This document shows positions 1 through 64,000 of a stretch of DNA of 64,000 bases, piece after piece. The stretch's first letter is position 1; every line of letters starts with the position of its first letter. The stretch covers positions 1,247,372 to 1,311,371 of the forward strand of contig NZ_LMID01000001.1 of the NCBI RefSeq assembly GCF_001428605.1, read 5' to 3'. The notes under the pieces are model-generated. The model saw only the letters and a program-made list of their open reading frames with translations, was not told the DNA's origin and did no database searches. Made by a program: the position numbers and the translations under genes. Source of the stretch: Sphingomonas sp. Root720 (GTDB lineage Bacteria > Pseudomonadota > Alphaproteobacteria > Sphingomonadales > Sphingomonadaceae).

Positions 1-494
1 AAGCCCTCAACGCCCAATGAGTCGGTGCGGGCGACGATGAAAAAGTCCTTGCTGGTCCGCGTCTGGACTGCCGCAGTCAGCTTTTTCGCGGCCTCCTCGG
101 CGGGCAATATCCGCTTACGATGAGCGGTTTGGCCGCATTTCTTCGGACTGACCTGATCTTCGAGGAGGACTCCCGACATTCCCATCGCCTGATAGGTCCG
201 GACGGTGCGAGTGACGTTCTTGACATCCCCATATCCGTCATCCGCATCCATCAGGATCGGAATCCCCTCAACCGCTTCGGCGATATAGCGCGCTGCATTG
301 GCGAACTCGCCAAAGCTCGCGAGCCCCAAGTCGGGCAGGCCGAACTGGAAGCCGGCCACGCCGAAGCCGCTGACAAGAATTGCGGGAAAACCGCTATTCT
401 TGATGAGGCGAGCCGATACCACGTCATGCGCAGCGGGCAGCAGCAGCGGTCCATCGAGATTGGCGAACAATTCGCCAAAGCTTTTCCGGCTCAT
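1..494 (-). CDS. isocitrate lyase/PEP mutase family C-C lyase (3' end outside window)
   Basis: 164 codons are visible from the ATG at 494; the family is usually about 290 residues, so the C-terminal 40% lies beyond the window edge. The TIM-barrel signature is clear: DADDGYG near residues 83-89 (Mg2+ site), LEDQ at 111-114, the catalytic-loop cysteine Cys120 in KKCGQ, and ARTD at 155-158. The cysteine places it with lyases (isocitrate, 2-methylisocitrate, dimethylmalate) rather than PEP mutase. The usual His after CG in KKCGH is Gln here, so substrate is uncertain. The ATG overlaps the stop of the LeuD-like gene by ATGA, so the two are translationally coupled. By inference it cleaves the 2-hydroxy diacid made by the upstream hydratase, as in the dimethylmaleate branch of nicotinate fermentation. 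Confidence 0.85.
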   Translation of the reverse strand, partial: MSRKSFGELFANLDGPLLLPAAHDVVSARLIKNSGFPAILVSGFGVAGFQFGLPDLGLASFGEFANAARYIAEAVEGIPILMDADDGYGDVKNVTRTVRTYQAMGMSGVLLEDQVSPKKCGQTAHRKRILPAEEAAKKLTAAVQTRTSKDFFIVARTDSLGVEG

Positions 495-1120
495 GCGCCT
501 TGCTCCGCCTTCTCTACAATATCATAGACCCAGGGTCGCCTTTGGCGGTCGACGTCCTGGAAATCCCGGATCAGGGCATCGCGATTGAGGGTCACGCTGA
601 TGGGATCCTTCCCGCTCAGCAGCATCTCACGCGCCAGTTTAGGCACGTAGAATGTGTAGGTTCGCCTGGCGCTAACGAGGGTGCAGCTCTCCAAATCGAC
701 CTGCAAACGGGGCGCTATCGCCAGATCGGCGACGATTGCCTGCACCTGATCTTCCGGCAACACGACGGGGAGCACCCCACTGACGTGACAGTTCGACTGA
801 AAGATCGACCCGAAGCTGGAGGCTACGACACATCGGATGCCAAAGTCGCGAAGAGCCCAGACCGCCGATGCGCGTGAGCTTCCGCAACCGAAATTGCTTC
901 CGCTAACGAGGAAGGTGGCATCGTTGAACGGCGGCTTGTTCAGGATGAAGTCCGGATCAGGAGCACCGTCGGGCAGGAATCTCCAGTTTGCGAACAGGCC
1001 CTTCTCGAAGCCTGTCTTCTCGACTTTCATCAGATCCTTGCCGGGGATGATCTGATCGGTATCGACGTCGTTGATCATCAACGAGGCGGCCACGCCCTCG
1101 AGCTGGGTGATCGGTTCCAT
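491..1120 (-). CDS. LeuD-type small (swivel) subunit of an aconitase-family hydratase
   Basis: 209 residues, the normal length for 3-isopropylmalate dehydratase small subunits. The swivel-domain substrate loop GSNFGCGSSR lies at about residues 73-82 and the N-terminal DVDTDQIIPG motif at 18-27. It pairs with the large subunit immediately upstream (stop and start overlap, TGATG) and runs into the lyase gene (ATGA overlap). Automatic annotation would say leuD. The operon context with HyuAB and an ICL-type lyase, and no leuA or leuB nearby, argues for a catabolic hydratase acting on a methyl- or dimethyl-maleate-like acid rather than leucine biosynthesis. That reassignment is inference; family membership is clear. 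Confidence 0.88.
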   Translation of the reverse strand: MEPITQLEGVAASLMINDVDTDQIIPGKDLMKVEKTGFEKGLFANWRFLPDGAPDPDFILNKPPFNDATFLVSGSNFGCGSSRASAVWALRDFGIRCVVASSFGSIFQSNCHVSGVLPVVLPEDQVQAIVADLAIAPRLQVDLESCTLVSARRTYTFYVPKLAREMLLSGKDPISVTLNRDALIRDFQDVDRQRRPWVYDIVEKAEQGA

Positions 1121-2529
1121 CAGTAGTACTCCCGCGCATCGGCGATGCGTCCAGCGACGGCCGATGCCGCCACCGTGGCGGGGCTGGCGAGATGAGACCG
1201 CACCCCCCGGCCCTGCCGGTTTTCAAAGTTCCGATTCGTGGTACTCAACGTCCGCGAACCGGGCGGAAAGGCTTCGCCGCCGATTGCGCCGCTGGCGCAA
1301 AGCGAGCAACCCGCTTCCCGCCATTCGAAGCCTGCTTCCTTGAAGACCCGGTCCAGGCCCTCCTGTTCGGCGGCACGCTTGACCGTCGTCGACCCGGGGA
1401 CGCAGAGCGCCATCAGGCCGTCCGCTATCTTCCGCCCGCGTAACACGCTGGCGGCTTCCCTCAGATCATCGAGCCGACTGTTCGTACATGATCCTATGAA
1501 GACGCCTTGGATCTTTTCCCCCAACAGCCGCGTGCCCGGTTCAAGGCCAACATATTCGAGGGCTCTTGCATGGGAGGCGCGCGCAACGCCTTCGGGGCTT
1601 TCGGCCGCATCGGGAACGACATCGTCGACGCCGATGACGTGGCTCGGGCTGGTCCCCCAAGTCACCTGCGGAGCCAATCGATTGCAATCCAGCTCCAATT
1701 CCTTGTCATACCGGGCGTCCCGATCCGACCGGAGCAATCGCCAATAAGCAACCGCGCGAAGCCAGTCCTCTCCCGCCGGAGCGAACGGCCGACCGTTCAG
1801 ATAGTCGAACGTGATCTGGTCGGGCGCGACCATGCCAGTGCGGCCTCCAAATTCGACTGCCATGTTGCAAAGGGTCAGACGACCGTCCATCGGCAGACTT
1901 TCGATGGTCTCCCCGGCATATTCGATCGCATAGCCGACGCCGCCGCCGGCGCCATATTTGCCGATGAGGCCAAGGATCATGTCCTTGGCGAAGACACCCG
2001 CGGCTAGGCGACCCTGGAAGTCGACCCGCATCGTCTTCGGCTTTGTTATGACGAGGGTCTGGGTAGCCAGCACATGCTCGCCGTCGGTGGAACCAATACC
2101 CCAGGCAAAGGCGCCGATGCCGCCCACCGTGCAGGTGTGGCTGTCACCACACACGAAGGTCTCGCCAGGCAACGCTATCCCCAATTCGGGGGCGATCACA
2201 TGGACGATGCCCTGCTGTCGATCGTCATAATCGAAAAAGCGGATCGGGCGATGGCGGATGCGCTCGTAAAACTCACGCAGGAAATCATTCCCACCCGGCG
2301 CCGATGAGGTCCGCTTCCGTCCGGGATGGGTATCGATGGCATGCTCCACCACTCCGAAGGTCAGTTCGGGATTGCGAACATCAAAGCCCGCCTCATCGAT
2401 CGCCTTCAGCGACACCGCGCCGCTGAGTTCATGCATGAAGTTGCGATCGATATGGATCAAGAAGTTGCCATCACCGACATCCTCGATGACATGATCGTTC
2501 CAAACCTTTTCGAAGAAAGTAAGACCCAC
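1120..2529 (-). CDS. LeuC-type large subunit of an aconitase-family hydratase ([4Fe-4S])
   Basis: 469 residues starting at a GTG (2529) preceded by a purine-rich GGGAAGGG about nine bases upstream. It has the aconitase-fold hallmarks: GDSHTCTVGG near residue 128, the first cluster cysteine in GSCTNSR near 344, the CxxC pair in GCSLC near 404, and the substrate-phosphate region TNRNFENRQG. All three cluster cysteines are present, so the enzyme should carry a labile [4Fe-4S] cluster and hydrate or dehydrate a substituted malate. It overlaps the small subunit by one base. The 180-bp gap to hyuB is the only sizeable gap in the operon. It could be a true isopropylmalate isomerase, but the context favours a degradative role. 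Confidence 0.88.
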   Translation of the reverse strand: MGLTFFEKVWNDHVIEDVGDGNFLIHIDRNFMHELSGAVSLKAIDEAGFDVRNPELTFGVVEHAIDTHPGRKRTSSAPGGNDFLREFYERIRHRPIRFFDYDDRQQGIVHVIAPELGIALPGETFVCGDSHTCTVGGIGAFAWGIGSTDGEHVLATQTLVITKPKTMRVDFQGRLAAGVFAKDMILGLIGKYGAGGGVGYAIEYAGETIESLPMDGRLTLCNMAVEFGGRTGMVAPDQITFDYLNGRPFAPAGEDWLRAVAYWRLLRSDRDARYDKELELDCNRLAPQVTWGTSPSHVIGVDDVVPDAAESPEGVARASHARALEYVGLEPGTRLLGEKIQGVFIGSCTNSRLDDLREAASVLRGRKIADGLMALCVPGSTTVKRAAEQEGLDRVFKEAGFEWREAGCSLCASGAIGGEAFPPGSRTLSTTNRNFENRQGRGVRSHLASPATVAASAVAGRIADAREYY

Positions 2530-2708
2530 GTTCGAACACCCTTCCCAAATTGGACATCACGTTATTGATGGCACCGATGCGTCAGCCATCAGTCTCGACC
2601 ACGACCTTGGTGTCGATATTTCGCTTCTAGCCCAAACAAATTGCTCACTTGGCCATAGCGCTTCGTAGGTGCGCCATCGCTCCCCGCTATGATTGCCCCA
2701 TGGCGAGA

Positions 2709-4589
2709 TTACAGCGACTGCGCGCTACGACGATCGGCCCATGAGGGTCGAACGGGAGCGGACAGGCCGGTCTCCTGATGACAGCGCTCCAATATCTCGT
2801 CCAACGTCCCGCCATAATTGAACAACGGGAGCTCACCGCGACCGTTGAGCATCGATCGACGGAGCAAGAGGGTAGAGTCGCCATCGACCTGATCCTCACC
2901 GGTGAGGACGACTCCGTAACGCCGCGCGCCTTCGCTGGATATCAGGCCACGGCGCACCTCGAGGGCCACGTTCTCAGGATCGCGTTGCAGCGGGTCGCCC
3001 CAGCCCCCGCCACCCCAGGTCAGGAAATGGAGCAGATCGCCGGACGACACCCGGATATTATCGATTTTTGGGGCAACCACCTCCACCGAACCATCCGTGC
3101 GGTACAGTATCTTACTCGACCGCGAGCCAGGCTCTCCGCCGTTGACCCCCCATGGATACAGCAGCCAGCGGTCGTCATGGATCGATATCACGCCCGGTTC
3201 GAGGAACCGGTATGCGATGAGCATGCCATTACCGCCGCGAAAGAAGCCCGCCCCCCCGGAGTCGGGGATTGTTTCGTATCGCTCGATTCGGATAGGGAAA
3301 TAGCGTTCGAGGAATTCGTTCGGCACATTGGTGAAGTCCGGCCACATCGAGTGCCCATCTGGACCGTCGCCATGTGGGCGCGCGGGGATACCCCCGAAGC
3401 CTATCTGAAAGAGCTGGAAGAACTCGTCTTCGCTGTCATAGCCCGAGTACATCAGATGCGGGGCGGTCGAGGTGCCGGCAGCGTTGAGGAATTGAGGCGT
3501 TTTCTGTCCCAGCAGCGCCCCCATCACATCGAACAGGCGGCTCAGTGTGTGGGTTCGGCACGACAAGGCGGCCGGGAACTTGGGCCGCAGAATCGAGCCT
3601 TCCGGCACGCGCACCTCGACGAGCGGATAGAATCCGTCATTGATCAAAATCTGTGGATCGAACGCCTTGATCAGATAGGCGCCGAAAAACATTTTCTGAA
3701 CATTCTCATTGAGCAGGTAATTGATCGAGCTTGGAGACTGCGGGTCGGTACCATCCAGGTCGAGGATGACTTTCTCGCCCTCTCGCCACATCGTGCATTT
3801 TAACTTGTAGGGCCCGAAACCGGCACCGTCATCGCAGACATAATCCTCGAAGGAGATTGGCTCCGTGGAGATATTCCTGGCGATCAGCTCCTTGACCGCC
3901 CGATAGTTGCGCTCAAGTAGCAAATCGAGCGAACTGACATAGGTGTCGACGCCAAAGCGCTCGCACAATTCGCGCATACGTCGTTCTGCCGTGCGGCAGC
4001 TGGCGACCAGGGCATTGAGATCTGAGCGATTCCATTCCGGGATACGGACCTGATGCAAAACGAGGGCGAGCAGCTCGTCGTTGAACACGCCCTTTCGATA
4101 TATCTTCACGGGAGGGATACGGATTCCTTCCTGGAAAATGGAAGTGCCGTCTGTGGGCAGGCTGCCGGGGGTCTTGCCGCCGACATCGGTCTGATGCCCG
4201 AACATCGAGACCCACCCGATCAGGCGACCCTCATGGAACACGGGAAGAAAGATCACCCAGTCATTGTTGTGGCTGATAGCACCCTCACAGGCGTACGCGT
4301 CAGAAAGCCAGATCACATCCCCTTCTTCGATGGTCCCCTCGTAATTGGCGAGGAAGCCCTGGAGAAACGACCCCATCTGACCGACGATCATCCTGCCATC
4401 GCGATCGGTCACGAGCGGGAACGCGTCTCCCTGTTCCCGGATAGCCGGCGACATGGCCGTTCTCACCAGTGTGGCATCCATCTCCTCGCGAAGATGGCGG
4501 AGCGCATTCTCAATGATATCGAGGGTTACGGGATCGACCTCGACGCTGTCGAACGGCTGGGCGTTGGATTGAATGATGGTGGCTGGCAT
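2709..4589 (-). CDS. hyuB: hydantoinase B/oxoprolinase family protein
   Basis: About 626 residues, with the HyuB fold throughout: an early VDPVTLDIIENALR segment, the SHNNDW and GHQTDVGG motifs of the metal/substrate domain, and a C-terminal GGGGWGDP loop. It works as the second subunit with HyuA in ATP-dependent opening of lactams or hydantoins, or carboxylation of ketones (acetone and acetophenone carboxylases are relatives). I chose ATG 4589 with GAGG nine bases upstream. A TTG at 4604 overlapping the hyuA stop is an alternative that adds five residues. It is the second gene of the operon that continues into the LeuCD-like hydratase. The exact substrate cannot be read from sequence. Confidence 0.88.
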   Translation of the reverse strand: MPATIIQSNAQPFDSVEVDPVTLDIIENALRHLREEMDATLVRTAMSPAIREQGDAFPLVTDRDGRMIVGQMGSFLQGFLANYEGTIEEGDVIWLSDAYACEGAISHNNDWVIFLPVFHEGRLIGWVSMFGHQTDVGGKTPGSLPTDGTSIFQEGIRIPPVKIYRKGVFNDELLALVLHQVRIPEWNRSDLNALVASCRTAERRMRELCERFGVDTYVSSLDLLLERNYRAVKELIARNISTEPISFEDYVCDDGAGFGPYKLKCTMWREGEKVILDLDGTDPQSPSSINYLLNENVQKMFFGAYLIKAFDPQILINDGFYPLVEVRVPEGSILRPKFPAALSCRTHTLSRLFDVMGALLGQKTPQFLNAAGTSTAPHLMYSGYDSEDEFFQLFQIGFGGIPARPHGDGPDGHSMWPDFTNVPNEFLERYFPIRIERYETIPDSGGAGFFRGGNGMLIAYRFLEPGVISIHDDRWLLYPWGVNGGEPGSRSSKILYRTDGSVEVVAPKIDNIRVSSGDLLHFLTWGGGGWGDPLQRDPENVALEVRRGLISSEGARRYGVVLTGEDQVDGDSTLLLRRSMLNGRGELPLFNYGGTLDEILERCHQETGLSAPVRPSWADRRSAQSL

Positions 4590-4600
4590 CGCACTGAACC

Positions 4601-6640
4601 TCAAACGGGGCGGATAAGAATGTTGCCGGCACGATCGACCGTCCCGACATGATCCGGCAGGATAAGGGCGGTTGAGTCCATCTCGGTGACGATGGCGGCA
4701 CCGAGGATGCGATCGCCGGCCCGGAGCTTCGCCCGGTCGTAGATCACGGCAGGAAAAGCCTTGTTGTCGACCCAGATCTCATGGTCGCGCAACTTGGCGG
4801 CGTTGGGATTGCCGTCCCCTATCGGCAATTCGCGAAGGGGCAAATCGGCCTCTTGACCCATTGCCACCACGCGCAGGTTCAACAATTCACGCGTCGCCTG
4901 CAGCGTGAAATCGAACATCCGCTTATGCTCGGCGTCGAATGCCTTGCCCAGCGTTGCAAGATCGAAGCCATCGGTCGATGTTGGAAGAGACAGTTCCGAT
5001 CCTTGCCCCTTGTAGCGAACCCCTGCTTCGAACCGCAGCTGCTGGTCCTTCACCGGGACGCCCTCGTCGACCAAGTCAGCTGATACCTTTGCCGACATTT
5101 CGCGGAGAGCGGCCACGACCTCCTCATTCGTCGTATCGGGAAAGCTTTTGGCAAAGCTGCGTGCCATTTCATGGCGTACACGGGTGGTCGCGTCTCCTTG
5201 AGCACACAACACGCCGGGGCTCACCGGAACGATAACAGGCCAAGAGCCCATGATCTTGGCGACCGCATTGGAATGCAACGATCCCGCTCCACCGAAGCCC
5301 ATCAGAGCGAAATCACGAGGATCATATCCTTGCTGCACCGAAACAAGTCGAAGTGCGCCGTTCATATTCTCGTTGACGACTGAGATGATGCCTTGAGCCG
5401 CAGCCATAAGCGAGACGCCCATCGCATCCGCAATGGTTTGGACAGCAGCCTTTGCAGCCTCGCGATCCAGATGGAATGAGCCACCCAGCAAGTCGGCCGG
5501 GAGGTAGCCCAGCACTACGTTCGCGTCGGTGACGGTAGGGCGTGTCCCACCCTTCTGGTAGCATGCCGGGCCCGGAACCGCTCCCGCCGACTCAGGTCCG
5601 ACGCGCAGGGCCCGCGTGAGTTCTGGCACATAGGCGATTGATCCGCCCCCCGCACCGACCGTCTTTACGTCAAGGGACGAGGAGCGAACCGTCAGGTCTC
5701 CGACACTAGTATCGCGTGTGAGCCGAGGGACATAGTTCTCGATAAGCGCAACGTCGGTCGACGTTCCGCCGACATCGAGGGTCAGGACGTTGGGAATCGC
5801 TGAAGCCTTTGCGATCCACACCGCACCTGCCACCCCGCCCGCTGGACCAGACATGAGCAAATTGACGGGCGCAGCCTGAGCCTTGGCTGCCGACATCAGA
5901 CCTCCGTCCGATCGCAGCAAATGGAATCGTCCGTGATAGGCAGCTCGATCAAGCCGTTCGGTAAGGTTTCGAATATAATCAGCCACCACCGGGCCGACCG
6001 CGGAATTGGTAACCGTCGTCAGCGCCCGCTCATATTCCTGCATTTCAGGTAGGATTTGGTGGCTGAGCGATATCGGTATGCCAGCAAATATTTCCGCTGC
6101 GATTTCGCCCGCCCGGACCTCGTTGCTGCCATCGACATAGGAGTTGATGAAGCAAATCGTCAGCGCGTCGATCTTCTGACTCTTCAGGCAAAGAAGATCG
6201 TCGCGCAGCTTGGCTTCGTCGAGCGGAATAACGATAGCGCCGTCGGCTCCGGTGCGCTCAACCGCTTCGATGGTGCTTTCAAGTGGCGCGAGCGGTTCCG
6301 GTTTCGGCCAGATGATCCACCCCGCCAGCCCGCCAGGAACATAGGATCGACCAATCTGAAGGATTTGGCGAAAGCCCGCGGTGGTTACGAGGCCTACCTT
6401 GGCGATCTTATGCTGTAGCACCGCATTGGTCGCCACGGTGGTACCGTGGAAGAACTGGGCGATCTGCGAGGGCGCTATGCCCGCTTTCGAGCAAATGGCT
6501 TCCAGGCCGTTCGATACCGCGATCGATGGATCGGCGGGTGTGCTTGGGACCTTTTCACGCCACGTTTCGCCGCTGCCCTCATCAAGCAAAAGGAAATCGG
6601 TGAACGTGCCCCCAATATCGCAACCTATACGATATCCCAC
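4601..6640 (-). CDS. hyuA: hydantoinase A/oxoprolinase family protein (ATP-binding subunit)
   Basis: 679 residues from the GTG at 6640, which has AGGAAGAAG eight bases upstream and places the DIGGTFTD phosphate loop at residues 7-14, as is standard. The open frame runs further upstream, but that extension has no family similarity. Other ASKHA-fold ATPase motifs follow in order: HGTTVATNAV, RSDGGLM, LMSGPAGGVAGA and LDVGGTSTDVA. Family members couple ATP hydrolysis to hydrolysis of 5-oxoproline, N-methylhydantoin or caprolactam, or to ketone carboxylation. It is the first gene of the hyuAB-leuCD-lyase operon and is divergent from the racemase-family gene, with a 233-bp shared control region. 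Confidence 0.9.
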   Translation of the reverse strand: MGYRIGCDIGGTFTDFLLLDEGSGETWREKVPSTPADPSIAVSNGLEAICSKAGIAPSQIAQFFHGTTVATNAVLQHKIAKVGLVTTAGFRQILQIGRSYVPGGLAGWIIWPKPEPLAPLESTIEAVERTGADGAIVIPLDEAKLRDDLLCLKSQKIDALTICFINSYVDGSNEVRAGEIAAEIFAGIPISLSHQILPEMQEYERALTTVTNSAVGPVVADYIRNLTERLDRAAYHGRFHLLRSDGGLMSAAKAQAAPVNLLMSGPAGGVAGAVWIAKASAIPNVLTLDVGGTSTDVALIENYVPRLTRDTSVGDLTVRSSSLDVKTVGAGGGSIAYVPELTRALRVGPESAGAVPGPACYQKGGTRPTVTDANVVLGYLPADLLGGSFHLDREAAKAAVQTIADAMGVSLMAAAQGIISVVNENMNGALRLVSVQQGYDPRDFALMGFGGAGSLHSNAVAKIMGSWPVIVPVSPGVLCAQGDATTRVRHEMARSFAKSFPDTTNEEVVAALREMSAKVSADLVDEGVPVKDQQLRFEAGVRYKGQGSELSLPTSTDGFDLATLGKAFDAEHKRMFDFTLQATRELLNLRVVAMGQEADLPLRELPIGDGNPNAAKLRDHEIWVDNKAFPAVIYDRAKLRAGDRILGAAIVTEMDSTALILPDHVGTVDRAGNILIRPV

Positions 6641-6779
6641 GGTTAGCTTCTTCCTGTATATTATTGATCGCCACCAGGTGCAGCCGTCAGGCAGCCCCCA
6701 TTCGAGGGGCCGATCATAAGAGGGGGGTTCTTCAGCGATATCCCTCGAAAAAGTGTTTTCCGCGAATGAGCTGACAATT

Positions 6780-6796
6780 GTCGAACGGTGTTCGAC
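6780..6796. promoter_or_regulatory. perfect palindrome in the hyuA/racemase divergent control region
   Basis: GTCGAAC-GGT-GTTCGAC is a 7-bp perfect inverted repeat with a 3-base centre, located between the divergent hyuA and racemase-family genes. This is the size and placement of a dimeric regulator operator. The nearby LuxR and LysR genes are possible sources of the binding protein. No functional evidence beyond symmetry and position. Confidence 0.4.
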
Positions 6797-6873
6797 CGCC
6801 CCGAATCCCTCGATTGCGGGATTTGCTATCACCACGCCAGGGCTAGCATTCCTGCGATATTCGGGAGGCACAG

Positions 6874-7650
6874 ATGAAGAAGATCCTGGTCATCGTTCCA
6901 ATTCCAATGGGTGAAGATGGCCTCGCCCTGCGGCGTGGACAGTCGCATGTCGCCAAGGTCAAGGACGATACCGAGCTCGTCTATCGAGCGGTCGCAGTCG
7001 GCCCCCGCTCCTTCCAAGGCGCCCAGGACATGACCATCGTCGATTTCGCCGTTCTGCAAGCCGGCTCGACCGCCGAGAAGGAAGGATTTGACGCTGTTTG
7101 CGTCGATACGATGAGCGATTCCGGCGTTGCCGCCTTGCGCAGCGTGTTGAAGATTCCCGTCGTGGGCGCCGGGCGCACCGCCTTCATGACCGCGCTTATG
7201 CTCGGCTCCAAATTCTCGATCATCGTCATGTATAAGCCCTGGATTCCAATGCAGCAGAAAACGCTGAAGGAATATGGGCTGATGGATCGTCTGGCATCGA
7301 TCCGTTCGATAGACCACCCACCGACGCCCTATAGCAAGAATGGCGGCGTCGCTATGGGTGACGAGGAAGACGACGTCCTGCCCAAGCTCGAAAAGGTGGC
7401 CCGCCTTGCCATCGAGGAGGACGGTGCCGAGGTGATCCTCATGGGATCGACCACGATGTACCGAGGTGCCGCCTATGTCGCGGAACGCGTGTCCGCACCT
7501 GTTATCGCGGCAGGCCCGCTAACCTATCGCTACGCTGAGATGTTTCTCGATCTGGGTCTGACCCAGTTCAACGACGGCAACACCATCTCTCCCATGCCGC
7601 TTCAGGGGATGCTCGCGCGCATGGTAGGTGCCGCCGGCGAACATGATTAA
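6874..7650 (+). CDS. Asp/Glu racemase superfamily protein lacking both catalytic cysteines
   Basis: 258 residues from an ATG with GGAGG at ideal spacing. The fold and motif frame match hydantoin and aspartate racemases, maleate isomerase and arylmalonate decarboxylase. The two positions that normally carry catalytic Cys are changed: the first motif reads VDTMSDSG (Cys to Thr79) and the second LMGSTTMY (Cys to Ser192). Cys76 is three residues before the first site. The second racemase in this window (36871-37614) has both cysteines in the same motifs, so the comparison is direct. The gene is divergent from hyuA and presumably serves the same pathway. Cofactor-free two-base racemisation is unlikely; another chemistry or a non-catalytic role is possible. 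Confidence 0.8.
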   Translation: MKKILVIVPIPMGEDGLALRRGQSHVAKVKDDTELVYRAVAVGPRSFQGAQDMTIVDFAVLQAGSTAEKEGFDAVCVDTMSDSGVAALRSVLKIPVVGAGRTAFMTALMLGSKFSIIVMYKPWIPMQQKTLKEYGLMDRLASIRSIDHPPTPYSKNGGVAMGDEEDDVLPKLEKVARLAIEEDGAEVILMGSTTMYRGAAYVAERVSAPVIAAGPLTYRYAEMFLDLGLTQFNDGNTISPMPLQGMLARMVGAAGEHD

Positions 7651-7670
7651 GACTAGCCGCCCAAACGACT

Positions 7671-8765
7671 TTAGTGGCCCGAAACCCGGTTGAGCAGGCT
7701 TGCACGATTGGAGACGTTCAGCTTGCTGTAAATCGACTTCAGATGTGATTGCACAGTGTAGAAGCTGATGCAGAGCTGATCTGCGACCTGGAAATTGGTC
7801 AGCCCTGACGAGATCGCCACCGCTACGTCGATCTCGCGTGCAGTTAGACCGAGTTCCCGCATCTTGCGGACATGCGACAAGGCGGAGCCGCTGGCCGTGA
7901 ACTGGATGATCCTGCGAAGATTCGCCGGATCGTCGACCATCGAGTCGATCTTCACTTTCGTTCGGAAGCCACCGCGCTGGACGTCGAGTTCGAACTGGAT
8001 GCTAGCGCCCTCTTCGAGCCGGCCCAACGACATCCGACAGGGCGTGAGCAAGGCGGCCGGCAACGAACTCATATCACCGTGATTGCGTTCGCTGGGCGAC
8101 ATGAGCTTTTCAAGGGTCTGCTGTGCCGGCAGATTGGCATAGCGGACACGGAAATCGGTATCAGTGACAACGACACCCTGATTCTCGAGAACCTGGCCCA
8201 ACGCGCTGACGACACCCCGCGACGCAGAGAGATCCTCCTCCAGGATGTTTCGCTCGAGCGTAGTTTGGATGGAGCATGCAAGAAGCGCCGCTTTCCGGAG
8301 TTCGACAGCGCCGAACTCCGGTTCATGCCGGGCTCTGAAAACGCCGATGAGGCCAAGATAGCGTTGTCCGTTCAACAGCCCAATGGCCATGGTGTGGTGG
8401 ACGTCGAGCGGTCGCATGAATTCAGCATAAAAGGGCGTATTGTCCGATCGCTTGAGAATATCCGAGGGAACGGCGACGGGTTGATGCCAGCGGCGGCGCA
8501 TATGCCGCGCCCAGATCGCTAGCGGATTATCGCGGAACTCCGAACTCAATAAGCATTCTGCGCGATCGCCGAGCCCCTGGTTCACCATACGGCGATCAGG
8601 CGCTTCACGTTGCTCTGGATCCAACATGAAGACTGCAGCCTTCGAATGCAGAATCTCCGAGATATAGGATAATGTTCGTCCCTGAAGATCGCGCACGGTT
8701 CGACTGCCGGCTATATCCTGCTGGAAACGGAGCAGTTCCTCAACTTCAACACCGGACAAATGCAT
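7671..8765 (-). CDS. LuxR-family transcriptional regulator with N-terminal GAF-like sensor
   Basis: 364 residues. The C-terminal 65 residues form a LuxR/GerE helix-turn-helix: LTAREIDVAVAISSGLTNFQ then TVQSHLKSIYSKL. The first 160 or so residues (RTVRDLQGRTLSYISEILHS and following) look like a GAF-type small-molecule sensor domain, though the assignment is by pattern only. There is no receiver domain, so it is probably ligand-controlled rather than part of a two-component system. It converges on the racemase-family gene (20-bp gap) and is divergent from the LysR gene. It is a candidate regulator of the hyu operon. Confidence 0.82.
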   Translation of the reverse strand: MHLSGVEVEELLRFQQDIAGSRTVRDLQGRTLSYISEILHSKAAVFMLDPEQREAPDRRMVNQGLGDRAECLLSSEFRDNPLAIWARHMRRRWHQPVAVPSDILKRSDNTPFYAEFMRPLDVHHTMAIGLLNGQRYLGLIGVFRARHEPEFGAVELRKAALLACSIQTTLERNILEEDLSASRGVVSALGQVLENQGVVVTDTDFRVRYANLPAQQTLEKLMSPSERNHGDMSSLPAALLTPCRMSLGRLEEGASIQFELDVQRGGFRTKVKIDSMVDDPANLRRIIQFTASGSALSHVRKMRELGLTAREIDVAVAISSGLTNFQVADQLCISFYTVQSHLKSIYSKLNVSNRASLLNRVSGH

Positions 8766-8984
8766 ACGCGTTCCAACTTCCCATCACTGCCGGGTGTGAC
8801 AGTCGGTTCCCGACACAAAATCTTAACATAAGAAATAAATTGCGGGAAGGCGTCATTGCCGATACCCGCATCGAATGCGCAAGGGCGTCTCGGGTTTGCG
8901 ATGGCATCTCCTCTTGTGGTCGCCATTCGCCAGTTTGAGGGTCTTCCCCAATCGTCAGGTAATCAAGTGGCGGGGAACCTGCTG

Positions 8985-9935
8985 ATGGTCTCCAAGTCCC
9001 AGCTAGACATCAAGCATCTGCGCTATTTTGTAGCGACTATCGACGCCGGCAGCATATCGCGCGCAGCCCTAGCCCTCAACATCGTCCAGCCGGCCTTGAC
9101 CAGCCGTATATTGCGGATCGAAGACGAACTCGGCGTGAAATTGCTGATCCGTAGCGTTCGCGGCGTGACGCCTACGGAAGAAGGACGCGTTCTTTACGCG
9201 ACGGCCAAACGTCTGCTGGATGACCTCAGCAACGTGACCGATATCGTGAAGGATCTGGGCAGGAACCCCACGGGACACGTCAGCATAGGTCTTTCCGAAA
9301 GCGTCGCGGCCGTCTCGGCCGTGCCCTTGTTGATCGCCGCCTTCTCTCAGCTCCCCAAGGTGAGGATATCGCTCGCGTCCGGCCAGAGCATTGATATTTA
9401 TCGCAGGCTAACATCGGGCGAACTCGATCTGGCCGTAATATCAACGTCCGCACAGGCCCACGGCATGAGCGGACGTCAGATCGTGCGCGAAGAAATGTTC
9501 CTCGCGGTATCGGCGAAGAACGATCCTTTACCGGGATGCGACGAGATCGCATTCGCCGAATTGGAACAATTTCCGATCGTATTGCCCCTCACACTCATCT
9601 TCTCGGTCCAGGAGATGCTGCGTCGCGCATCAGACCTACCGGGGCTGCGTCTGAAGGTTATTGCCGAAGTGGATTCGCTGAACGCGATCGCCAGCCTGAT
9701 CGCAAGCGGACACGCCTGCTCTGTCGTCGGTTATTCCGCGATGAAGCACTATGTTCACTCGGGCGACATCAAGCTCAAGCGCATTGGCGACGGCACCGTA
9801 AAGCGCTCGTTTGATTTATGCCGACCCGTCGACCGCTCTTCCAACAGTGCCACTGACGCCGTCGAAAGGCTTCTCATCTCGACAATCGGCGAGTTGATTT
9901 CCGGCGGGGACTGGCTCCACGCCGAACTCGCCTGA
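8985..9935 (+). CDS. LysR-family transcriptional regulator
   Basis: 316 residues from ATG 8985 with GGGGAA upstream; the open frame extends 43 codons further but the LysR winged helix (LDIKHLRYFVATIDAGSISR, then LNIVQPALTSRILRIEDELG) begins just after this ATG. The C-terminal part is a periplasmic-binding-like effector domain ending in a hydrophilic tail. It lies next to the divergent LuxR gene; this family usually binds in its own promoter region and activates neighbours in response to a pathway intermediate. The target here may be the hyu operon or the oxidoreductase genes that follow. Ligand unknown. Confidence 0.87.
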   Translation: MVSKSQLDIKHLRYFVATIDAGSISRAALALNIVQPALTSRILRIEDELGVKLLIRSVRGVTPTEEGRVLYATAKRLLDDLSNVTDIVKDLGRNPTGHVSIGLSESVAAVSAVPLLIAAFSQLPKVRISLASGQSIDIYRRLTSGELDLAVISTSAQAHGMSGRQIVREEMFLAVSAKNDPLPGCDEIAFAELEQFPIVLPLTLIFSVQEMLRRASDLPGLRLKVIAEVDSLNAIASLIASGHACSVVGYSAMKHYVHSGDIKLKRIGDGTVKRSFDLCRPVDRSSNSATDAVERLLISTIGELISGGDWLHAELA

Positions 9936-9947
9936 CAACGGGCGAGA

Positions 9948-10559
9948 TCAATACCCTATGGTGAACCGCGCCCGTACGTTCGCCGGCCGCTCCAACTCAT
10001 CGACCAGCGCGATGGCATAGTCGTCATAGGATATCGCGCTCTTGCCGGACGAGTCCGCGATCAGGTCATCCTTGCCCAGCCGAAAGATGCCGGTTCGCTC
10101 GCCCGGCCCGATTTGAGCAGGCGGCGAAAAGAAGGTCCATTCGAGATCGGGGCTGCCACGAAGCTTGGCCAGAAGCTCCACACCTTCGCCGATGCGCACC
10201 ATCGCATCGGCAGGCGCCTCGAGCACATCGATCAGTCGCTTGCCCGGGGCCACATTCAGCGATCCTGCGCCACCCACCACGATGAAGCGCTTTACATCGG
10301 ACCGACGCACAGCCTCGATGAGTCCTGCTGAAGTTCCCGGTGTGAATGCCGCTGAACTGATCACTGCGTCGTGACCCGCCAACACCGCAGCAAGTTCATC
10401 CGGATTGGTCATATCGCCCGCGGTGGGCTGTATCGCTTCGCTTTCTGTCAGACCAGATACATTGCGAGCGATGGCCGTAACGCGATGGCCACGGCCAACA
10501 AGTTCCTTGGCGATGGCACTTCCGACGTTTCCGGTCGCGCCGATGAGAGCAATTTGCAT
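9948..10559 (-). CDS. NAD(P)-binding atypical SDR (NmrA-like) reductase
   Basis: 203 residues from ATG 10559, with AAGGAAA seven bases upstream. The N terminus carries the glycine-rich dinucleotide loop GATGNVG at residues 7-13 and a following ARN segment typical of NADP binding. There is no YxxxK active-site pair in the normal SDR position, which fits the atypical NmrA/YwnB-type group (sugar epimerase-like reductases or redox sensors). It lies 14 bp downstream of the MOSC-reductase gene on the same strand, so the two probably form one transcript. Function beyond NAD(P) binding is not evident. Confidence 0.8.
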   Translation of the reverse strand: MQIALIGATGNVGSAIAKELVGRGHRVTAIARNVSGLTESEAIQPTAGDMTNPDELAAVLAGHDAVISSAAFTPGTSAGLIEAVRRSDVKRFIVVGGAGSLNVAPGKRLIDVLEAPADAMVRIGEGVELLAKLRGSPDLEWTFFSPPAQIGPGERTGIFRLGKDDLIADSSGKSAISYDDYAIALVDELERPANVRARFTIGY

Positions 10560-10573
10560 GAGCTGTTTCCTTG

Positions 10574-12313
10574 CTAGAGGTCGATGACGATTGAGGCGGA
10601 TGCGGGCACCGCGGAACACGGCAGGATTTGACCGTCGGCGATGCCTTCGACTTCGACGATATGCTCGATCCGACCCGAGGAAATTCGACACACGCAGGCA
10701 TGGCACGAACCCATGCGGCAGCTAGACTGGGTGATCACACCGGAAGCCTCCGCGAGCTCGAGCAAGCTCATCTCATCGTCGCGTCGCCAGATCGCTGTCT
10801 TGCCCGACACGGCGAAGCGGACTTCGGCCTGGTCGACCATCTCGACAGCACGGCTCTTTGGCGGGGCGAAGGACTCGGTGTGTACCGAGCTTTCTTCGAC
10901 ACCCCAATGCACCAACGCGCTCTTCAGATCGCGCTGCATGATTTCGGGGCCGCAAATATAATATTCGCATATCTGGCCGGGCAGATCGACTCTATGACCG
11001 TGCAACTCGACAGGGAAGCTCTCTATGAAGGGGAGCAGGCTAGCCATCGATATCCGGCCCTGATGATGGCACCGTCCGTATTCGAGGTCTTCCGGCGTCG
11101 GTTGGCTGTAGAAAATTCGTCTCACCACATCGGCCCGGTTGGCGATCAGCGCATCGACTTCCTCGGCGAAAGCATGATGGGCACTGTCCCGTGCGGCATG
11201 TATCCACACGATCGGCGGCGTCTTACCGTTCGGACGAGCCAAGTGCATCTTGAGCATCGCCAGGAGCGGCGTCACCCCTATGCCGGCCGAGACGAAGATG
11301 ATCGGTTTGGTCGATCCGATATCGAGCACGAATTTCCCGCTAGGGGCGCGGACCGGCAGCACGATCCCAATCTCAACATTGTCATGCAGCCATTGCGAAG
11401 CCCCACCCTCGACGCGCTTCACGCTGATCCTGTAGCTTTCCTCTGCTCCATAATCCGAAATGCTCCATTGGCGGACCGTCTGCCGCGACGCCTCGGTCGG
11501 CAGGCCAAAGGTCAGAAACTGTCCCGCTCGAAAGCCGGCCACCGGCTCATCGTCCACCGGTCGCAGCACAAAAGACTTCACGTCATGCGCCTCGTCTGAG
11601 ATCGACGAGACTCTGAAATCGCGCCAGCCCTTCCAGCGATTTTTTCCGGCGATCTCGTTATCGAGCGACTGAGTCAGCCGCTGCCGCAGGAACATCTTGG
11701 GATAATCGCTCAGCGCCGGCATTTCGAGAGCGGCGCGGATCGTCTCGGAGGGAGCCTGCTGATCGTGGAACAGCCGCGGGATATCAATCACGGCCATGTT
11801 GTGCGGGTATTGCGGACGAACACAAACGTCATCGCCGGCGCGAACATAGCCGGCATGCAGGACACGCAGATAGAAGCCCATCCGCCCGTCGGCAACGAGG
11901 GTCGCAAGCTCGCTTGCTGGCACTCCCAAGCGCCATGTGAGCTTCACACATGGGTTGCGCGGACCGGAAACCTGCAGAACGAGCTCGTCGCCGACCTCCA
12001 ATATGTCACCTATGCGGAGATCCTGCTCGAACAATCCTGCAAAAGTGATGTTCTCGCCCCAATATCCCCATTCCCAGCTGCTCCGATCCACCCCAAACCG
12101 TGCAGCCCAATAGTCATAGGCCTCCACTCCGATCGCGTAGACAGCTTCGGGGTGAACCGCGAGCTTGTTCCCGATGAGACCATCGGAGCCGACATATACA
12201 GGCCCCTGCCCCGGCTCTTTGATGATCGAGGTCGGCAGTTCCATGTTGCCGATACGAACCATCTGAGGGGTGCTGACACTCACAGATATGACTTTTGGTT
12301 CTGCCATGCCCAT
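10574..12313 (-). CDS. MOSC domain fused to flavin/NAD(P)H/[2Fe-2S] oxidoreductase
   Basis: About 579 residues. Residues 1-220 form a YiiM-type MOSC domain with the conserved cysteine in GPRNPCVKL. Next come a ferredoxin-reductase-type FAD domain (RQWSISDY), an NAD(P) domain (VSAGIGVTPLLAML) and a C-terminal plant-type [2Fe-2S] domain with CRMGSCHAC and a distal LPCSA cysteine. The back half is the phthalate-dioxygenase-reductase arrangement, feeding electrons to an oxygenase. The front half suggests sulfur or molybdenum-cofactor-related transfer. Fused proteins of this kind are known, but no oxygenase partner is in the window. Start codons at 12322 (GTG), 12313 and 12307 are all possible. 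Confidence 0.85.
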   Translation of the reverse strand: MGMAEPKVISVSVSTPQMVRIGNMELPTSIIKEPGQGPVYVGSDGLIGNKLAVHPEAVYAIGVEAYDYWAARFGVDRSSWEWGYWGENITFAGLFEQDLRIGDILEVGDELVLQVSGPRNPCVKLTWRLGVPASELATLVADGRMGFYLRVLHAGYVRAGDDVCVRPQYPHNMAVIDIPRLFHDQQAPSETIRAALEMPALSDYPKMFLRQRLTQSLDNEIAGKNRWKGWRDFRVSSISDEAHDVKSFVLRPVDDEPVAGFRAGQFLTFGLPTEASRQTVRQWSISDYGAEESYRISVKRVEGGASQWLHDNVEIGIVLPVRAPSGKFVLDIGSTKPIIFVSAGIGVTPLLAMLKMHLARPNGKTPPIVWIHAARDSAHHAFAEEVDALIANRADVVRRIFYSQPTPEDLEYGRCHHQGRISMASLLPFIESFPVELHGHRVDLPGQICEYYICGPEIMQRDLKSALVHWGVEESSVHTESFAPPKSRAVEMVDQAEVRFAVSGKTAIWRRDDEMSLLELAEASGVITQSSCRMGSCHACVCRISSGRIEHIVEVEGIADGQILPCSAVPASASIVIDL

Positions 12314-12458
12314 TCCGATCACTCAACCATGGCAGCGCCATCGCTTCTGGCCTTGGCTAGCCAGTCGGCACGACAAGCAAAATCGCGCGATCGAGGGATA
12401 TTCCCGCCGCTCGATATGCGGAATCCTCGTCGCTCTGCAGGACAGGAGGGAACAGCGG

Positions 12459-13253
12459 ATGCTCAGGATAATTGGCGCAGCCTTGATCATGCTCGCATTA
12501 CCGAGCGCCGCTCAGGCGCGCGCGCCCCACTCCTGCTCGTCTGCGTCGTTACAAGGTGGCTTCGGGTCGACGCTTAAGGGCGTGTTGGTGGCGGGCGGTG
12601 CAGTCGCAGCGGTCAGCTACGTCAATTTCGATGGCAAGGGCGGCTTTTCCGCGGTGGGCAGCAGCAGCTCCAATGGAACGCTGAGCGTCGATACCAAGGT
12701 CGAGGGAAAATATCGCCTTGATGCCGATTGCACCGGTCACATCGCGTCCCAGACCGCATCGACCAGCCTCATTTTCCCGAGCGGCTATTTCGTGTTCGCG
12801 TCGGAAGCCGGCGAAATTCGGCTGGTCACTGACGACCGCTCGGTCATCGCCAATTTGACCGCGAAACGGCAATTTAAAGATGCAAGGCGCGCTCCCTGCA
12901 CTGACGCAGATCTGCATGGCAGCTTCATCTCCAGCGGCGAAGGGCCGATCATCGGTTCTGGAGCATTCGCAGCGGCCGGCATAATCCATTTCGACGGCAA
13001 GGGGGGCCTCTCGGTGGATCGGACGTTGAACTTCAACGGTACGATGCTTCCCAACAAGAAGGTCAACGCCCGTTATAAACTCGGGCCCGATTGCCACGGC
13101 ATGCTGCAATATGCGTCGGAGGCCGAATTTTCTCCCCAGGCGGCCACCACCTACGACACCTTTGTCTTGGCGGATGACGGACGAGAAGTGCGCATCTTTT
13201 CCGCCAACCCTGGGCGGGTTCTCACCGTTTCGGCGCTTAAGCAGTCGGATTGA
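12459..13253 (+). CDS. secreted protein with two tandem repeat domains, function unknown
   Basis: 264 residues from ATG 12459 with a strong AGGAGGG nine bases upstream. A signal peptide is evident (MLRIIGAALIMLALPSAAQA). The mature part is an internal duplication: each half has a short Cys-containing start, a segment of the form (Y/I)(V/I)xFDGKGG, and a (Y)(R/K)L(D/G)xDCxG segment before the second half of the domain. The pattern suggests two beta-rich domains with paired cysteines in the periplasm or outside the cell. It lies upstream of the flavoprotein gene and ends within a few bases of it. I do not recognise a characterised homologue. Confidence 0.75.
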   Translation: MLRIIGAALIMLALPSAAQARAPHSCSSASLQGGFGSTLKGVLVAGGAVAAVSYVNFDGKGGFSAVGSSSSNGTLSVDTKVEGKYRLDADCTGHIASQTASTSLIFPSGYFVFASEAGEIRLVTDDRSVIANLTAKRQFKDARRAPCTDADLHGSFISSGEGPIIGSGAFAAAGIIHFDGKGGLSVDRTLNFNGTMLPNKKVNARYKLGPDCHGMLQYASEAEFSPQAATTYDTFVLADDGREVRIFSANPGRVLTVSALKQSD

Positions 13254-13291
13254 GCTCGCTCCATGTCACTCTCCAATCGAATGGAAAACCA

Positions 13292-14713
13292 GTGAGCATT
13301 CTTCCTGCAAGCGAAGCGGAATTTTTTGCGCGTAGCACCATTCTCATCATTGGCGCGGGAGCGTGCGGCCTGACGGCTGCTCTAGCGGCGCGTGAACTCG
13401 GCGCTGACGTCCTCATTCTCGAACGCGATGCCGCTCCGCACGGAAATACCAGCCTGTCGCAGGGCACGCTCTATGCCGCCGGCACAAGCTCTCAAATCCT
13501 CAACGGCGTTCAAGACAGCAGCGATATATTGTTCGCGGACCTCATGGCGCAATCAGCCGGATCTGGCGATCCCATCCTTTCGCGCTATGTCGCCGACAAT
13601 GCCGGCAGGACGGTCGACTGGCTCGTCGAAGCACACCGGATTCCGCTCGCCCATCTACCGGAATGGGCGGCATTCGGCCACAGTTGCGCCCGCCTTCACC
13701 GCAATCCGAGCCTGACAGGCGCCGAACTCCATGGCGCCCTGTTACGGGCGGCGAGCGATATGGGTGCAGACCTCGTTACGAACGCTCGCGCGGTCGCGCT
13801 GTTTGCCGAGGAAGACGGCACGGTTCGGGGCGTACGCATCCAACGCCCTGATGGTCTGCGGGAAGACATCGGCTGCGACGTGATGATCCTCGCAACGAAC
13901 GGATATGGCGCGAACAAGCAGATGCTCCGGCGCTTCGCTCCGACGATGGCGGATACACGCTATTTCGGCTGGGAAGGCAACGAAGGAGACGGGATCATCT
14001 GGGGCATGGAATTGGGCGGCGCTCTTGGCGACATGACGTCCGTCCAGAATTTCGGCGCTCTCGCTGAACCCTCGGGTATCATGCTGAGCTATGAAATCTA
14101 TTCCGAGGGCGCCATCCAGATCGATCGCGATGGACGACGGTTCTCGCACGAAATCGAGGATATTTCGGGACAGGGCGATCGCGTCGCCGCGCTTCCGGAT
14201 CAGCTTTCCTGGGTGCTGCTGGATGAACGTCGGCACCGCGAGCTGCTCACGCGCGGTGAGTATCGCGAGGCAATCGAGCTGGGCATCGCCAAGCGAGCCG
14301 AAACGTTCGACGAGCTCGTGTCGATTACGGGTGCCCGACCAGACCTGCTGTGCGACACATTTCGCGAGGTCGAGCTGTTGGCAGGAACCGGCACACCCGA
14401 CCGGTTCAACCGTGTCTTTCCGGCCGATGGCTCGTTCCATGCACCATATTACGCCATCAGGGTCGGTCCCGCACTGCTGCACACGCTGGGCGGCCTTCTG
14501 ATCAATTCTGAGGGGCGGGTCATCCGGGAAGACGGACGGCCCTTGCCTAATCTCTTTGCGGGCGGTGGCGTCATCCGAAATATGGCCGGGCCGAACTCGT
14601 CAGGCTATCTGCCTGGCTCAGGCTTGACGTTGGCCTGTGTCACCGGCCGCTTAATCGGGCAGTCTGCTGGCCGGGCCGCGCTCCTGCGGACCGGTAAAAG
14701 CGCCACCGTCTAG
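13292..14713 (+). CDS. FAD-dependent oxidoreductase, fumarate reductase/3-ketosteroid dehydrogenase type
   Basis: About 473 residues. The N terminus holds the FAD dinucleotide fold (IIGAGACGLTAALAARELGA, then the acidic ILERD). A C-terminal FAD-contact region (NLFAGGGVIRN, then GYLPGSGLTLACVTGRLIG) is typical of flavoproteins that desaturate next to a carbonyl or reduce enoates. GTG 13292 is the preferred start; a TTG at 13250 is open but has no convincing ribosome site. The 3' end overlaps the convergent aldehyde dehydrogenase through a shared CTAG. A second member of the family lies at 22781-24436, so the cluster has two such enzymes. The substrate is unknown; a cyclic ketone or acyl chain is plausible. 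Confidence 0.85.
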   Translation: MSILPASEAEFFARSTILIIGAGACGLTAALAARELGADVLILERDAAPHGNTSLSQGTLYAAGTSSQILNGVQDSSDILFADLMAQSAGSGDPILSRYVADNAGRTVDWLVEAHRIPLAHLPEWAAFGHSCARLHRNPSLTGAELHGALLRAASDMGADLVTNARAVALFAEEDGTVRGVRIQRPDGLREDIGCDVMILATNGYGANKQMLRRFAPTMADTRYFGWEGNEGDGIIWGMELGGALGDMTSVQNFGALAEPSGIMLSYEIYSEGAIQIDRDGRRFSHEIEDISGQGDRVAALPDQLSWVLLDERRHRELLTRGEYREAIELGIAKRAETFDELVSITGARPDLLCDTFREVELLAGTGTPDRFNRVFPADGSFHAPYYAIRVGPALLHTLGGLLINSEGRVIREDGRPLPNLFAGGGVIRNMAGPNSSGYLPGSGLTLACVTGRLIGQSAGRAALLRTGKSATV

Positions 14714-16152
14714 TTTTTCTCGGCGTCCGCCCGGTTTTCTACGATGGTCTGGGCATTGGTATATTCGGCCAGCCCTTCCAGGGCGTTCTCGATGCCGATA
14801 CCCGATTGCTTATGACCGCCAAAGGCGACATGCGGCGAGAAACTGTGGATTTCATTAATCCACACGGTTCCCGCCTCGATGCGTTCAGCGATACTACGAG
14901 CTTGATCTAGGTCACGCGACCAGACCGAGGCGGCCAATCCATATTCGGTATTGTTCGCTCTCGCCACGACATCATCGATATCGCTGAACTTGAGCAGCGG
15001 CAGCACTGGCCCGAAAGCTTCCTCCTGCACCACCCGGGAATTTTCGGGAGGATTGTCCACGATCGTGACGGGCACGAAGAAGCCACCGCTGTCATCGGTG
15101 ACTTCTCCTCCGGCGAGAAAGCGTAACCCGTTCGCTTTCGCGTCCGCGAGAAGGTCTTTCAACTTCTCGAACTGCATCCGATTCTGGATCGGACCAAGAT
15201 CAACCCCCTGTTGCGAGCCATCACCTACCTTTACCGTCGCGGCGTAGGCGACCAGCGCCTGAGCCAGCGCGTCGTAGATCGATTCATGGATGTAGATCCG
15301 CTTGGCCGCTACACAGAACTGGGCGCTGTTCTGGAAAGCCGCCCAGAAGAGTGCTTTGGCGGTGTCCTCGACATCGACATCAGGCAGGACGATCGCCGGA
15401 TCGTTGCCGCCCAGCTCGAGCGTGACGCGTTTGAGGTTCGAAGCCGCCGACGCCATCACTTTCTTGCCGGTTGCGGTCGAACCGGTGAAGCTGATCTTTT
15501 GGACATCGGGGTGACCTGTCAGCCACGCGCCGAGTTCGTTGCCGCCGGACACGACGTTCAGCACGCCCGGAGGCAAGATTTCACGCAGCAACTCCCCCAG
15601 CTTGAGCGTGCAGAGAGACGTGTGGGGTGAAGGCTTGAGGACGACCGTATTGCCGGCCACCAGCGCCGGAGCGATCTTCCAGATGGCAAGCAGGACGGGG
15701 AAATTCCAAGGCGTAATCGCCCCAACCACGCCAAGTGGGACCCGCCGTGTTTCGACCCGCCGACCACTGCTTTCCTCGGCAATGTGCGGCGCCAATTCTT
15801 GATGGGCAATCTCCCGACACCAGATGATCGAACCGCCAATCTCCCATTCCGCTCCGGCGCGCGCCTTGCCCTGCTCCAGCGTCAGCAATCGCTGAAAAGC
15901 GTCCATATGGGTTTCAATGGCGGTACCGATGCTGTCGACGAATGACTGTCGTTCCGCCAGGGTTTTCGCGGCCCAGCCAGGAAAGGCGCGGCGAGCGGCG
16001 GCTACGGCCTGGTCCAGCTGGGAGCGGTCCGCCTCGGGCGCCTGAGCGACCACCCGCCCCGTCGCCGGATTATAAGCATCAAACCACGAGCGGGCCGGCG
16101 CATCAATCCCGTCGATGGTCATGCGATAATCGGACCAAAAATCGATAGACAT
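14710..16152 (-). CDS. NAD(P)-dependent aldehyde dehydrogenase
   Basis: 480 residues, standard ALDH length. Visible motifs are TPWNFP (oxyanion Asn), the FTGSTATGKK cofactor loop, the general-base Glu in LELGGN, the nucleophilic Cys in NSAQFC, and the C-terminal EEAFGPVLPL. All catalytic residues are present, so it should oxidise an aldehyde to its acid. It is followed on the same strand, upstream in transcription order, by the acyl-CoA synthetase and alcohol dehydrogenase. Together they make an alcohol, aldehyde, acid, CoA-thioester series, the same logic as the geraniol/geranial steps of monoterpene catabolism. Substrate assignment is inference. Confidence 0.92.
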   Translation of the reverse strand: MSIDFWSDYRMTIDGIDAPARSWFDAYNPATGRVVAQAPEADRSQLDQAVAAARRAFPGWAAKTLAERQSFVDSIGTAIETHMDAFQRLLTLEQGKARAGAEWEIGGSIIWCREIAHQELAPHIAEESSGRRVETRRVPLGVVGAITPWNFPVLLAIWKIAPALVAGNTVVLKPSPHTSLCTLKLGELLREILPPGVLNVVSGGNELGAWLTGHPDVQKISFTGSTATGKKVMASAASNLKRVTLELGGNDPAIVLPDVDVEDTAKALFWAAFQNSAQFCVAAKRIYIHESIYDALAQALVAYAATVKVGDGSQQGVDLGPIQNRMQFEKLKDLLADAKANGLRFLAGGEVTDDSGGFFVPVTIVDNPPENSRVVQEEAFGPVLPLLKFSDIDDVVARANNTEYGLAASVWSRDLDQARSIAERIEAGTVWINEIHSFSPHVAFGGHKQSGIGIENALEGLAEYTNAQTIVENRADAEKN

Positions 16153-16172
16153 GTTTTACCTCATCCAAGGGG

Positions 16173-17708
16173 TCAGGGCATCGGTGCTGGTGGAATTGCT
16201 TCGCGAAGTTCGCGCCGCAATATCTTGCCGGTGCTCGACTTCGGCAGGTCGTCGACGAATACGTAGAGGCGAGGCACCTTATAAGGTGCGAGGTGGTCGC
16301 GACAGTGACGGTCAAGTTGTTGGGCCGTGCACTGCGTGCCGGGCCGCAGGACCACGAAGGCTTTGGCGAGCTCTCCCTTTTCGAGGTCCACCATCGGTGC
16401 AACGGCGACCATCGCAACTGACGGATGGAGGGACAACACCTGTTCCAGCTCCGCAGGATAGATATTGTACCCGCCGGTTATGATCACGTCCTTTCGACGG
16501 TCGACGATCCTGAAATAGCCATCGGCATCGCGAACCGCGATGTCGCCTGTCGCCAACCAGCCATCCGATGCGATGCTCTGGTCGGTGGCCACAGGGTCAC
16601 GCCAATAACCGGGTGTCACTTGAGGACCACGCACCAGGAGCTCGCCGGGCTCTCCGTCGGCGGCGGCGTGGTCCTTGTCGTCAAGCGACGCCAATCTGGT
16701 CTCGACATTCGGGAAGGGCAGCCCGATCGAGCCGTGTCGCGGGGGCCAATGGGGCGAGTGCGACATCGCCGGCCCCGCCACCTCGGTCATCCCCCACAAT
16801 TCGCACAATGGGCAACCGAAGCGGGCGACAACCTCGTCGATCCGCGCCAGCGGCATCGTCTGCCCGCCGACGGTGCAGCACCGTAGCGACGAGAAATCGG
16901 TCGCGTCGATCCCGGGGTGGGTAAGCATCTGATAATACATGGTGGGTACGCCCTCGAACAGGGCGGGCCCTTCCTTGCCGATGGCCGCGAGAGCTTCTCC
17001 CGGATCGAAACGGGGAAGGACGACAAGGCGCATGCCCACGAGAAGCGCCGCATTCATGACGACATTGCCATAGACATGGGTGAAGGGGAGCGCAGTCAAC
17101 ACGGTTTCGCCACGCACCCGGCCATGAACCATAGCCGTCATGGCGGCGCTGGCGAAAACGGCTCTATGCGTTTGGATTGCACCCTTGGGCCGCCCGGTCG
17201 TTCCTGACGTGTAGCAGATCGTGAAAAGGTCGTCGGGCGCTACCTCGATGGGGTCGAGCGGATGACCGCTCAGCAGCGCCTCAAATCCGTCTTCGGTGGA
17301 GGCATCGGTGAGGATGGTCAGTAACCGACGTTCCCACCCCCTGGCTTGGTGGATAGCTTCACGACGCGCTGCTGGCACGATCATGGCCGCAACATCAGCG
17401 TCGGCAGCCATGTAAGCCACTTCGGAACTGGTCAGGAGCGTATTGACCGGGACCACCACCGCCCCCAGCCTGGCGAGCGCATGATAGGCGATCAGCCACT
17501 CCGCTCCGTTGGGCAGATGCAGCAGTACCCGATCGCCGCGGCGCACGCCTCGGGCCGCCAGCCCGCCTGCAAAGCAAGCGGACTGGGCATCCAGAACGCC
17601 AAAGCTCAGATCACGCTGCCCCGCCATGGAAAGAGCCGTCGCTCCCCGAAAGAGGCTGCCGGCACGGGATGCCAAACCACTGATTGTCCCGGCAAGGGGC
17701 ACGCTCAT
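16173..17708 (-). CDS. AMP-forming acyl-CoA synthetase (fatty-acid/aromatic acid ligase type)
   Basis: 511 residues. The adenylate-forming signature YTSGTTGRPKG is near residue 165, followed by the WGMTE motif, the ATP-binding GWLATGDIAVRDADGY, the hinge DRRKDVI, and the catalytic C-terminal lysine in KSSTGKILRRELRE. It activates a carboxylic acid as an acyl-AMP and then as a CoA thioester. The start overlaps the alcohol-dehydrogenase stop (TGATG), so the pair is coupled. A GTG one codon earlier (17711) is also possible. It probably acts after the aldehyde dehydrogenase in the same pathway. The acyl specificity cannot be read from sequence. Confidence 0.9.
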   Translation of the reverse strand: MSVPLAGTISGLASRAGSLFRGATALSMAGQRDLSFGVLDAQSACFAGGLAARGVRRGDRVLLHLPNGAEWLIAYHALARLGAVVVPVNTLLTSSEVAYMAADADVAAMIVPAARREAIHQARGWERRLLTILTDASTEDGFEALLSGHPLDPIEVAPDDLFTICYTSGTTGRPKGAIQTHRAVFASAAMTAMVHGRVRGETVLTALPFTHVYGNVVMNAALLVGMRLVVLPRFDPGEALAAIGKEGPALFEGVPTMYYQMLTHPGIDATDFSSLRCCTVGGQTMPLARIDEVVARFGCPLCELWGMTEVAGPAMSHSPHWPPRHGSIGLPFPNVETRLASLDDKDHAAADGEPGELLVRGPQVTPGYWRDPVATDQSIASDGWLATGDIAVRDADGYFRIVDRRKDVIITGGYNIYPAELEQVLSLHPSVAMVAVAPMVDLEKGELAKAFVVLRPGTQCTAQQLDRHCRDHLAPYKVPRLYVFVDDLPKSSTGKILRRELREAIPPAPMP

Positions 17709-18814
17709 CACGAGGCGGGCCGAAGGACGGCCTTCAGAACTTCGCCATGGGCGGATGCGCGGGCAGCTTCCTCGATCTCGGCGAGCGGGTAAAAGCGGAT
17801 CAGTCTGTCAAAAGGGAAACGTCCCTGCCGCCACAGTTCGATCAGCTGCGGAATGAAGATGTCTGCCACGCTGTCGCCTTCGATGATTCCGCGGACGGTA
17901 CGGCCAAAGAGCAAGCCGTTGATATCGAGCGACACCTCCGTACCGAGCGGAGCAACGCCGATCACGCCGCAGGTTCCCGTCAGCCGAAGAGCATCGACGG
18001 CTTGCCGCAAGACCGGCGGTAAACCAGTACACTCGAGCGAATATTGGACACCTTCGCCGGCAGTCACCGAACGGATTTCGTCGACCACATGCGCACCGGC
18101 CGTTAAGCTGTGGGTCGCACCCAGCTCTCGCGCCAACGCCAACCGGCTGTCCTTAAGATCGACGGCGATGATCGTTGTGCAACCGACAACTCTTGCCGCC
18201 ATGATAGCGGCAAGACCGACCGAGCCGGTCCCGAAGATTGCGATGCTTGAGCCGGCGGCCGGCTTGAGCGCATTGATGACCGCGCCCGCACCGGTCTGTA
18301 TCCCGCAGCCCAGCGGTCCCATGATCTCGAGCGGTACATCCTTGGTGATCGGCACGACATTCTGCTCGGTCGCGAGCGCATATTCGCCGAACGATGACTG
18401 CGCGAAGAAAAAGCTACTGAGCCGCCCGCCCTCGGCGTCGCAGCACGGGGAGGAGCCGTCTGGCCGTGCGCCGGCAAAGTTGCGGCCATAAAGATCAATG
18501 CAATAGCCATGAAGGCCGCGTCGGCAGTTCTGGCAGACGCCACAACTCGCAAAGCTCAGCACAACGTGATCGCCGGGCGCGACCTTGGTCACCCGAGCCC
18601 CCACTTTTTCGACTATTCCCGCACCTTCATGACCAAGAACCGCCGGCAGCGGAGTCGGGAAATATTGGTCGCGCACCACCAGATCGGTGTGACACATGCC
18701 AGTGCCGACGATCTTGACCAGAACCTCATGGTCGCGGGGCTCTTCCAGCCTGACCCGTTCCAGGGTGAAGGGCCCGCAGGGGTTGCGGACGACCGCGGCG
18801 CTCATTTCAATCAT
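17708..18814 (-). CDS. zinc-dependent alcohol dehydrogenase (AdhC/aryl- and terpene-alcohol type)
   Basis: 368 residues. The catalytic zinc site is seen in GMCHTDL and GHEGAG, the structural zinc cysteines in CGVCQNCRRGLHGYC, and the Rossmann loop in FGTGSVGLAA near residue 195. The arrangement matches medium-chain dehydrogenases of the benzyl-alcohol and geraniol-dehydrogenase group, which oxidise primary allylic or aryl alcohols with NAD. The start has GAGG five bases upstream. It is the first gene of the alcohol dehydrogenase, acyl-CoA synthetase, aldehyde dehydrogenase transcript and is divergent from the TetR gene. The shared control region has 19-bp direct repeats. Confidence 0.92.
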   Translation of the reverse strand: MIEMSAAVVRNPCGPFTLERVRLEEPRDHEVLVKIVGTGMCHTDLVVRDQYFPTPLPAVLGHEGAGIVEKVGARVTKVAPGDHVVLSFASCGVCQNCRRGLHGYCIDLYGRNFAGARPDGSSPCCDAEGGRLSSFFFAQSSFGEYALATEQNVVPITKDVPLEIMGPLGCGIQTGAGAVINALKPAAGSSIAIFGTGSVGLAAIMAARVVGCTTIIAVDLKDSRLALARELGATHSLTAGAHVVDEIRSVTAGEGVQYSLECTGLPPVLRQAVDALRLTGTCGVIGVAPLGTEVSLDINGLLFGRTVRGIIEGDSVADIFIPQLIELWRQGRFPFDRLIRFYPLAEIEEAARASAHGEVLKAVLRPAS

Positions 18815-18856
18815 GCCATCCTCACCGAAAAGGGGTTCTTTGCCCCGATTCAGTTA

Positions 18857-18900
18857 GTCAAATTGAACATGATTCGTCAATATGAACATTAACCGTCATT
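18857..18900. promoter_or_regulatory. 19-bp direct repeats in the ADH/TetR divergent promoter
   Basis: GTCA starts recur at 18857, 18876 and 18895, exactly 19 bases apart. The first two units agree at most positions (GTCAAATTGAACAT and GTCAATATGAACAT); the third is partial. The first unit contains the small palindrome TCAAATTGA. The spacing suits two or three regulator dimers on one face of the helix, and the TetR gene alongside is the obvious candidate protein. The same CAAATTGA core appears in the long inverted repeat at 21141-21194. Binding is inferred, not shown. Confidence 0.5.
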
Positions 18901-18938
18901 TTAGCTGGCTTGACAGATAGTCGCTTCTCCAAAAGATA

Positions 18939-19577
18939 ATGGCAATGGAGATCGAAACTCAGCTTGGCTATCGCACCGAAACCGGCCGCAAGAGGCGCGA
19001 ACGGACCCGGTATAAGCTGATCGAGGCCGCCGCTCGGCTCGTGGCGCACCAAGGCGCGGATAGCGCGACGATCGACGACTTCGCACGCGAGGCGAAGGTC
19101 GCGAGGGGGACGTTCTACAATTATTTCCCCACCCGCGAGGATCTCCTCGAGGCCTTGTGGGCGCATGTAGGCCACGTCCCGTTCCATCGGATTCAACAAG
19201 CCATCACGGTGTTCGACGACCCCGCTAAACGGATCGTCGCCACCATGCATCTCGTTGCCCACCATGCCGACGAAGATTCCATTTGGGGATGGCTGCTTCT
19301 CTCGATGTCGGGCCTGAGCCAGGTGAACGTGGATTTGCGGGCCTATCCAACGCCGGACCTAAAACTGGGCCTTCAGTCGGGACGATTCTCGTTCAACGAT
19401 TTGACCAGCGCACGCGACCTGGTCGTCAGCGCCGTGCGCGCCATGCTCCGCGCCCGCCTCGAGCAGCGGGCGTCAGATGCTTATGTCGCTGATCTGGCAC
19501 GAATGCTTTTGCTGGCGCTGGGCGTCCGAGAGCCAGAGGCTTCTGAACTTAGCATGGATCCTTCGCCGATCACATGA
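18939..19577 (+). CDS. TetR-family transcriptional regulator
   Basis: 212 residues. The N-terminal DNA-binding domain is typical: RERTRYKLIEAAARLVAHQG, then ATIDDFAREAKVARGTFYNY with the FYNYF end of the recognition helix near residue 61. The C-terminal half is a helical ligand-binding domain without recognisable specificity. It is divergent from the alcohol-dehydrogenase operon and convergent with the LinD-like gene, with 17 bp between stops. This position suggests it represses one or both and responds to a pathway substrate. The GTCA repeats directly upstream are candidate operators. An ATG two codons later is an alternative start. Confidence 0.88.
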   Translation: MAMEIETQLGYRTETGRKRRERTRYKLIEAAARLVAHQGADSATIDDFAREAKVARGTFYNYFPTREDLLEALWAHVGHVPFHRIQQAITVFDDPAKRIVATMHLVAHHADEDSIWGWLLLSMSGLSQVNVDLRAYPTPDLKLGLQSGRFSFNDLTSARDLVVSAVRAMLRARLEQRASDAYVADLARMLLLALGVREPEASELSMDPSPIT

Positions 19578-19594
19578 TGCGGTAGCGACGGTGC

Positions 19595-21130
19595 TCAGTA
19601 CCACCGCAGCGCGATTGCCGTCCGCGCGGAAAGGTGAAGACCGACAGACAATGTGTCGTCAGCTATTAGAACATTGATATGGGGATTCCCTCCGCCGGCA
19701 GATGAACACACGACTTCACCATCGACGCTAAGCTCCCAGCCCGCGGCAGTAGGCTGACGGCCAACTTCAAAGCGAATTATAGCGGGCTCGTTCTCGACTG
19801 GAAGCGCGACCCAATGCAAGGTTCTCGCATCCTCGTCGTAATACGCCATCTCCAAATCCACCCTACCGGCAATGGAGACAATGGCTGGTGTGTTCTTGCG
19901 CGCCGTGCTCCATTGCCCCTCGTAGATCGCTTTCAACCCTCCCGGAACATTCAACCGAGCGTAGCCTAACAGGACATTTCCGCTATGGGGGTCCATCGCG
20001 GCCAGATAGCCTTCATCGTCATGGATCGTGTCATGCCGACGATAGAAAAGTCCCCCGCGGTCCCAGCTGCGATGAAGGCGTGCGTCGGCATAACGTAGTA
20101 ATCCATCCAAAACCGCCTGGTCCCCTACTTCCGAGGCGCATACCGCCGCCCACCCGAAGTCGAGCGCGGACGAGAGACCGGCGCGGGCGAAACCTTGGGA
20201 CAGATCGACCCAGGCCGTATCAGCCGGTCCGGGCCGTATCCATATGTCGCGAGCAACGGCGTAATGCTGCGCCACAGTCTCGGGATTCCATGCGTGCATG
20301 AGAGCCCCAAGCCAGAAATCCGACCATGGCGATGGCGGACTTGGGAGGGATCGCTCCTTCTGCTGCACCATGACGTTGAAGTGCCCGGCCTCGTTCGAAA
20401 TTCCGAATTCGGCCCAGGCACGAAGATAGCCATCGGTTACTTCCTGCGCGCGCGATCCACCATAGATGAGGTCCTCTAGTCGGAAGCCGAGGATCGACGG
20501 TTGATTGCAGATCTGGAATATGCAGTTGGGTTCGCAGGCCACGCCGAGATAGCCATTTTCCACCATCTGCCAGTAGATATGCTCGCTCAACGAGCGTTCG
20601 TCATTGATGAAGATTTTCGGCCCGTCTCCCCAGAAGAGTGGCCTCAACGTGAGCGTTAGCGCGCCGGGTTCGCTATAGCGCGCGTCGTCGAATATATGAT
20701 GGTAGAGCAGCGCGGCCGACTGGAGATACGCGCTGTACATGATGTTGTCCCTGATCACGGGATTCCATTCAGCCGGCAGTTCGCCCAAGCTGTGATTGAG
20801 CACGCCATTGCCCGTGCTGACATAGTGCCAATAGGCCCAGACATCCGGGGAACATAATTTCTCGATCAGCCTGGCGAATGGTTCACGGAACAATCCCGGT
20901 GCTGCCGGCAAGCGATGCACATGCGTAAGCGCGAGCGCATAGCAAGCATATGCAAGCTGAAAGCGGAGAGCGCCGAAGTCCTCTTGTAACGTGCTCCGGC
21001 CCATCATCCCCGACCAGTCGTCGGGCAATTGCTCGGCGAGGTTTATGAGGCGCCGCAAATGCCCTCGCTGATCGCGATCGAGGCTTAGCGGACGAGGTTG
21101 CGGGGAGGTGGGCTTTGCAGCAGCGATCAT
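19595..21130 (-). CDS. linalool dehydratase/isomerase (LinD)-like protein
   Basis: 511 residues from ATG 21130, which has AGGAG six bases upstream; two earlier ATGs in frame sit inside the long inverted repeat and lack ribosome sites. By eye the central region matches Castellaniella LinD: RDNIMYSAYL near 127-136, and CEPNCIFQIC with Cys199 and Cys208 nine residues apart, exactly the spacing of the two active-site cysteines of LinD. The LinD catalytic His (in YKGH) is Tyr135 here, and the two LinD active-site tyrosines appear replaced, so the chemistry or substrate is probably different. LinD is about 397 residues with a signal peptide. This protein has no signal peptide and about 90 extra beta-rich residues at the C terminus. 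Neighbouring alcohol and aldehyde dehydrogenases and a CoA ligase support a role in dehydrating or isomerising a terpenoid or tertiary alcohol. Confidence 0.75.
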   Translation of the reverse strand: MIAAAKPTSPQPRPLSLDRDQRGHLRRLINLAEQLPDDWSGMMGRSTLQEDFGALRFQLAYACYALALTHVHRLPAAPGLFREPFARLIEKLCSPDVWAYWHYVSTGNGVLNHSLGELPAEWNPVIRDNIMYSAYLQSAALLYHHIFDDARYSEPGALTLTLRPLFWGDGPKIFINDERSLSEHIYWQMVENGYLGVACEPNCIFQICNQPSILGFRLEDLIYGGSRAQEVTDGYLRAWAEFGISNEAGHFNVMVQQKERSLPSPPSPWSDFWLGALMHAWNPETVAQHYAVARDIWIRPGPADTAWVDLSQGFARAGLSSALDFGWAAVCASEVGDQAVLDGLLRYADARLHRSWDRGGLFYRRHDTIHDDEGYLAAMDPHSGNVLLGYARLNVPGGLKAIYEGQWSTARKNTPAIVSIAGRVDLEMAYYDEDARTLHWVALPVENEPAIIRFEVGRQPTAAGWELSVDGEVVCSSAGGGNPHINVLIADDTLSVGLHLSARTAIALRWY

Positions 21131-21140
21131 CAGGAACTCC

Positions 21141-21194
21141 TGCCTCGGCATTACCAAATTGACCACAAAATGTCAATTTGGTAATGCCGAGGCA
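21141..21194. repeat. perfect 23-bp inverted repeat between LinD-like and SCO genes
   Basis: The left arm at 21141-21163 and right arm at 21172-21194 are exact reverse complements over 23 bases, separated by an 8-base A-rich centre. The element sits in the divergent promoter of the LinD-like and SCO-family genes, 10 bp above the LinD-like ribosome site. It could be a paired operator. It contains CAAATTGAC, shared with the TetR/ADH control region, which suggests a common regulator. It could also act as a bidirectional hairpin in either transcript. Confidence 0.7.
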
Positions 21195-21241
21195 AAGAGA
21201 CTGTGGCTCGATGGCGAACCGCAAGGCGGAGTAAAGAGCTT

Positions 21242-21733
21242 ATGACGTTGGACCACGAAGGCTCATTCTCCCTGACCGATCATGACGGCCTGGACGTCAC
21301 GCAATCCGATTTCCGAGGCAGGTTCATGCTCGTCGCCTTCGGCTTCACCCACTGTCGCGTGGTCTGTCCCCGTGTGCTCGGCCGCATCTCTGACGCGCTC
21401 GATCTGCTGGAGCCGTTGGCCAAACAAATTCAGCCAATCTACATCACCGTGGACCCAGAGCGCGACACCCCCGATGCCATGCGCAGGTTTCTCACCCAGC
21501 GCTATCCGCGCTTTCGCGGCCTGACAGGGACCGCTGCACAGATCGATCGGGCGAAGGCGAGCTTCAAGGTTTTCGCGCAGCACCGCGACGACCCCGACGA
21601 TCCAGCTGGCTATGCCGTAGCGCACACGGCTTTTGCCTATCTGATGGACCGCACCGGCGGCTATCGGACCCATTTTGCCGATGCTGGGGATGCAGCGCAA
21701 CTAGCCGGGTCCCTGCATCGATTCCTGGATTAA
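21242..21733 (+). CDS. SCO1/SenC/PrrC-family thioredoxin-fold protein
   Basis: 163 residues from ATG 21242. It has the copper-binding/thiol motif FTHCRVVCP (Cys38, Cys42), the distal histidine at 128 in VAHTAFAYL, and the family DPERDTP segment at 71-77. SCO proteins normally deliver copper to cytochrome oxidase CuA or act as thiol reductases and carry a membrane anchor. This one has no signal or membrane segment from the chosen start, and the upstream codons add none, so it appears cytoplasmic. Its place beside the LinD-like gene rather than with oxidase genes is unusual. It may maintain a thiol in that enzyme, which is speculation. Confidence 0.82.
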   Translation: MTLDHEGSFSLTDHDGLDVTQSDFRGRFMLVAFGFTHCRVVCPRVLGRISDALDLLEPLAKQIQPIYITVDPERDTPDAMRRFLTQRYPRFRGLTGTAAQIDRAKASFKVFAQHRDDPDDPAGYAVAHTAFAYLMDRTGGYRTHFADAGDAAQLAGSLHRFLD

Positions 21734-21776
21734 GTTTGGCCCACTTCCGATCACCGGCAACTCGAAATCGCCCCTA

Positions 21777-22367
21777 TCAGGACGGATTTCCTCGGAGCCA
21801 CTCATAAGAAGGATCGTCGCGATTGGCCGAGCCGCGGAATCTCAGCTTATTGACGAGACCCGTTGTAGTGGCGGTGGCAATCCCACATTTGGTCCAGTCG
21901 GCCACAAGCCGCCGTGTCTTGATGCGCCACTGATCGTCGCGCCTTTCGAAGAGGTCGAGATAGCGACCGCCGATTATATAGTCATAGTGCCGCGAACGAT
22001 CGCCGCCAAGATTCTCCAGCGTTTCGAGGCCAAGCATGGCTTCGGCACTGTCGGATGTTGGCCGAGAGCGATGATAGGCGATAAAATAGGTTTCCCCATA
22101 TGCTCGCCCTCCATCCAATTCGATAATCGAGTTGAGCATGAAATGCTGCGTCACATCCATGATGTGATCGAGCAACTCGCACATCGCCCCCGTTAGATCT
22201 CTCGAAGGTCCATCGATCGGGCCACCCTCGAAACCGCCATCCGGCCAGAACACGGCCGCGAAAATTTCGGGGTCCCTGCGGTCTGCAGCCCGCGCGTAGC
22301 GCATGATAACATCAAGAATCCGCTGCCGATCAACGATCTCGGTAATAAGGTTAGCATCAACGTCCAT
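21777..22367 (-). CDS. SnoaL-like/NTF2-fold protein
   Basis: 196 residues. The N-terminal 140 residues follow the SnoaL_4 pattern: an early IVDRQRILDVIMRYARAADR helix, then the FWPDGGFEGG and THFML-like segment (here VTQHFMLNSIIEL), and a YLDLFERRDDQWRI strand pair. Members of this group include polyketide cyclases, dehydratases, ring-hydroxylating dioxygenase beta-like subunits and many small hydrolases. No clear catalytic His-Asp set can be assigned by eye. It lies between the SCO gene and the second flavoprotein and probably belongs to the same catabolic cluster. Function remains open. Confidence 0.78.
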   Translation of the reverse strand: MDVDANLITEIVDRQRILDVIMRYARAADRRDPEIFAAVFWPDGGFEGGPIDGPSRDLTGAMCELLDHIMDVTQHFMLNSIIELDGGRAYGETYFIAYHRSRPTSDSAEAMLGLETLENLGGDRSRHYDYIIGGRYLDLFERRDDQWRIKTRRLVADWTKCGIATATTTGLVNKLRFRGSANRDDPSYEWLRGNPS

Positions 22368-22780
22368 CCATTCCTCCCGGCGCTGAGGCGGCAGACAGCC
22401 TCACCTTCGATGATCCGAGCAACGTCGACAGGCTGTTCGCATCGTCGCCTGTGCTCTGTACGCGACATGAGAATATCGGTCGGTGCTGCTATCCAAATCC
22501 CTCGATCAGGGGGTTCTCTTCATAGGACTGGCGAAGGATTGCATGTCGACCCGCCAAGCTGGAGTAGCCGGCCACCAATCCGTCCGGCACCGTTCCTCGT
22601 CGATAGGGCAACTGGAAATACCTAGATCGAGCGATACCGGGGAGATCGGCTGCGCTTAAACACTGCTGCTTCAAACACTGAATCTCTAGCCCAAAGTCCC
22701 AGGGCGGACTTCGTTGGAGGTGAGCTTGACAGCCTTCCCGGGAGAATGCCGTTCGCTCAAGGTCACATTCGGGAGAGAAA
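22368..22780. other. 413-bp intergenic region upstream of flavoprotein gene
   Basis: Divergent space between the SnoaL-like gene and the second FAD dehydrogenase. I see no RNA gene, convincing small coding frame or repeat. The last 15 bases carry the GGGAGAG ribosome site of the flavoprotein. It presumably holds both promoters. Confidence 0.5.
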
Positions 22781-24436
22781 ATGACGGACCCGTATGACTT
22801 CATCATCGTGGGCAGCGGCGCCGCCTCGGTATGTGCGGCCTTGGTCGCCCGCGAGGCCGGAAAACGGCCGCTGATCATAGAGAAATCAGACAAATTCGGC
22901 GGGACGACAGCACTATCCGGCGGGGTGATGTGGATCCCAAATTCCACCGTGATGGCGCGGGCCGGAGCCGTCGACAGCGAGGAAGCAGCGCGACGCTATC
23001 TTGATGCGTGCGCGGGCGACCCCGAACCTGCCTCAACGCTCGAAAGGCGCGCGGCGTATCTTCGTGAAGCCCGTCTTGCTATTCTTTTCCTAGAACAACA
23101 GGGAATGGAATTCACTTACTCCGACGGCTGGTCCGATTATTATGAGGGAGAATATCCTGGAGCCATGGCTCGGGGCCGCTCCATCGAAGCGAAAATCTTT
23201 AATCTGCGACGGCTGGGGGAGTCACGCCACCGACTGCGTCGCCCCGAGAAGCCGCTTCCACCTGTGTCCAATCCGGAAGTCATTCAACTGACGCTGAACG
23301 GTCGCACTTGGACCAGCAAGCGCGCCTTTCTTACGGTTGCTCTGCGCATGCTGCGGAACAAGCTGGGGCAGGAATGGGTGCGCATGGGCGCAGCTTTACA
23401 GGCACGCTTGCTCGAAATCGCTCTGCGCGAGAAGATCGATATCTGGTATGATGCCCCGTTACAGGATCTTGTACTGGAAAACGGAAAAATCGCCGGCGTG
23501 GTAATTGTCCGCAACGGTGAGAAGGTGACCGTACAAAGCCGTCACGGTGTTCTCCTCAATGCCGGAGGCTTCTCTCAAAGTGATGAGATGCGGCGCACCT
23601 ATCAACGCCCTTCAACAAGCAGGATGTTCAGCGCCGCCAATCCCGGCGACACAGGTGAGGTCATCAGCATCGCGATGAATTCCGGTGCAGCCACGGCAAT
23701 GATGGATGAGGCATGGTGGATACCGACATCGCGCCTTGCCGACGGGACTGTTCTGTTCAACGTGATCGAACTGGCCCGGCCTCATTGTATGTTGGTCGAC
23801 AGCCGGGGGGCGCGGTTTGTCAACGAAGCGGGGGATTATTGCGCACTAGGCCACGCAATGTTCAATCGCAGCAAGTCGGTATCGGCTGACCCGAGTTGGG
23901 CTATTCTCGATCATCAACACCGCAGCCGCTATTGGTGGGGCCTCCAGCCGCCGGGTGCGGTGCCCAAAGAATGGCTTGAATCGGGCTACATGATCCGCGC
24001 CGACAGTTTGGAGGAGCTGGCTCAATGCTGCGGCTTGGAGATTGAAACGCTCAGGTCTTCGGTGGACCGTTTCAACGCCTTTGCGGCAGTGGGCGTGGAC
24101 GAGGATTTCCACCGCGGCCGAGGTGCGCTTAGCCAATATCTCGGTGATACAACCTCATCGCCCAATCCCTCGCTAGGCGCCATCTGCAAGCCTCCGTTTT
24201 ATGCGGTGCGGATCCACGCTGGCGACGGAGGCACCTGTGGTGGTCTCCTCACAGACGAGTTGGCGCGTGTGTTAAACGACGCTGGTCTTCCGATTCCAGG
24301 CCTTTATGCCACGGGGAATACGACGGCGACAGTCATGGGTCGAAGCTGCCCAGGATCAGGTGCGACAATTGGCCCATCGCTCACCTTTGGTTACATTGCT
24401 GCACGCCATGCGAGTGGCACGAACATCCGCGACTAG
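22781..24436 (+). CDS. FAD-binding dehydrogenase, 3-ketosteroid-delta1-dehydrogenase/fumarate reductase type
   Basis: 551 residues, close to the usual 550-570 for KstD-type enzymes. The FAD fold is at the N terminus (FIIVGSGAASVCAALVAREA, then IIEKSDKFGGTTALSGG). The substrate-domain region GARFVNEAGDY and the C-terminal GNTTATVMGRSCPGSGATIG with ITFGYIAA-like ending (here LTFGYIAARHA) complete the family pattern. The SGGVMWIPN segment is characteristic of flavoproteins that desaturate alpha,beta to a ketone. Ribosome site GGGAGAG. This is the second such flavoprotein in the cluster and the closer match to KstD. A steroid or terpenoid ring substrate is plausible but not shown. Confidence 0.88.
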   Translation: MTDPYDFIIVGSGAASVCAALVAREAGKRPLIIEKSDKFGGTTALSGGVMWIPNSTVMARAGAVDSEEAARRYLDACAGDPEPASTLERRAAYLREARLAILFLEQQGMEFTYSDGWSDYYEGEYPGAMARGRSIEAKIFNLRRLGESRHRLRRPEKPLPPVSNPEVIQLTLNGRTWTSKRAFLTVALRMLRNKLGQEWVRMGAALQARLLEIALREKIDIWYDAPLQDLVLENGKIAGVVIVRNGEKVTVQSRHGVLLNAGGFSQSDEMRRTYQRPSTSRMFSAANPGDTGEVISIAMNSGAATAMMDEAWWIPTSRLADGTVLFNVIELARPHCMLVDSRGARFVNEAGDYCALGHAMFNRSKSVSADPSWAILDHQHRSRYWWGLQPPGAVPKEWLESGYMIRADSLEELAQCCGLEIETLRSSVDRFNAFAAVGVDEDFHRGRGALSQYLGDTTSSPNPSLGAICKPPFYAVRIHAGDGGTCGGLLTDELARVLNDAGLPIPGLYATGNTTATVMGRSCPGSGATIGPSLTFGYIAARHASGTNIRD

Positions 24437-24692
24437 ATGACATTACAGCCTAAAGCCGGCTTAAAGGACGACCAAGCCCGGGTGGTTGTCCAGATCGAGC
24501 CACTGCCGCCACAACAGTGCGACATGGAACAGCCCATTCGGGCACGGCCGCGATCAAAAATCCGAACCGACCGGTGAGCCTACATTCATGGAGAAACTGC
24601 CAAATCACCATGAGTTCGGCATTCTACACATCAGGCTCTGGACCTCTGACGGCTCCCTCGATTGTTGGAGCTTGCAGTTTTTTGCACGACTA

Positions 24693-25542
24693 GGCGGGAT
24701 CGACATTCAGGATTCCCAAGGGGGCTGATCCCTGATTCATAGGACTCCGTGTTGAAGCGCGGAGCGGACGATGGGGACCAAGCGATACGAGTTGAACGAT
24801 GCGCAGTGGGCGAAAGTCGCGCTGCTGCTGCCGGGCAAGGTAGGCGATCCTGGGCGGACGGGGTCCGATAACCGATTGTTTGTGAACGGATGTTTGTGGG
24901 TTCTGCGGTCTGGCGCCCATTGGTGTGATTTGCCTGAGCGCTATGGCCGCTGGAAGACGGTGCACCGACGCTTCAGTCGCTGGTGTCACGCCGGCGTATG
25001 GGAGCGGGTGTTCGATGCGCTCACCACGGACCGCGACAACCAGTATCTGATGATCGACAGCACCATCGTTCGCGCCCACCAGCAGGCGGCGACCGGAAAA
25101 GGGGGGCCCAGGACCAGGCGCTGGGGCGTTCCCGAGGAGGGCTGACGACCAAGATCCATATGCTTGCCGATGCCTTGGGTCGGCCGTTGCGGTTCCGTAT
25201 CACGGCTGGCCAGGCCCATGACATCACCGCCGCTCCAGCTCTTCTGGAGGGTCAGGAAGCGGATGCCATACTCGCCGATAAAGCATATGATAGTAATGAA
25301 TTACGCGAGACGATCGCTCAGATGGATGCGCAGGCGGTCATCCCGTCCAAGCGCAATCAGAAGGTCTTCATCTCGCACGACACCGAACTCTACAAGCAGC
25401 GCAATCGGATCGAGAGATGCTTCGGACGCCTCAAGCATTTCCGCCGCTTCGCAACGCGCTACGACCGGCGAACCGTCCACTTCGCCGGATTCATTCACCT
25501 CGCCGCAGCCATGATCTGGTTACGTTGAATGTCGATCCGGCC
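24693..25542 (+). mobile_element. IS5-family insertion sequence, about 850 bp
   Basis: The left end GGCGGGATCGACATTCA (24693-24709) and the reverse complement of the right end at 25526-25542 agree over 17 bases with one mismatch. Between them lies one transposase gene in two overlapping frames. No target duplication is obvious in the flanks. The element sits between the catabolic cluster and the AlpA/DUF559/integrase block of the island. Confidence 0.85.
24771..25528 (+). CDS. IS5-family transposase, two frames joined by -1 frameshift
   Basis: The first frame runs 24771-25145 (N-terminal helix-turn-helix domain, first catalytic Asp in LMIDSTIVRAH). The second frame continues to 25528 (second Asp in ILADKAYDSNELR, Glu in NRIERCFGRLKHFRR). 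The frames overlap at an AAAAGGGGGG run near 25098-25107, where a -1 slip joins GKGG to AQDQALGRSRGG, the expected family sequence. That fits programmed frameshifting in this IS group, so the element may be active rather than broken. The complete product would be about 250 residues with a full DDE triad. A plain frameshift mutation is the alternative. Confidence 0.85.
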
Positions 25543-26134
25543 AAGAGGGACCGTTTGCAGCCAGGCGCCGCAACGAGCGAACTGCAGGCGGGACCGGCAG
25601 GCCGGTCCGCAGACGTCGTTATATCTGCCTAAAACCACGCTCGCTCTCGATCCGATACGCTTGAGCTTGGAGAGTATTCTGCGCGTTTCCTGGCGCCTAC
25701 ATGGCTCCCAGACACGTCCAAGGGTCGAATCGATCCTATCACTATATAGATAAATGCTTGATTTAGCTTGAAAATATTTCGTCCTATCGAACGAACGGTT
25801 CATCGCAGAACCGCTTTTTGAGGGCGGTTCGACTGTGCTGTCCGGAAATCTGCACAGCGGAGACATGCCTCGCCTCGTACCATTCGATCGCCGTCCGAAA
25901 AGTCCGAAGCGCCTAGGGTCGACTCGCCGCTGCTCCAACGCGGCGTAGACCGCGGTCACGCCAAAGGCTGGGACACCTTGGGATTCCAGCTTCAAGAGTT
26001 TCGCTATACCGAGGTACCATTTTGGTGCCGGGCGGAGGCTCTCTGATGCACCGCGGGTCCTGCCTCCTTGCACTGTATACCCAAATCCTAATCCTATTCG
26101 TCCGAAACTGGAAAGAAGCAGAGAGGACCATGGC
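25543..26134. other. 592-bp stretch between IS and AlpA gene, no clear gene
   Basis: Low-GC for this genome. A long minus-strand open frame crosses it and the AlpA gene, but it shows no domain, uneven composition and no ribosome site. Hairpin-like pairs of GAACCGC/GCGGTTC occur near 25790-25845. It may hold decayed island DNA. Confidence 0.4.
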
Positions 26135-26347
26135 ATGACCGACACGCCCGATCGGATCCTTCGCATCAAGGCCGTGCTTAGCCGCACCGGTCTCTGCCGT
26201 TCGACCATGTACCGAATGATCCAAAATGGCACCTTTCCGAAAAGCATCCAGATCAGCACACGCTGTGCTGGATGGCGCGAGTCAGCGATCAACGACTGGC
26301 TCAAGGATCCGATGTTTTATACGGTCGATGGTGGCCAAGCAGGTTGA
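26135..26347 (+). CDS. AlpA-family phage-type regulator
   Basis: 70 residues. The sequence follows the AlpA pattern (prophage CP4-57 regulator family): RILRIKAVLSRTGLCRSTMY as the helix-turn-helix, NGTFPKSIQIS as the wing, then a C-terminal WRESAINDWL. Such proteins control excision or integrase genes in P4-type islands. An AGAGGA ribosome site lies upstream. It belongs with the integrase at 27749-28966 as part of the island's mobility functions. Small size and the clear motif make the call fairly safe. Confidence 0.82.
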   Translation: MTDTPDRILRIKAVLSRTGLCRSTMYRMIQNGTFPKSIQISTRCAGWRESAINDWLKDPMFYTVDGGQAG

Positions 26348-26465
26348 GCACTGTAATGGCCCGGATCGCTCAGTTTTAGCGGCAGAAATTTCCCCTACTG
26401 CCGCGAACTGCCCCTTTGCGATATTAAAGGCCTAACTCGACGGGCCGATCATTTTCAGGAAATCC

Positions 26466-27416
26466 ATGCGCCATCCCGGACAACCAAAATCGCCTCCAGC
26501 CTGGTATCGAGACCGAGGTCCATCCCACATCGAGAAGCATTTTTCAGCTGAGCTAGGCGACTTGGCTGACCTGATCGAGAGCGAGCAGTGGTTCGGAGAC
26601 GCTGAAAAGCATGGGCGATACCGCGTTGATTTCATCCTAAAGGACGCGCGGCTGATCATCGAGCTTGATGGTCACGCATATCATTCAACCAAAGAGCAGT
26701 TCGAGAGAGATGCGATCAGACAGAGATATCTCACACGGGCTGGCTATTCGGTAATCCGGTTTACCGGACGGGAGGTCAATCGCGACCCAGCCTCCTGCGT
26801 CCGCGAGGTGCGAGAGACGTATAAGGAGCGCATGCAACGTGCGCCTGCGAGGTATCGCGTGCTGTACATCGACTACCAATTTCTGATCGGCCAGATGTCG
26901 AAGGCTAGCCGATTTTATCAGGACCTCCATCCTGACAAGAGCCTGCAACTTCCTAGCCTCGATGTATTCATCGCCCACGCCGTGGGCTGGCTGCACGAGA
27001 AGTCCTTCATCACCGCGTTTGTGTTCCTTCCGCCGGAGGAAGAAGACCACATCAGGGCATTGGACGGAAAGACAACGGAGTACGAGAAGGGCGAGGTCCG
27101 GATCAACGTCGTGGCGGATGACCTCTATTCCTGCGAGCTTGGTGTCCACATGGAGAGCTACGCGCACCTGTTCGACGAGTTTTTTCTGGTAGCGGATGAT
27201 CCCATCTACGTGCTTCCGCTCAGGACGGTGCTGCCCGCTCAGCTGAGCGATAGCGTCCTCGGCGGTCAGAACTTCGCGTTTCTGCCAGGCGGCAAGCTTC
27301 TGCGGAAGGGGAACGACGAAACCGCGTTTGTGGGGACTGATCTCGCAAAGGTCCGCTGGCAAAATGTCTGGTACCCGATTGGCACCGCAATGGGGCTTCA
27401 TCCCTACGAACTGTGA
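26466..27416 (+). CDS. DUF559-type nuclease-domain protein with uncharacterised C-terminal half
   Basis: 316 residues from ATG 26466, with AGGAA four bases upstream. Residues 20-120 are a Vsr/DUF559-like restriction-endonuclease fold: YRVDFIL (Asp55), LIIELDGHAYH (Glu67, Asp68, His70 and 73), ERDAIRQRYLTRAGYSVIRF. These are the acidic metal-binding positions of the family. Residues 130-316 (YRVLYIDYQFLIGQMSKASR and onward) match no domain I know and contain several Tyr/Phe-rich and acidic segments. It lies between an AlpA regulator and a tRNA-site integrase, a common location for defence genes. A defence role is inference; a core DNA-repair role is less likely. Confidence 0.72.
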   Translation: MRHPGQPKSPPAWYRDRGPSHIEKHFSAELGDLADLIESEQWFGDAEKHGRYRVDFILKDARLIIELDGHAYHSTKEQFERDAIRQRYLTRAGYSVIRFTGREVNRDPASCVREVRETYKERMQRAPARYRVLYIDYQFLIGQMSKASRFYQDLHPDKSLQLPSLDVFIAHAVGWLHEKSFITAFVFLPPEEEDHIRALDGKTTEYEKGEVRINVVADDLYSCELGVHMESYAHLFDEFFLVADDPIYVLPLRTVLPAQLSDSVLGGQNFAFLPGGKLLRKGNDETAFVGTDLAKVRWQNVWYPIGTAMGLHPYEL

Positions 27417-27748
27417 CCCATGGTGATTGTTACCGGCTGCGGTGCTGCTGCCCCTAACCGGGGCTGTGCTTCAGAGCGTTCTCTGCATCCTCGTCAACCG
27501 TCAGATCTCGACGAGCCGAAATAGTAGCTGTCGAACCACCGACCTTGCCAGCACATCGCCACGGGCGGTCTCAGGCGCCCGTCGGCGGCCACGGTGCGTG
27601 GATGGACGGCAGCTTCTGGCGAGCCGATTAGTGGCAATGAATATCGGGTTTGTCGGCTTGAGCGGAGTGCCTACGTTGAGCTCCACAAACGGCAGCTTTC
27701 TCTAAATCGCTCCCCGAATCATGCCGTCGGGAATTGGCCAAAATCTGC
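27417..27748. other. 332-bp gap between DUF559 gene and integrase, no clear gene
   Basis: The flanking genes converge here. I find no credible coding frame, RNA or strong terminator. Short frames on both strands lack ribosome sites and domain similarity. Confidence 0.45.
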
Positions 27749-28966
27749 TTACGCTTGCTTCCGAAACTTGCCTCGAACAACCTTCCCGCCAATGCGCAGC
27801 CGGTCCAGGTAGTCTGACCACCACTGCGCCATTCGAACCCGCTCGGCCCAGTGCGCTCCACGATGGTAGGCCGCCCTTACCTTGTTGTGCTCGCCATGTG
27901 CGAGCGCCCGCTCAATAGCATCCGGATGCCAGAGCCCTGACTCATTAAGCAGAGTGCTCGCCATTGCGCGAAAACCGTGACTCGTCATCTCGTCGTGGCC
28001 GTACCCCAGGCGTCGCAGGGCGACATTAAGTGTATTATCAGACAGTGGCCGCCGGGTAGTGTGAAGCGCGGGGAACAGAAATTCGCTCTGGCGCGCAAGG
28101 GACCGCAGTTCCTGGAGCAGATAGAGCGACTGTTTCGACAGCGGCACCGCGTGCGGTTGCTTCATCTTCATCCGCTCAGCCGGTACCCTCCATACCTTCT
28201 CGGCGAAATCGACTTCCTCCCATTTCGCTTGCCGAAGCTCACCCGGGCGCAAGAAAACATGCGGCGCCAGCCGGAGTGCAAAGACCGTCTCGGGCCGACC
28301 GCTATAGCCGTCGATGGCACGAAGCAGGGTTCCTACCTTGGCCGGCTCAAGGATCGCGGCGTGATGTTTAACCTGCGGCACAATGAGCGCGCCGCGCAGA
28401 ATATCGGCCGGATTACGTTCGGTTCGCAGGGTCGCAAATCCATAGCGGAAGACGCGTCCCGCGAAGGCACGAAGACGTAAGGCCGTCTCATGATGGCCCC
28501 GCCGCTCGACCCGCTTGAGGACATCGAGCAGTTCATGGGGTGTGATCGACGCAATGGGCCGTTTGCTGATGTGGTCGAGGAGATCGAGAAACCAACGCGC
28601 CTTCTTGATAGTAGCTGGTGCCTTCCCTTCCCGCTCGATCTTCTGGATATATTCCTCGGCGACAAGCTTGAACGTCGTCTTCGCGGCCAGCTCCGCCTCC
28701 AGCTTTCGCTGGCGCTTCTCCTCGACAGGATCGATTCCTTCCTCGAGTTGATTGCGTGCTTCGTCTCGCGCTTTGCGGGCGTCCTGCAAAGATACGTCCG
28801 GGAATGCGCCAAAGGAAAGCTTCTTCTCGATGCCGAATTTCCTAAAGCGGAAACGCCACAGCAACGAGCCGCTAGGCTGCACCAGAAGATAGAGACCTTT
28901 TGCGTCCGCAACCTTGTAAGGACGGGCTGCGGGCTTGAGAGAGCGAATCTGGGTGGTTGTAAGCAT
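27749..28966 (-). CDS. P4-type tyrosine integrase (DUF4102 N terminus)
   Basis: 405 residues from ATG 28966, with AGGAGG upstream; 25 more in-frame codons exist without support. The N terminus is the arm-binding DUF4102 domain (IRSLKPAARPYKVADAKGLY), followed by a SAM-like core-binding domain and the catalytic domain. Tyrosine recombinase residues are visible: Arg in HVFLRPGELR, HGFRAMAS for the His-x-x-Arg box, and the nucleophilic Tyr in VRAAYHR. The gene ends away from, and starts 154 bp below, the 3' end of tRNA-Thr. That is the standard arrangement for islands integrated in a tRNA. It should catalyse integration and excision of the left-hand island. Confidence 0.93.
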   Translation of the reverse strand: MLTTTQIRSLKPAARPYKVADAKGLYLLVQPSGSLLWRFRFRKFGIEKKLSFGAFPDVSLQDARKARDEARNQLEEGIDPVEEKRQRKLEAELAAKTTFKLVAEEYIQKIEREGKAPATIKKARWFLDLLDHISKRPIASITPHELLDVLKRVERRGHHETALRLRAFAGRVFRYGFATLRTERNPADILRGALIVPQVKHHAAILEPAKVGTLLRAIDGYSGRPETVFALRLAPHVFLRPGELRQAKWEEVDFAEKVWRVPAERMKMKQPHAVPLSKQSLYLLQELRSLARQSEFLFPALHTTRRPLSDNTLNVALRRLGYGHDEMTSHGFRAMASTLLNESGLWHPDAIERALAHGEHNKVRAAYHRGAHWAERVRMAQWWSDYLDRLRIGGKVVRGKFRKQA

Positions 28967-29119
28967 AGTGGGCCACGCCTCCTTCGAAGCTTCGTGGTCC
29001 CATGTTTTTTGGCCCACTTTGAGTGGACCACGGTGGAACATAGTGAGATAACATGAGACCGTGAAGGCTCATTTATACCTTGTTTTACAAGGTTTTTCTA
29101 CCATGTTCTGGATATGTAC

Positions 29120-29195
29120 TGGTGCCGCTTACAGGACTCGAACCTGTGACCCCCGCATTACGAATGCGATGCTCTACCAACTGAGCTAAAGCGGC
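29120..29195 (-). tRNA. tRNA-Thr (anticodon CGT)
   Basis: Read on the minus strand, the 76-base gene folds as a standard cloverleaf. The acceptor arms are GCCGCTT and AAGCGGC, the D arm is GCTC/GAGC, and the anticodon stem encloses loop TTCGTAA with anticodon CGT. The T arm contains GGTTCGAGTCC and CCA is encoded. The 3' end faces the integrase, making it the likely attachment site of the island. Confidence 0.96.
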
Positions 29196-29365
29196 GAACC
29201 GAAGCGGGCCTCTATCAGCGGTGGCGGGCAGTTTCAAGCACCCTGCCCGCCTATCTTCGCCGGGCCGATCCCTGCGGCCCTTTACCAATCCTCAACCCGG
29301 GCGGGCGCATGGTGCGCGGGAGAGGCGGCGATTCCGGAATCGGCCGCCGGTCATGGGGATCGCCA

Positions 29366-30598
29366 ATGGAAGATTATCGCTCGTTCACCGCCGAGGACCT
29401 CGCCGACTGGGACTTCCCGGTCGCCGACGAACCCTGCATGGACCTGCCGCCGATGATCGGCGCGGACGAGCGGCGCATGCATGTGCGCGCCTACGAGATG
29501 TGGCTGTCGCTGCTCGACGGGCGCGACTATCCCGCGATCGCCGATCTCGATTCGGACGCGCTGGGCGAGTTCGGTCCCTATTCGGTGCTACTCGACTTCG
29601 CCGCCGATCGCGCCAATCCGTCGATCGCCTATCTGGGCCGCGCCTTGCGCGAAGAGGGCGAGCTCGGCGCCGACGTCGCGACCGTCGCCGACGTGCCCGC
29701 GCGCGCGCTGTTGTCGCGCCTCACCGCGCATTATGCCGAGATCCTGGAGAACCGCGCGCCGGTCGGCTTCGAGGCCGAGTTCGTCAGCCATCGCGGCCAG
29801 CCGATGCTCTATCGCGGCATCCTGATGCCCTATTCGTCGGACGGGCGCGCGATCGACCTGGTCCATGGCGTGATCAACTGGAAGGAAACCGCCGAACAGG
29901 CGCTGTCGCCCGACATCCTCCACGCGATCACCACCGCCTTCGCCGGTCCGGCCCGCCCGCCCGCGGCGACCCCGGCCGAGGCGGCGCCGGAGGCCGCGAT
30001 CGAGCAGGACGAGCCCGACCTGGCCGAACTGGTCGAGGACGCCCGCGAGTTGGCGGGAGAGGCGCGCGCCTGCGAGGGACGCACGCACGCCGCGCTCTAC
30101 CGCGCGATCTCGCTCGCCTATGACGTCGCGCTCGCCGCCGAGGCCGATCCCGCCGGCTTCGCCGCGCTGCTCGCCGGAGCAGGGATCGTGCCGCAGGCGC
30201 GCGCGCCGATGACCCCGGTGGTCAAGCTCGTGTTCGGCCGCGACCATGACCGCAAGCGGCTCACCGAATTCGCCGCCGTCCTCACCCATGCCCGGCGCCT
30301 CTGCCTCGCCGCCGGTATGGTCGAGTCCTGGCTGACGGGGCTCGCTGGCGGGATCAAGGCGGTGGTCGCCGCCGAACGCGGCGAGCGCCGGCCCGCGCTG
30401 AAGGTCGACAAGATCCGCTCGGCACGGATGATGCTGGGCAGCGCCCCGGCCCGCGGGCTGGTCGACCTGGGCAAGGTCGCCGACGACGTCGTCCTGCTGA
30501 TCGCGCGGCGCGAGGAGGACGGCCGCCTGGCCATCGTCTCGCGGCCGATCGGCGAACGCGCGCTGGTCGACAGGGCGCTGCAGCGCTTCAACGCCTGA
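29366..30598 (+). CDS. PAS-fold (PAS_5-like) protein, function unknown
   Basis: 410 residues from ATG 29366 with a GGGGA ribosome site. Residues 30-175 (MHVRAYEMWLSLLDGRDYPA, then GPYSVLLDF, GRALREEGELG and a closing IDLVHGVINWKE) match the PAS_5 pattern common in alphaproteobacteria. The following 230 residues are Ala- and Glu-rich with no recognised domain. There is no kinase or cyclase domain. It is the first gene of the high-GC core chromosome after the tRNA and lies just upstream of the NAD-glutamate dehydrogenase. It could be a sensor or an adaptor; no function is claimed. Confidence 0.75.
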   Translation: MEDYRSFTAEDLADWDFPVADEPCMDLPPMIGADERRMHVRAYEMWLSLLDGRDYPAIADLDSDALGEFGPYSVLLDFAADRANPSIAYLGRALREEGELGADVATVADVPARALLSRLTAHYAEILENRAPVGFEAEFVSHRGQPMLYRGILMPYSSDGRAIDLVHGVINWKETAEQALSPDILHAITTAFAGPARPPAATPAEAAPEAAIEQDEPDLAELVEDARELAGEARACEGRTHAALYRAISLAYDVALAAEADPAGFAALLAGAGIVPQARAPMTPVVKLVFGRDHDRKRLTEFAAVLTHARRLCLAAGMVESWLTGLAGGIKAVVAAERGERRPALKVDKIRSARMMLGSAPARGLVDLGKVADDVVLLIARREEDGRLAIVSRPIGERALVDRALQRFNA

Positions 30599-30847
30599 GC
30601 GCCTGACCTCCGCCGCTCCCCACCCGGCGGCGGGCCACGCCATGCCGGCAATCGGAGAATTTCCCATCTTCCCCGGCCGTTGCGCGACAAGACGATCGCG
30701 GCGGCCGCATTCTCGCACGTTCGTTGCAAAGTTCGCCCGCCTCGGCACGACCCTTGTCGCGCCCGACAGAGGGGTCCATATCGACTGCGCAGTTTCCCAG
30801 CCGCGATCCGGGTAATCCGGAGGCGGGGGAGGAGGAGCGGACCTTAC

Positions 30848-33800
30848 ATGGATACCGAGACGGCCAAGCGCACGGCTTCGGACAAGCAGGATTTCACCGA
30901 CATCTTCGCCAAGGCGCTGACCAGCGGCGCCCTTCCCGGCGAGATTGCCGATCTCGGCGAGGAGCGGCTCGAAAAGGCGGCGGCCTTCCTGGCCCACACC
31001 GCGCGCAAGCGGCAGCCCGGCCGATCGGCGATCGCGGTGCAGACGATCGCGGGCAATGTCGGCGGCAGTCGGCTGATGCGGATCGCGGTCGTCAACGACG
31101 ACATGCCCTTCCTGGTCGACTCGGTCTCGGCCGCGCTGGCGGCACAGGGCGTCGAGGTGCGGCGCCTGCTCCATCCGGTCATCGCGGTCCGCCGCGAGGA
31201 GGATGGCACGCTGACCGCCGTGCTGCCCCAGGGCGCCACCGGCGAGCGTCGCGAATCCTTCATCTATCTGGAAGCCGAGCGGGTCGACGCGCGCGAGCGG
31301 CAGGCGCTGGCCCAGGCGCTCGAGTCGGTCCTCGACGACGTCCGCGCCGCGGTGCGCGACTGGCAGGCGATGCAGGTCGCGATGCGCGACGATGCCGAGG
31401 GACTGCCCGACGGCGAGGGCGCGGCGCTGTTGCGCTGGCTGCTCGACCAGAATCTCACTCTGCTTGGCCATCAGGTCGCCATGGTGAAGGGCGAACCGCG
31501 CAACAAGCTCGGCATCCTGCGGGTCGGCAGCCGCAAGCTGTGGCGCGATTCCACCGCCAAGGCGGCGGTCGCCTGGTTCGAGAAGGGCGGCACCGCGCCG
31601 CTGCTGCTCAAGTCGGACTGCCGCTCGACCGTCCATCGCCGCGCACCGCTCGACCTGATCGTCACGCCGGTGCGGCAGGGCAAGGAGGTGAGCGGCCTGT
31701 CGATCCACGCCGGGCTGTGGACCAGCGCGGCGCTGCGCACCCCCGCCGAGGATATCCCGGTGCTGCGCAGCCGCCTCGCCGCCATCGAGGAGCGGCTGGG
31801 CTTCGATCCGAGGGGCCATGCCGGCAAGGCGCTGCACCATGCGCTGTCGGAGCTTCCGCCGGATCTCGTCCTGGCGCTGCCGGTCGAATCGCTCGAGAAG
31901 GTCGTGCTGACCGCGATGTCGCTGGTCGATCGTCCGCGGCCGCGCCTCGAGCTGGTCCGCACCACCCTGGCCGAGCATCTCGTCGCGATCGTGTGGCTGC
32001 CGCGCGAGCTGCTGACCACCGGCCGCCGGGTCGCGATCGGCGAGATGCTGGCGCAGGCCTCGGGCGCGACGCTGTCGAACTGGTCGCTGCAGCTCGGCGA
32101 AGGCGACATCGCCCAGATCCGCTACATGCTCGACCTGCCGGGGGGCGCCGCCGTGCCCGACAACGAGCCGCTCGACCGACGGCTGACCGAGATGCTGCGC
32201 GGCTGGGAGCCCGCGGTCGAGGCGCAGCTCGCCGAAATGGACGCGGGCAATCGCGCCGCGCGGCTGACGATGGATTATGCGGCGGCCTTTCCGATCGCCT
32301 ACCGCACCCATTCGACCCCGGCCGAGGCGGCCACCGACATCCTGCGGCTCAGCGCCCTGGCCGACAGCGCGGCGCGCGGCTGTCGCCTCTATCGCGGCGA
32401 GCATGATCCCGCCGACAGCCTGCGGCTGAAGATCTATCGGCGCGGCGCCCTGATCCCGCTGTCCGAAGCGGTGCCCGTGCTGGAGAATTTCGGTTTCCGC
32501 GTGATCGAGGAGATCCCGACCCCGCTCGACGGCGGCGCGATCGGCTATATCCACGAGTTCAAGCTAGACCTGCCCGACGCCGAGACGGCCGGTCGCCTGA
32601 TCGAGCACAGCGCGGTGGCCGAGGAGTCGATCGCGGCGACTCTCGAGGGACGTGCCGAGAACGACCTGTTCAACGAGCTGATCGTCACGGTCGGCCTGTC
32701 CCCGGACGAGGCGCTGCTGTTCCGTGCCTGGTTCCGCTACCTGCGCCAGACCGGCTTCGCCTATGGCCTCGCCACCGCGGTAGAGGCGCTGAAGAAGGCG
32801 CCGGGCGTCGCGCGCTCGATCATCGCCTATTTCCATGCGCTCCATCATCCGACCCGGCGCGACGCGGCCGAGGCGGAGCGGCTGCAGGCCGAGATCGAGG
32901 CGGGCCTGAAGAAGGTGACCGCGATCGACGACGACCGCATGCTGCGCCGCTTCCGCGCGGTCGTCCGCGCGACCCTGCGCACCAATGCCTTCTCCCCCGC
33001 CGCAGGGGAGGCGCTGGCGTTCAAGATCGATTCGAGCGGCGTGCCCGGCCTGCCCGCGCCGGTGCCTTGGCGCGAGATCTGGGTCTACAGCCCCCGCGTC
33101 GAGGGTATCCACCTGCGCGGCGGGCCGATCGCCCGCGGCGGCCTGCGCTGGTCCGACCGGCGCGACGACTTCCGAACCGAAATCCTCGGCCTGATGAAGG
33201 CACAGGTCGTCAAGAATGCGGTGATCGTACCGACCGGTGCCAAGGGCGGCTTCTACCCGAAGCAGCTTCCCGCCCCCTCCGACCGCGACGCCTGGCTCGC
33301 CGAAGGCACCGAAAGCTACCGCGTCTTCATCCGCGCGCTGCTGTCGGTCACCGACAATATCGTCGAGGACAAGGTGGTCCATCCGCCCAAGGTCGCGATC
33401 CGCGACGGCGACGATCCCTATTTCGTCGTCGCCGCCGACAAGGGCACCGCGACCTTCTCCGACGTCGCCAACGCGATCGCGGTCGACCGCGGCTTCTGGC
33501 TGGGGGACGCCTTCGCCAGCGGCGGCAGCCATGGCTATGACCACAAGGCGATGGGCATCACCGCACGCGGCGCCTGGGTCTCGGTGCAGCGCCATTTCGC
33601 CGAGATCGGCATCGACGTGCAGAACGATCCGATCCGGGTCGTCGGCTGCGGCGACATGTCGGGCGATGTGTTCGGCAACGGCATGCTGCTGTCGAAGGCG
33701 ATCCGCCTGATCGCGGCGTTCGACCATCGCCACATCTTCCTCGATCCCGCCCCCGACGCGGCGAAAAGCTGGGCGGAGCGCAGCCGCATGTTCGCGCTGC

Positions 33801-35509
33801 CCCGGTCGAGCTGGGCCGACTATGACGCGAAGCTGATCTCCAAGGGCGGCGGCGTCTTCCCGCGCGACCAGAAGGAAATCCCGATCTCCGCCCAGGTCAA
33901 GGAAGCGCTGGGCATCGCCGAGGACGTGCTCGATCCCTCCGCGCTGATCGCGGCGATCCTGAAGAGCCAGGTCGACCTGCTCTGGTTCGGCGGCATCGGC
34001 ACCTATGTGAAGGCGAAGTCCGAGACCAACGCCGAGGTAGGCGACCGATCGAACGAAGCGCACCGCGTCGATGGCGAGGAGGTTCGCGCCCGGGTGATCG
34101 GCGAAGGCGCCAATCTCGGCGTGACCCAGGCGGGCCGCATCGCCTTCGCGATGAGGGGCGGCCGGATCAACACCGACTTCATCGACAATTCGGCCGGCGT
34201 CGACTGCTCGGACAACGAGGTGAACATCAAGATCGCGCTCAACCGCGAGATGCTCGAAGGCCGGCTGGAGTTCGACAAGCGCAACGCGCTGCTGGTCAAG
34301 ATGACCGACGACATCGCGCGCCTCGTGCTGGAAGACAACCGCCTCCAGACGCTGGCGCTGTCGCTGGCCGAGCGCGGCGGGCCCGACGCCCTGCCCGCGC
34401 AGCTTCGCGTCATCGAGATCCTGGAGGAAGCCGGCCGCATCAACCGCGCGGTCGACGGCTTCGAGAGCAACGACATGCTGCTGCGGCGGGCGCAGGAGCA
34501 TCTCGGCCTGACCCGGCCCGAGCTGGCGGTGGTGCTGTCGCACGGCAAGCTCGCCCTGCAGGATGCGATCGAGACCAGCGACCGGACCGGCGATCCGATG
34601 CTTACCCCGTTGCTGATGGCCGCCTTCCCGCCGGCGATGCAGAAAGGCTACGCCGACGCGATCGAAGCGCATCGCCTGCGGCCGCAGATCCTCGCGACCA
34701 AGATGTCGAACCGGGTGATCAACCGGCTGGGCCTCGTCGCGCCGTTCGAGATGGCCGAGGAGGAAGGCTGCGCGCTGGCGCAGGTGGCGACCGCCTATTT
34801 CACGGTCGACGCCCTGTTCGGGCTCGAAGCGCTGTTTATGCGGATCGAGCAGGCGGCGATCGACGAGCAGGCGCGCCTGACGCTGCTGGGCGCGCTGGCG
34901 GACATCGCTCGCGGCCATGTCGCCGACCTGCTGCGCAGCATCGCGGCGGATACCGACATCGGCACGATGGTGGCGATGCTCAAGCCCGGCCTGGCCCGGC
35001 TCGACGACGCCCGCGCAGACCTGATCCGCAGCGAGGCGCGCCAGCAGTCGGACCAGCTGCGTCAGCGGATCGCCGCCAAGGGCGCCGACCGCGCCCTGAT
35101 CGACGCGGTCGTCGAGATCGCCGAGATCGACGGCGCGATCGGCACCGCGGCGCTCGCGAGCGAGCTTTCGGCGGACGAGGTCGACGTGACCCGCGCTTAT
35201 GTCGTGCTGGGCGAGGCGCTGGGCCTTGACTGGGCCAAGGCGACCGCCGCGCGCTTCCGCAGCGCCGACGCCTGGGAAAGGCTGCTGATCGCGGGGCTCA
35301 CCCGCGAGTTCGGCCAGATTCGGCTCGATTTCCTGGCGCGTCACGGCGGCAAGGGCCCCGGCGAAGCGGTCGTCGCCTGGCTGGAGACCCACCGTGCCCG
35401 CGCCGAGCAATTCCGCCAGACTGTCGCGCGGGCGCGATCGGCCGCGGCGCCCACGGCGGCGATGCTGGCGCAGATCGCTGCCCAGGCCCGCACGTTGCTG
35501 ATGCGGTAG
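30848..35509 (+). CDS. NAD-specific glutamate dehydrogenase, large (GDH-180) type
   Basis: 1553 residues from ATG 30848, with GGAGGAGGAG upstream; the open frame begins 56 codons earlier without support. The N-terminal 600 or so residues are the ACT-like regulatory part of this class. The catalytic domain carries GGLRWSDRRDDF, the PTGAKGGF lysine region near residue 798 and the GEGANLGVTQ nucleotide loop. It converts glutamate to 2-oxoglutarate and ammonia with NAD. Length is within the usual 1500-1650. It appears to be monocistronic, and the antisense strand is open over long stretches only because of the high GC content. It supports amino-acid catabolism in the core metabolism. Confidence 0.95.
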   Translation: MDTETAKRTASDKQDFTDIFAKALTSGALPGEIADLGEERLEKAAAFLAHTARKRQPGRSAIAVQTIAGNVGGSRLMRIAVVNDDMPFLVDSVSAALAAQGVEVRRLLHPVIAVRREEDGTLTAVLPQGATGERRESFIYLEAERVDARERQALAQALESVLDDVRAAVRDWQAMQVAMRDDAEGLPDGEGAALLRWLLDQNLTLLGHQVAMVKGEPRNKLGILRVGSRKLWRDSTAKAAVAWFEKGGTAPLLLKSDCRSTVHRRAPLDLIVTPVRQGKEVSGLSIHAGLWTSAALRTPAEDIPVLRSRLAAIEERLGFDPRGHAGKALHHALSELPPDLVLALPVESLEKVVLTAMSLVDRPRPRLELVRTTLAEHLVAIVWLPRELLTTGRRVAIGEMLAQASGATLSNWSLQLGEGDIAQIRYMLDLPGGAAVPDNEPLDRRLTEMLRGWEPAVEAQLAEMDAGNRAARLTMDYAAAFPIAYRTHSTPAEAATDILRLSALADSAARGCRLYRGEHDPADSLRLKIYRRGALIPLSEAVPVLENFGFRVIEEIPTPLDGGAIGYIHEFKLDLPDAETAGRLIEHSAVAEESIAATLEGRAENDLFNELIVTVGLSPDEALLFRAWFRYLRQTGFAYGLATAVEALKKAPGVARSIIAYFHALHHPTRRDAAEAERLQAEIEAGLKKVTAIDDDRMLRRFRAVVRATLRTNAFSPAAGEALAFKIDSSGVPGLPAPVPWREIWVYSPRVEGIHLRGGPIARGGLRWSDRRDDFRTEILGLMKAQVVKNAVIVPTGAKGGFYPKQLPAPSDRDAWLAEGTESYRVFIRALLSVTDNIVEDKVVHPPKVAIRDGDDPYFVVAADKGTATFSDVANAIAVDRGFWLGDAFASGGSHGYDHKAMGITARGAWVSVQRHFAEIGIDVQNDPIRVVGCGDMSGDVFGNGMLLSKAIRLIAAFDHRHIFLDPAPDAAKSWAERSRMFALPRSSWADYDAKLISKGGGVFPRDQKEIPISAQVKEALGIAEDVLDPSALIAAILKSQVDLLWFGGIGTYVKAKSETNAEVGDRSNEAHRVDGEEVRARVIGEGANLGVTQAGRIAFAMRGGRINTDFIDNSAGVDCSDNEVNIKIALNREMLEGRLEFDKRNALLVKMTDDIARLVLEDNRLQTLALSLAERGGPDALPAQLRVIEILEEAGRINRAVDGFESNDMLLRRAQEHLGLTRPELAVVLSHGKLALQDAIETSDRTGDPMLTPLLMAAFPPAMQKGYADAIEAHRLRPQILATKMSNRVINRLGLVAPFEMAEEEGCALAQVATAYFTVDALFGLEALFMRIEQAAIDEQARLTLLGALADIARGHVADLLRSIAADTDIGTMVAMLKPGLARLDDARADLIRSEARQQSDQLRQRIAAKGADRALIDAVVEIAEIDGAIGTAALASELSADEVDVTRAYVVLGEALGLDWAKATAARFRSADAWERLLIAGLTREFGQIRLDFLARHGGKGPGEAVVAWLETHRARAEQFRQTVARARSAAAPTAAMLAQIAAQARTLLMR

Positions 35510-35805
35510 CGCCTCCCCGCCGGTCGCGGCACATGTGCCGAAATCGACACGGGTGATCGCTACAGCGCGGAAACGAATGGGGAATTCGTCGAGCCGCACT
35601 GTAAAATATTGTCAGCTGGGCCATACCCTGCCTATCATTGGGTCGTGGGGGAACGACAAGGTGCGCAAGTCAAGCGGGATGATCTCGATCCATCGCCGTC
35701 CTCGCCCGCGACCGGCAGGAGACGGCGGCTGATGCAATCGAACATCGTGCGGGATCGGAACGCCGCCGCGCCCATGGGCGCCCTGCGGCGCGGACACCCG
35801 CGTCG

Positions 35806-36765
35806 GTGAACGGCTTCAACTATCTGATGCTGGTCTTTGCGGCCTTCGCCGCGCTGACCTTCGTGCTGCTCGCCTTCATCCTGGCGAAGCGGACCCGCGG
35901 CCAGGGACTGGAGCCGCCCGATCCCCGGCCGGCGCCAACACCGACGCCCGCTCCGTTGGCGGTGACCTATCCCGCCACCGCGAAGCGGCTGCCCTATACG
36001 GGCTGGCGCCTGATGTCGCGCGGCGTCGCCAACCCGGATTCGGCGGGAGGACCGCTCTACCGGCTGCGGCTGGAACCCGAAGAGACGCTACCTAGCTGGC
36101 AGCCGGGCGCCGTCGCCCATGTCTATTGCGGCCCCGCGCTCGACGTGCTCGATCCCGGCGGCAGGCCGACGGCCGAGGCTGCGGACTATATGATCGGATC
36201 GCTGCCGGCCGAAGGCGCCATCCACCTCGTCGTACGCCGCGTCCCCGCGAGCGCCCCGGCGGAGGGGCGCCGCTCGCGCTGGCTGTGCGAGGAGGTCCAG
36301 ACCGGGCAGAGGGTCGCCCTGCTGGTCCGCGACGATCCCAGCTTCCTGCCCCCGCCCGACCACATCCCGCTGATCCTGGTCGGCAACGCGACCGGGCTGG
36401 CCGGGCTCCACGCCCATATCAAGGCGCGGCCGGCGGGAACGCGCAACTGGCTGATCTTCGGCGACCGCAACAGCGCCGACGACAAGGTTCTCGCCGCCGA
36501 GATCGCCGACTGGGTGTCGACGGGGCACCTCGAGCGCTGCGACCTCGTCTTCCCGGGCGAGACCGGCGAGCAGCGCTTCGTCACCAATCAGATCCGCGAC
36601 GCCAAGGCGCCGATTCTCGACTGGGCGCTGGCAGGCGGCGCCATCTATGTCTGCGGCAGCAAGCGCATGGGCGACGACGTCCACGCGACCCTGGGCGACT
36701 TGCTGGGGACCGGCGTGCTCGAGGCGATGGCCGAGGCGGGCCTGTACCGGCGATCGGTCCACTAG
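35806..36765 (+). CDS. membrane-anchored NADPH-flavin reductase domain (CysJ/P450-reductase C-terminal type)
   Basis: 319 residues from a GTG. Residues 5-29 form one hydrophobic membrane helix, followed by a Pro-rich linker (residues 40-60). The remainder resembles the FAD/NADPH module of sulfite-reductase flavoproteins: GPLYRLRLEPEET, an AEAADYMIGSL segment, LILVGNATGLAGL, and the C-terminal IYVCGSKRMGDDVH. A flavodoxin FMN domain is absent, so it may pass electrons to a separate partner. No partner gene is next to it. Upstream 296 bp show nothing else. Reductase identity is likely, substrate unknown. Confidence 0.75.
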   Translation: MNGFNYLMLVFAAFAALTFVLLAFILAKRTRGQGLEPPDPRPAPTPTPAPLAVTYPATAKRLPYTGWRLMSRGVANPDSAGGPLYRLRLEPEETLPSWQPGAVAHVYCGPALDVLDPGGRPTAEAADYMIGSLPAEGAIHLVVRRVPASAPAEGRRSRWLCEEVQTGQRVALLVRDDPSFLPPPDHIPLILVGNATGLAGLHAHIKARPAGTRNWLIFGDRNSADDKVLAAEIADWVSTGHLERCDLVFPGETGEQRFVTNQIRDAKAPILDWALAGGAIYVCGSKRMGDDVHATLGDLLGTGVLEAMAEAGLYRRSVH

Positions 36766-36870
36766 GGACCATCGCCCGACCTGCCGGCGCAACTGCGGCG
36801 AGGAAGGTCTTTGCCGCAAGCTGCTCCGCGGACGGCGGCGACGCGCCCGACATCGCCCTATCCGGCCGGA

Positions 36871-37614
36871 TCAGCCTGTGGAATGGAGCATTTCATAGCC
36901 GATGAGGGTCTTGGCGCGGGGATAGGCATAGGTCTTTTTGCTGTGGCGGAGCCCAGCCCGGACCATGGCGTCCGCCATGCACACCGTGGCGGGGATCGGG
37001 TCGATCACGGGAACGTCATGCCCCGCCGCGGCCAGGTGAGCGGCGATCGCATCGGCGCATCCGAAGAAGCCCGTGCAGCCCAGGATGATGACGTCGGCGC
37101 CGTCGCGCTCGACCGCGAGCCGCGATGTTTCGGCCAGGCGCTGCCGGGCCTCCTCCAGCCGCTGCTCGATCTCGAGCACCGGCATGTCGACCGCCAGAAC
37201 CGATGCGAGCTTGTCCTTGACGCCATAGGCACGCGCGAGGTTGTTGAGCATCGGTACGACCGAGTCGAGAACGGTGACGACGCTGAACGTCTGCCCCATC
37301 GTCGCCGCGAGATGCATCGAGCATTCGGCCGGCCCCAGCACGGGGATCCTGATCATCTCGCGCGAGGGATTGACGCCCGGATCGCCCATGCAGTCGATGA
37401 TGACGGCATCGGCCCCGTTGCGTTCCGCCTCGACGGCGCGGGCGATGATAGCCGGAACGGACAGCGCTTCGTCATATTCGCTTTCGATCGACGCTGGGCC
37501 CCGATCGAGGACCGAAAGCGAGAATGCCAGATCCGGTCGTGCGAGATGAGCGATGTCGTCCAGGTTGCGCATGCCCTGCGTGATCACGGGGGCGATGATG
37601 TGGATTTCAGCCAT
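36871..37614 (-). CDS. Asp/Glu racemase family protein, hydantoin racemase type
   Basis: 247 residues from ATG 37614 with AGGAGG at good spacing; an upstream in-frame extension is unsupported. Both catalytic cysteines are present: Cys75 in DCMGDPG and Cys180 in LGCTGFFG. It should racemise 5-substituted hydantoins or a related acidic carbon by the two-thiol mechanism. It is unlinked to any hydantoinase here and apparently transcribed alone. It is useful as an internal reference for the cysteine-less relative at 6874-7650. Confidence 0.88.
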   Translation of the reverse strand: MAEIHIIAPVITQGMRNLDDIAHLARPDLAFSLSVLDRGPASIESEYDEALSVPAIIARAVEAERNGADAVIIDCMGDPGVNPSREMIRIPVLGPAECSMHLAATMGQTFSVVTVLDSVVPMLNNLARAYGVKDKLASVLAVDMPVLEIEQRLEEARQRLAETSRLAVERDGADVIILGCTGFFGCADAIAAHLAAAGHDVPVIDPIPATVCMADAMVRAGLRHSKKTYAYPRAKTLIGYEMLHSTG

Positions 37615-38003
37615 GCCTGTTCCTCCTGTAGACGCAAGATAGCGCGGGCATCCGCCCGAATCATCGCGGGTCGGGGTAATGCGACGGGTTTTGGAGTAGC
37701 CGAGACGGCCCCCGCCCAATCACTCGCATGGCGCTTTCGGCGTCCTCCGGCCAAGGCAACCGCCTGATCGCCGACCGGCCCTTCGGAATGGCGCTGCACC
37801 GGTTGCGCCGTCCAGGACCTCAAGCAGGCCAACTGGCCGCATTGCCCGGCTGTCGCGGGGCAGCAAGACGTCCCGGTGCGGCCAAGCCCGATGCAGCGGG
37901 AAAAGATCCCGCTCGCCGACGGTCGGACCGATTGGCTAGACCATGTTCGCCCGACGCATATTTATCCGTGGCCCGGCGCGCGCCATCGGTCTAGCCGCGT
38001 GCC
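37615..38003. other. 389-bp divergent region between racemase and MFS genes
   Basis: Holds the promoters of both genes. A plus-strand frame from about 37766 contains a CTGC motif and reads rather like protein, but it has no start codon or ribosome site and runs into the MFS gene in another frame; it may be a gene remnant. Nothing else is seen. Confidence 0.35.
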
Positions 38004-39227
38004 ATGGTTCGGCGCTGGTCCACGATTATCCTGCTCTGGCTGCTCGGCGTCCTCGCCGCGGCGCAGCTGGCGAAGATGTCGACGATAGCGCCGCTGCTGC
38101 GCGACCGCTTCGCGCTGTCGCTGCCCGAGACCGGCCTGCTGATCTCGCTGCTGGAAGTGGGCGGCGGCCTGTTCGGCTTCGCGGCGGGGCTGGCGCTGGG
38201 CCGGATCGGATGCCGCCGGTCGCTGCTCGCCGGCATGATGCTGCTGGCGGCGATGAGCGTCGTCGAGGCGATCGCGTCGACGCCCGGCCTGCTGTTCGCG
38301 GCCCGCGCGACCGAAGGGATCGGCTATCTGCTGGTGGTGATCGCGGCACCGACCGCGATCGTCGCGGTCGCCAGCGATGCCGACCGGCCCCGCGCGCTCG
38401 CGCTGTGGAGCTGCTTCGTGCCGGTCGGCGTCGCCGCCGGCGGCGCGGTGACGAGCGTCGCGGCCGGGCTTCTGGAGCCGGGCGGCGTGATGCTGCTCTG
38501 GGCCGCGCTGCTGGGCGTGGCGGCATTGGCGGCGTTCCATGTGCCACTGGGCGGCGGATCGCGCGGGCCGATCGCCCTGCCCGCGCCCGCGGCGTGGATG
38601 GCGACCTTCGCCTTCGGGCTCTACACGTTGTTCGTCTGCGCGCTGACCATGCTGCTGCCGACCTTCCTGATCGAGGAGCGCGGCGCCACGGTCGGCACGG
38701 CCGGCCTCGTCACCGCGCTCGCCTCGCTATCCGCCCTGCCCGCTTCGGTGATCGCGATGGTCGCCGCGCGCGGCGGGACGCTTTCCTCGCGGCGGCTGGT
38801 CGCAGTCGCGACGCCGAGCCTGATCGCCACCGCGCTGCTCGCGCCGTTCGTCTTCGCCAATGGCGGCACCGGCCTGTTCGCCGCCGGGACGATCGCGGTG
38901 CTCGCGATCGCGCTGAGCGGGCTCGTCTCGCCGATGATGTTCGCGCGGCTGCCCGTCCTCGCCGGCGCCCGCGCGCCGCACGATCCCCGCATCGCCACCG
39001 CCAACGGCCTGCTCACCCAGTTCGGCGCGGGCGGTGCGCTGATCGGGCCGCCGCTCGGCGGCTGGGTCGTCAGGCTCTGGGGCTGGCCCGCGCTCGGGCT
39101 TGCGATCGCCGCGATGGCGATCGCCATGCTGATCGCGGCGATCTGGGCCGAGCGGATCGCGAGAAAAGGTCAGTCGACCGCCGCCGTCGAACCCGCAGGG
39201 AAATCGACGCCGGCGAATTCCGGATAG
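38004..39227 (+). CDS. MFS transporter
   Basis: 407 residues with about 12 hydrophobic segments. The first half carries the MFS signature between helices 2 and 3 as GRIGCRRSLLAGMML, and the second half is a matching 6-helix bundle. It resembles the cyanate/nitrate-type CynX-NimT branch in length, but the substrate cannot be determined. The 3' end overlaps the convergent secreted-protein gene by 58 bp. No operon partners. It is probably an inner-membrane exporter or uptake carrier. Confidence 0.87.
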   Translation: MVRRWSTIILLWLLGVLAAAQLAKMSTIAPLLRDRFALSLPETGLLISLLEVGGGLFGFAAGLALGRIGCRRSLLAGMMLLAAMSVVEAIASTPGLLFAARATEGIGYLLVVIAAPTAIVAVASDADRPRALALWSCFVPVGVAAGGAVTSVAAGLLEPGGVMLLWAALLGVAALAAFHVPLGGGSRGPIALPAPAAWMATFAFGLYTLFVCALTMLLPTFLIEERGATVGTAGLVTALASLSALPASVIAMVAARGGTLSSRRLVAVATPSLIATALLAPFVFANGGTGLFAAGTIAVLAIALSGLVSPMMFARLPVLAGARAPHDPRIATANGLLTQFGAGGALIGPPLGGWVVRLWGWPALGLAIAAMAIAMLIAAIWAERIARKGQSTAAVEPAGKSTPANSG

Positions 39228-39727
39228 ATGTCGCGCAGCATGATGACCTGCCGAGCATTGTCGATGCGAACGATATACCATTGGCCGTCGTCCTTCAGCG
39301 CGATCGTGCTGGACCGGCTGCGGAGGCGCCGCGCGTCGGGAAGCTCCATGACGATCTCGGTCGGTATCAGCATATAGCTGCGCCGTCCGTCGGGCGTGGT
39401 CGCCACGGATGCATCGGCGATGTCCATCGCGAACGAGACGATCTTCACGACCTTGAAGACCTCGGCCATCTGTGCGGCTATGTGGGGCCTGAGCTCTGCC
39501 TCGGTGAGACCAGCCTCCCCAGCCATGGAATGCAACAGGCGAGGCGGCAGGAAATCGACGACCTCACCGATCCGGCCCGCCTTGATCACCGCGTCGAACG
39601 CCGCGATCCGGGCCTCGATCATCGCCCGATCCGCCTGGCTGATCTCCTGCGCGACGACCGGCGTCCAGGCCGCGGGGCCCGCCACCAGCAACAGGCAGGC
39701 AGCGAACCGAAGCATCATCACGACCAT
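39170..39727 (-). CDS. secreted protein of unknown function
   Basis: 185 residues with a clear signal peptide (MMLRFAACLLLVAGPAAW, cleavage probably near VVAQ). The mature part starts ISQADRAMIEARIAAFDAVIK and ends with WYIVRIDNARQ and an acidic tail. It looks like a SnoaL/DUF4864-type NTF2-like fold in outline (long helix, then beta strands with a closing DGQWYIVRI), but the match is by shape only. The last 58 bp overlap the convergent MFS gene. ATG 39727 and 39715 are both usable starts. Confidence 0.75.
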   Translation of the reverse strand: MVVMMLRFAACLLLVAGPAAWTPVVAQEISQADRAMIEARIAAFDAVIKAGRIGEVVDFLPPRLLHSMAGEAGLTEAELRPHIAAQMAEVFKVVKIVSFAMDIADASVATTPDGRRSYMLIPTEIVMELPDARRLRSRSSTIALKDDGQWYIVRIDNARQVIMLRDIYPEFAGVDFPAGSTAAVD

Positions 39728-39758
39728 CCTTCCGACTCCCTCATGGCATCCGTGCAGC

Positions 39759-40037
39759 TTAATCGACCGCCGGCGGATAGCATGGGAAATCCGATCCGTT
39801 TCGGAGCGCCTCCACGACCGCCTGGCTGCGACGGAACAGCCACACCCGGATCGCGCTGGCGAGGTTGGGCAAGTCGTCGCCGGCGATCCGCTCGACGTCG
39901 ATCCGCGCGACGAGGGCGTTCAGGGGAAGCCCCTCCTCATCCGCGGCGCGGACCAGAGCCTCCCAGAAGACCGGTTCGAGCGTGATCGAGGTGGCGTGGC
40001 CGGCGATGTTCACCGAACGCTTGACCGGCCCCACCAT
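39759..40037 (-). CDS. ribbon-helix-helix domain protein
   Basis: 92 residues from ATG 40037. The pattern RSVNIAGHATSITLEPVFWE, then a helix (ALVRAADEEGLPLNALVAR) and LASAIRVWLFRR, is the RHH_4 family (short putative DNA-binding proteins of alphaproteobacteria). It lies 25 bp downstream of phaB on the same strand and is likely co-transcribed. A link with polyhydroxyalkanoate control is suggested by position only. Confidence 0.8.
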   Translation of the reverse strand: MVGPVKRSVNIAGHATSITLEPVFWEALVRAADEEGLPLNALVARIDVERIAGDDLPNLASAIRVWLFRRSQAVVEALRNGSDFPCYPPAVD

Positions 40038-40062
40038 CCCGATTGCCCCGATCCGCGCTCGG

Positions 40063-40785
40063 TCAGTACATGTGCTGGCCGCCGTTGATCGACAGCGTCG
40101 ACCCGGTGACGAAGCCCGCCTCCTCGCCGCACAGGAAGACGACGCCGCGCGCGATCTCCTCGGCGTGGCCGAGCCGGCCGACCGGAATGCGCGCGACGAT
40201 CTTGGCCAGCACGTCCTGCGGGACGGCGGCGACCATGTCGGTGTCGATATAGCCCGGCGCGATCGCGTTGACCGTGACGCCGGACTTGGCGCCTTCCTGC
40301 GCCAGCGCCTTGGTGAAGCCGTGGATGCCCGACTTGGCGGCGGCATAGTTGACCTGGCCATATTGGCCCGCCTGGCCGTTGATCGAGCCGATGTTGACGA
40401 TCCTGCCCCAGCCGCGCGCGCGCATGCCTGGGAAGGTCGCCTTCGCCATGTTGAAGCAACCGCCCAGATTGGTGTCCATGACGTCCTTCCAATCCTGGTA
40501 GGTCATCTTGAGCAGCGTGCCGTCGCGGGTGATCCCGGCATTGTTGACGACGATGTCGACCGGGCCCAGCTCGGCCTCGACCAGCTCGACGCCCCGGTGG
40601 CAGGCGTCATAGTCGGCGACGTCCCATTTGTAGCTCTTGATGCCGGTCGCCTTGGTGAAGGCGTCGGCGCGTTCCGCATTGCCGGCATAGGCCGCGGCGA
40701 CGATGACGCCCGAGTCCCTGAGCGCCAGACTGATCGCCTCGCCAATGCCCCTGGTTCCGCCGGTAACGATCGCAACGCGCGCCAT
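40063..40785 (-). CDS. phaB: acetoacetyl-CoA reductase (SDR)
   Basis: 240 residues, the usual length. It has the NADP loop TGGTRGIG at 7-14, NNAG at about 87, the catalytic Ser region IVNIGSING and the YxxxK pair in YAAAKSG. The spacing and the ending SINGGQHMY match PhaB-type enzymes, which reduce acetoacetyl-CoA to (R)-3-hydroxybutyryl-CoA for polyhydroxyalkanoate synthesis. A FabG-like ketoacyl reductase is the alternative. A GGGAGA ribosome site precedes the ATG. The RHH protein gene follows. Confidence 0.88.
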   Translation of the reverse strand: MARVAIVTGGTRGIGEAISLALRDSGVIVAAAYAGNAERADAFTKATGIKSYKWDVADYDACHRGVELVEAELGPVDIVVNNAGITRDGTLLKMTYQDWKDVMDTNLGGCFNMAKATFPGMRARGWGRIVNIGSINGQAGQYGQVNYAAAKSGIHGFTKALAQEGAKSGVTVNAIAPGYIDTDMVAAVPQDVLAKIVARIPVGRLGHAEEIARGVVFLCGEEAGFVTGSTLSINGGQHMY

Positions 40786-40892
40786 ATCCTCATCTCCCGT
40801 AGATTCGGCTCGATGCTAGAGCCTCTGCCTGTGTGACGAAAGCTCCCCGAACAGAAATTCGTGACAGCTGAAAGGCGCCTGCCGCACGCAGA

Positions 40893-41903
40893 TCAGGACT
40901 GGTCGATCCAGCCCTTCAATTCTTCGCCGATGAGACGTTCGAGCATCGCCATGCCGGGGGCGCCGTCGTTGAGGCAGGGGAGATAGGCGAAGCTCTCGCC
41001 CCCCGCCGCCAGGAACTGGTCGCGGCCGCGGATCGCCAGTTCCTCGAGCGTCTCGAGGCAGTCGGCGGAGAAGCCCGGCGCGATCACCGCCAGCCGGCGC
41101 ACGCCGTCCCTGGCCAGCTTGGCGAGCATCGCCTCGGTCGAGGGTTCGAGCCAGCGGGCGCGGCCAAAGCGCGACTGGAAGGAGACCTGCAGCTCGCGGC
41201 CCAGCGCATCGCCCAGCAGCCGCGCGGTCTTCCGGCAATGGCAATGATAGGGATCGCCGAGGTCGAGCGTGCGCGCCGGCATGCCGTGGAAGCTGGCGAG
41301 GATCGCGTCGGGTTCGCCGTGCAGCGCCGCCAGCCCCTCGCGCACCGACGTGGCCAGCGCGGCGATATAGGCGGGATCGTCATGATAGGGCGGCAGGGTA
41401 CGGATCGCCGGCTGCCAGCGCATCTTCGCGAGCGCGGCGAAGGCCGCGTCGTTGGCGGTGGCGGTGGTCGCCGCGCAATATTGCGGATAGAGCGGCGCGA
41501 TCAGGATGCGGTCGCAGCCGAGGGCCTTGAGCGCGGCGATGCGGTCGGCGATCGCCGGCTTGCCGTAGCGCATCGCATGATCGACGATCACCCCTTCGCC
41601 GAAGCGCCCCGTCAGCGCCGCCGCCTGCCGCGCCGTGATCGCGGCCAGCGGCGATCCCTCTTCGCTCCACACCTGCGCATAGGCATGGGCCGACTTGCGC
41701 GGCCGGGTGTTGAGGATGATGCCGCGCAGGATTGGCTGCCAGGCGATCGGCGGGATCTCCACCACGCGCCGGTCCGACAGGAACTCGGCCAGATAGCGCT
41801 TCACCGCGCCGGGCGTCGGCGCGTCGGGCGTTCCCAGGTTGACGATCAGCACGCCGACCTTCGGCGTCGCGACGGGCCCATGTCCTTCCGGCAAGGCGCT
41901 CAT
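40893..41903 (-). CDS. hemH: ferrochelatase
   Basis: 336 residues. The N-terminal VLIVNLGTPDAPT, the LYPQYCAATT segment, the metal-site SFHGMPART histidine and the SFQSRFG segment are typical of HemH. A later glutamate in CLETLEELAIRG belongs to the second metal-ligand region. It inserts Fe2+ into protoporphyrin IX in the last step of heme synthesis. Its ATG overlaps the stop of the IorB-like gene (ATGA), so the two are coupled. Heme A synthase lies upstream of that gene on the other strand, so heme functions cluster loosely here. Confidence 0.95.
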   Translation of the reverse strand: MSALPEGHGPVATPKVGVLIVNLGTPDAPTPGAVKRYLAEFLSDRRVVEIPPIAWQPILRGIILNTRPRKSAHAYAQVWSEEGSPLAAITARQAAALTGRFGEGVIVDHAMRYGKPAIADRIAALKALGCDRILIAPLYPQYCAATTATANDAAFAALAKMRWQPAIRTLPPYHDDPAYIAALATSVREGLAALHGEPDAILASFHGMPARTLDLGDPYHCHCRKTARLLGDALGRELQVSFQSRFGRARWLEPSTEAMLAKLARDGVRRLAVIAPGFSADCLETLEELAIRGRDQFLAAGGESFAYLPCLNDGAPGMAMLERLIGEELKGWIDQS

Positions 41904-44158
41904 GCGTCGGTCAGCCGCAGCGGCAGGTGGCGGAGGCGCTTGCCACTGGCAGCAAAGATGGCGTTGGCGACGGCCGGCGCGACCGGCGGCACCGCGATCT
42001 CGCCCGCGCCGCCGGGCGCCAGTTCGGACGGAATGATCTCGACCCGGATCTCAGGGGTCGTTGACAGGTCGGGAAGGCCGAGTCCGTCGAAATTCTGAGC
42101 GGTCACCACGCCGTCGACGATCGAGATGCCGTTGCCGAACGCGTTGGCGAGCCCCCAGAGGATGCCGCCCTCGACCTGCTGGCGGACGATGTCGGGGTGA
42201 ACGACCCGGCCGATGTCGACGACGGCGGTGACGTTGGGCACCTTGACCTGGTCGCCCTCGATCCGCGCCTCGACCAGCATCGCGACATGGCTGCCAAAGC
42301 AGCTGTGGACCGCCAGACCCTGCCCCGTGCCCGGCTCCCCGCCCTGCCAGGCGCCGATCGAGGCTGCCATCTGCAGGCAGCGGGCCAGGCGCGGCTGGCG
42401 GCTCAGGCCCTGCATGCGGAATGACAGCGGGTCGAGCCCGGCGACCAGCGCGAGCTCGTCGACGAAGCTTTCGGTGAAGAAGGCGGTGTAGCTGTTGGCG
42501 ACCGATCGCCAGGCACCGGTCGGCACGCCCGTCACCGCCTCGGCGTGCGCGACCGCGAGCGCGCCGATCGCATAGGGCGGTACCGCCCCCTCGATCGACC
42601 CGCGATCGGGGCCATGGCTGTCCTTGGCTTCGGCGCGGGTGAGCCGCGCCATCGTCTCGCCGTTGGTCGAGGGGCTGGCGATCGTCGCCGACCAGGCCGC
42701 GATCGAAGCGGCCGGACCGAGCGACGCCTTCAGCCGCGCGAGCGCGGGCGGGCGGAAACGGCTGTGCTGGATATCCTCGCGCCGCGGCCAGACGAGTTGG
42801 ACGGGCTTCTTCACCTTCGACGCGATGATCGCCGCCTCGACCGCGGCATCGACCTCGGTCTTGCGGCCGAAACCGCCGCCGACCAGGGTCGGGTAGATGG
42901 TGACCCGGTCTTCGTCGAGCCCAACCGCCTTCGCCACGGCCGCGCGGGCCATGGGCGCGGCCTGGGTCGGCACCCAGACTTCCAGCCCGGCGTCGCCGAA
43001 GCGAGCGGTCGCGGTCAGCGTCTCGAGCGGCGCATGCGCGATCATCGGTACCGAATAGCTGGCGGCGACGACGCCCTGCCGGCCGAGCAGAGCATCGGGG
43101 TCGCCGCGGTCGACGAAGCGCTTGGCCCCGCCGCCGTCGAGCGCCGCAGCCAGCGCCTTGCGCACCGTCGCGTCGCTGGGGCGCGGTGCGCTCGTCTCGA
43201 ACTCCACCGCGAGCGCCTGGAGCCCATGATCGGCGGCCCACCAATTGGTGCCGACGACGGCGACCCAGCCCGGATTGGTGACCACCGCCATCACCCCCGG
43301 CGTCTCGTCGGCGGCGGCGGTCGCCATCTTGGCGGGACGGGCGCCACCATAGGGGCCATGCGCAATCGAGGCGTAGACCATCCCGGGCAGGCGGATGTCG
43401 GCCCCCATCTGCGCGGTGCCGTCCACCTTCGACGGCAGGTCGAGGCGCGGCACCGGCCGGCCGACCAGAGTCCGCTCGTCGCGATTCCGCAGCGGCAGCG
43501 GATCGGGCGGGACAAACCGCACGGCGACCTGCGCCAGCTCGCCGAATTTCAGCCGGTCGCCGCCGCGCACGACGAAGCCCGCCTCGGTATCGCACGCCTT
43601 CCAGTCGATTCCCCAGCGCTCGGCCGCCGCCATGCACAGCAAGCTGCGCGCCGCCGCCCCCGCCTCGCGCAGGCGCGTCTCGAAGCCGCGGATGGAGGAG
43701 GAGCCGCCAGTGACGGTGAAGTTCATGCGGATCGCGACCTCGCGCGCCGCCCACTCGCCCGGACCGTGCAGCCAGGCGGGCAGCCGTTCGCGCGCCTGTT
43801 CCTCGAACAGGAAGCTGTTCGCGTAGACCGGGTTGATCGGTGCGGGCTCGACGCCGACGGTGCGCCAGTCGGCCCCCAGTTCGTCGGCCAGGATCTGCGG
43901 CATCGACGTATAGACGCCCTGTCCCATCTCGGCCTGTGGCACCGCGACGACGACCCGACCGTCGGTGGAGATCTTGAGGAAGGCGTTGAAGACCTGCTCG
44001 CCGGGCCCGACCGCGAGATTCGGCGCGTAGCGGCGCGGCCAGACCGCCCAGCCGAGCACCAGCCCCGCCGCAGCACCGCCGCCGATCAGCAGCCTGCGCC
44101 GGGTGACGCCGCGCCCGCCCTTCCCCGGCCCCTTCTCCCGATCCATCCGTCCGTGCAT
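41900..44158 (-). CDS. molybdopterin-binding aldehyde oxidase/isoquinoline oxidoreductase large subunit (IorB-like)
   Basis: About 752 residues from ATG 44158 (ATG 44146 also possible). The N terminus has a Tat-type signal, TRRRLLIGGGAAAGL, directing a folded cofactor protein to the periplasm. Molybdopterin motifs follow: VVAVPQAEMGQGVYTSMPQI, GGGFGRKTEVDAA, and GAWRSVANS. The terminal IPSELAPGGAGEIAVPP holds the catalytic Glu region. IorB enzymes hydroxylate N-heterocycles or oxidise aldehydes with a small [2Fe-2S] partner (IorA). No IorA or molybdenum-chaperone gene is in this window. The stop overlaps the hemH start by four bases. Substrate unknown. Confidence 0.88.
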   Translation of the reverse strand: MHGRMDREKGPGKGGRGVTRRRLLIGGGAAAGLVLGWAVWPRRYAPNLAVGPGEQVFNAFLKISTDGRVVVAVPQAEMGQGVYTSMPQILADELGADWRTVGVEPAPINPVYANSFLFEEQARERLPAWLHGPGEWAAREVAIRMNFTVTGGSSSIRGFETRLREAGAAARSLLCMAAAERWGIDWKACDTEAGFVVRGGDRLKFGELAQVAVRFVPPDPLPLRNRDERTLVGRPVPRLDLPSKVDGTAQMGADIRLPGMVYASIAHGPYGGARPAKMATAAADETPGVMAVVTNPGWVAVVGTNWWAADHGLQALAVEFETSAPRPSDATVRKALAAALDGGGAKRFVDRGDPDALLGRQGVVAASYSVPMIAHAPLETLTATARFGDAGLEVWVPTQAAPMARAAVAKAVGLDEDRVTIYPTLVGGGFGRKTEVDAAVEAAIIASKVKKPVQLVWPRREDIQHSRFRPPALARLKASLGPAASIAAWSATIASPSTNGETMARLTRAEAKDSHGPDRGSIEGAVPPYAIGALAVAHAEAVTGVPTGAWRSVANSYTAFFTESFVDELALVAGLDPLSFRMQGLSRQPRLARCLQMAASIGAWQGGEPGTGQGLAVHSCFGSHVAMLVEARIEGDQVKVPNVTAVVDIGRVVHPDIVRQQVEGGILWGLANAFGNGISIVDGVVTAQNFDGLGLPDLSTTPEIRVEIIPSELAPGGAGEIAVPPVAPAVANAIFAASGKRLRHLPLRLTDA

Positions 44159-44304
44159 CGCGACATGATAGGCGGGCGGATGGTATGAAACCACCCGAAT
44201 TGTCATTTGGACGAAAGTCCAACGGCCGCCGGGTGCCCCCTTGCCGCCATGCCGGCGAAGCGGGGCCTTTGCGTAAGAGCCCATCTCCTTTCTCGTCATC
44301 GTCA

Positions 44305-44388
44305 TCCCGGCGAAAGCCGGGACCTCTCTGCCTTTCCACCTTCGGGAAGAAAGACGAAGATGAAGGGAGATCCCGGCTTTCGCCGGGA
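44305..44388. repeat. paired hairpin repeats (REP-like)
   Basis: Two hairpins, each TCCCGGC with a 4-base loop and GCCGGGA, lie at 44305-44322 and 44371-44388, in opposite orientation with about 48 bp between. Short palindromes of this sequence recur between genes in sphingomonads. They lie in the 424-bp region between the IorB-like and ctaA genes, which is otherwise without a gene. Confidence 0.65.
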
Positions 44389-44437
44389 TGACGGAAGGGG
44401 ACGGCGTTACGCAAAGATCCCGCGAAGGCTGGCATTG

Positions 44438-44505
44438 ATGTCTGTTTTCTCGACAGATGCCATCTGGCTGATGAGAGACATGGACCCAGCCTTCGCTGGG
44501 GTGAC
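44438..44505 (+). repeat. dispersed intergenic repeat, copy 1
   Basis: 68 bp, ending with an AGCCTTCGCTGGGGTGAC-type hairpin tail. The same sequence, about 85% identical with a 28-bp identical core, occurs inverted at 59036-59104. The two copies lie 14.6 kb apart in unrelated intergenic regions. It looks like a non-autonomous or REP-type element rather than part of either gene. Confidence 0.65.
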
Positions 44506-44582
44506 GCTTCAGGATAGCCTTCTCCTCCGGGAAGACCTCCGCCACGCTTGATCCGTCCTCCACGGTGGCGCATGAGCGCGCC

Positions 44583-45626
44583 ATGTCGCTGCTCGCCCGC
44601 CCCGCCCTCCCTTCGCCACGCCCGCGCGCGCTGGCCGACTGGCTGCTGTTCGTCGCCGCGCTGGTCTTCGCGATCGTCGTCGTCGGCGGCATCACGCGGT
44701 TGACCGAGTCGGGCCTGTCGATCACCGAATGGAAGCCGGTCCGCGGCATCATCCCGCCGCTCGACCAGGCCGAATGGCAAGCCGAGTTCGAGAACTACCA
44801 GCGCATCCCGCAATATGCGGCCTTCAACCTCCACATGACGCTGGAAGGCTTCAAGCAGATCTATTTCTGGGAATATCTGCACCGGCTGCTGGCGCGCGGC
44901 ATCGGCGCGGTGCTGGCGGCGGTGATGGTCGTCGCCTGGTGGAAGCGGGCGATCCCGGCGGGCTATGGCTGGCGGATGATCGGCATCTTCGCGCTCGGCG
45001 GTCTGCAGGGCGCGATCGGCTGGTGGATGGTCTATTCGGGCCTGTCGGCACGGACCGAGGTCAGCCATATCCGCCTCGCCACCCACCTGATCGCCGCGCT
45101 GCTGATCTTCTCGGCGCTCATATGGACGGTGCTCGACCTGCGCCGGCTGGCGCGCGACGCCGCTGCCCGGCCGGCGCGACCGACGGGCCTGGCGATCGCC
45201 GCCGTCCTGATCCTGGCCGTCCAGATCATGCTCGGCGCGTTCGTCGCGGGCCTGCGCGCGGGCTATGCCTTCGCAAGCTGGCCCAAGATGGGCGAGCAAT
45301 GGTTCCCCTCGGGCGGATGGAACGCCGCGCTCGGCTTCGCCAACCTCCACGACAATCCGATCGTGGTGCAATTCGTCCACCGCTGGTGGGCCTGGGTCGC
45401 CGCCCTCGCCGCGCTCGCGGTTGCCCGCGCGGCGAGGGCGGCGGGCGCGGTCGGCCCGGTCCATGCGGTCGCAACCCTGGTCGTCCTGCAGATCGGTCTC
45501 GGCGTCGCGACGCTACTGACGGGCGTCGACATCTCGGTTGCGGTCGCCCACCAGGCCGTGGCGGTGCTGCTGCTGGCCGGGCTGTTGTGGGCCGCGCACG
45601 GCCTCGACAACCGCAAGGTATCATAA
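44583..45626 (+). CDS. ctaA: heme A synthase (COX15/CtaA)
   Basis: About 347 residues, with eight hydrophobic segments. The N-terminal ALADWLLFVAALVFAIVVVG and GGITRLTESGLSITEWKP match the COX15 family. Paired helix histidines are seen in EYLHRLLARGIG, HIRLATHLI, QFVHRWWAW and VAHQAVAV, the four heme-ligand positions. It converts heme O to heme A for aa3-type oxidases. ATG 44583 is chosen; a GTG at 44565 is in frame. The repeats above lie just upstream. The window has the heme genes hemH and ctaA but no oxidase subunits. Confidence 0.93.
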   Translation: MSLLARPALPSPRPRALADWLLFVAALVFAIVVVGGITRLTESGLSITEWKPVRGIIPPLDQAEWQAEFENYQRIPQYAAFNLHMTLEGFKQIYFWEYLHRLLARGIGAVLAAVMVVAWWKRAIPAGYGWRMIGIFALGGLQGAIGWWMVYSGLSARTEVSHIRLATHLIAALLIFSALIWTVLDLRRLARDAAARPARPTGLAIAAVLILAVQIMLGAFVAGLRAGYAFASWPKMGEQWFPSGGWNAALGFANLHDNPIVVQFVHRWWAWVAALAALAVARAARAAGAVGPVHAVATLVVLQIGLGVATLLTGVDISVAVAHQAVAVLLLAGLLWAAHGLDNRKVS

Positions 45627-45653
45627 TACCTCTTTAAAATAAGCCCATTTTAC

Positions 45654-45683
45654 TTGACTCATTCGGGCCTCACGCGCATTAGC
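45654..45683 (+). promoter_or_regulatory. likely promoter of rplM-rpsI
   Basis: TTGACT at 45654 followed after 18 bp by ATTAGC at 45678, with an AT-rich stretch just before the -35 (an UP-like element), lies 74 bp above rplM. The GACTC in the -35 region is also a GANTC site. Strong ribosomal-gene promoter by position; boundary is a guess. Confidence 0.5.
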
Positions 45684-45756
45684 GCCCCGTCAACGCCGTT
45701 CCTCAACCGGGCGGCGTCGTTCATTTGGAACGATCGAAACAAGAAGGTCCTGGCCC

Positions 45757-46236
45757 ATGAAGGCGCTCATGAAGACCACCAAGGTGGCTACGCCCCACAC
45801 GGTGGAAAAGAAGTGGCACATCGTCGATGCGGAAGGGCTGGTCGTCGGCCGCGCCGCTTCGATCATCGCCAACATCCTGCGCGGCAAGCACAAGCCGAGC
45901 TACACCCCGTTCATCGATTGTGGTGACAACGTCATCATCATCAATGCCGAGAAGGTGCGCTTCACCGGCAAGAAGCTGTCGCAGAAGGTCTATTATCGCC
46001 ACACCGGCTATGCCGGCGGCATCAAGGAAGCCCACGCCGACAAGATTCTCGAGGGCCGCTTCCCCGAGCGCGTCCTGGAAAAGGCGATCGAGCGCATGAT
46101 CCCGCGCGGCCCGCTGGGCCGCCAGCAGATGCGCAACCTGCGCATCTTCAAGGGCGCGGAGCATCCGCACGCCGCCCAGAACCCTGAAGTCCTCGACATC
46201 GCGTCGATGAACCGCAAGAACAAGGTGGGCGCATAA
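45757..46236 (+). CDS. rplM: ribosomal protein L13
   Basis: 159 residues. The [20 protein letters not shown] start, the [18 protein letters not shown] centre and the [18 protein letters not shown]-terminal part are unmistakable. The first four codons may be replaced by the internal ATG at 45769. The stop overlaps the rpsI start (TAATG), giving the usual rplM-rpsI pair. Confidence 0.97.
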
Positions 46237-46808
46237 TGTCCGACAACCGCCAGTCTCTTTCCGATCTCGCGTCGCTGACCGGCGCGGCCCCCGCTCCGGT
46301 CCCGGCTCCCGCCGCGACGGCCGGCGAGGCTCCCGCCGCCGCCGAAGCTGAAGCCGAAGCTCCGGCCTATACCGCACCCGTCCTGCCGACGACCCCGCTC
46401 CGCGAGCAGGAAATCGACGCGCAGGGCCGCGCCTATGCGACCGGCCGCCGCAAGGACGCCGTCGCCCGCGTGTGGCTGAAGCCGGGCACCGGCAAGGTCA
46501 CCGTCAACGGCCGCGACCAGGAAGTCTATTTCGCGCGCCCGACGCTGCGTCTCGTCATCAACCAGCCCTTCTCGGTGTCCGAGCGTGAAGGCCAGTATGA
46601 CGTCATCGCCACCGTCAAGGGCGGCGGCCTTTCGGGCCAGGCCGGCGCGGTCAAGCATGGCATCAGCCAGGCGCTGACCAAATATGAGCCGATCCTGCGC
46701 GCGCCGGTGAAGGCCGCGGGCTTCCTGACCCGCGACAGCCGCGCGGTCGAGCGCAAGAAGTACGGCAAGGCGAAGGCCCGCCGCAGCTTCCAGTTCTCGA
46801 AGCGCTGA
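46236..46808 (+). CDS. rpsI: ribosomal protein S9
   Basis: 190 residues, longer than the usual 130. The first 60 residues are an Ala/Pro/Glu-rich extension ([20 protein letters not shown]) typical of sphingomonads. The S9 core begins at [20 protein letters not shown] and ends with the conserved [17 protein letters not shown] tail, which reaches the P site. It is followed at once by a strong terminator. Confidence 0.97.
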
Positions 46809-46840
46809 TCGCTCGGCTCCTTCGATTGCGAATTACGAGA

Positions 46841-46872
46841 AACGCCGGGGATTTCCCCGGCGTTTTTCTTTT
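46841..46872 (+). terminator. rho-independent terminator after rpsI
   Basis: A 10-bp perfect stem (AACGCCGGGG / CCCCGGCGTT) with a 4-base loop and a T-rich tail, 33 bp after the rpsI stop. Confidence 0.93.
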
Positions 46873-46988
46873 GTGGCTCGCCGCCGCCACCCGCCGGCGG
46901 CGCGGATAGTTTACTTTTTGGATCGGTCGGCCCGGGTTATGGGCGAGGGCACGGAGCGGTGTATGTCTCCGATTGCGAGGATCGAGCG

Positions 46989-47249
46989 ATGTTCCTGAAA
47001 ATGGCCCTGGCCGCCGCGATCGCCACAGGTGTCACGTCCGTGGTGCAGGCGACCGACCTGCCCCCGCACGCCATGCCCGAGCGGATCGCCGCGCTGGCCG
47101 CGCAGCCCCACCCCCGCCAGATGGCAGGCCCGGTCCACATCCGCTTCCGCCAGCCGGGCGACGTCGTCGTCGCCCTCGACAGCGGCGACCCCGCCGTCCG
47201 CCGCGAAGCCGCCTTCCACCCCAGGGCGGACCGGGGCCAGTTCGACTAG
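46989..47249 (+). CDS. small secreted hypothetical protein
   Basis: 86 residues from ATG 46989 with GAGG nine bases upstream. A probable signal peptide runs MFLKMALAAAIATGVTSVVQA. The mature part is basic and Pro-rich with no recognised domain. Small size and high GC make the coding call modest; the ribosome site and signal peptide are the support. Confidence 0.5.
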   Translation: MFLKMALAAAIATGVTSVVQATDLPPHAMPERIAALAAQPHPRQMAGPVHIRFRQPGDVVVALDSGDPAVRREAAFHPRADRGQFD

Positions 47250-47308
47250 GGCGATTTCGAGGCCGAGACATCATCCGCCTGGAGCGGATCGCGATCCGGC
47301 CGGGGCGA

Positions 47309-47701
47309 TCAGCCCTTCTTCTTGGTATAGGGCACGAACTTGCCGAGCCCGAGCGATCCGCTGGGGAAGCGGGTCGACTGGTCGATCAGGCGGACGATAT
47401 CGATGCTGCACAGATTGGAGCTATGCGTATCGGTCAGCAGGATATCGCCGCTGTCGAGAAAATTGGCGCCCGAGGCCGGCCGGTTCAGATAAAAGGTATT
47501 GCCGACCTTGTAGAGTATCGCCGTCCGGTCGAAGATCTGGGTCGACTGGATCTGGCGAAGCGGGATGCAGTCGACCGGCTTCCCGGCCACCCGCCCTTCG
47601 AGCGCCTTGGCGATCCGGGTCTCCGGATCGGGCCGGGCCGCATGGGCGGGCAAAGTCGCGGTCATCAACACAGCGCCGATAAGGCACGGAATAGCGCGCA
47701 T
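47309..47701 (-). CDS. small secreted protein, DUF6491-like
   Basis: 130 residues from ATG 47701 with AGGAG well placed. A signal peptide (MRAIPCLIGAVLMTATLPAH) is followed by a short Arg/Asp-rich linker and a domain starting AGKPVDCIPLRQIQSTQIFD and ending SIDIVRLIDQSTRFPSGSLG. The Cys pair (VDC and NLC) could form a disulfide. The pattern fits DUF6491, a sphingomonad secreted family. It is divergent from the glycine-zipper gene. A 7-bp palindrome lies in the space between them. Confidence 0.78.
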   Translation of the reverse strand: MRAIPCLIGAVLMTATLPAHAARPDPETRIAKALEGRVAGKPVDCIPLRQIQSTQIFDRTAILYKVGNTFYLNRPASGANFLDSGDILLTDTHSSNLCSIDIVRLIDQSTRFPSGSLGLGKFVPYTKKKG

Positions 47702-47732
47702 GATATAGTCTCCTTTTCCGTCAGCAATATGC

Positions 47733-47749
47733 GGTTCAGCAACTGAACC
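47733..47749. promoter_or_regulatory. 7-bp palindrome in divergent promoter
   Basis: GGTTCAG-CAA-CTGAACC, a perfect inverted repeat 31 bp above the DUF6491-like start. It could be an operator or a hairpin in the 5' leader. Confidence 0.35.
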
Positions 47750-47803
47750 TTCAATGAGCGAGACGGAGCAGGGCAACTATTTCCTTGCTCCCAAATGAAC
47801 GCA

Positions 47804-47828
47804 GGAACCGGTGGGTTCTTTGCCCGTT
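47804..47828 (+). promoter_or_regulatory. EcfG-type general-stress promoter of glycine-zipper gene
   Basis: GGAAC at 47804-47808 and CGTT at 47825-47828 with exactly 16 bp between, 30 bp above the ATG at 47859. This is the consensus recognised by EcfG sigma factors in alphaproteobacteria. The paralogue at 54489 has the same arrangement. Confidence 0.72.
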
Positions 47829-47858
47829 GCCTGTACGGATTTCAGAAGGAATACTGCC

Positions 47859-48191
47859 ATGAAGAAGTTGTTCGTCCTTGGCAGCGCCGCCCTGCTCTCG
47901 ATGGGCGTCGTGGCGGCGCCTGCCTCCGCTCAGAGCGCCTCGCACATCCTGCGCGGCGCGGGCATCGGCGCGGCCGGCGGCGTGATCGCCGGCGCGGTCA
48001 TCCCCGGCCTCTCGGTCGGCGAGGGAGCCCTCGTCGGCGGTGCCGGCGGCGCGCTGTACAACACGCTGATCAACAAGGAACGCCGCACCTATCGCAGCCG
48101 GGGCTATCGTGGCGGCACCCGCTACAGCAGCAGTCGCAGCACCCGTGCGGCGGCCACTGCGCCTAAATATCGCAGCTATCGGGCCAACTGA
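47859..48191 (+). CDS. secreted glycine-zipper protein (paralogue 1)
   Basis: 110 residues from ATG 47859 with AAGGA upstream. A signal peptide (ending SAQS) precedes a glycine-zipper segment, HILRGAGIGAAGGVIAGAVI then LSVGEGALVGGAGG, at about residues 29-65. Glycine zippers pack into or against membranes. The C-terminal 45 residues are Arg/Ser/Tyr-rich (RRTYRSRGYRGGTRYSSSRS), basic and probably flexible. It is a near copy in its central part of the protein at 54489-54779. Both have EcfG-type promoters, so both should be induced in general stress. The role is probably in the envelope. Confidence 0.82.
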   Translation: MKKLFVLGSAALLSMGVVAAPASAQSASHILRGAGIGAAGGVIAGAVIPGLSVGEGALVGGAGGALYNTLINKERRTYRSRGYRGGTRYSSSRSTRAAATAPKYRSYRAN

Positions 48192-48204
48192 CGGCCATCC
48201 GTCG

Positions 48205-49173
48205 ATGCGCGGCGGCGCGGTGCGAACGGCTCGTCTGCTGGTGCCGATCCTGATGGCGGGGGCGCTCGCGGCCGGGCCATCCGCCGCCGCGAGACCCAAG
48301 GCGCCGCCGCCCTTCACCGGCGAACTCCGGCTCGACATGACCGATCCGGTGATCGACGTGAAGATCGGCGAGGTTCCGCTCCGGCTCAGGGTCGCGCTCG
48401 ACCAGAAGCGGCTGATCGAGCTCAATCCCGACGCCGCCGACCGCCTCGCCGCCGACCCGCCCGACCGTCGCTTCCGCTTCGACGCGGGGTTCGATGCGCT
48501 GGTGGGCCGAGAGACCCTCAAGGGGGTCCAGGCCGCCGCCCCGATCACGCTCAACGGCCGGCGGTTGCTGGTGACGGTCGCGTCGCACGGACGCGATTGC
48601 TGCGCGGGCGTCGATGGCGAGATCGGCATCGGCCTGCTACCTTACGCGACGATCCGCTTCTCCCGTCCCGAAGCCGGCTCGGACGAACGCAGCGTGGATT
48701 TCCTGATCGACGACAGCAGCGAGCACGGCCCCCAGGCAGCCACGCCCATAGGACGCGAGACGATCTTCGTGCAATTCTCCCTGCATCGCCAGAACAGTGT
48801 CGCCACTGCCGCGGCGGGAGCGATGCTCGCCGCCGCGCAGGGCGGCCACCTGACCGACGGCGGCACCACCGTCGCGGCCTTCGGGGTCGAGCGCCCCATA
48901 TCGGTCCTGCACCTCGACCGGGCCGCATCGGTCGCGGGCTTCCGCTATCTCTCGATCGCGGTGCGCACCGCCGACTTCGGGGGCCGGCACTATTTCCCCG
49001 CCGACCCTAACGAACCCCGGGACATCGTCGTGAGGAAGAAGGTTCCGCTGCAGGAAGCCTGGCCGGTCGTGCTGGTCGCGCGCGACCGGCTCGACCGATG
49101 CGGCGAGGCGCTGTTCGACGGCAACAGCCATGTGCTGACGCTGCGCTGCGCCTTCGAAGGGAGTGACGGCTGA
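48205..49173 (+). CDS. secreted hypothetical protein (possible retropepsin-like fold)
   Basis: 322 residues from ATG 48205; the open frame extends upstream over the previous gene's tail and is not supported. A signal peptide (TARLLVPILMAGALAAG, then PSAAA) precedes a beta-rich domain with repeated DG/GE turns. A pattern of aspartyl-protease-like strands is possible (EVPLRLRVALDQKRLIELN), but the usual DTG triad is not present, so activity is doubtful. Two adjacent cysteines (DCCAG) and a late CGEA/RCAF pair may form disulfides. The stop overlaps the S41 peptidase start (TGATG), so both are probably one unit. Confidence 0.7.
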   Translation: MRGGAVRTARLLVPILMAGALAAGPSAAARPKAPPPFTGELRLDMTDPVIDVKIGEVPLRLRVALDQKRLIELNPDAADRLAADPPDRRFRFDAGFDALVGRETLKGVQAAAPITLNGRRLLVTVASHGRDCCAGVDGEIGIGLLPYATIRFSRPEAGSDERSVDFLIDDSSEHGPQAATPIGRETIFVQFSLHRQNSVATAAAGAMLAAAQGGHLTDGGTTVAAFGVERPISVLHLDRAASVAGFRYLSIAVRTADFGGRHYFPADPNEPRDIVVRKKVPLQEAWPVVLVARDRLDRCGEALFDGNSHVLTLRCAFEGSDG

Positions 49174-50090
49174 TGCGCCGCCCGCTCCAAAGCGCGCTCC
49201 TGGTCTGCCTGATCGCCATGGCGGGCGCCGGCGCGGTGGCGCGCGAGGATAGGCTCAACGAACGCGTGTTCGACCGGGCCTGGGAACTGGCGGGCGATCG
49301 CTATTGGGACCGCAGCCTGGGCGGCAACGACTGGGGCGCGATCCGCGACCGCTTCTACCCGCAGGCGGTGGCCGCGCGCGACGAGAAGCAGCTCTACGCC
49401 GTCGTCAACCGCATGCTCGACCAGCTCGACGACAGCCATGTCTATGCGACCAGCCCGAGCCAGATCGCCTGGTCGAAGGAGCCGCCCGAGGAACGCGACA
49501 TGCCGCCGGCCCGGCGGCTGGTACGGCTCGACGGAGGGCTGCTGCTGCTCAGCTTCAACCAGTTCGATCCGGGCGACGACCGCTGGATCCGGCAGGCGAT
49601 CGAGGAGACACCCGGCCTGCGCGGCGTGATCCTCGATCTGCGCGGCAATGGCGGCGGCCGCGACGACGTGCTCGACAAGGTGGCGGGCATCTTCACCCCC
49701 GAGCGGCGGGTGCTGATCCGCCTCACCGGCAAGCGCAGCATCGAGGAGAAGACGCGCGGATCGGGCGACAGGGCCTATCTGGGGCCGCTGGCGGTGGTCG
49801 TCGGCCCCGATACGGCGAGCGCCGCCGAGATCCTGGCCTTCTTCCTCGACGAGAACGGCCGCGCGTTCAGCGTCGGCCAGCGCAGCGCGGGCGCGGTCAC
49901 GGGCGGGGTCGACCATGACCTGCCCGGCGGCGGCCGCATCACCATCGCCGAATATGACATACGGACCGCGAACGGCGTCCGGCTGGAAGGCAACGGCTTC
50001 ACGCCGCGCTATCGCGTGCCCACGGCGACGGAGCCGAACGACCTGGCGCTGGCCAAGGCGGTGGCATTGCTGAAAGGCGAGCCCCGCTGA
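49173..50090 (+). CDS. S41-family peptidase (tricorn/IRBP-like)
   Basis: 305 residues with a signal peptide (LQSALLVCLIAMAGAGAVA). The C-terminal two thirds is the S41 core: LRGVILDLRGNGGG, then GPDTASAAEILAFFL with the likely catalytic Ser. A DDSHVYA motif near residue 88 matches the His position of the tricorn subgroup. The lysine base of CtpA-type enzymes is not seen after VGQRSAGAVTGG, which also fits the tricorn type. No PDZ domain is evident. It probably cleaves periplasmic or cell-surface peptides. It is coupled to the gene before it. Confidence 0.83.
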   Translation: MRRPLQSALLVCLIAMAGAGAVAREDRLNERVFDRAWELAGDRYWDRSLGGNDWGAIRDRFYPQAVAARDEKQLYAVVNRMLDQLDDSHVYATSPSQIAWSKEPPEERDMPPARRLVRLDGGLLLLSFNQFDPGDDRWIRQAIEETPGLRGVILDLRGNGGGRDDVLDKVAGIFTPERRVLIRLTGKRSIEEKTRGSGDRAYLGPLAVVVGPDTASAAEILAFFLDENGRAFSVGQRSAGAVTGGVDHDLPGGGRITIAEYDIRTANGVRLEGNGFTPRYRVPTATEPNDLALAKAVALLKGEPR

Positions 50091-50155
50091 TCCCCCACCG
50101 CCGTGGAGCCCCTCGCGCGACTTGAACTCGGCCGCCGTCCATGCTTGGGGCGGAC

Positions 50156-50755
50156 ATGTCCATTCGCACCCTCTTCGTCACCCGCCTCTATGAAGCGATG
50201 ATCGACAAGCCCGCGCTGATCGAGGAACTTGCGGACGCGGTCCGGGCGCTCGCCGCCGAGGATCGCGCCGGACGGACCTGGTCGAAGGCGCACGGCTATC
50301 GCGGCTACACCTCCTATGCGTCGCTGAACGACCTGCCGTCGCGCGACCCAGTCATCGGCGACCTCGTCAGGCTGCTCAACGGCCATGTCCGCCGGTTCGC
50401 CGAGGCCTCGCATCTCGACCTCGGGCGCCGGCCGAAGCTCGACAGCCTGTGGGTCAACCTGATGAAGCCGGGCGCCACCCATTCGGGCCATATCCACCCG
50501 CACAGCGTGGTCTCGGGTACCTTCTACGTCTGCGTGCCGCCTGGCTCGGGCGGGTTGAAGCTGGAGGACCCGCGCCTGCCGCTGATGATGGCGGCTCCGC
50601 CCCGAACGCTCGACGCGCCCGAGGACAGCCGCAGCTTCGTCTATGCCGAACCCCGGCCGGGCATGCTGCTGCTGTGGGAGAGCTGGCTGCGTCACGAAGT
50701 GCCGCCGAGCGCCGCCAAGGGCGACCGGATCAGCATCAGCTTCAACTACAGCTAG
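50156..50755 (+). CDS. 2-oxoglutarate/Fe(II) oxygenase-like protein (TIGR02466 family)
   Basis: 199 residues from ATG 50156. The core pattern RPKLDSLWVNLMKPGATHSG, HIHPHSVVSGTFYVCVPPG and the late LLLWESWLRHEVPPS with RISISFNYS is that of the TIGR02466 group of putative Fe(II)/2-OG oxygenases. The HxH-like iron-ligand region (GHIHPHS) and the second-half WLRH histidine are present. The natural substrate of this family is not established. It ends 58 bp before the convergent VOC gene. Confidence 0.82.
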   Translation: MSIRTLFVTRLYEAMIDKPALIEELADAVRALAAEDRAGRTWSKAHGYRGYTSYASLNDLPSRDPVIGDLVRLLNGHVRRFAEASHLDLGRRPKLDSLWVNLMKPGATHSGHIHPHSVVSGTFYVCVPPGSGGLKLEDPRLPLMMAAPPRTLDAPEDSRSFVYAEPRPGMLLLWESWLRHEVPPSAAKGDRISISFNYS

Positions 50756-50813
50756 GGCTCGACCGTGCGGTCCGCCATCCCCACGAAAACGGGATGGCGG
50801 ACATAGGCGACGG

Positions 50814-51605
50814 TCAGGCCTTCGCGCGCGGCCCCGCGACCGAGAACGTCGCGCCCTGCGGATCGAGCGCGTTGGCTATCCACGCGCCGCCGGGGACTTC
50901 CTGCGGTCCGAACAGGATGGCGCCGCCATTGTCCTTGATCCGGCCGATCGCCGCATCGATGTCCTCGACGTGGAAATAGAAGGTCCAGTATGGCTGCGGC
51001 GCCTGCGGATCGGTCATCATCCCGCCGACGGTGACGCCGCATTCGGCCGATACCGTGGCGGGTTCCATCGCGAACATCTGATAGGTGCCCATCGGGCCCA
51101 TATCCAGCGCTTCGGTGGCCGACCAGCCGAACTGCTCGGCATAGAATTTCAGGCCACCCTGCCCGTCGCTGCTATGCAGTTCGTGCCAGTCGATCGCGCC
51201 GACCGTGCCCATCGGCACCGGCGGCATCTCTTCGGTGCTGTCGGGCTGGAGCATGTTGAAGATCGCCCCCTGCGGATCGGCGCAGACCGCGAAGCGGCCT
51301 ATGGTGGGGATCATCTCGGGCGCGCGATGGACCTTGCCGCCGCCGTCGGCGATCTTCTTCACCGCCGCGTCGATGTCGGTGACATGGACATAGCCGACCC
51401 AGCAGGGCTTCATGCCGCCGTCGCGGGCTTCGCTCGGCATCGTCATGATGCCGCCGACGCCACGGCCGCCCGCCTCGACGATCATATAGGGGTCCTCGGG
51501 CGGGCCGAAGGGCGACAGCGTCCAGCCGATCACCTTCGCATAGAAGGCCTCGGCCGCGGCGCGGTCGTCGGTCGTCAGTTCGTACCAGAAGAATTTGCCG
51601 GACAT
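50814..51605 (-). CDS. two-domain VOC/glyoxalase-like protein
   Basis: 263 residues made of two repeated VOC modules of about 125 residues. The first begins GKFFWYELTTDDRAAAEAFY and the second GTVGAIDWHELHSSDGQGGL; each ends in a matching DPQGA(I/T)F strand. This is the pattern of hydroxylase/glyoxalase-like proteins such as mycobacterial Cfp30B. Metal ligands are not fully conserved by eye, so activity is open. It starts 14 bp after the PhnB-like VOC gene, in one transcript. GGGAGAAA precedes the ATG. Confidence 0.85.
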   Translation of the reverse strand: MSGKFFWYELTTDDRAAAEAFYAKVIGWTLSPFGPPEDPYMIVEAGGRGVGGIMTMPSEARDGGMKPCWVGYVHVTDIDAAVKKIADGGGKVHRAPEMIPTIGRFAVCADPQGAIFNMLQPDSTEEMPPVPMGTVGAIDWHELHSSDGQGGLKFYAEQFGWSATEALDMGPMGTYQMFAMEPATVSAECGVTVGGMMTDPQAPQPYWTFYFHVEDIDAAIGRIKDNGGAILFGPQEVPGGAWIANALDPQGATFSVAGPRAKA

Positions 51606-51619
51606 GTCGTTTCTCCCGC

Positions 51620-52090
51620 TCAGGCGTCGGCGACGGCTTTCTCGATCGTCGCGATATCGATCTTCACCATCTTAAACACTTCGGTCATCGCCGCCCTGGC
51701 CTTCGCCGGATCGGCCATGATCGCCCCCATATTCTCGGGAACGATCTGCCAGTGCAGGCCGTAGCGATCGGCCAGCCAGCCGCATTGCTGCGCCGCGCCG
51801 CCCTCGAGCAGCCCGTCCCAGACCCGGTCGAGTTCGGCCTGGTCGCGCGCGCCGAACGACATCGACACCGCCAGGCCATATTGGGCGTCCATGCCGCCGT
51901 TGATCGCCTGGAACTTCTGACCCGCCAGGGTGAACTCGACCAGCAGCACGTCGCCGATCTTCGGGCCGGGCGAATCGACGGTGGCGCGGTGGACAGCGTC
52001 GATGCGCGAGTCCGGCAGGATCGAGCAGTAGAAGCGGGCGGCCTCCTCGGCCTGATCCTTGAACCACAGGCAGGGGGTAATCCGGGACAT
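51620..52090 (-). CDS. VOC-family protein, PhnB-like
   Basis: 156 residues from ATG 52090, with a strong GGAGGA ribosome site. The RITPCLWFKDQAEEAARFYC start, the VEFTLAGQKFQAINGG centre and the late WLADRYGLHWQIVPENM are typical of the PhnB/3-demethylubiquinone-methyltransferase-like VOC group (single-module, dimeric). It is the first gene of a two-gene VOC unit. Its biochemical role is unknown. Confidence 0.87.
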   Translation of the reverse strand: MSRITPCLWFKDQAEEAARFYCSILPDSRIDAVHRATVDSPGPKIGDVLLVEFTLAGQKFQAINGGMDAQYGLAVSMSFGARDQAELDRVWDGLLEGGAAQQCGWLADRYGLHWQIVPENMGAIMADPAKARAAMTEVFKMVKIDIATIEKAVADA

Positions 52091-52228
52091 GGCATCCTCC
52101 TTCGTCACAGGGCGACCGCTAGGCGATCGACGGGGCGCCGCCCCGACGTCCGTACGACGAGTCCGTGACCGCTTATCCGACAGCCCCGCGAACTTTTTGC
52201 GACGGTCCGATATCCGCCGTCGGCCGGG

Positions 52229-52762
52229 CTAGCGCGGGGTGGCGAAGCGCCGCAGCTTGAGGACCTGCTTGCCCTTATATTCCGCATTGCCGATCGGATG
52301 GAAGCCGAGCTTCTCGGCGACCCGCAGCGAGGCCGTATTGGCGGGATCGATGATGCAGACGGTCCGCTCGGGCGCGAAGGCGCCCTCCATCCAGCGCAGC
52401 GCCGCCTGGGCACCCTCGGTCGCATAGCCGCGCCCATGGACCTCGGTCGACATCATCCAGGCCATTTCGGGAAAGGGGTCGAAATCCTCGCCCAGGCCGC
52501 GGTGGAAATCGGCAAGGCCGACCTCTCCCACCACCCGGCCGCTCGCCTTCTCCTCGACGACCAGCAGGCCATAGCCGAGCAGCGACCAATGGCCCGCGAA
52601 GCGCAGCAGGCGGTGCCAGCAATCTTCACGGCTCATCGGATTCTGGTAGATCATCCGCACCGCTTCGGGATCGCTGGTCAACGCGCAGCAAGCCTCGTAG
52701 TCGCTGATCCGGTGCGGCCGCAGGATCAGGCGTGCCGTCTCGATTCTCGGCCCAGCCGTCAC
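52229..52762 (-). CDS. GNAT N-acetyltransferase (RimJ/RimL type)
   Basis: 177 residues from a GTG that overlaps the stop of the SH3-like gene by GTGA. The IETARLILRPHRISDYEACC start, the acetyl-CoA loop GRGYATEGAQAAL near residue 118 and the ANTASLRVAEKLGF ending are classic for this group, which acetylates N termini of ribosomal proteins or small amines. Substrate unknown. Confidence 0.88.
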   Translation of the reverse strand: MTAGPRIETARLILRPHRISDYEACCALTSDPEAVRMIYQNPMSREDCWHRLLRFAGHWSLLGYGLLVVEEKASGRVVGEVGLADFHRGLGEDFDPFPEMAWMMSTEVHGRGYATEGAQAALRWMEGAFAPERTVCIIDPANTASLRVAEKLGFHPIGNAEYKGKQVLKLRRFATPR

Positions 52763-53247
52763 TCCACCACCTCGCCCGCGTCGACGCCGTAGATATGCTC
52801 GACCTGGACATAGCCGCGCTTGCCGCCGACATCGAACAGGCACCAGTCGCTTTCGCACTTGCTGATCCGGCCGACCACGCCGGGCTCGGCGCGCCAGTTC
52901 AGGCTCGAACCGGCGCTCGGATCGGCATGCATCGGCGCGGCGGCATCGCCGGTGACGACCGCGGTCCGCGTCGCGCTCAGCAGGGTGGCGAGCATCCAGC
53001 CCTCGGTCCCATCCTGCTCGCGGATGCGCCGCCAGTTGCCATAGACCTGCACCACCTGCACCGGCAGGTCGCGGCGGCGATAGCGCCAGGTGGCGGGATA
53101 GGTGCGCTCCGGTCCGGTGCGCAGCAGCGCATTGCCTGTCGCGATCGACGCCCAATAGGGCACGCTGCGCTCCTGCGCCATTCCCTCTCCCACGCCGGCG
53201 ACCGCGATCAGCAGCATCCCCAGCGGTATCCAGCCCGGTTTTTTCAA
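52759..53247 (-). CDS. secreted SH3-like (bacterial SH3_4) protein
   Basis: About 162 residues from a TTG at 53247 with GGGGAA upstream; ATG 53304 adds 19 residues and fits a signal peptide less well. A signal peptide (KKPGWIPLGMLLIAVAGVGE) precedes two SH3-type modules: ALLRTGPERTYPATWRYRRR through NWRRIREQDGTEGWML, and LNWRAEPGVVGRISKCESDW through GKRGYVQVEHIYG. Such proteins bind peptidoglycan or peptides in the periplasm. A GNAT gene follows, coupled by overlap. Confidence 0.82.
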   Translation of the reverse strand: MKKPGWIPLGMLLIAVAGVGEGMAQERSVPYWASIATGNALLRTGPERTYPATWRYRRRDLPVQVVQVYGNWRRIREQDGTEGWMLATLLSATRTAVVTGDAAAPMHADPSAGSSLNWRAEPGVVGRISKCESDWCLFDVGGKRGYVQVEHIYGVDAGEVVE

Positions 53248-53357
53248 CGTCGTTCCCCAATCGGCTCCGCCCCCCCATAGTAGAGGCCGGCAACCGCCGT
53301 TCAAGAGTCGAGACGCGCCCGCTTGCGCTTGGCGGCGGGCGGGATTAGCGACGGTCC

Positions 53358-54356
53358 ATGACCGAGCAAGATCGCCCCCGCCGCCCCCGGCTGGTCGTCA
53401 CCCGGCGCCTCCCTCCCCAGGTCGAGGCGCGGATGAGCGAATTGTTCGACGTCGAACTGAGCGATAGCGACCTGGCACTGAACCGGCAGGCACTCGCCGC
53501 CGCCGCCGCGCGCTGCGACGTGCTCGTTCCCACCATCACCGACCATGTCGATGCCGACGTCATCGCGGCGGGCCGGGGCACGCTGCGGCTGATCGCCAAT
53601 TTCGGCAATGGCGTCGACCATATCGACCTGAAGGCCGCCCGCGCCGCCGGCGTGATCGTCACCAACACCCCCGGCGTCCTGACCGAGGACACCGCCGACA
53701 TGACGATGGCGCTGATCCTGTCGGTCCCGCGCCGCCTCGCCGAGGGCGAGAAGCTGGTGCGGTCGGGCAGCTGGACCGGCTGGAGCCCGGCGGCGATGCT
53801 GGGCCACCGGATTTCGGGCAAGCGGCTGGGCATCATCGGCATGGGCCGGATCGGCCGGGCCGTCGCGCGGCGCGCGGCCGCATTCAACCTGACCGTCGGC
53901 TATCATAACCGCCACCGCCTGCCCGACGTCGTCGAGCAGCAACTCGCCGCCCGCTACGAGCCCGATCTCGACCGGCTGCTGGTCGAAAGCGACATCATCT
54001 CGATCCACTGTCCGCACACGCCCGAGACCGAGAATCTGATCGACGCGCGGCGGCTGGCGCTGCTGCCCGAGCATATCTACCTGATCAACACCGCGCGCGG
54101 CCCGATCATCGACGAGGAGGCGCTGATCGACCGGCTCGAGCGCGGCGAGATCGCGGGCGCCGGCCTCGACGTCTTCGCGCACGAGCCCGCGGTCGACCCG
54201 CGGCTGCTGGCCCTCGATAACGTCGTGTTGCTCCCGCATATGGGATCGGCCACCTTCGAGGGCCGTGCCGAGACCGGCGAGCGGGTAATCGCCAATATCC
54301 GCCAATGGGCTGACGGCCATCGCCCGCGCGACCAAGTGTTCGAGGGCTGGATCTAA
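53358..54356 (+). CDS. D-isomer-specific 2-hydroxyacid dehydrogenase (glyoxylate/hydroxypyruvate reductase type)
   Basis: 332 residues. The NAD-binding loop GIIGMGRIGRAVARR is near residue 155; the active-site Arg is in TARGPIIDEE, the Glu in AGLDVFAHEP and the His in LPHMGSAT. All four expected residues are there. The N-terminal NFGNGVDHIDLKAARAAGV supports the glyoxylate-reductase side of the family. It reduces a 2-oxoacid or oxidises a D-2-hydroxyacid. A small inverted repeat follows its stop. Confidence 0.9.
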   Translation: MTEQDRPRRPRLVVTRRLPPQVEARMSELFDVELSDSDLALNRQALAAAAARCDVLVPTITDHVDADVIAAGRGTLRLIANFGNGVDHIDLKAARAAGVIVTNTPGVLTEDTADMTMALILSVPRRLAEGEKLVRSGSWTGWSPAAMLGHRISGKRLGIIGMGRIGRAVARRAAAFNLTVGYHNRHRLPDVVEQQLAARYEPDLDRLLVESDIISIHCPHTPETENLIDARRLALLPEHIYLINTARGPIIDEEALIDRLERGEIAGAGLDVFAHEPAVDPRLLALDNVVLLPHMGSATFEGRAETGERVIANIRQWADGHRPRDQVFEGWI

Positions 54357-54366
54357 ATCCAGCAGA

Positions 54367-54392
54367 TGAACGGCGCTTTCAGCAGCCGTTCA
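54367..54392. repeat. inverted repeat downstream of the hydroxyacid dehydrogenase
   Basis: TGAACGGC and GCCGTTCA (54367-54374 and 54385-54392), a perfect 8-bp inverted repeat with a 10-base loop, 11 bp after the dehydrogenase stop. No T run follows, so it may be a factor-dependent terminator hairpin or an operator for the next gene. Confidence 0.4.
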
Positions 54393-54431
54393 GTTGACCT
54401 TCCCTACTAAAAACAACGTCAGATGAACGGC

Positions 54432-54456
54432 GGAACCCATGTCGGGCGGCTACGTT
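54432..54456 (+). promoter_or_regulatory. EcfG-type general-stress promoter of glycine-zipper gene 2
   Basis: GGAAC at 54432-54436, a 16-bp spacer and CGTT at 54453-54456, 32 bp above the ATG at 54489. Same spacing and offset as at the paralogue 47859. Confidence 0.75.
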
Positions 54457-54488
54457 CTACTGGCACGAATTAAGGAAGGGACCTTATC

Positions 54489-54779
54489 ATGAAGACGATC
54501 AAGATCATTGCGGCGGCCACCGCCCTGTCGGTCGCCGGTGCGGGCGCTCCCGCCTTTGCACAGAGCGCCGACCATATTCTTCGTGGTGCAGGCATCGGTG
54601 CCGCGGGCGGCGTCGTCGCCGGTGCGGTCATCCCCGGCCTGTCGGTCGGCGAGGGCGCCCTGATCGGCGGCGCGGGTGGCGCGCTGCTCAACACCCTCAA
54701 CAAGGACCGTCGCTATTATCGCGATAGCTACGGCCGGAAGTACTACGTCGATAAGCACGGTCGCCGTCGCTACAAGTAA
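54489..54779 (+). CDS. secreted glycine-zipper protein (paralogue 2)
   Basis: 96 residues with AAGGGA 12 bases above the ATG. A signal peptide ends at PAFAQS, then comes the glycine zipper HILRGAGIGAAGGVVAGAVI, LSVGEGALIGGAGGALLNTL, almost identical to the segment in the 47859 gene. The C-terminal tail is short, basic and Tyr-rich (KYYVDKHGRRRYK). The two proteins differ mainly in the tail, as if they share a membrane-associating part and differ in what they bind. EcfG promoter upstream. Confidence 0.85.
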   Translation: MKTIKIIAAATALSVAGAGAPAFAQSADHILRGAGIGAAGGVVAGAVIPGLSVGEGALIGGAGGALLNTLNKDRRYYRDSYGRKYYVDKHGRRRYK

Positions 54780-54907
54780 GGCTCACGAGCCTGAGTACCA
54801 GGGCCGTCCCGGCGTATCAGGGGCGGCCCTATTCTTGTCCGCGTCAACCGGCGAGGGCCGCCAATCGAGCCTTAGGCAACCGCATTCGCCGGATGACGGA
54901 TCTCATC

Positions 54908-55735
54908 TCAGCTCTTGATCTTCCAGCCGCGATCGAGCGCGGTATAGTTGGCCCAGACGAGCAGCAGGTTGACCGCCAGCAGCCCGAGCGCGCCGATCAG
55001 GATCGGCGAATCCGAGGTGCCCAGGAAACCGTAGCGAAAGCCCGAGATCACATAGAAGAACGGGTTGCCGTGGCTGATCGTCTGGAACGCCCCGTGCAGG
55101 CTTTCGATCGAATAGAAGGTGCCCGACAGCAGCGAAAGCGGGCCCACCACGAAGTTCTGGATCGCGGCGGCATGGTCGAACTTGTCGGCCCAGATCGACG
55201 TCAGCACCCCGACGAGGGTGAGCAGCAGCGATCCCATGAAGCCGAACCACGCCACCGCCCACACATGGCGCGGCATGACGTCGACGCCCGGCCAGAACAG
55301 CATCGCGACCCATAGCGCCAGGCCGACCAGAATGGCGCGCGTCACCGAGGCGCCGACCAGCGCGGCCAGCATCTCCCCCGTCGACAGCGGCGGCATCAGA
55401 TAGTCGATGATCGTTCCCTGCATCTTGCCGACCAGCAGCGAGAAGCTGGAATTAGCGAAGGCGGCGTTCATCATGCCCATCACGATCAGGCCGGGCGCGA
55501 CGAAGGTGGCGAAGGGATGCCCCATCACCTCGCGGCCGCCGCGGCCGAGCGCGACGGTGAAAATGATCAGGTACAGCAGGGTCGTGAAGGCCGGCGCCCA
55601 GATTGTCTGCAGCTGGACCTTGAAGAAACGCTTCACCTCCTTCACATAGAGGGCGCGCATTCCCCCCCAGTTGAAGAACGGGATCACCGGCTCGCCTGGC
55701 GTGGGAATCACGAATTTTTTGGGCTGGTCGCTCAT
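54908..55735 (-). CDS. ABC-2-type transporter permease
   Basis: 275 residues from ATG 55735 (ATG 55741 also possible). Six hydrophobic segments are evident, after a short cytoplasmic start (SDQPKKFVIPTPGEPVIPF, NWGGMRALYVKEVKRF). Features are LLYLIIFTVALGRG, a conserved LMPPLSTGEMLAALVG and a late GNPFFYVISGFRYGFLGTS, the pattern of ABC-2 permeases (export of polysaccharide, drug or lipid type). No ATPase gene is directly adjacent; it may be beyond the divergent gcrA or elsewhere. Substrate unknown. Confidence 0.87.
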   Translation of the reverse strand: MSDQPKKFVIPTPGEPVIPFFNWGGMRALYVKEVKRFFKVQLQTIWAPAFTTLLYLIIFTVALGRGGREVMGHPFATFVAPGLIVMGMMNAAFANSSFSLLVGKMQGTIIDYLMPPLSTGEMLAALVGASVTRAILVGLALWVAMLFWPGVDVMPRHVWAVAWFGFMGSLLLTLVGVLTSIWADKFDHAAAIQNFVVGPLSLLSGTFYSIESLHGAFQTISHGNPFFYVISGFRYGFLGTSDSPILIGALGLLAVNLLLVWANYTALDRGWKIKS

Positions 55736-55814
55736 GGGCATTTCGCCTATCGGCTCCCCGCCCCGCCTGCAAGAGCCTGGAGTGTCCGGGCGCGGGTGTA
55801 GACGAGGTGAAAGC

Positions 55815-56474
55815 ATGTCCTGGACGGAAGAACGGATAGACCAGCTCAAGCGCCTGTGGGGACAGGGGATGACGGCGAGCCAGATCGCCGACGATCTGGG
55901 CGGCGTGAGCCGCAACGCGGTGATCGGCAAGGCCCATCGCCTCGGCCTCGAAGCGCGCCCCTCCCCGGTGAAGGGCGGCGACGCCGCCGCCGCATCGGGC
56001 AGCAGCCCGGCAGCGGCAGCCCCGGCCCCCGAAAGGTCTCCGCCCCCGCCCCGCCCCGCCCCGGCACCCGCCGCGGTCTCGCCGCCGCCCGCGGCCGCGG
56101 CCGCCGCCGCTCCGGTCGCTGCGCCGACGACCCCGCAGCCGATCGTCCGCTCGATCGGCCCCGGCGGCTTCCAGCGCCAGACGCCGGGCGAACAGAGCTC
56201 GCCGATCCCGCCGGCTCCGCCGCGCCGCCTCGTGCCCGCCAAGCCCTCGGCCGACATGGCGGACAAGACGAGCCTGCTCGAGCTCAACGACAAGGTCTGC
56301 AAATGGCCGCTCGGCCATCCGGGCGAGCCGGACTTCCATTTCTGCGGCGAGCCGATCAATCCCGGCTTCCCCTATTGCCTCGGCCATTGCTCGGTCGCCT
56401 ATCAGGCGCAGCTGCCCCGCCGCGACCGTCGCCCGCCGCCCCCCTTGCCCTTCGGCGGTCCGCGCGTCAGATAA
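55815..56474 (+). CDS. gcrA: GcrA cell-cycle regulator
   Basis: 219 residues. The N terminus MSWTEERIDQLKRLWGQGMT, then ASQIADDLGGVSRNAVIGK, is the GcrA helix-turn-helix. An Ala/Pro-rich linker of about 100 residues follows (low complexity). The C terminus has the Cys-containing sigma70-binding domain (VCKWPLGHP, FHFCGEPINPG, YCLGHCSVAYQ). GcrA binds sigma70 holoenzyme and acts at promoters with CcrM-methylated GANTC sites. Its presence with ccrM (62105-63253) in the same window is notable. It is divergent from the ABC permease. Confidence 0.93.
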   Translation: MSWTEERIDQLKRLWGQGMTASQIADDLGGVSRNAVIGKAHRLGLEARPSPVKGGDAAAASGSSPAAAAPAPERSPPPPRPAPAPAAVSPPPAAAAAAAPVAAPTTPQPIVRSIGPGGFQRQTPGEQSSPIPPAPPRRLVPAKPSADMADKTSLLELNDKVCKWPLGHPGEPDFHFCGEPINPGFPYCLGHCSVAYQAQLPRRDRRPPPPLPFGGPRVR

Positions 56475-56505
56475 TCTCCCGCGAACAATCGCGAGGGGAT
56501 GATCG

Positions 56506-56811
56506 ATGCGGCCATGGGTGATCGGACTGTCGGCGCTGGCGCTGGGCGGATGCACGACGACGGTTTCCGAGCCGGGCCAGGCGGTGCCTGAATCGAACGT
56601 GGTGCCGCCGGTCGCCTGCGATGCCGCGCGCGTCGAGGCCTATGTCGGCCGCAACGGCACCGCCGTCGCCGAGGAAGCCCGCACAGCCGCCGGCGCCAGG
56701 TCGGTGCGCGTGATCGCCCCCGGCCAGGCAGTGACGATGGATTTCCGGCGCGATCGCCTGAATATCGAGACCGACGCCAGCGGCACCGTGGTCAGGGTAA
56801 GCTGCGGTTGA
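56506..56811 (+). CDS. lipoprotein, peptidase inhibitor I78 family
   Basis: 101 residues. A lipoprotein signal with LGGC at residues 13-16 gives a lipid-anchored protein. The mature domain has the I78 elements: CDAARVEAYVGRNGT near the start, then ARSVRVIAPGQAVTMDFRRD and RLNIETDASGTVVRVSCG at the end. The family inhibits serine proteases such as elastase or acts in the envelope. It lies between gcrA and parE. Confidence 0.85.
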   Translation: MRPWVIGLSALALGGCTTTVSEPGQAVPESNVVPPVACDAARVEAYVGRNGTAVAEEARTAAGARSVRVIAPGQAVTMDFRRDRLNIETDASGTVVRVSCG

Positions 56812-56934
56812 TCTTCGGTCGGCACGGGTAGCGAACGGATCCACGGTCCTTCGGGGGCTTCTTGCCGGGTTTCGACGGCGCGACGGAGGCAGGCGCTTCC
56901 CTTTTCCCGTCGAGCGGCCCTATAGTCGGTCCCA

Positions 56935-58920
56935 ATGTCCGACGATCTCTTCGCCTCCGCACCGTCCACCAGCTCCGGCAATTACGACGCCTCGCAGATC
57001 GAGGTGCTCGAGGGGCTCGAACCCGTCCGGCGGCGCCCCGGCATGTATATCGGCGGCACCGACGAGCGCGCCTATCATCACCTCGCCGCCGAAGTGCTCG
57101 ACAATGCGATGGACGAGGCGGTCGCGGGCCATGCCAACCGGATCGAGGTGTCGCTGCAGGCGGGCAACCGCCTGACCGTGATCGACAACGGGCGCGGCAT
57201 TCCGGTCGACCCGCATCCGAAATTCCCCGACAAGTCGGCGCTCGAGGTCATCCTCACCACGCTCCACTCGGGCGGCAAGTTCGACGGCAAGGCCTATGCG
57301 ACCTCGGGCGGCCTGCACGGGGTCGGCGTCTCGGTGGTCAATGCGCTGTCGACCGAGACGGTGATCGAGGTCGCCCGCAACCGGGAGCTGTTCCGCCAGC
57401 GCTTCGCGCGCGGGCACGCCGTCACGCCGCTCGAGAAGATGGGCGCGGCGCCCAACCGGCGCGGTACCAGCGTCTCCTTCCAGCCCGATCCCGAGATCTT
57501 CGGCGCCAGCGCGCATTTCCGTCCTGGCCGACTGATGCGCCTCGCCCGGTCGAAGGCCTATCTCTACGCCGGCGTCGAGATCCGCTGGAAATGCGACCCC
57601 TCGCTGATCGGCGACGACACGCCCAGCGAGGCGACCTTCCAGTTCCCCGGCGGGCTGGCCGACCATTTGCGCGAGCAGATCGGCGATCGCGAATGCGCGA
57701 CGAGCCAGTTCTTCACCGGCAAGCAGACCTTCCCCGGCGAGAATAACGGTCTGGTCGAATGGGCGGTCGCCTGGCCGCTCTGGTCCGAGGGTTCCTACAG
57801 CTATTATTGCAACACCATTCCGACCCCCGATGGCGGCACGCATGAGGCCGGCCTGCGCGCGGCGCTGGTCAAGGGCATCCGCGCTTTCGCCGAGCTGGTC
57901 GGCAACAAGCGCGCCAAGGACGTCACCGCCGACGACATCGTCACCGGGTCCGAGCAGATGCTGTCGGTGTTCGTCCGCGACCCGCAGTTCCAGAGCCAGA
58001 CCAAGGACCGGCTGACCTCGCCCGACGCGGCGCGCATGGTCGAGAATGCGGTGCGCGACCATTTCGACCATTTCCTTGCCGACAATATGGAGCGCGGCAA
58101 GGCGCTGCTCTCCTTCGTGCTCGACCGGATGGACGATCGCCTGCGCCGCAAGGCCGAGAAGGAGATCAAGCGCAAGACCGCGACCTCGGGCCGCAAGCTG
58201 CGCCTGCCCGGCAAGCTGACCGACTGCGCCAATGATTCGCCCGAGGGTACCGAGATCTTCATCGTCGAGGGCGACAGCGCCGGCGGCTCGGCCAAGCAGG
58301 CGCGCGACCGCAAGACCCAGGCGATCCTGCCGATCCGCGGCAAGATTCTCAACGTCGCCTCGGCCAACAGCGCGAAGATCGGCGCGAACCAGGAGATCGC
58401 CGACCTGATCCAGGCGCTCGGCTGCGGCACGCGCGAGCGCTGCAATGTCGATCTGCTGCGCTACGAGCGGGTCGTGATCATGACCGACGCCGATGTCGAC
58501 GGCGCGCACATCGCGACCCTGCTGATGACCTTCTTCTTCCAGGAGATGCCCGACCTCGTCCGCGAGGGTCATCTCTATCTCGCCCAGCCGCCGCTCTACC
58601 GGCTGACCGCGGGCACCAAGAGCGTCTACGCGATGGACGACGCCCACCGCGCCGAGATCGAGGCCAAGGCGTTCAAGGGCAAGAAGGTCGATGTCGCGCG
58701 CTTCAAGGGTCTGGGCGAGATGAACCCGCAGCAGCTGCGCGAAACGACGATGGATCCGAAGACCCGCACGATGCTGCGCGTCATGCTCCCCCAGGAATAT
58801 GAGGAGCGCGCCAGCGTCCGCGATCTCGTCGACCGGCTGATGGGCAAGAACCCCGAACACCGCTTCGCCTTCATCCAGGCCAATGCGGCCAGCGTCGACG
58901 AAGACGTCATCGACGCGTAG
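56935..58920 (+). CDS. parE: DNA topoisomerase IV subunit B
   Basis: 661 residues. The ATPase domain shows EVLEGLEPVRRRPGMYIGGT, the DNAMDEA Glu helix and NGRGIPVDPHP. The second domain begins with HEAGLRAALVKGIRAFAELV. The Toprim domain carries EGDSAGGSAKQARDRKTQAI, then LPIRGKILNV and TDADVDGAHI. Together with ParC it decatenates daughter chromosomes. It is distinguished from GyrB by length and by the LMGKNPEHRFAFI ending. Start ATG 56935. Confidence 0.95.
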   Translation: MSDDLFASAPSTSSGNYDASQIEVLEGLEPVRRRPGMYIGGTDERAYHHLAAEVLDNAMDEAVAGHANRIEVSLQAGNRLTVIDNGRGIPVDPHPKFPDKSALEVILTTLHSGGKFDGKAYATSGGLHGVGVSVVNALSTETVIEVARNRELFRQRFARGHAVTPLEKMGAAPNRRGTSVSFQPDPEIFGASAHFRPGRLMRLARSKAYLYAGVEIRWKCDPSLIGDDTPSEATFQFPGGLADHLREQIGDRECATSQFFTGKQTFPGENNGLVEWAVAWPLWSEGSYSYYCNTIPTPDGGTHEAGLRAALVKGIRAFAELVGNKRAKDVTADDIVTGSEQMLSVFVRDPQFQSQTKDRLTSPDAARMVENAVRDHFDHFLADNMERGKALLSFVLDRMDDRLRRKAEKEIKRKTATSGRKLRLPGKLTDCANDSPEGTEIFIVEGDSAGGSAKQARDRKTQAILPIRGKILNVASANSAKIGANQEIADLIQALGCGTRERCNVDLLRYERVVIMTDADVDGAHIATLLMTFFFQEMPDLVREGHLYLAQPPLYRLTAGTKSVYAMDDAHRAEIEAKAFKGKKVDVARFKGLGEMNPQQLRETTMDPKTRTMLRVMLPQEYEERASVRDLVDRLMGKNPEHRFAFIQANAASVDEDVIDA

Positions 58921-59285
58921 TTTGTTGGCGCCCTCAGGCGCCGGGCGCGAGGCCTCCGCCTCGCTTGGCTACCTCGCATAAGCTCGGGCGGCCGTTCGGC
59001 CTTGCGGAGCCTGCGGCTCCGTTTCTTCTCCCAACGTCACCCAAGCGAAGGCTGGGGTCCATGTCTCTCATCAGCCAGATGGCCATCGCGGAGAGAACAG
59101 ACATGGATCCCAGCCTTCGCCGGGCCTTTGCATAACTCGACATCCCGGCGGAGGAGTGAAGCTGCCCCCTCCGAAGAGCGGAGACGAGCGCGAGGTAGGA
59201 GCCGCCTGAGATGCCGGCCTCCGCCGGCATGACGCAGAGAGACCGGACGCCTCATGCAAAGGCCCAGCCTCCGCTGGCATGACGA
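58921..59285. other. 365-bp region of repeats between parE and folP
   Basis: No gene is visible. The region contains copy 2 of the dispersed repeat (59036-59104) and several fragments with AGCCTTCGC(C/T) and CCGCCGGCAT-type half hairpins (59150-59280). The flanking genes converge here, so it probably also holds their terminators. Confidence 0.6.
59036..59104 (-). repeat. dispersed intergenic repeat, copy 2 (inverted)
   Basis: 69 bp matching, in reverse orientation, the sequence at 44438-44505. The shared core includes GCCATCTGGCTGATGAGAGA and continues eight more bases without a difference. It lies in a patch of related hairpin fragments. Confidence 0.65.
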
Positions 59286-60404
59286 CTAGTGGATAGGGGG
59301 CGTCAGCGCTTCGTCCCGCAACCCGCGCCACACCCGGATCGCCTGGAGCGTCTCGGGCACGTCGTGCACCCGCAGAATCTGCGCGCCCTGCTGCGCCCCG
59401 TGCAGCGCCAGCGCGACCGAGCCGCCGAGGCGCTCGTCGACCCCAGCCTCGTTCGACAGCGCGCCGATGATGCGCTTGCGGCTGGCGCCCAGCAGGATTG
59501 GGCAACCGAGACCGTGGAACAGCGCCAGACTGTTCAGGATCTGGAGATTGTGCCGAAGGTTCTTGCCGAAGCCGATGCCGGGATCGACGATGATCCGGTC
59601 GCGCGCGATACCGGCGGCCTCGGCAAAGGCGATCCGTTGCTCCAGCCAGTCGTAGACCTCGACCAGCGCATCGCCGTAGCGCGGCTCGCGCTGCATCGTC
59701 TCCGGATCGCCCTGATGATGCATCAGCACCACCGGACAGGCGTGCCGGGCGAGCAACGCCGCCGCCTGCGGGTCGTAGGTCAGCGCGGAGACGTCGTTGA
59801 CGATCGCCGCGCCCGCCGCCAGCGCGGCCTCCATCACCGCCGCTTTGCGCGTATCGATCGAGACGATCGCCCCGCCCGCCGCCAGCCGGCGCACGATCGG
59901 TTCTATCCGAGCGATCTCGTCGCCTTCCCACACGGGCTTGGCACCGGGCCGGGTCGATTCTCCGCCGACGTCGACGATCGTCGCCCCCGCATCCATCGCC
60001 GCGAAGCCGCTCGCCGTGGCAGCGGCTGGGTCGTCCAGATACTGGCCGCCGTCGGAGAAGCTGTCGGGCGTCATGTTGAGGATCGACATGATCTGCGGCT
60101 GATCGAGCCGCAGCACGCGCTCTCCCAGCGCGAAGGGGCACCGCGGTGCCGTGATCCGCGCGATCGTCGTCCGCGCGATCTCCGCCTGCTCGTCGGACAG
60201 GGTCGCAATGAAATCGTCGATCGCCGCGACCGGCACCAGCCGCGATCCGACCCGCGCCCCGGCATCGACCGCGATCACCTCATAAGCGGAAAACCACACC
60301 AGTCCTCCCGCCAGCCGCACGACGGCGCCATCATGTCCGAAGGGCGAGGCGACGAAGGCGGTCGGCTGGAAATAGAGCCGGGCGTAGCGCGAGAAAGCCG
60401 TCAT
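59286..60404 (-). CDS. folP: dihydropteroate synthase
   Basis: 372 residues, about 95 longer than E. coli FolP because of an N-terminal extension of unknown role (YARLYFQPTAFVASPFG and following). The core has SILNMTPDSFSDGG, VDVGGESTRPGA, the DTRKAAV and NDVSAL segments, MHHQGDP, DPGIGFGKN and LLGASRKR, all expected. It joins p-aminobenzoate to hydroxymethyl-dihydropterin diphosphate in folate synthesis and is the sulfonamide target. It lies directly downstream of the HExxH protein gene, 9 bp apart, same strand. Confidence 0.93.
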   Translation of the reverse strand: MTAFSRYARLYFQPTAFVASPFGHDGAVVRLAGGLVWFSAYEVIAVDAGARVGSRLVPVAAIDDFIATLSDEQAEIARTTIARITAPRCPFALGERVLRLDQPQIMSILNMTPDSFSDGGQYLDDPAAATASGFAAMDAGATIVDVGGESTRPGAKPVWEGDEIARIEPIVRRLAAGGAIVSIDTRKAAVMEAALAAGAAIVNDVSALTYDPQAAALLARHACPVVLMHHQGDPETMQREPRYGDALVEVYDWLEQRIAFAEAAGIARDRIIVDPGIGFGKNLRHNLQILNSLALFHGLGCPILLGASRKRIIGALSNEAGVDERLGGSVALALHGAQQGAQILRVHDVPETLQAIRVWRGLRDEALTPPIH

Positions 60405-60413
60405 ACACCTGGG

Positions 60414-61985
60414 CTACTGATCTTCCGGCGGCAGTTCCAGTACCGGTTCGTCGATCAGGCCTGCCCCTGGCCCCTCGACCACGGCGAGGCCGTCACGATC
60501 GAGCCGCTCCAGCAGCCGGCGTGCAGGGTTTCCCGCCGACGCATGCGGATCGAAGGCCAGCGGTACCAGCCATGAGCGTGCGGCTTTGAGCTGCCTGTCA
60601 CGAAGATACTGGCTGACCAGCATCATCCTGACCTGGCCATCCTGCGGGGTCAGCTCGGCGCTTCTCTCCAGCGCGGAAACCGCGTTGCGGGTCGGCTTCT
60701 CGCCCTGTTGCAGAAAGCTGCTGTAGAACAGCATCAGCGGCCAGGCCGCGTCGGGCTCCAGCTTGTTCGCCTTCAGCAGCCAGCTTCGCGCGGTTCGCCA
60801 GGTCACGTCGTCGAAGCGGTTCTCGTCCTGGGCTCGCTTCATCAGTGCCTGCGCCTTGAAGATCATCGCGCCCCGCATCGCCGGATCGGCCGCCAGCGCC
60901 CTGTCCGCAGCGGCTTCCGCAGCCATGGCATCGCCCGCATCCAGTTCCGCCTCAGCCAGGATCAGCTGGACCTCGGGATCATTGGGCCAGGCCGCCGCGA
61001 TGCGGCGCGCATCAGCCGCGACGAGTGGCGCTGTTCGGCTGTCGACCATGCGTTGCGATTGCAGCCGTACCGGCATCATCGCCGCTTCGCCCGGCGTCAA
61101 TTGCCGCAACTTGATCGTCTCTGGTGCCGGCTGCGTCACGGCGACGGGCAGATAGGCGAACCGATTGCGGATGAGATAGGCCTGGACCTCGCGATCAAGT
61201 TGCTGGAGATCGCCGAACGCCCCCCGCGCCGCCGCGTCGGAGGATTTTCCCTGATTAATGGCCTGGAGATATTGGGTGAGCTGCGATTTCCGCTCCTCCG
61301 AAAAGGTCAGGAAATGAGTCAGCAGCCAGGCTCGGGCGTAGAATGTCGAGCGACGGTCCGGGCTCAGCGCCGAAGGATTGGCGGCCATCAGCTCCCAGAC
61401 CGGCATCTTGTCGTCGCCATAAAGCGACATCGATCGGCTCCGGGCCGGATAGCCGATGATGATCTCGTTGCTCCGCAGTTCCACGTTGGAGATGAGCTCG
61501 GCGAAACCCTCGACATACCAGGCGGGATAGGCGGCATGGGAGTGCGCCAGCATCAGGTGATGGACATATTCGTGGAAGAATACCGTGCGGGCGTCGAGCT
61601 CGAGCGGACCACTCCCGGCGTTACGCGGCACAAAGGCCACCGAGCCCGACACGCGCCCCTGGTAGAAGCCGCCGATATAGCGGCAGGCGGCCTTGGCGCG
61701 ATCAGGCGCCTGACCGCCCTCGCAGAGCTTCTTCACCGCATTGACATTGTCGACGACGAACACCGTCAGCGGATTGGGATTGTCGCCCTTCCGATCGTCG
61801 AGGTCCAACGCCGTTTGTGCAGCTTCGTCGAAATTTTCCAGATCGACGGCGAAGCGCCTGGTCCGATCGGTCGAACCTTCCGAATAGATGACGAAGTGCG
61901 GCGTCGTGACCTCGTGCCACGCCGCCTCCCCCGGCCCCGCAAGCAACAGACCCAGCCAGGCCGCGACACATCCGCGCACGCGCAT
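60414..61985 (-). CDS. secreted HExxH (gluzincin-like) metallopeptidase-like protein with TPR-like C terminus
   Basis: 523 residues from ATG 61985 with AGGAG four bases upstream; the frame is open for 27 more codons without support. A signal peptide (AAWLGLLLAGPGEAA) precedes HEVTTPHFVIYSEGS, a start known from DUF1570-type proteins. The zinc motif HEYVH is at residues 138-142, with a second-site Glu in YVEGFAEL about 20 residues later. This is the peptidase MA arrangement. The last 250 residues are helical with TPR-like repeats (ADARRIAAAWPNDPEVQLIL, AEAAADRALAADPAMRGAMI). Peptidase activity is plausible but not proven. Confidence 0.8.
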   Translation of the reverse strand: MRVRGCVAAWLGLLLAGPGEAAWHEVTTPHFVIYSEGSTDRTRRFAVDLENFDEAAQTALDLDDRKGDNPNPLTVFVVDNVNAVKKLCEGGQAPDRAKAACRYIGGFYQGRVSGSVAFVPRNAGSGPLELDARTVFFHEYVHHLMLAHSHAAYPAWYVEGFAELISNVELRSNEIIIGYPARSRSMSLYGDDKMPVWELMAANPSALSPDRRSTFYARAWLLTHFLTFSEERKSQLTQYLQAINQGKSSDAAARGAFGDLQQLDREVQAYLIRNRFAYLPVAVTQPAPETIKLRQLTPGEAAMMPVRLQSQRMVDSRTAPLVAADARRIAAAWPNDPEVQLILAEAELDAGDAMAAEAAADRALAADPAMRGAMIFKAQALMKRAQDENRFDDVTWRTARSWLLKANKLEPDAAWPLMLFYSSFLQQGEKPTRNAVSALERSAELTPQDGQVRMMLVSQYLRDRQLKAARSWLVPLAFDPHASAGNPARRLLERLDRDGLAVVEGPGAGLIDEPVLELPPEDQ

Positions 61986-62104
61986 TCGCTCCTTTTGCCT
62001 CTCGCGGCGAATGCCGACTTGCGACATTGCACCACCTATCCGGACATCAGGGAAAACGGCGGTCAAATCCAGTGCCGATCCGGTTCATTTTGAACCGGTC
62101 GGGC

Positions 62105-63438
<1,334 letters not shown>

Positions 63439-63465
63439 ACCCTTTTGCCTTCCCGAAAAAAAATC

Positions 63466-63490
63466 GGAACGAGCGGCTTTTTTCACCGTT
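63466..63490 (+). promoter_or_regulatory. EcfG-type promoter, leaderless or short leader
   Basis: GGAAC at 63466-63470, 16-bp spacer, CGTT at 63487-63490. The start codon at 63500 is only 9 bp beyond the -10, so the transcript would begin at or within a few bases of the ATG. The third such site in the window. Confidence 0.6.
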
Positions 63491-63499
63491 TCCGCAATC

Positions 63500-63853
63500 A
63501 TGAGATTGCCGTCGCCCCGCCGGATATCCCCCTCGCTGCTCTGTGCGCTGGCCGCGGTCGTGGGCGGCGTCACCGCCGGAGGCTCCGCCGTCCACGGGCT
63601 TCGACTCAACCACTACGGCCCGATCGACCCGCCCTCGCTGTTCGCGCCGGCCGAAGCCGGGGAACCGTTCGAGGCGGCCGACGCCGCCGATGGCGCCGGC
63701 GATGCGATGACCGCCACGCGCTGCGACCAGTGCAGCGAGCGCGACCTGGGCTATCGCTGGGCCGCGCTCGCCGCGGTCCGTCTGCCGGGGGAATGCCCAG
63801 GGGACAGCTGGGCCTTCCGGCGCGGCTGCCTCGACTATGTCGGCGGCAGCTGA
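63500..63853 (+). CDS. small secreted hypothetical protein
   Basis: 117 residues from ATG 63500; the open frame extends upstream across the GANTC region without coding character. A signal peptide or anchor (ISPSLLCALAAVVGGVTAGG) is followed by a Pro/Ala/Asp-rich part and a C-terminal segment with four cysteines (CDQCSER and GECPG... RRGC), which could bind metal or form disulfides. No homologue is recognised. The EcfG promoter just upstream predicts stress induction. Confidence 0.65.
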   Translation: MRLPSPRRISPSLLCALAAVVGGVTAGGSAVHGLRLNHYGPIDPPSLFAPAEAGEPFEAADAADGAGDAMTATRCDQCSERDLGYRWAALAAVRLPGECPGDSWAFRRGCLDYVGGS

Positions 63854-63856
63854 GGC

Positions 63857-64000
63857 TCAGGCCGCCGAGGAGGATTGCACCGCGAACAGCGAATATTGGG
63901 CGATCGGCGCGAAGCTGCGCCGATGGAGCGGCGACGGGCCCAGCCGGGCAAGTGCTGCGAGATGGGCGGGGGTGCCATAGCCCTTGTTCTGGCTCCAGCC
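63857..64000 (-). CDS. rnhB: ribonuclease HII, C-terminal fragment
   Basis: 47 codons are inside the window, ending at the stop at 63857. The sequence [20 protein letters not shown], then HRRSFAPI, is the conserved end of RNase HII, which removes ribonucleotides from DNA. The remainder continues beyond the right edge. A short extra tail ([11 protein letters not shown]) follows the usual end. Confidence 0.88.

Follow-up and report, generated by a model that had tools for sequence, protein, structure and literature searches.

A branch of the linalool dehydratase/isomerase family linked to a distinct type of Sco protein

The linalool dehydratase/isomerase of Castellaniella defragrans, LinD (EC 4.2.1.127 / 5.4.4.4; structures 5hlr, 5g1u and 5i3t), and the linalool isomerase of Thauera linaloolentis, Lis, are named as the sole known members of their family in the part of a 2018 review that covers them (PMC6013536). 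LinD-type enzymes yield dienes and chiral tertiary alcohols, have no known cofactor and are sensitive to oxygen. Lis is a relative of LinD with four predicted N-terminal membrane helices, a cytoplasmic catalytic domain and reductant-dependent activity in the sections that characterise it (PMC4791888), and a reductant is given as a requirement of both enzymes in the corresponding passages (PMC6013536, PMC4791888). The substrates of LinD include aromatic and larger alcohols, according to the relevant portion of a further article (PMC12455561). In Castellaniella, ldi, geoA and geoB are described as lying in one island, with a ligase gene named geoC near geoA (PMC4109377, gene-cluster passage); in Thauera, lis is listed together with geoAB and atu genes, and C. 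defragrans is stated there to lack the Atu pathway (PMC4847356, passages on the two pathways). Sco proteins, in turn, are portrayed in the excerpted accounts as membrane-anchored periplasmic copper chaperones (PMC9145763), able to serve as disulfide reductases as well (PMC6307045, PMC9145763), even though some in vitro assays failed to show thiol-oxidoreductase activity; one of these accounts also mentions roles in oxidative-stress defence and prokaryotes that have SCO genes without COX2 (PMC6307045).

The window, i.e., the whole 64,000-nucleotide stretch of Sphingomonas sp. Root720 DNA analysed here, encodes a protein that a sequence-only reading had taken for a divergent LinD-like dehydratase/isomerase in a catabolic cluster. 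The open reading frame (19595-21166, minus strand) specifies 523 amino acids from a GTG or 511 from the ATG at 21130, the start used in that reading and the one from which our m-numbers are counted. The family assignment held: the protein matches the PF18566 Ldi profile with 374.6 bits (E 6.3e-112; curated cut-off 26.1 bits), and LinD chains were the only PDB matches at E ≤1 in a single-sequence search (best 2.6e-7) and the only strong ones in a family-profile search (1.8e-41), in which they were followed by a designed protein at E 0.037. The superposition proposed with the reading likewise returned the LinD fold, the structural model of the window enzyme forming a LinD-type alpha/alpha barrel at approximately 20% sequence identity to LinD. 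Because the superposition stops at m412, about 99 C-terminal residues are additional, close to the roughly 90 that had been estimated. By hydropathy, the enzyme has neither an N-terminal hydrophobic segment of the kind expected for a LinD-type Sec signal peptide, in agreement with the reading, nor the four N-terminal transmembrane helices of Lis, and it is probably cytoplasmic and soluble.

Table 1. Features of the window discussed in the text (LDI, enzyme of the linalool dehydratase/isomerase family).
Feature	Position	Strand	Remarks
Aldehyde dehydrogenase (PF00171)	14710..16152	-	profile
AMP-binding acid-CoA ligase	16173..17711	-	best solved relative feruloyl-CoA synthetase 8wev
Zinc alcohol dehydrogenase	17708..18814	-	best solved relatives 5tnx and benzyl alcohol dehydrogenase 1f8f
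TetR regulator (PF00440, PF21306)	18939..19577	+	relatives beside several clade LDIs
LDI-family enzyme (PF18566)	19595..21130	-	511 aa from ATG; barrel m12-412, C-terminal beta domain m416-510
Trp269 codon (LinD Tyr240)	20324..20326	-	alignment
Cys208 codon (LinD Cys180)	20507..20509	-	Cys in 59/59 rows
Cys203 codon (LinD Asn175), third cysteine, clade-specific	20522..20524	-	27/27 clade, 0/32 others
Cys199 codon (LinD Cys171)	20534..20536	-	Cys in 59/59 rows
Tyr135 codon (LinD His129)	20726..20728	-	alignment
Phe57 codon (LinD Tyr66)	20960..20962	-	alignment
Sco-type (SCO1/SenC, PF02630) partner, no membrane anchor	21242..21733	+	open frame from GTG 21203; ATG 21242 fits relatives

The pair of cysteines nine residues apart, on which the reading had been founded, aligns with Cys171 and Cys180 of LinD (numbering of 5g1u), and the catalytic His129 is indeed replaced by tyrosine. 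The suspected loss of active-site tyrosines was confirmed for two, with phenylalanine in place of Tyr66, which we take to be an active-site residue, and tryptophan in place of Tyr240; LinD residues before 50, including Asp39 and Tyr45, lie outside the alignment, and the model of the window enzyme is poor at m40-53. Judged by these residues, the enzyme is a genuine member of the Ldi family but, with His129 and Tyr66 both exchanged, not LinD proper.

For comparison, we assembled 59 homologous open reading frames: that of the window, 19 from 17 loci found in a scan of named genomes, 3 from 12 plasmid records and 36 from genomes located with PF18566; weak PF18566 matches (L035 and L054, 80 bits) and the remaining 9 plasmid records were left out before counting. 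The family is uncommon, with matches in 19 of 397 Sphingomonadaceae genomes, 3 of 398 genomes drawn across the phylum, 1 of 250 in the order of G843 and 9 of 249 in the order of G847 (all counts include the centre genome). Hydropathy, together with inspection of the N-termini by eye, distinguished 3 architectures among the 59 rows, namely membrane-anchored and Lis-like, apparently exported, and soluble, the last represented by the window enzyme. In a tree of the 59 rows and the LinD fragment, the window enzyme belongs to a clade of 27 rows (support 100/99); LinD itself, on a long branch, is not placed with confidence. The clade spans Pseudomonadota (Sphingomonas, Sphingobium, Niveispirillum, Bradyrhizobium, Agrobacterium, Pseudomonas, Variovorax and Xenophilus) and Actinomycetota (Streptomyces, Amycolatopsis, Kutzneria, Saccharothrix, Pseudonocardia, Mycobacterium and Rhodococcus), and its rows are not all independent, L008/L011 and L009/L010 being near-identical pairs. 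All but 1 of its 27 members lack a hydrophobic N-terminal segment. The exception, L024, encoded on a plasmid of Rhodococcus erythropolis BG43, has a lipoprotein-like signal (by eye); it combines Cys203 with a histidine at the His129 position and lies behind aldehyde dehydrogenase, alcohol dehydrogenase and ligase genes, with no Sco gene on the 25.6 kb fetched. We regard it as a candidate for myrcene/linalool-type chemistry in actinobacteria.

Against this background, the reading stood in its family, fold and residues but not in the singularity it had attached to them. The His129 position is occupied by Tyr in 30 rows, Phe in 14, Trp in 8 and His in only 7, and lack of the histidine, seen in 52 of 59 rows, is thus the rule in the family. 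Nor is the C-terminal extension special to the window enzyme, a notion we rejected on finding A429 invariant in 59/59 rows and P415, V426 and L438 conserved in at least 90%. The epithet 'divergent' is apt as to distance from LinD; as to isolation it fails, and the idea of a unique enzyme was discarded in view of the 27-row clade and the 5 PF18566 genes in the window's own genome. The other 4 of these lie two each on contigs C11 and C14 (L026, L028). What sets the clade apart is a combination of residues: Phe at the Tyr66 position in 26 of 27 members (Tyr 31 and Phe 28 across all rows), Tyr for His129 in 25, Trp for Tyr240 in 25 and, without exception, Cys for Asn175. The resulting motif of the window enzyme reads C-E-P-N-C-x-F-x-x-C; by DSSP of the model, Cys199 and Cys203 lie in 2 short strands (198-200 and 203-205) and Cys208 close to where the following helix (206-223) begins.

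The clade is further distinguished by its neighbour. The Sco-type protein encoded beside the window enzyme matches PF02630 with 149.7 bits (cut-off 22.8) and contains the CxxxC motif and distal histidine of that family. A gene for a Sco protein of the same type, recognisable by the sequence CxxxCPR, adjoins the enzyme gene in 21 of the 26 clade members that appear to be cytoplasmic, or in 21 of 27 once the apparently exported one is counted, and no adjacent Sco was found for the 32 rows outside the clade, among them 3 (L094, L111 and L116) whose locus runs into a contig end on one side (Fisher P 5.7e-11 for 21/27 versus 0/32, uncorrected for relatedness). In 14 of the 21 pairs, the Sco gene starts between -10 and +11 bases from the stop of the enzyme gene on the same strand. 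The other 7 have frames extended by early starts, Sco upstream (L015) or, in the window, a divergent arrangement, the Sco ATG at 21242 facing away from the enzyme ATG at 21130. In 2 further loci, L018 and L025, a CPR-type Sco lies 8-10 kb upstream, and L013 is at a contig edge. In G847 and G848, the linked Sco is the sole PF02630 match of the genome. The variation in layout while the pair persists argues against a merely inherited operon. Two loci count against a dedicated pair: in L019, no Sco gene occurs up to about 16 kb to either side of the enzyme (a second clade enzyme in the same genome has one), and L006 has a periplasmic-type Sco directly beside its clade enzyme, its CPR-type Sco being about 11 kb away (L138). 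In L006 (9544-10119) and L106 (11983-12579), a periplasmic-type Sco with the motif CPDICPT and a hydrophobic N-terminus is encoded about 3 kb from an apparently exported LDI-family enzyme, a pattern that would suit one Sco per compartment.

The partner constitutes a distinct type of Sco protein. All 24 distinct Sco proteins from the clade clusters carry CxxxCPR and lack a hydrophobic N-terminus (17-residue hydropathy ≤1.14, or too short), and no membrane anchor or lipoprotein signal was detected by hydropathy in the window protein. The 19 proteins used for comparison (17 of 26 unlinked matches from 13 genomes and 2 encoded near exported LDI-family enzymes) instead have C[PA][DE][VI]CP[TLVI] and a hydropathy of at least 1.44. 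The clade-cluster proteins group together, apart from these 19, in a quick tree (local support 0.74). The 3 copper ligands, 2 Cys and a His, are kept in 24/24, and a further histidine (codon at 21671 in the window) is invariant in the same 24 and not conserved in the 19. A search of 397 Sphingomonadaceae genomes with a linked Sco at E ≤1e-30 returned 53 matches, spread over 52 genomes; the best 5, in G000 (two), G004, G567 and G699, are of the CPR type, and these 4 genomes are the ones of the draw in which clade enzymes were found. Among the best 31 of the 53 matches, comprising the window's own and 30 read as loci (4 CPR and 26 CPD-type), the CPR type was confined to these 4 genomes. A co-regulated stress gene whose product makes no contact with the enzyme, as the part of the literature that ascribes to Sco proteins a role in oxidative-stress defence might suggest (PMC6307045), would not be expected to track clade enzymes in this manner, nor to stay paired with them in several layouts and two phyla alongside a clade-specific cysteine; we regard this explanation as highly improbable.

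Together, the additional invariant cysteine and the apparently dedicated Sco partner make thiol-redox or copper dependence worth testing, and the 'cofactor-free' character that had been surmised for the window enzyme is doubtful. That a thioredoxin-fold Sco protein probably shares its compartment with a three-cysteine enzyme points to thiol maintenance in air, in line with the reductant requirement of LinD and Lis (PMC6013536, PMC4791888) and with the disulfide reductase role described for Sco proteins (PMC6307045, PMC9145763). Most of the clade genera are known as aerobes. We propose, with about an even chance of being right, that the window enzyme is a cytoplasmic allylic-alcohol isomerase/(de)hydratase which feeds the adjacent dehydrogenases and CoA ligase and whose cysteines are kept reduced by the dedicated Sco. 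Working by acid-base chemistry within the LinD-type barrel through Cys199 and Cys208, the enzyme would shift or eliminate the hydroxyl group of a (tertiary) allylic alcohol, and the primary allylic alcohol produced would be oxidised by the dehydrogenases and activated by the ligase, much as proposed for ldi-geoA-geoB-geoC of Castellaniella. Oxygen would oxidise the cysteine cluster, with Cys203 joining a resolvable disulfide, and the CxxxC of Sco would reduce this disulfide, so that a normally oxygen-sensitive enzyme could work in aerobic bacteria. Several points weigh against this proposal: reduction of thiols in the cytoplasm could be left to thioredoxin, with no need of a special partner; the copper ligands kept in all 24 Sco proteins would be superfluous in a pure reductase; 3 LinD active-site side chains are, by alignment, changed; and the in vitro assays in which Sco proteins showed no thiol-oxidoreductase activity (PMC6307045) speak against it as well.

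The full conservation of these ligands leads to a bold alternative, a copper-loaded enzyme. In its general form, which we consider distinctly unlikely, a cytoplasmic Sco loads Cu(I) onto Cys199, Cys203 and Cys208, and the thiolate-bound copper serves as a soft Lewis acid on an alkene or allylic alcohol; still less probable is the specific version of a copper-dependent allylic-alcohol isomerase, in which a cytoplasmic Sco metallochaperone supplies Cu(I) to a site of three cysteines inside the LinD-type barrel. To our knowledge, such an enzyme would be the first cytoplasmic client of a Sco protein, the first member of its family to depend on a metal, and a Cu(I)-alkene catalyst of biological origin. 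The second, type-specific histidine of the Sco proteins and the third cysteine, invariant in the clade, fit a copper site, but free copper is scarce in the cytoplasm and convergence of the 3 thiols is not visible in the DSSP string. His70, likewise invariant in the clade, probably points away from the pocket, given its place on the helix 13 residues from Phe57; a metal site that includes it was thought unlikely. The function of Sco proteins elsewhere is in favour of copper, as far as the chaperone section of the source goes (PMC9145763); LinD and Lis, which show no cofactor in the passages concerned (PMC4791888, PMC6013536), are not.

The catabolic setting, which the reading had also recognised, bears on the substrate of the proposed isomerase/(de)hydratase. 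Beyond the 3' end of its gene come the TetR gene on the opposite strand and then, on the strand of the enzyme itself, the alcohol dehydrogenase, AMP ligase and aldehyde dehydrogenase genes (the neighbour census, into which antisense shadow frames were mixed, is used here for TetR only). The resemblance of dehydrogenase and ligase to 5tnx, 1f8f and feruloyl-CoA synthetase fits an allylic or benzylic alcohol. Contig C11 of the same genome carries a similar dehydrogenase/ligase set (74, 61 and 77% identity) with an enzyme-Sco pair and a second, apparently exported LDI-family enzyme, and C14 a less similar set with 2 LDI-family enzymes. The gene order is enzyme, Sco, alcohol dehydrogenase, ligase and aldehyde dehydrogenase in L007 and L085 (G004), and aldehyde dehydrogenase, alcohol dehydrogenase, ligase, enzyme and Sco in L017. 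All 3 cassette genes occur together with strong scores in the fetched flanks of 7 of 26 clade loci (in two of which the locus ends within the aldehyde dehydrogenase), while L108, an eighth locus, has an alcohol dehydrogenase match of only 62 bits; the full cassette is therefore not universal.

The simplest explanation, that the window enzyme is a plain equivalent of LinD or Lis acting on linalool or geraniol, its changed residues reflecting neutral drift, draws on the shared family, fold and cysteine pair, on the same kind of downstream enzymes and on the lack of the histidine in Lis-like rows as well. However, the identity of about 20% to LinD and the clade-wide changes at Tyr66, His129, Asn175 and Tyr240 are hard to reconcile with it, and no match to AtuA (PF07287) was found in the window's genome, making the Atu route for linalool or geraniol unlikely in this organism and its downstream route different from that of Thauera. 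The last point is tempered by C. defragrans, which is also without Atu (PMC4847356, pathway passage), and by the clade at large: of 20 clade genomes, G000, G567, G835, G836 and G839 gave no AtuA match, G004 only weak ones and the remaining 14 strong ones, against a background of 13 of 94 in Sphingomonadaceae. AtuA is thus not a feature that the clade shares throughout, and linalool or geraniol degradation via Atu was rejected as the clade-wide route. In one Kutzneria genome (G848, C1:5279301-5294536), an AtuA gene lies approximately 12 kb from the enzyme-Sco pair. We consider a plain equivalent very unlikely and, in view of the missing AtuA match, the earlier suggestion of a new substrate plausible.

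It is also possible, though unlikely, that the barrel has been reused for different chemistry for which Sco is needed, e.g., hydration or dehydration of a steroid, diterpenoid or aromatic substrate. A flavoprotein encoded near the enzyme-Sco pair (22781-24436) resembles 3-ketosteroid-delta-1-dehydrogenases, at a score below the curated cut-off, the neighbours in L015 include Rieske and LigB aromatic-degradation proteins, and the part of the literature on LinD substrates extends to aromatic and larger alcohols (PMC12455561). Neighbours vary between loci, though, and the alcohol dehydrogenase and ligase of the cassette fit an allylic or benzylic alcohol, as in the reading we prefer, that of an allylic-alcohol isomerase/(de)hydratase. 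Other features of the window include a SnoaL-like protein (21777-22367) next to the enzyme-Sco pair, an IS4/5-type transposase split over two frames (24771-25528; PF13340, then a DDE domain) and a molybdopterin dehydrogenase large subunit (41903-44752; PF02738/PF20256). A tyrosine integrase gene (27749-29041, minus strand) adjoins a tRNA-Thr gene (29120-29195, minus strand), and the cluster lies on the integrase side of this tRNA and may thus be on a genomic island; within the window, a search for an attachment-site repeat of the tRNA-Thr end matched only the tRNA itself.

A Sco-linked branch of the family in Pseudomonadota and Actinomycetota would supply new enzymes, and a dedicated Sco partner would be a natural answer to the oxygen problem of LinD-type enzymes; conversely, the enzyme would give Sco proteins that have no role in cytochrome oxidase a defined client. 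In the open-licence articles searched, we found no reported activity for any clade member and, among the matches listed, no description of the Sco-linked branch.

Compared with the described systems, the window enzyme differs from LinD by the exchanges His129 to Tyr, Tyr66 to Phe, Tyr240 to Trp and Asn175 to Cys, by the absence of a signal peptide, by its extra C-terminal beta domain and by its Sco partner. Lis, which was compared by description only, has 4 membrane helices where the window enzyme has none, and the rows of Lis-like architecture lack both Cys203 and a Sco neighbour. The partner shares the Pfam family, CxxxC motif and distal histidine of the SCO1/SenC/YpmQ copper chaperones, but differs from them in having no anchor, CPR in place of CP[TLVI], an extra conserved histidine and a gene linked to that of an LDI-family enzyme.
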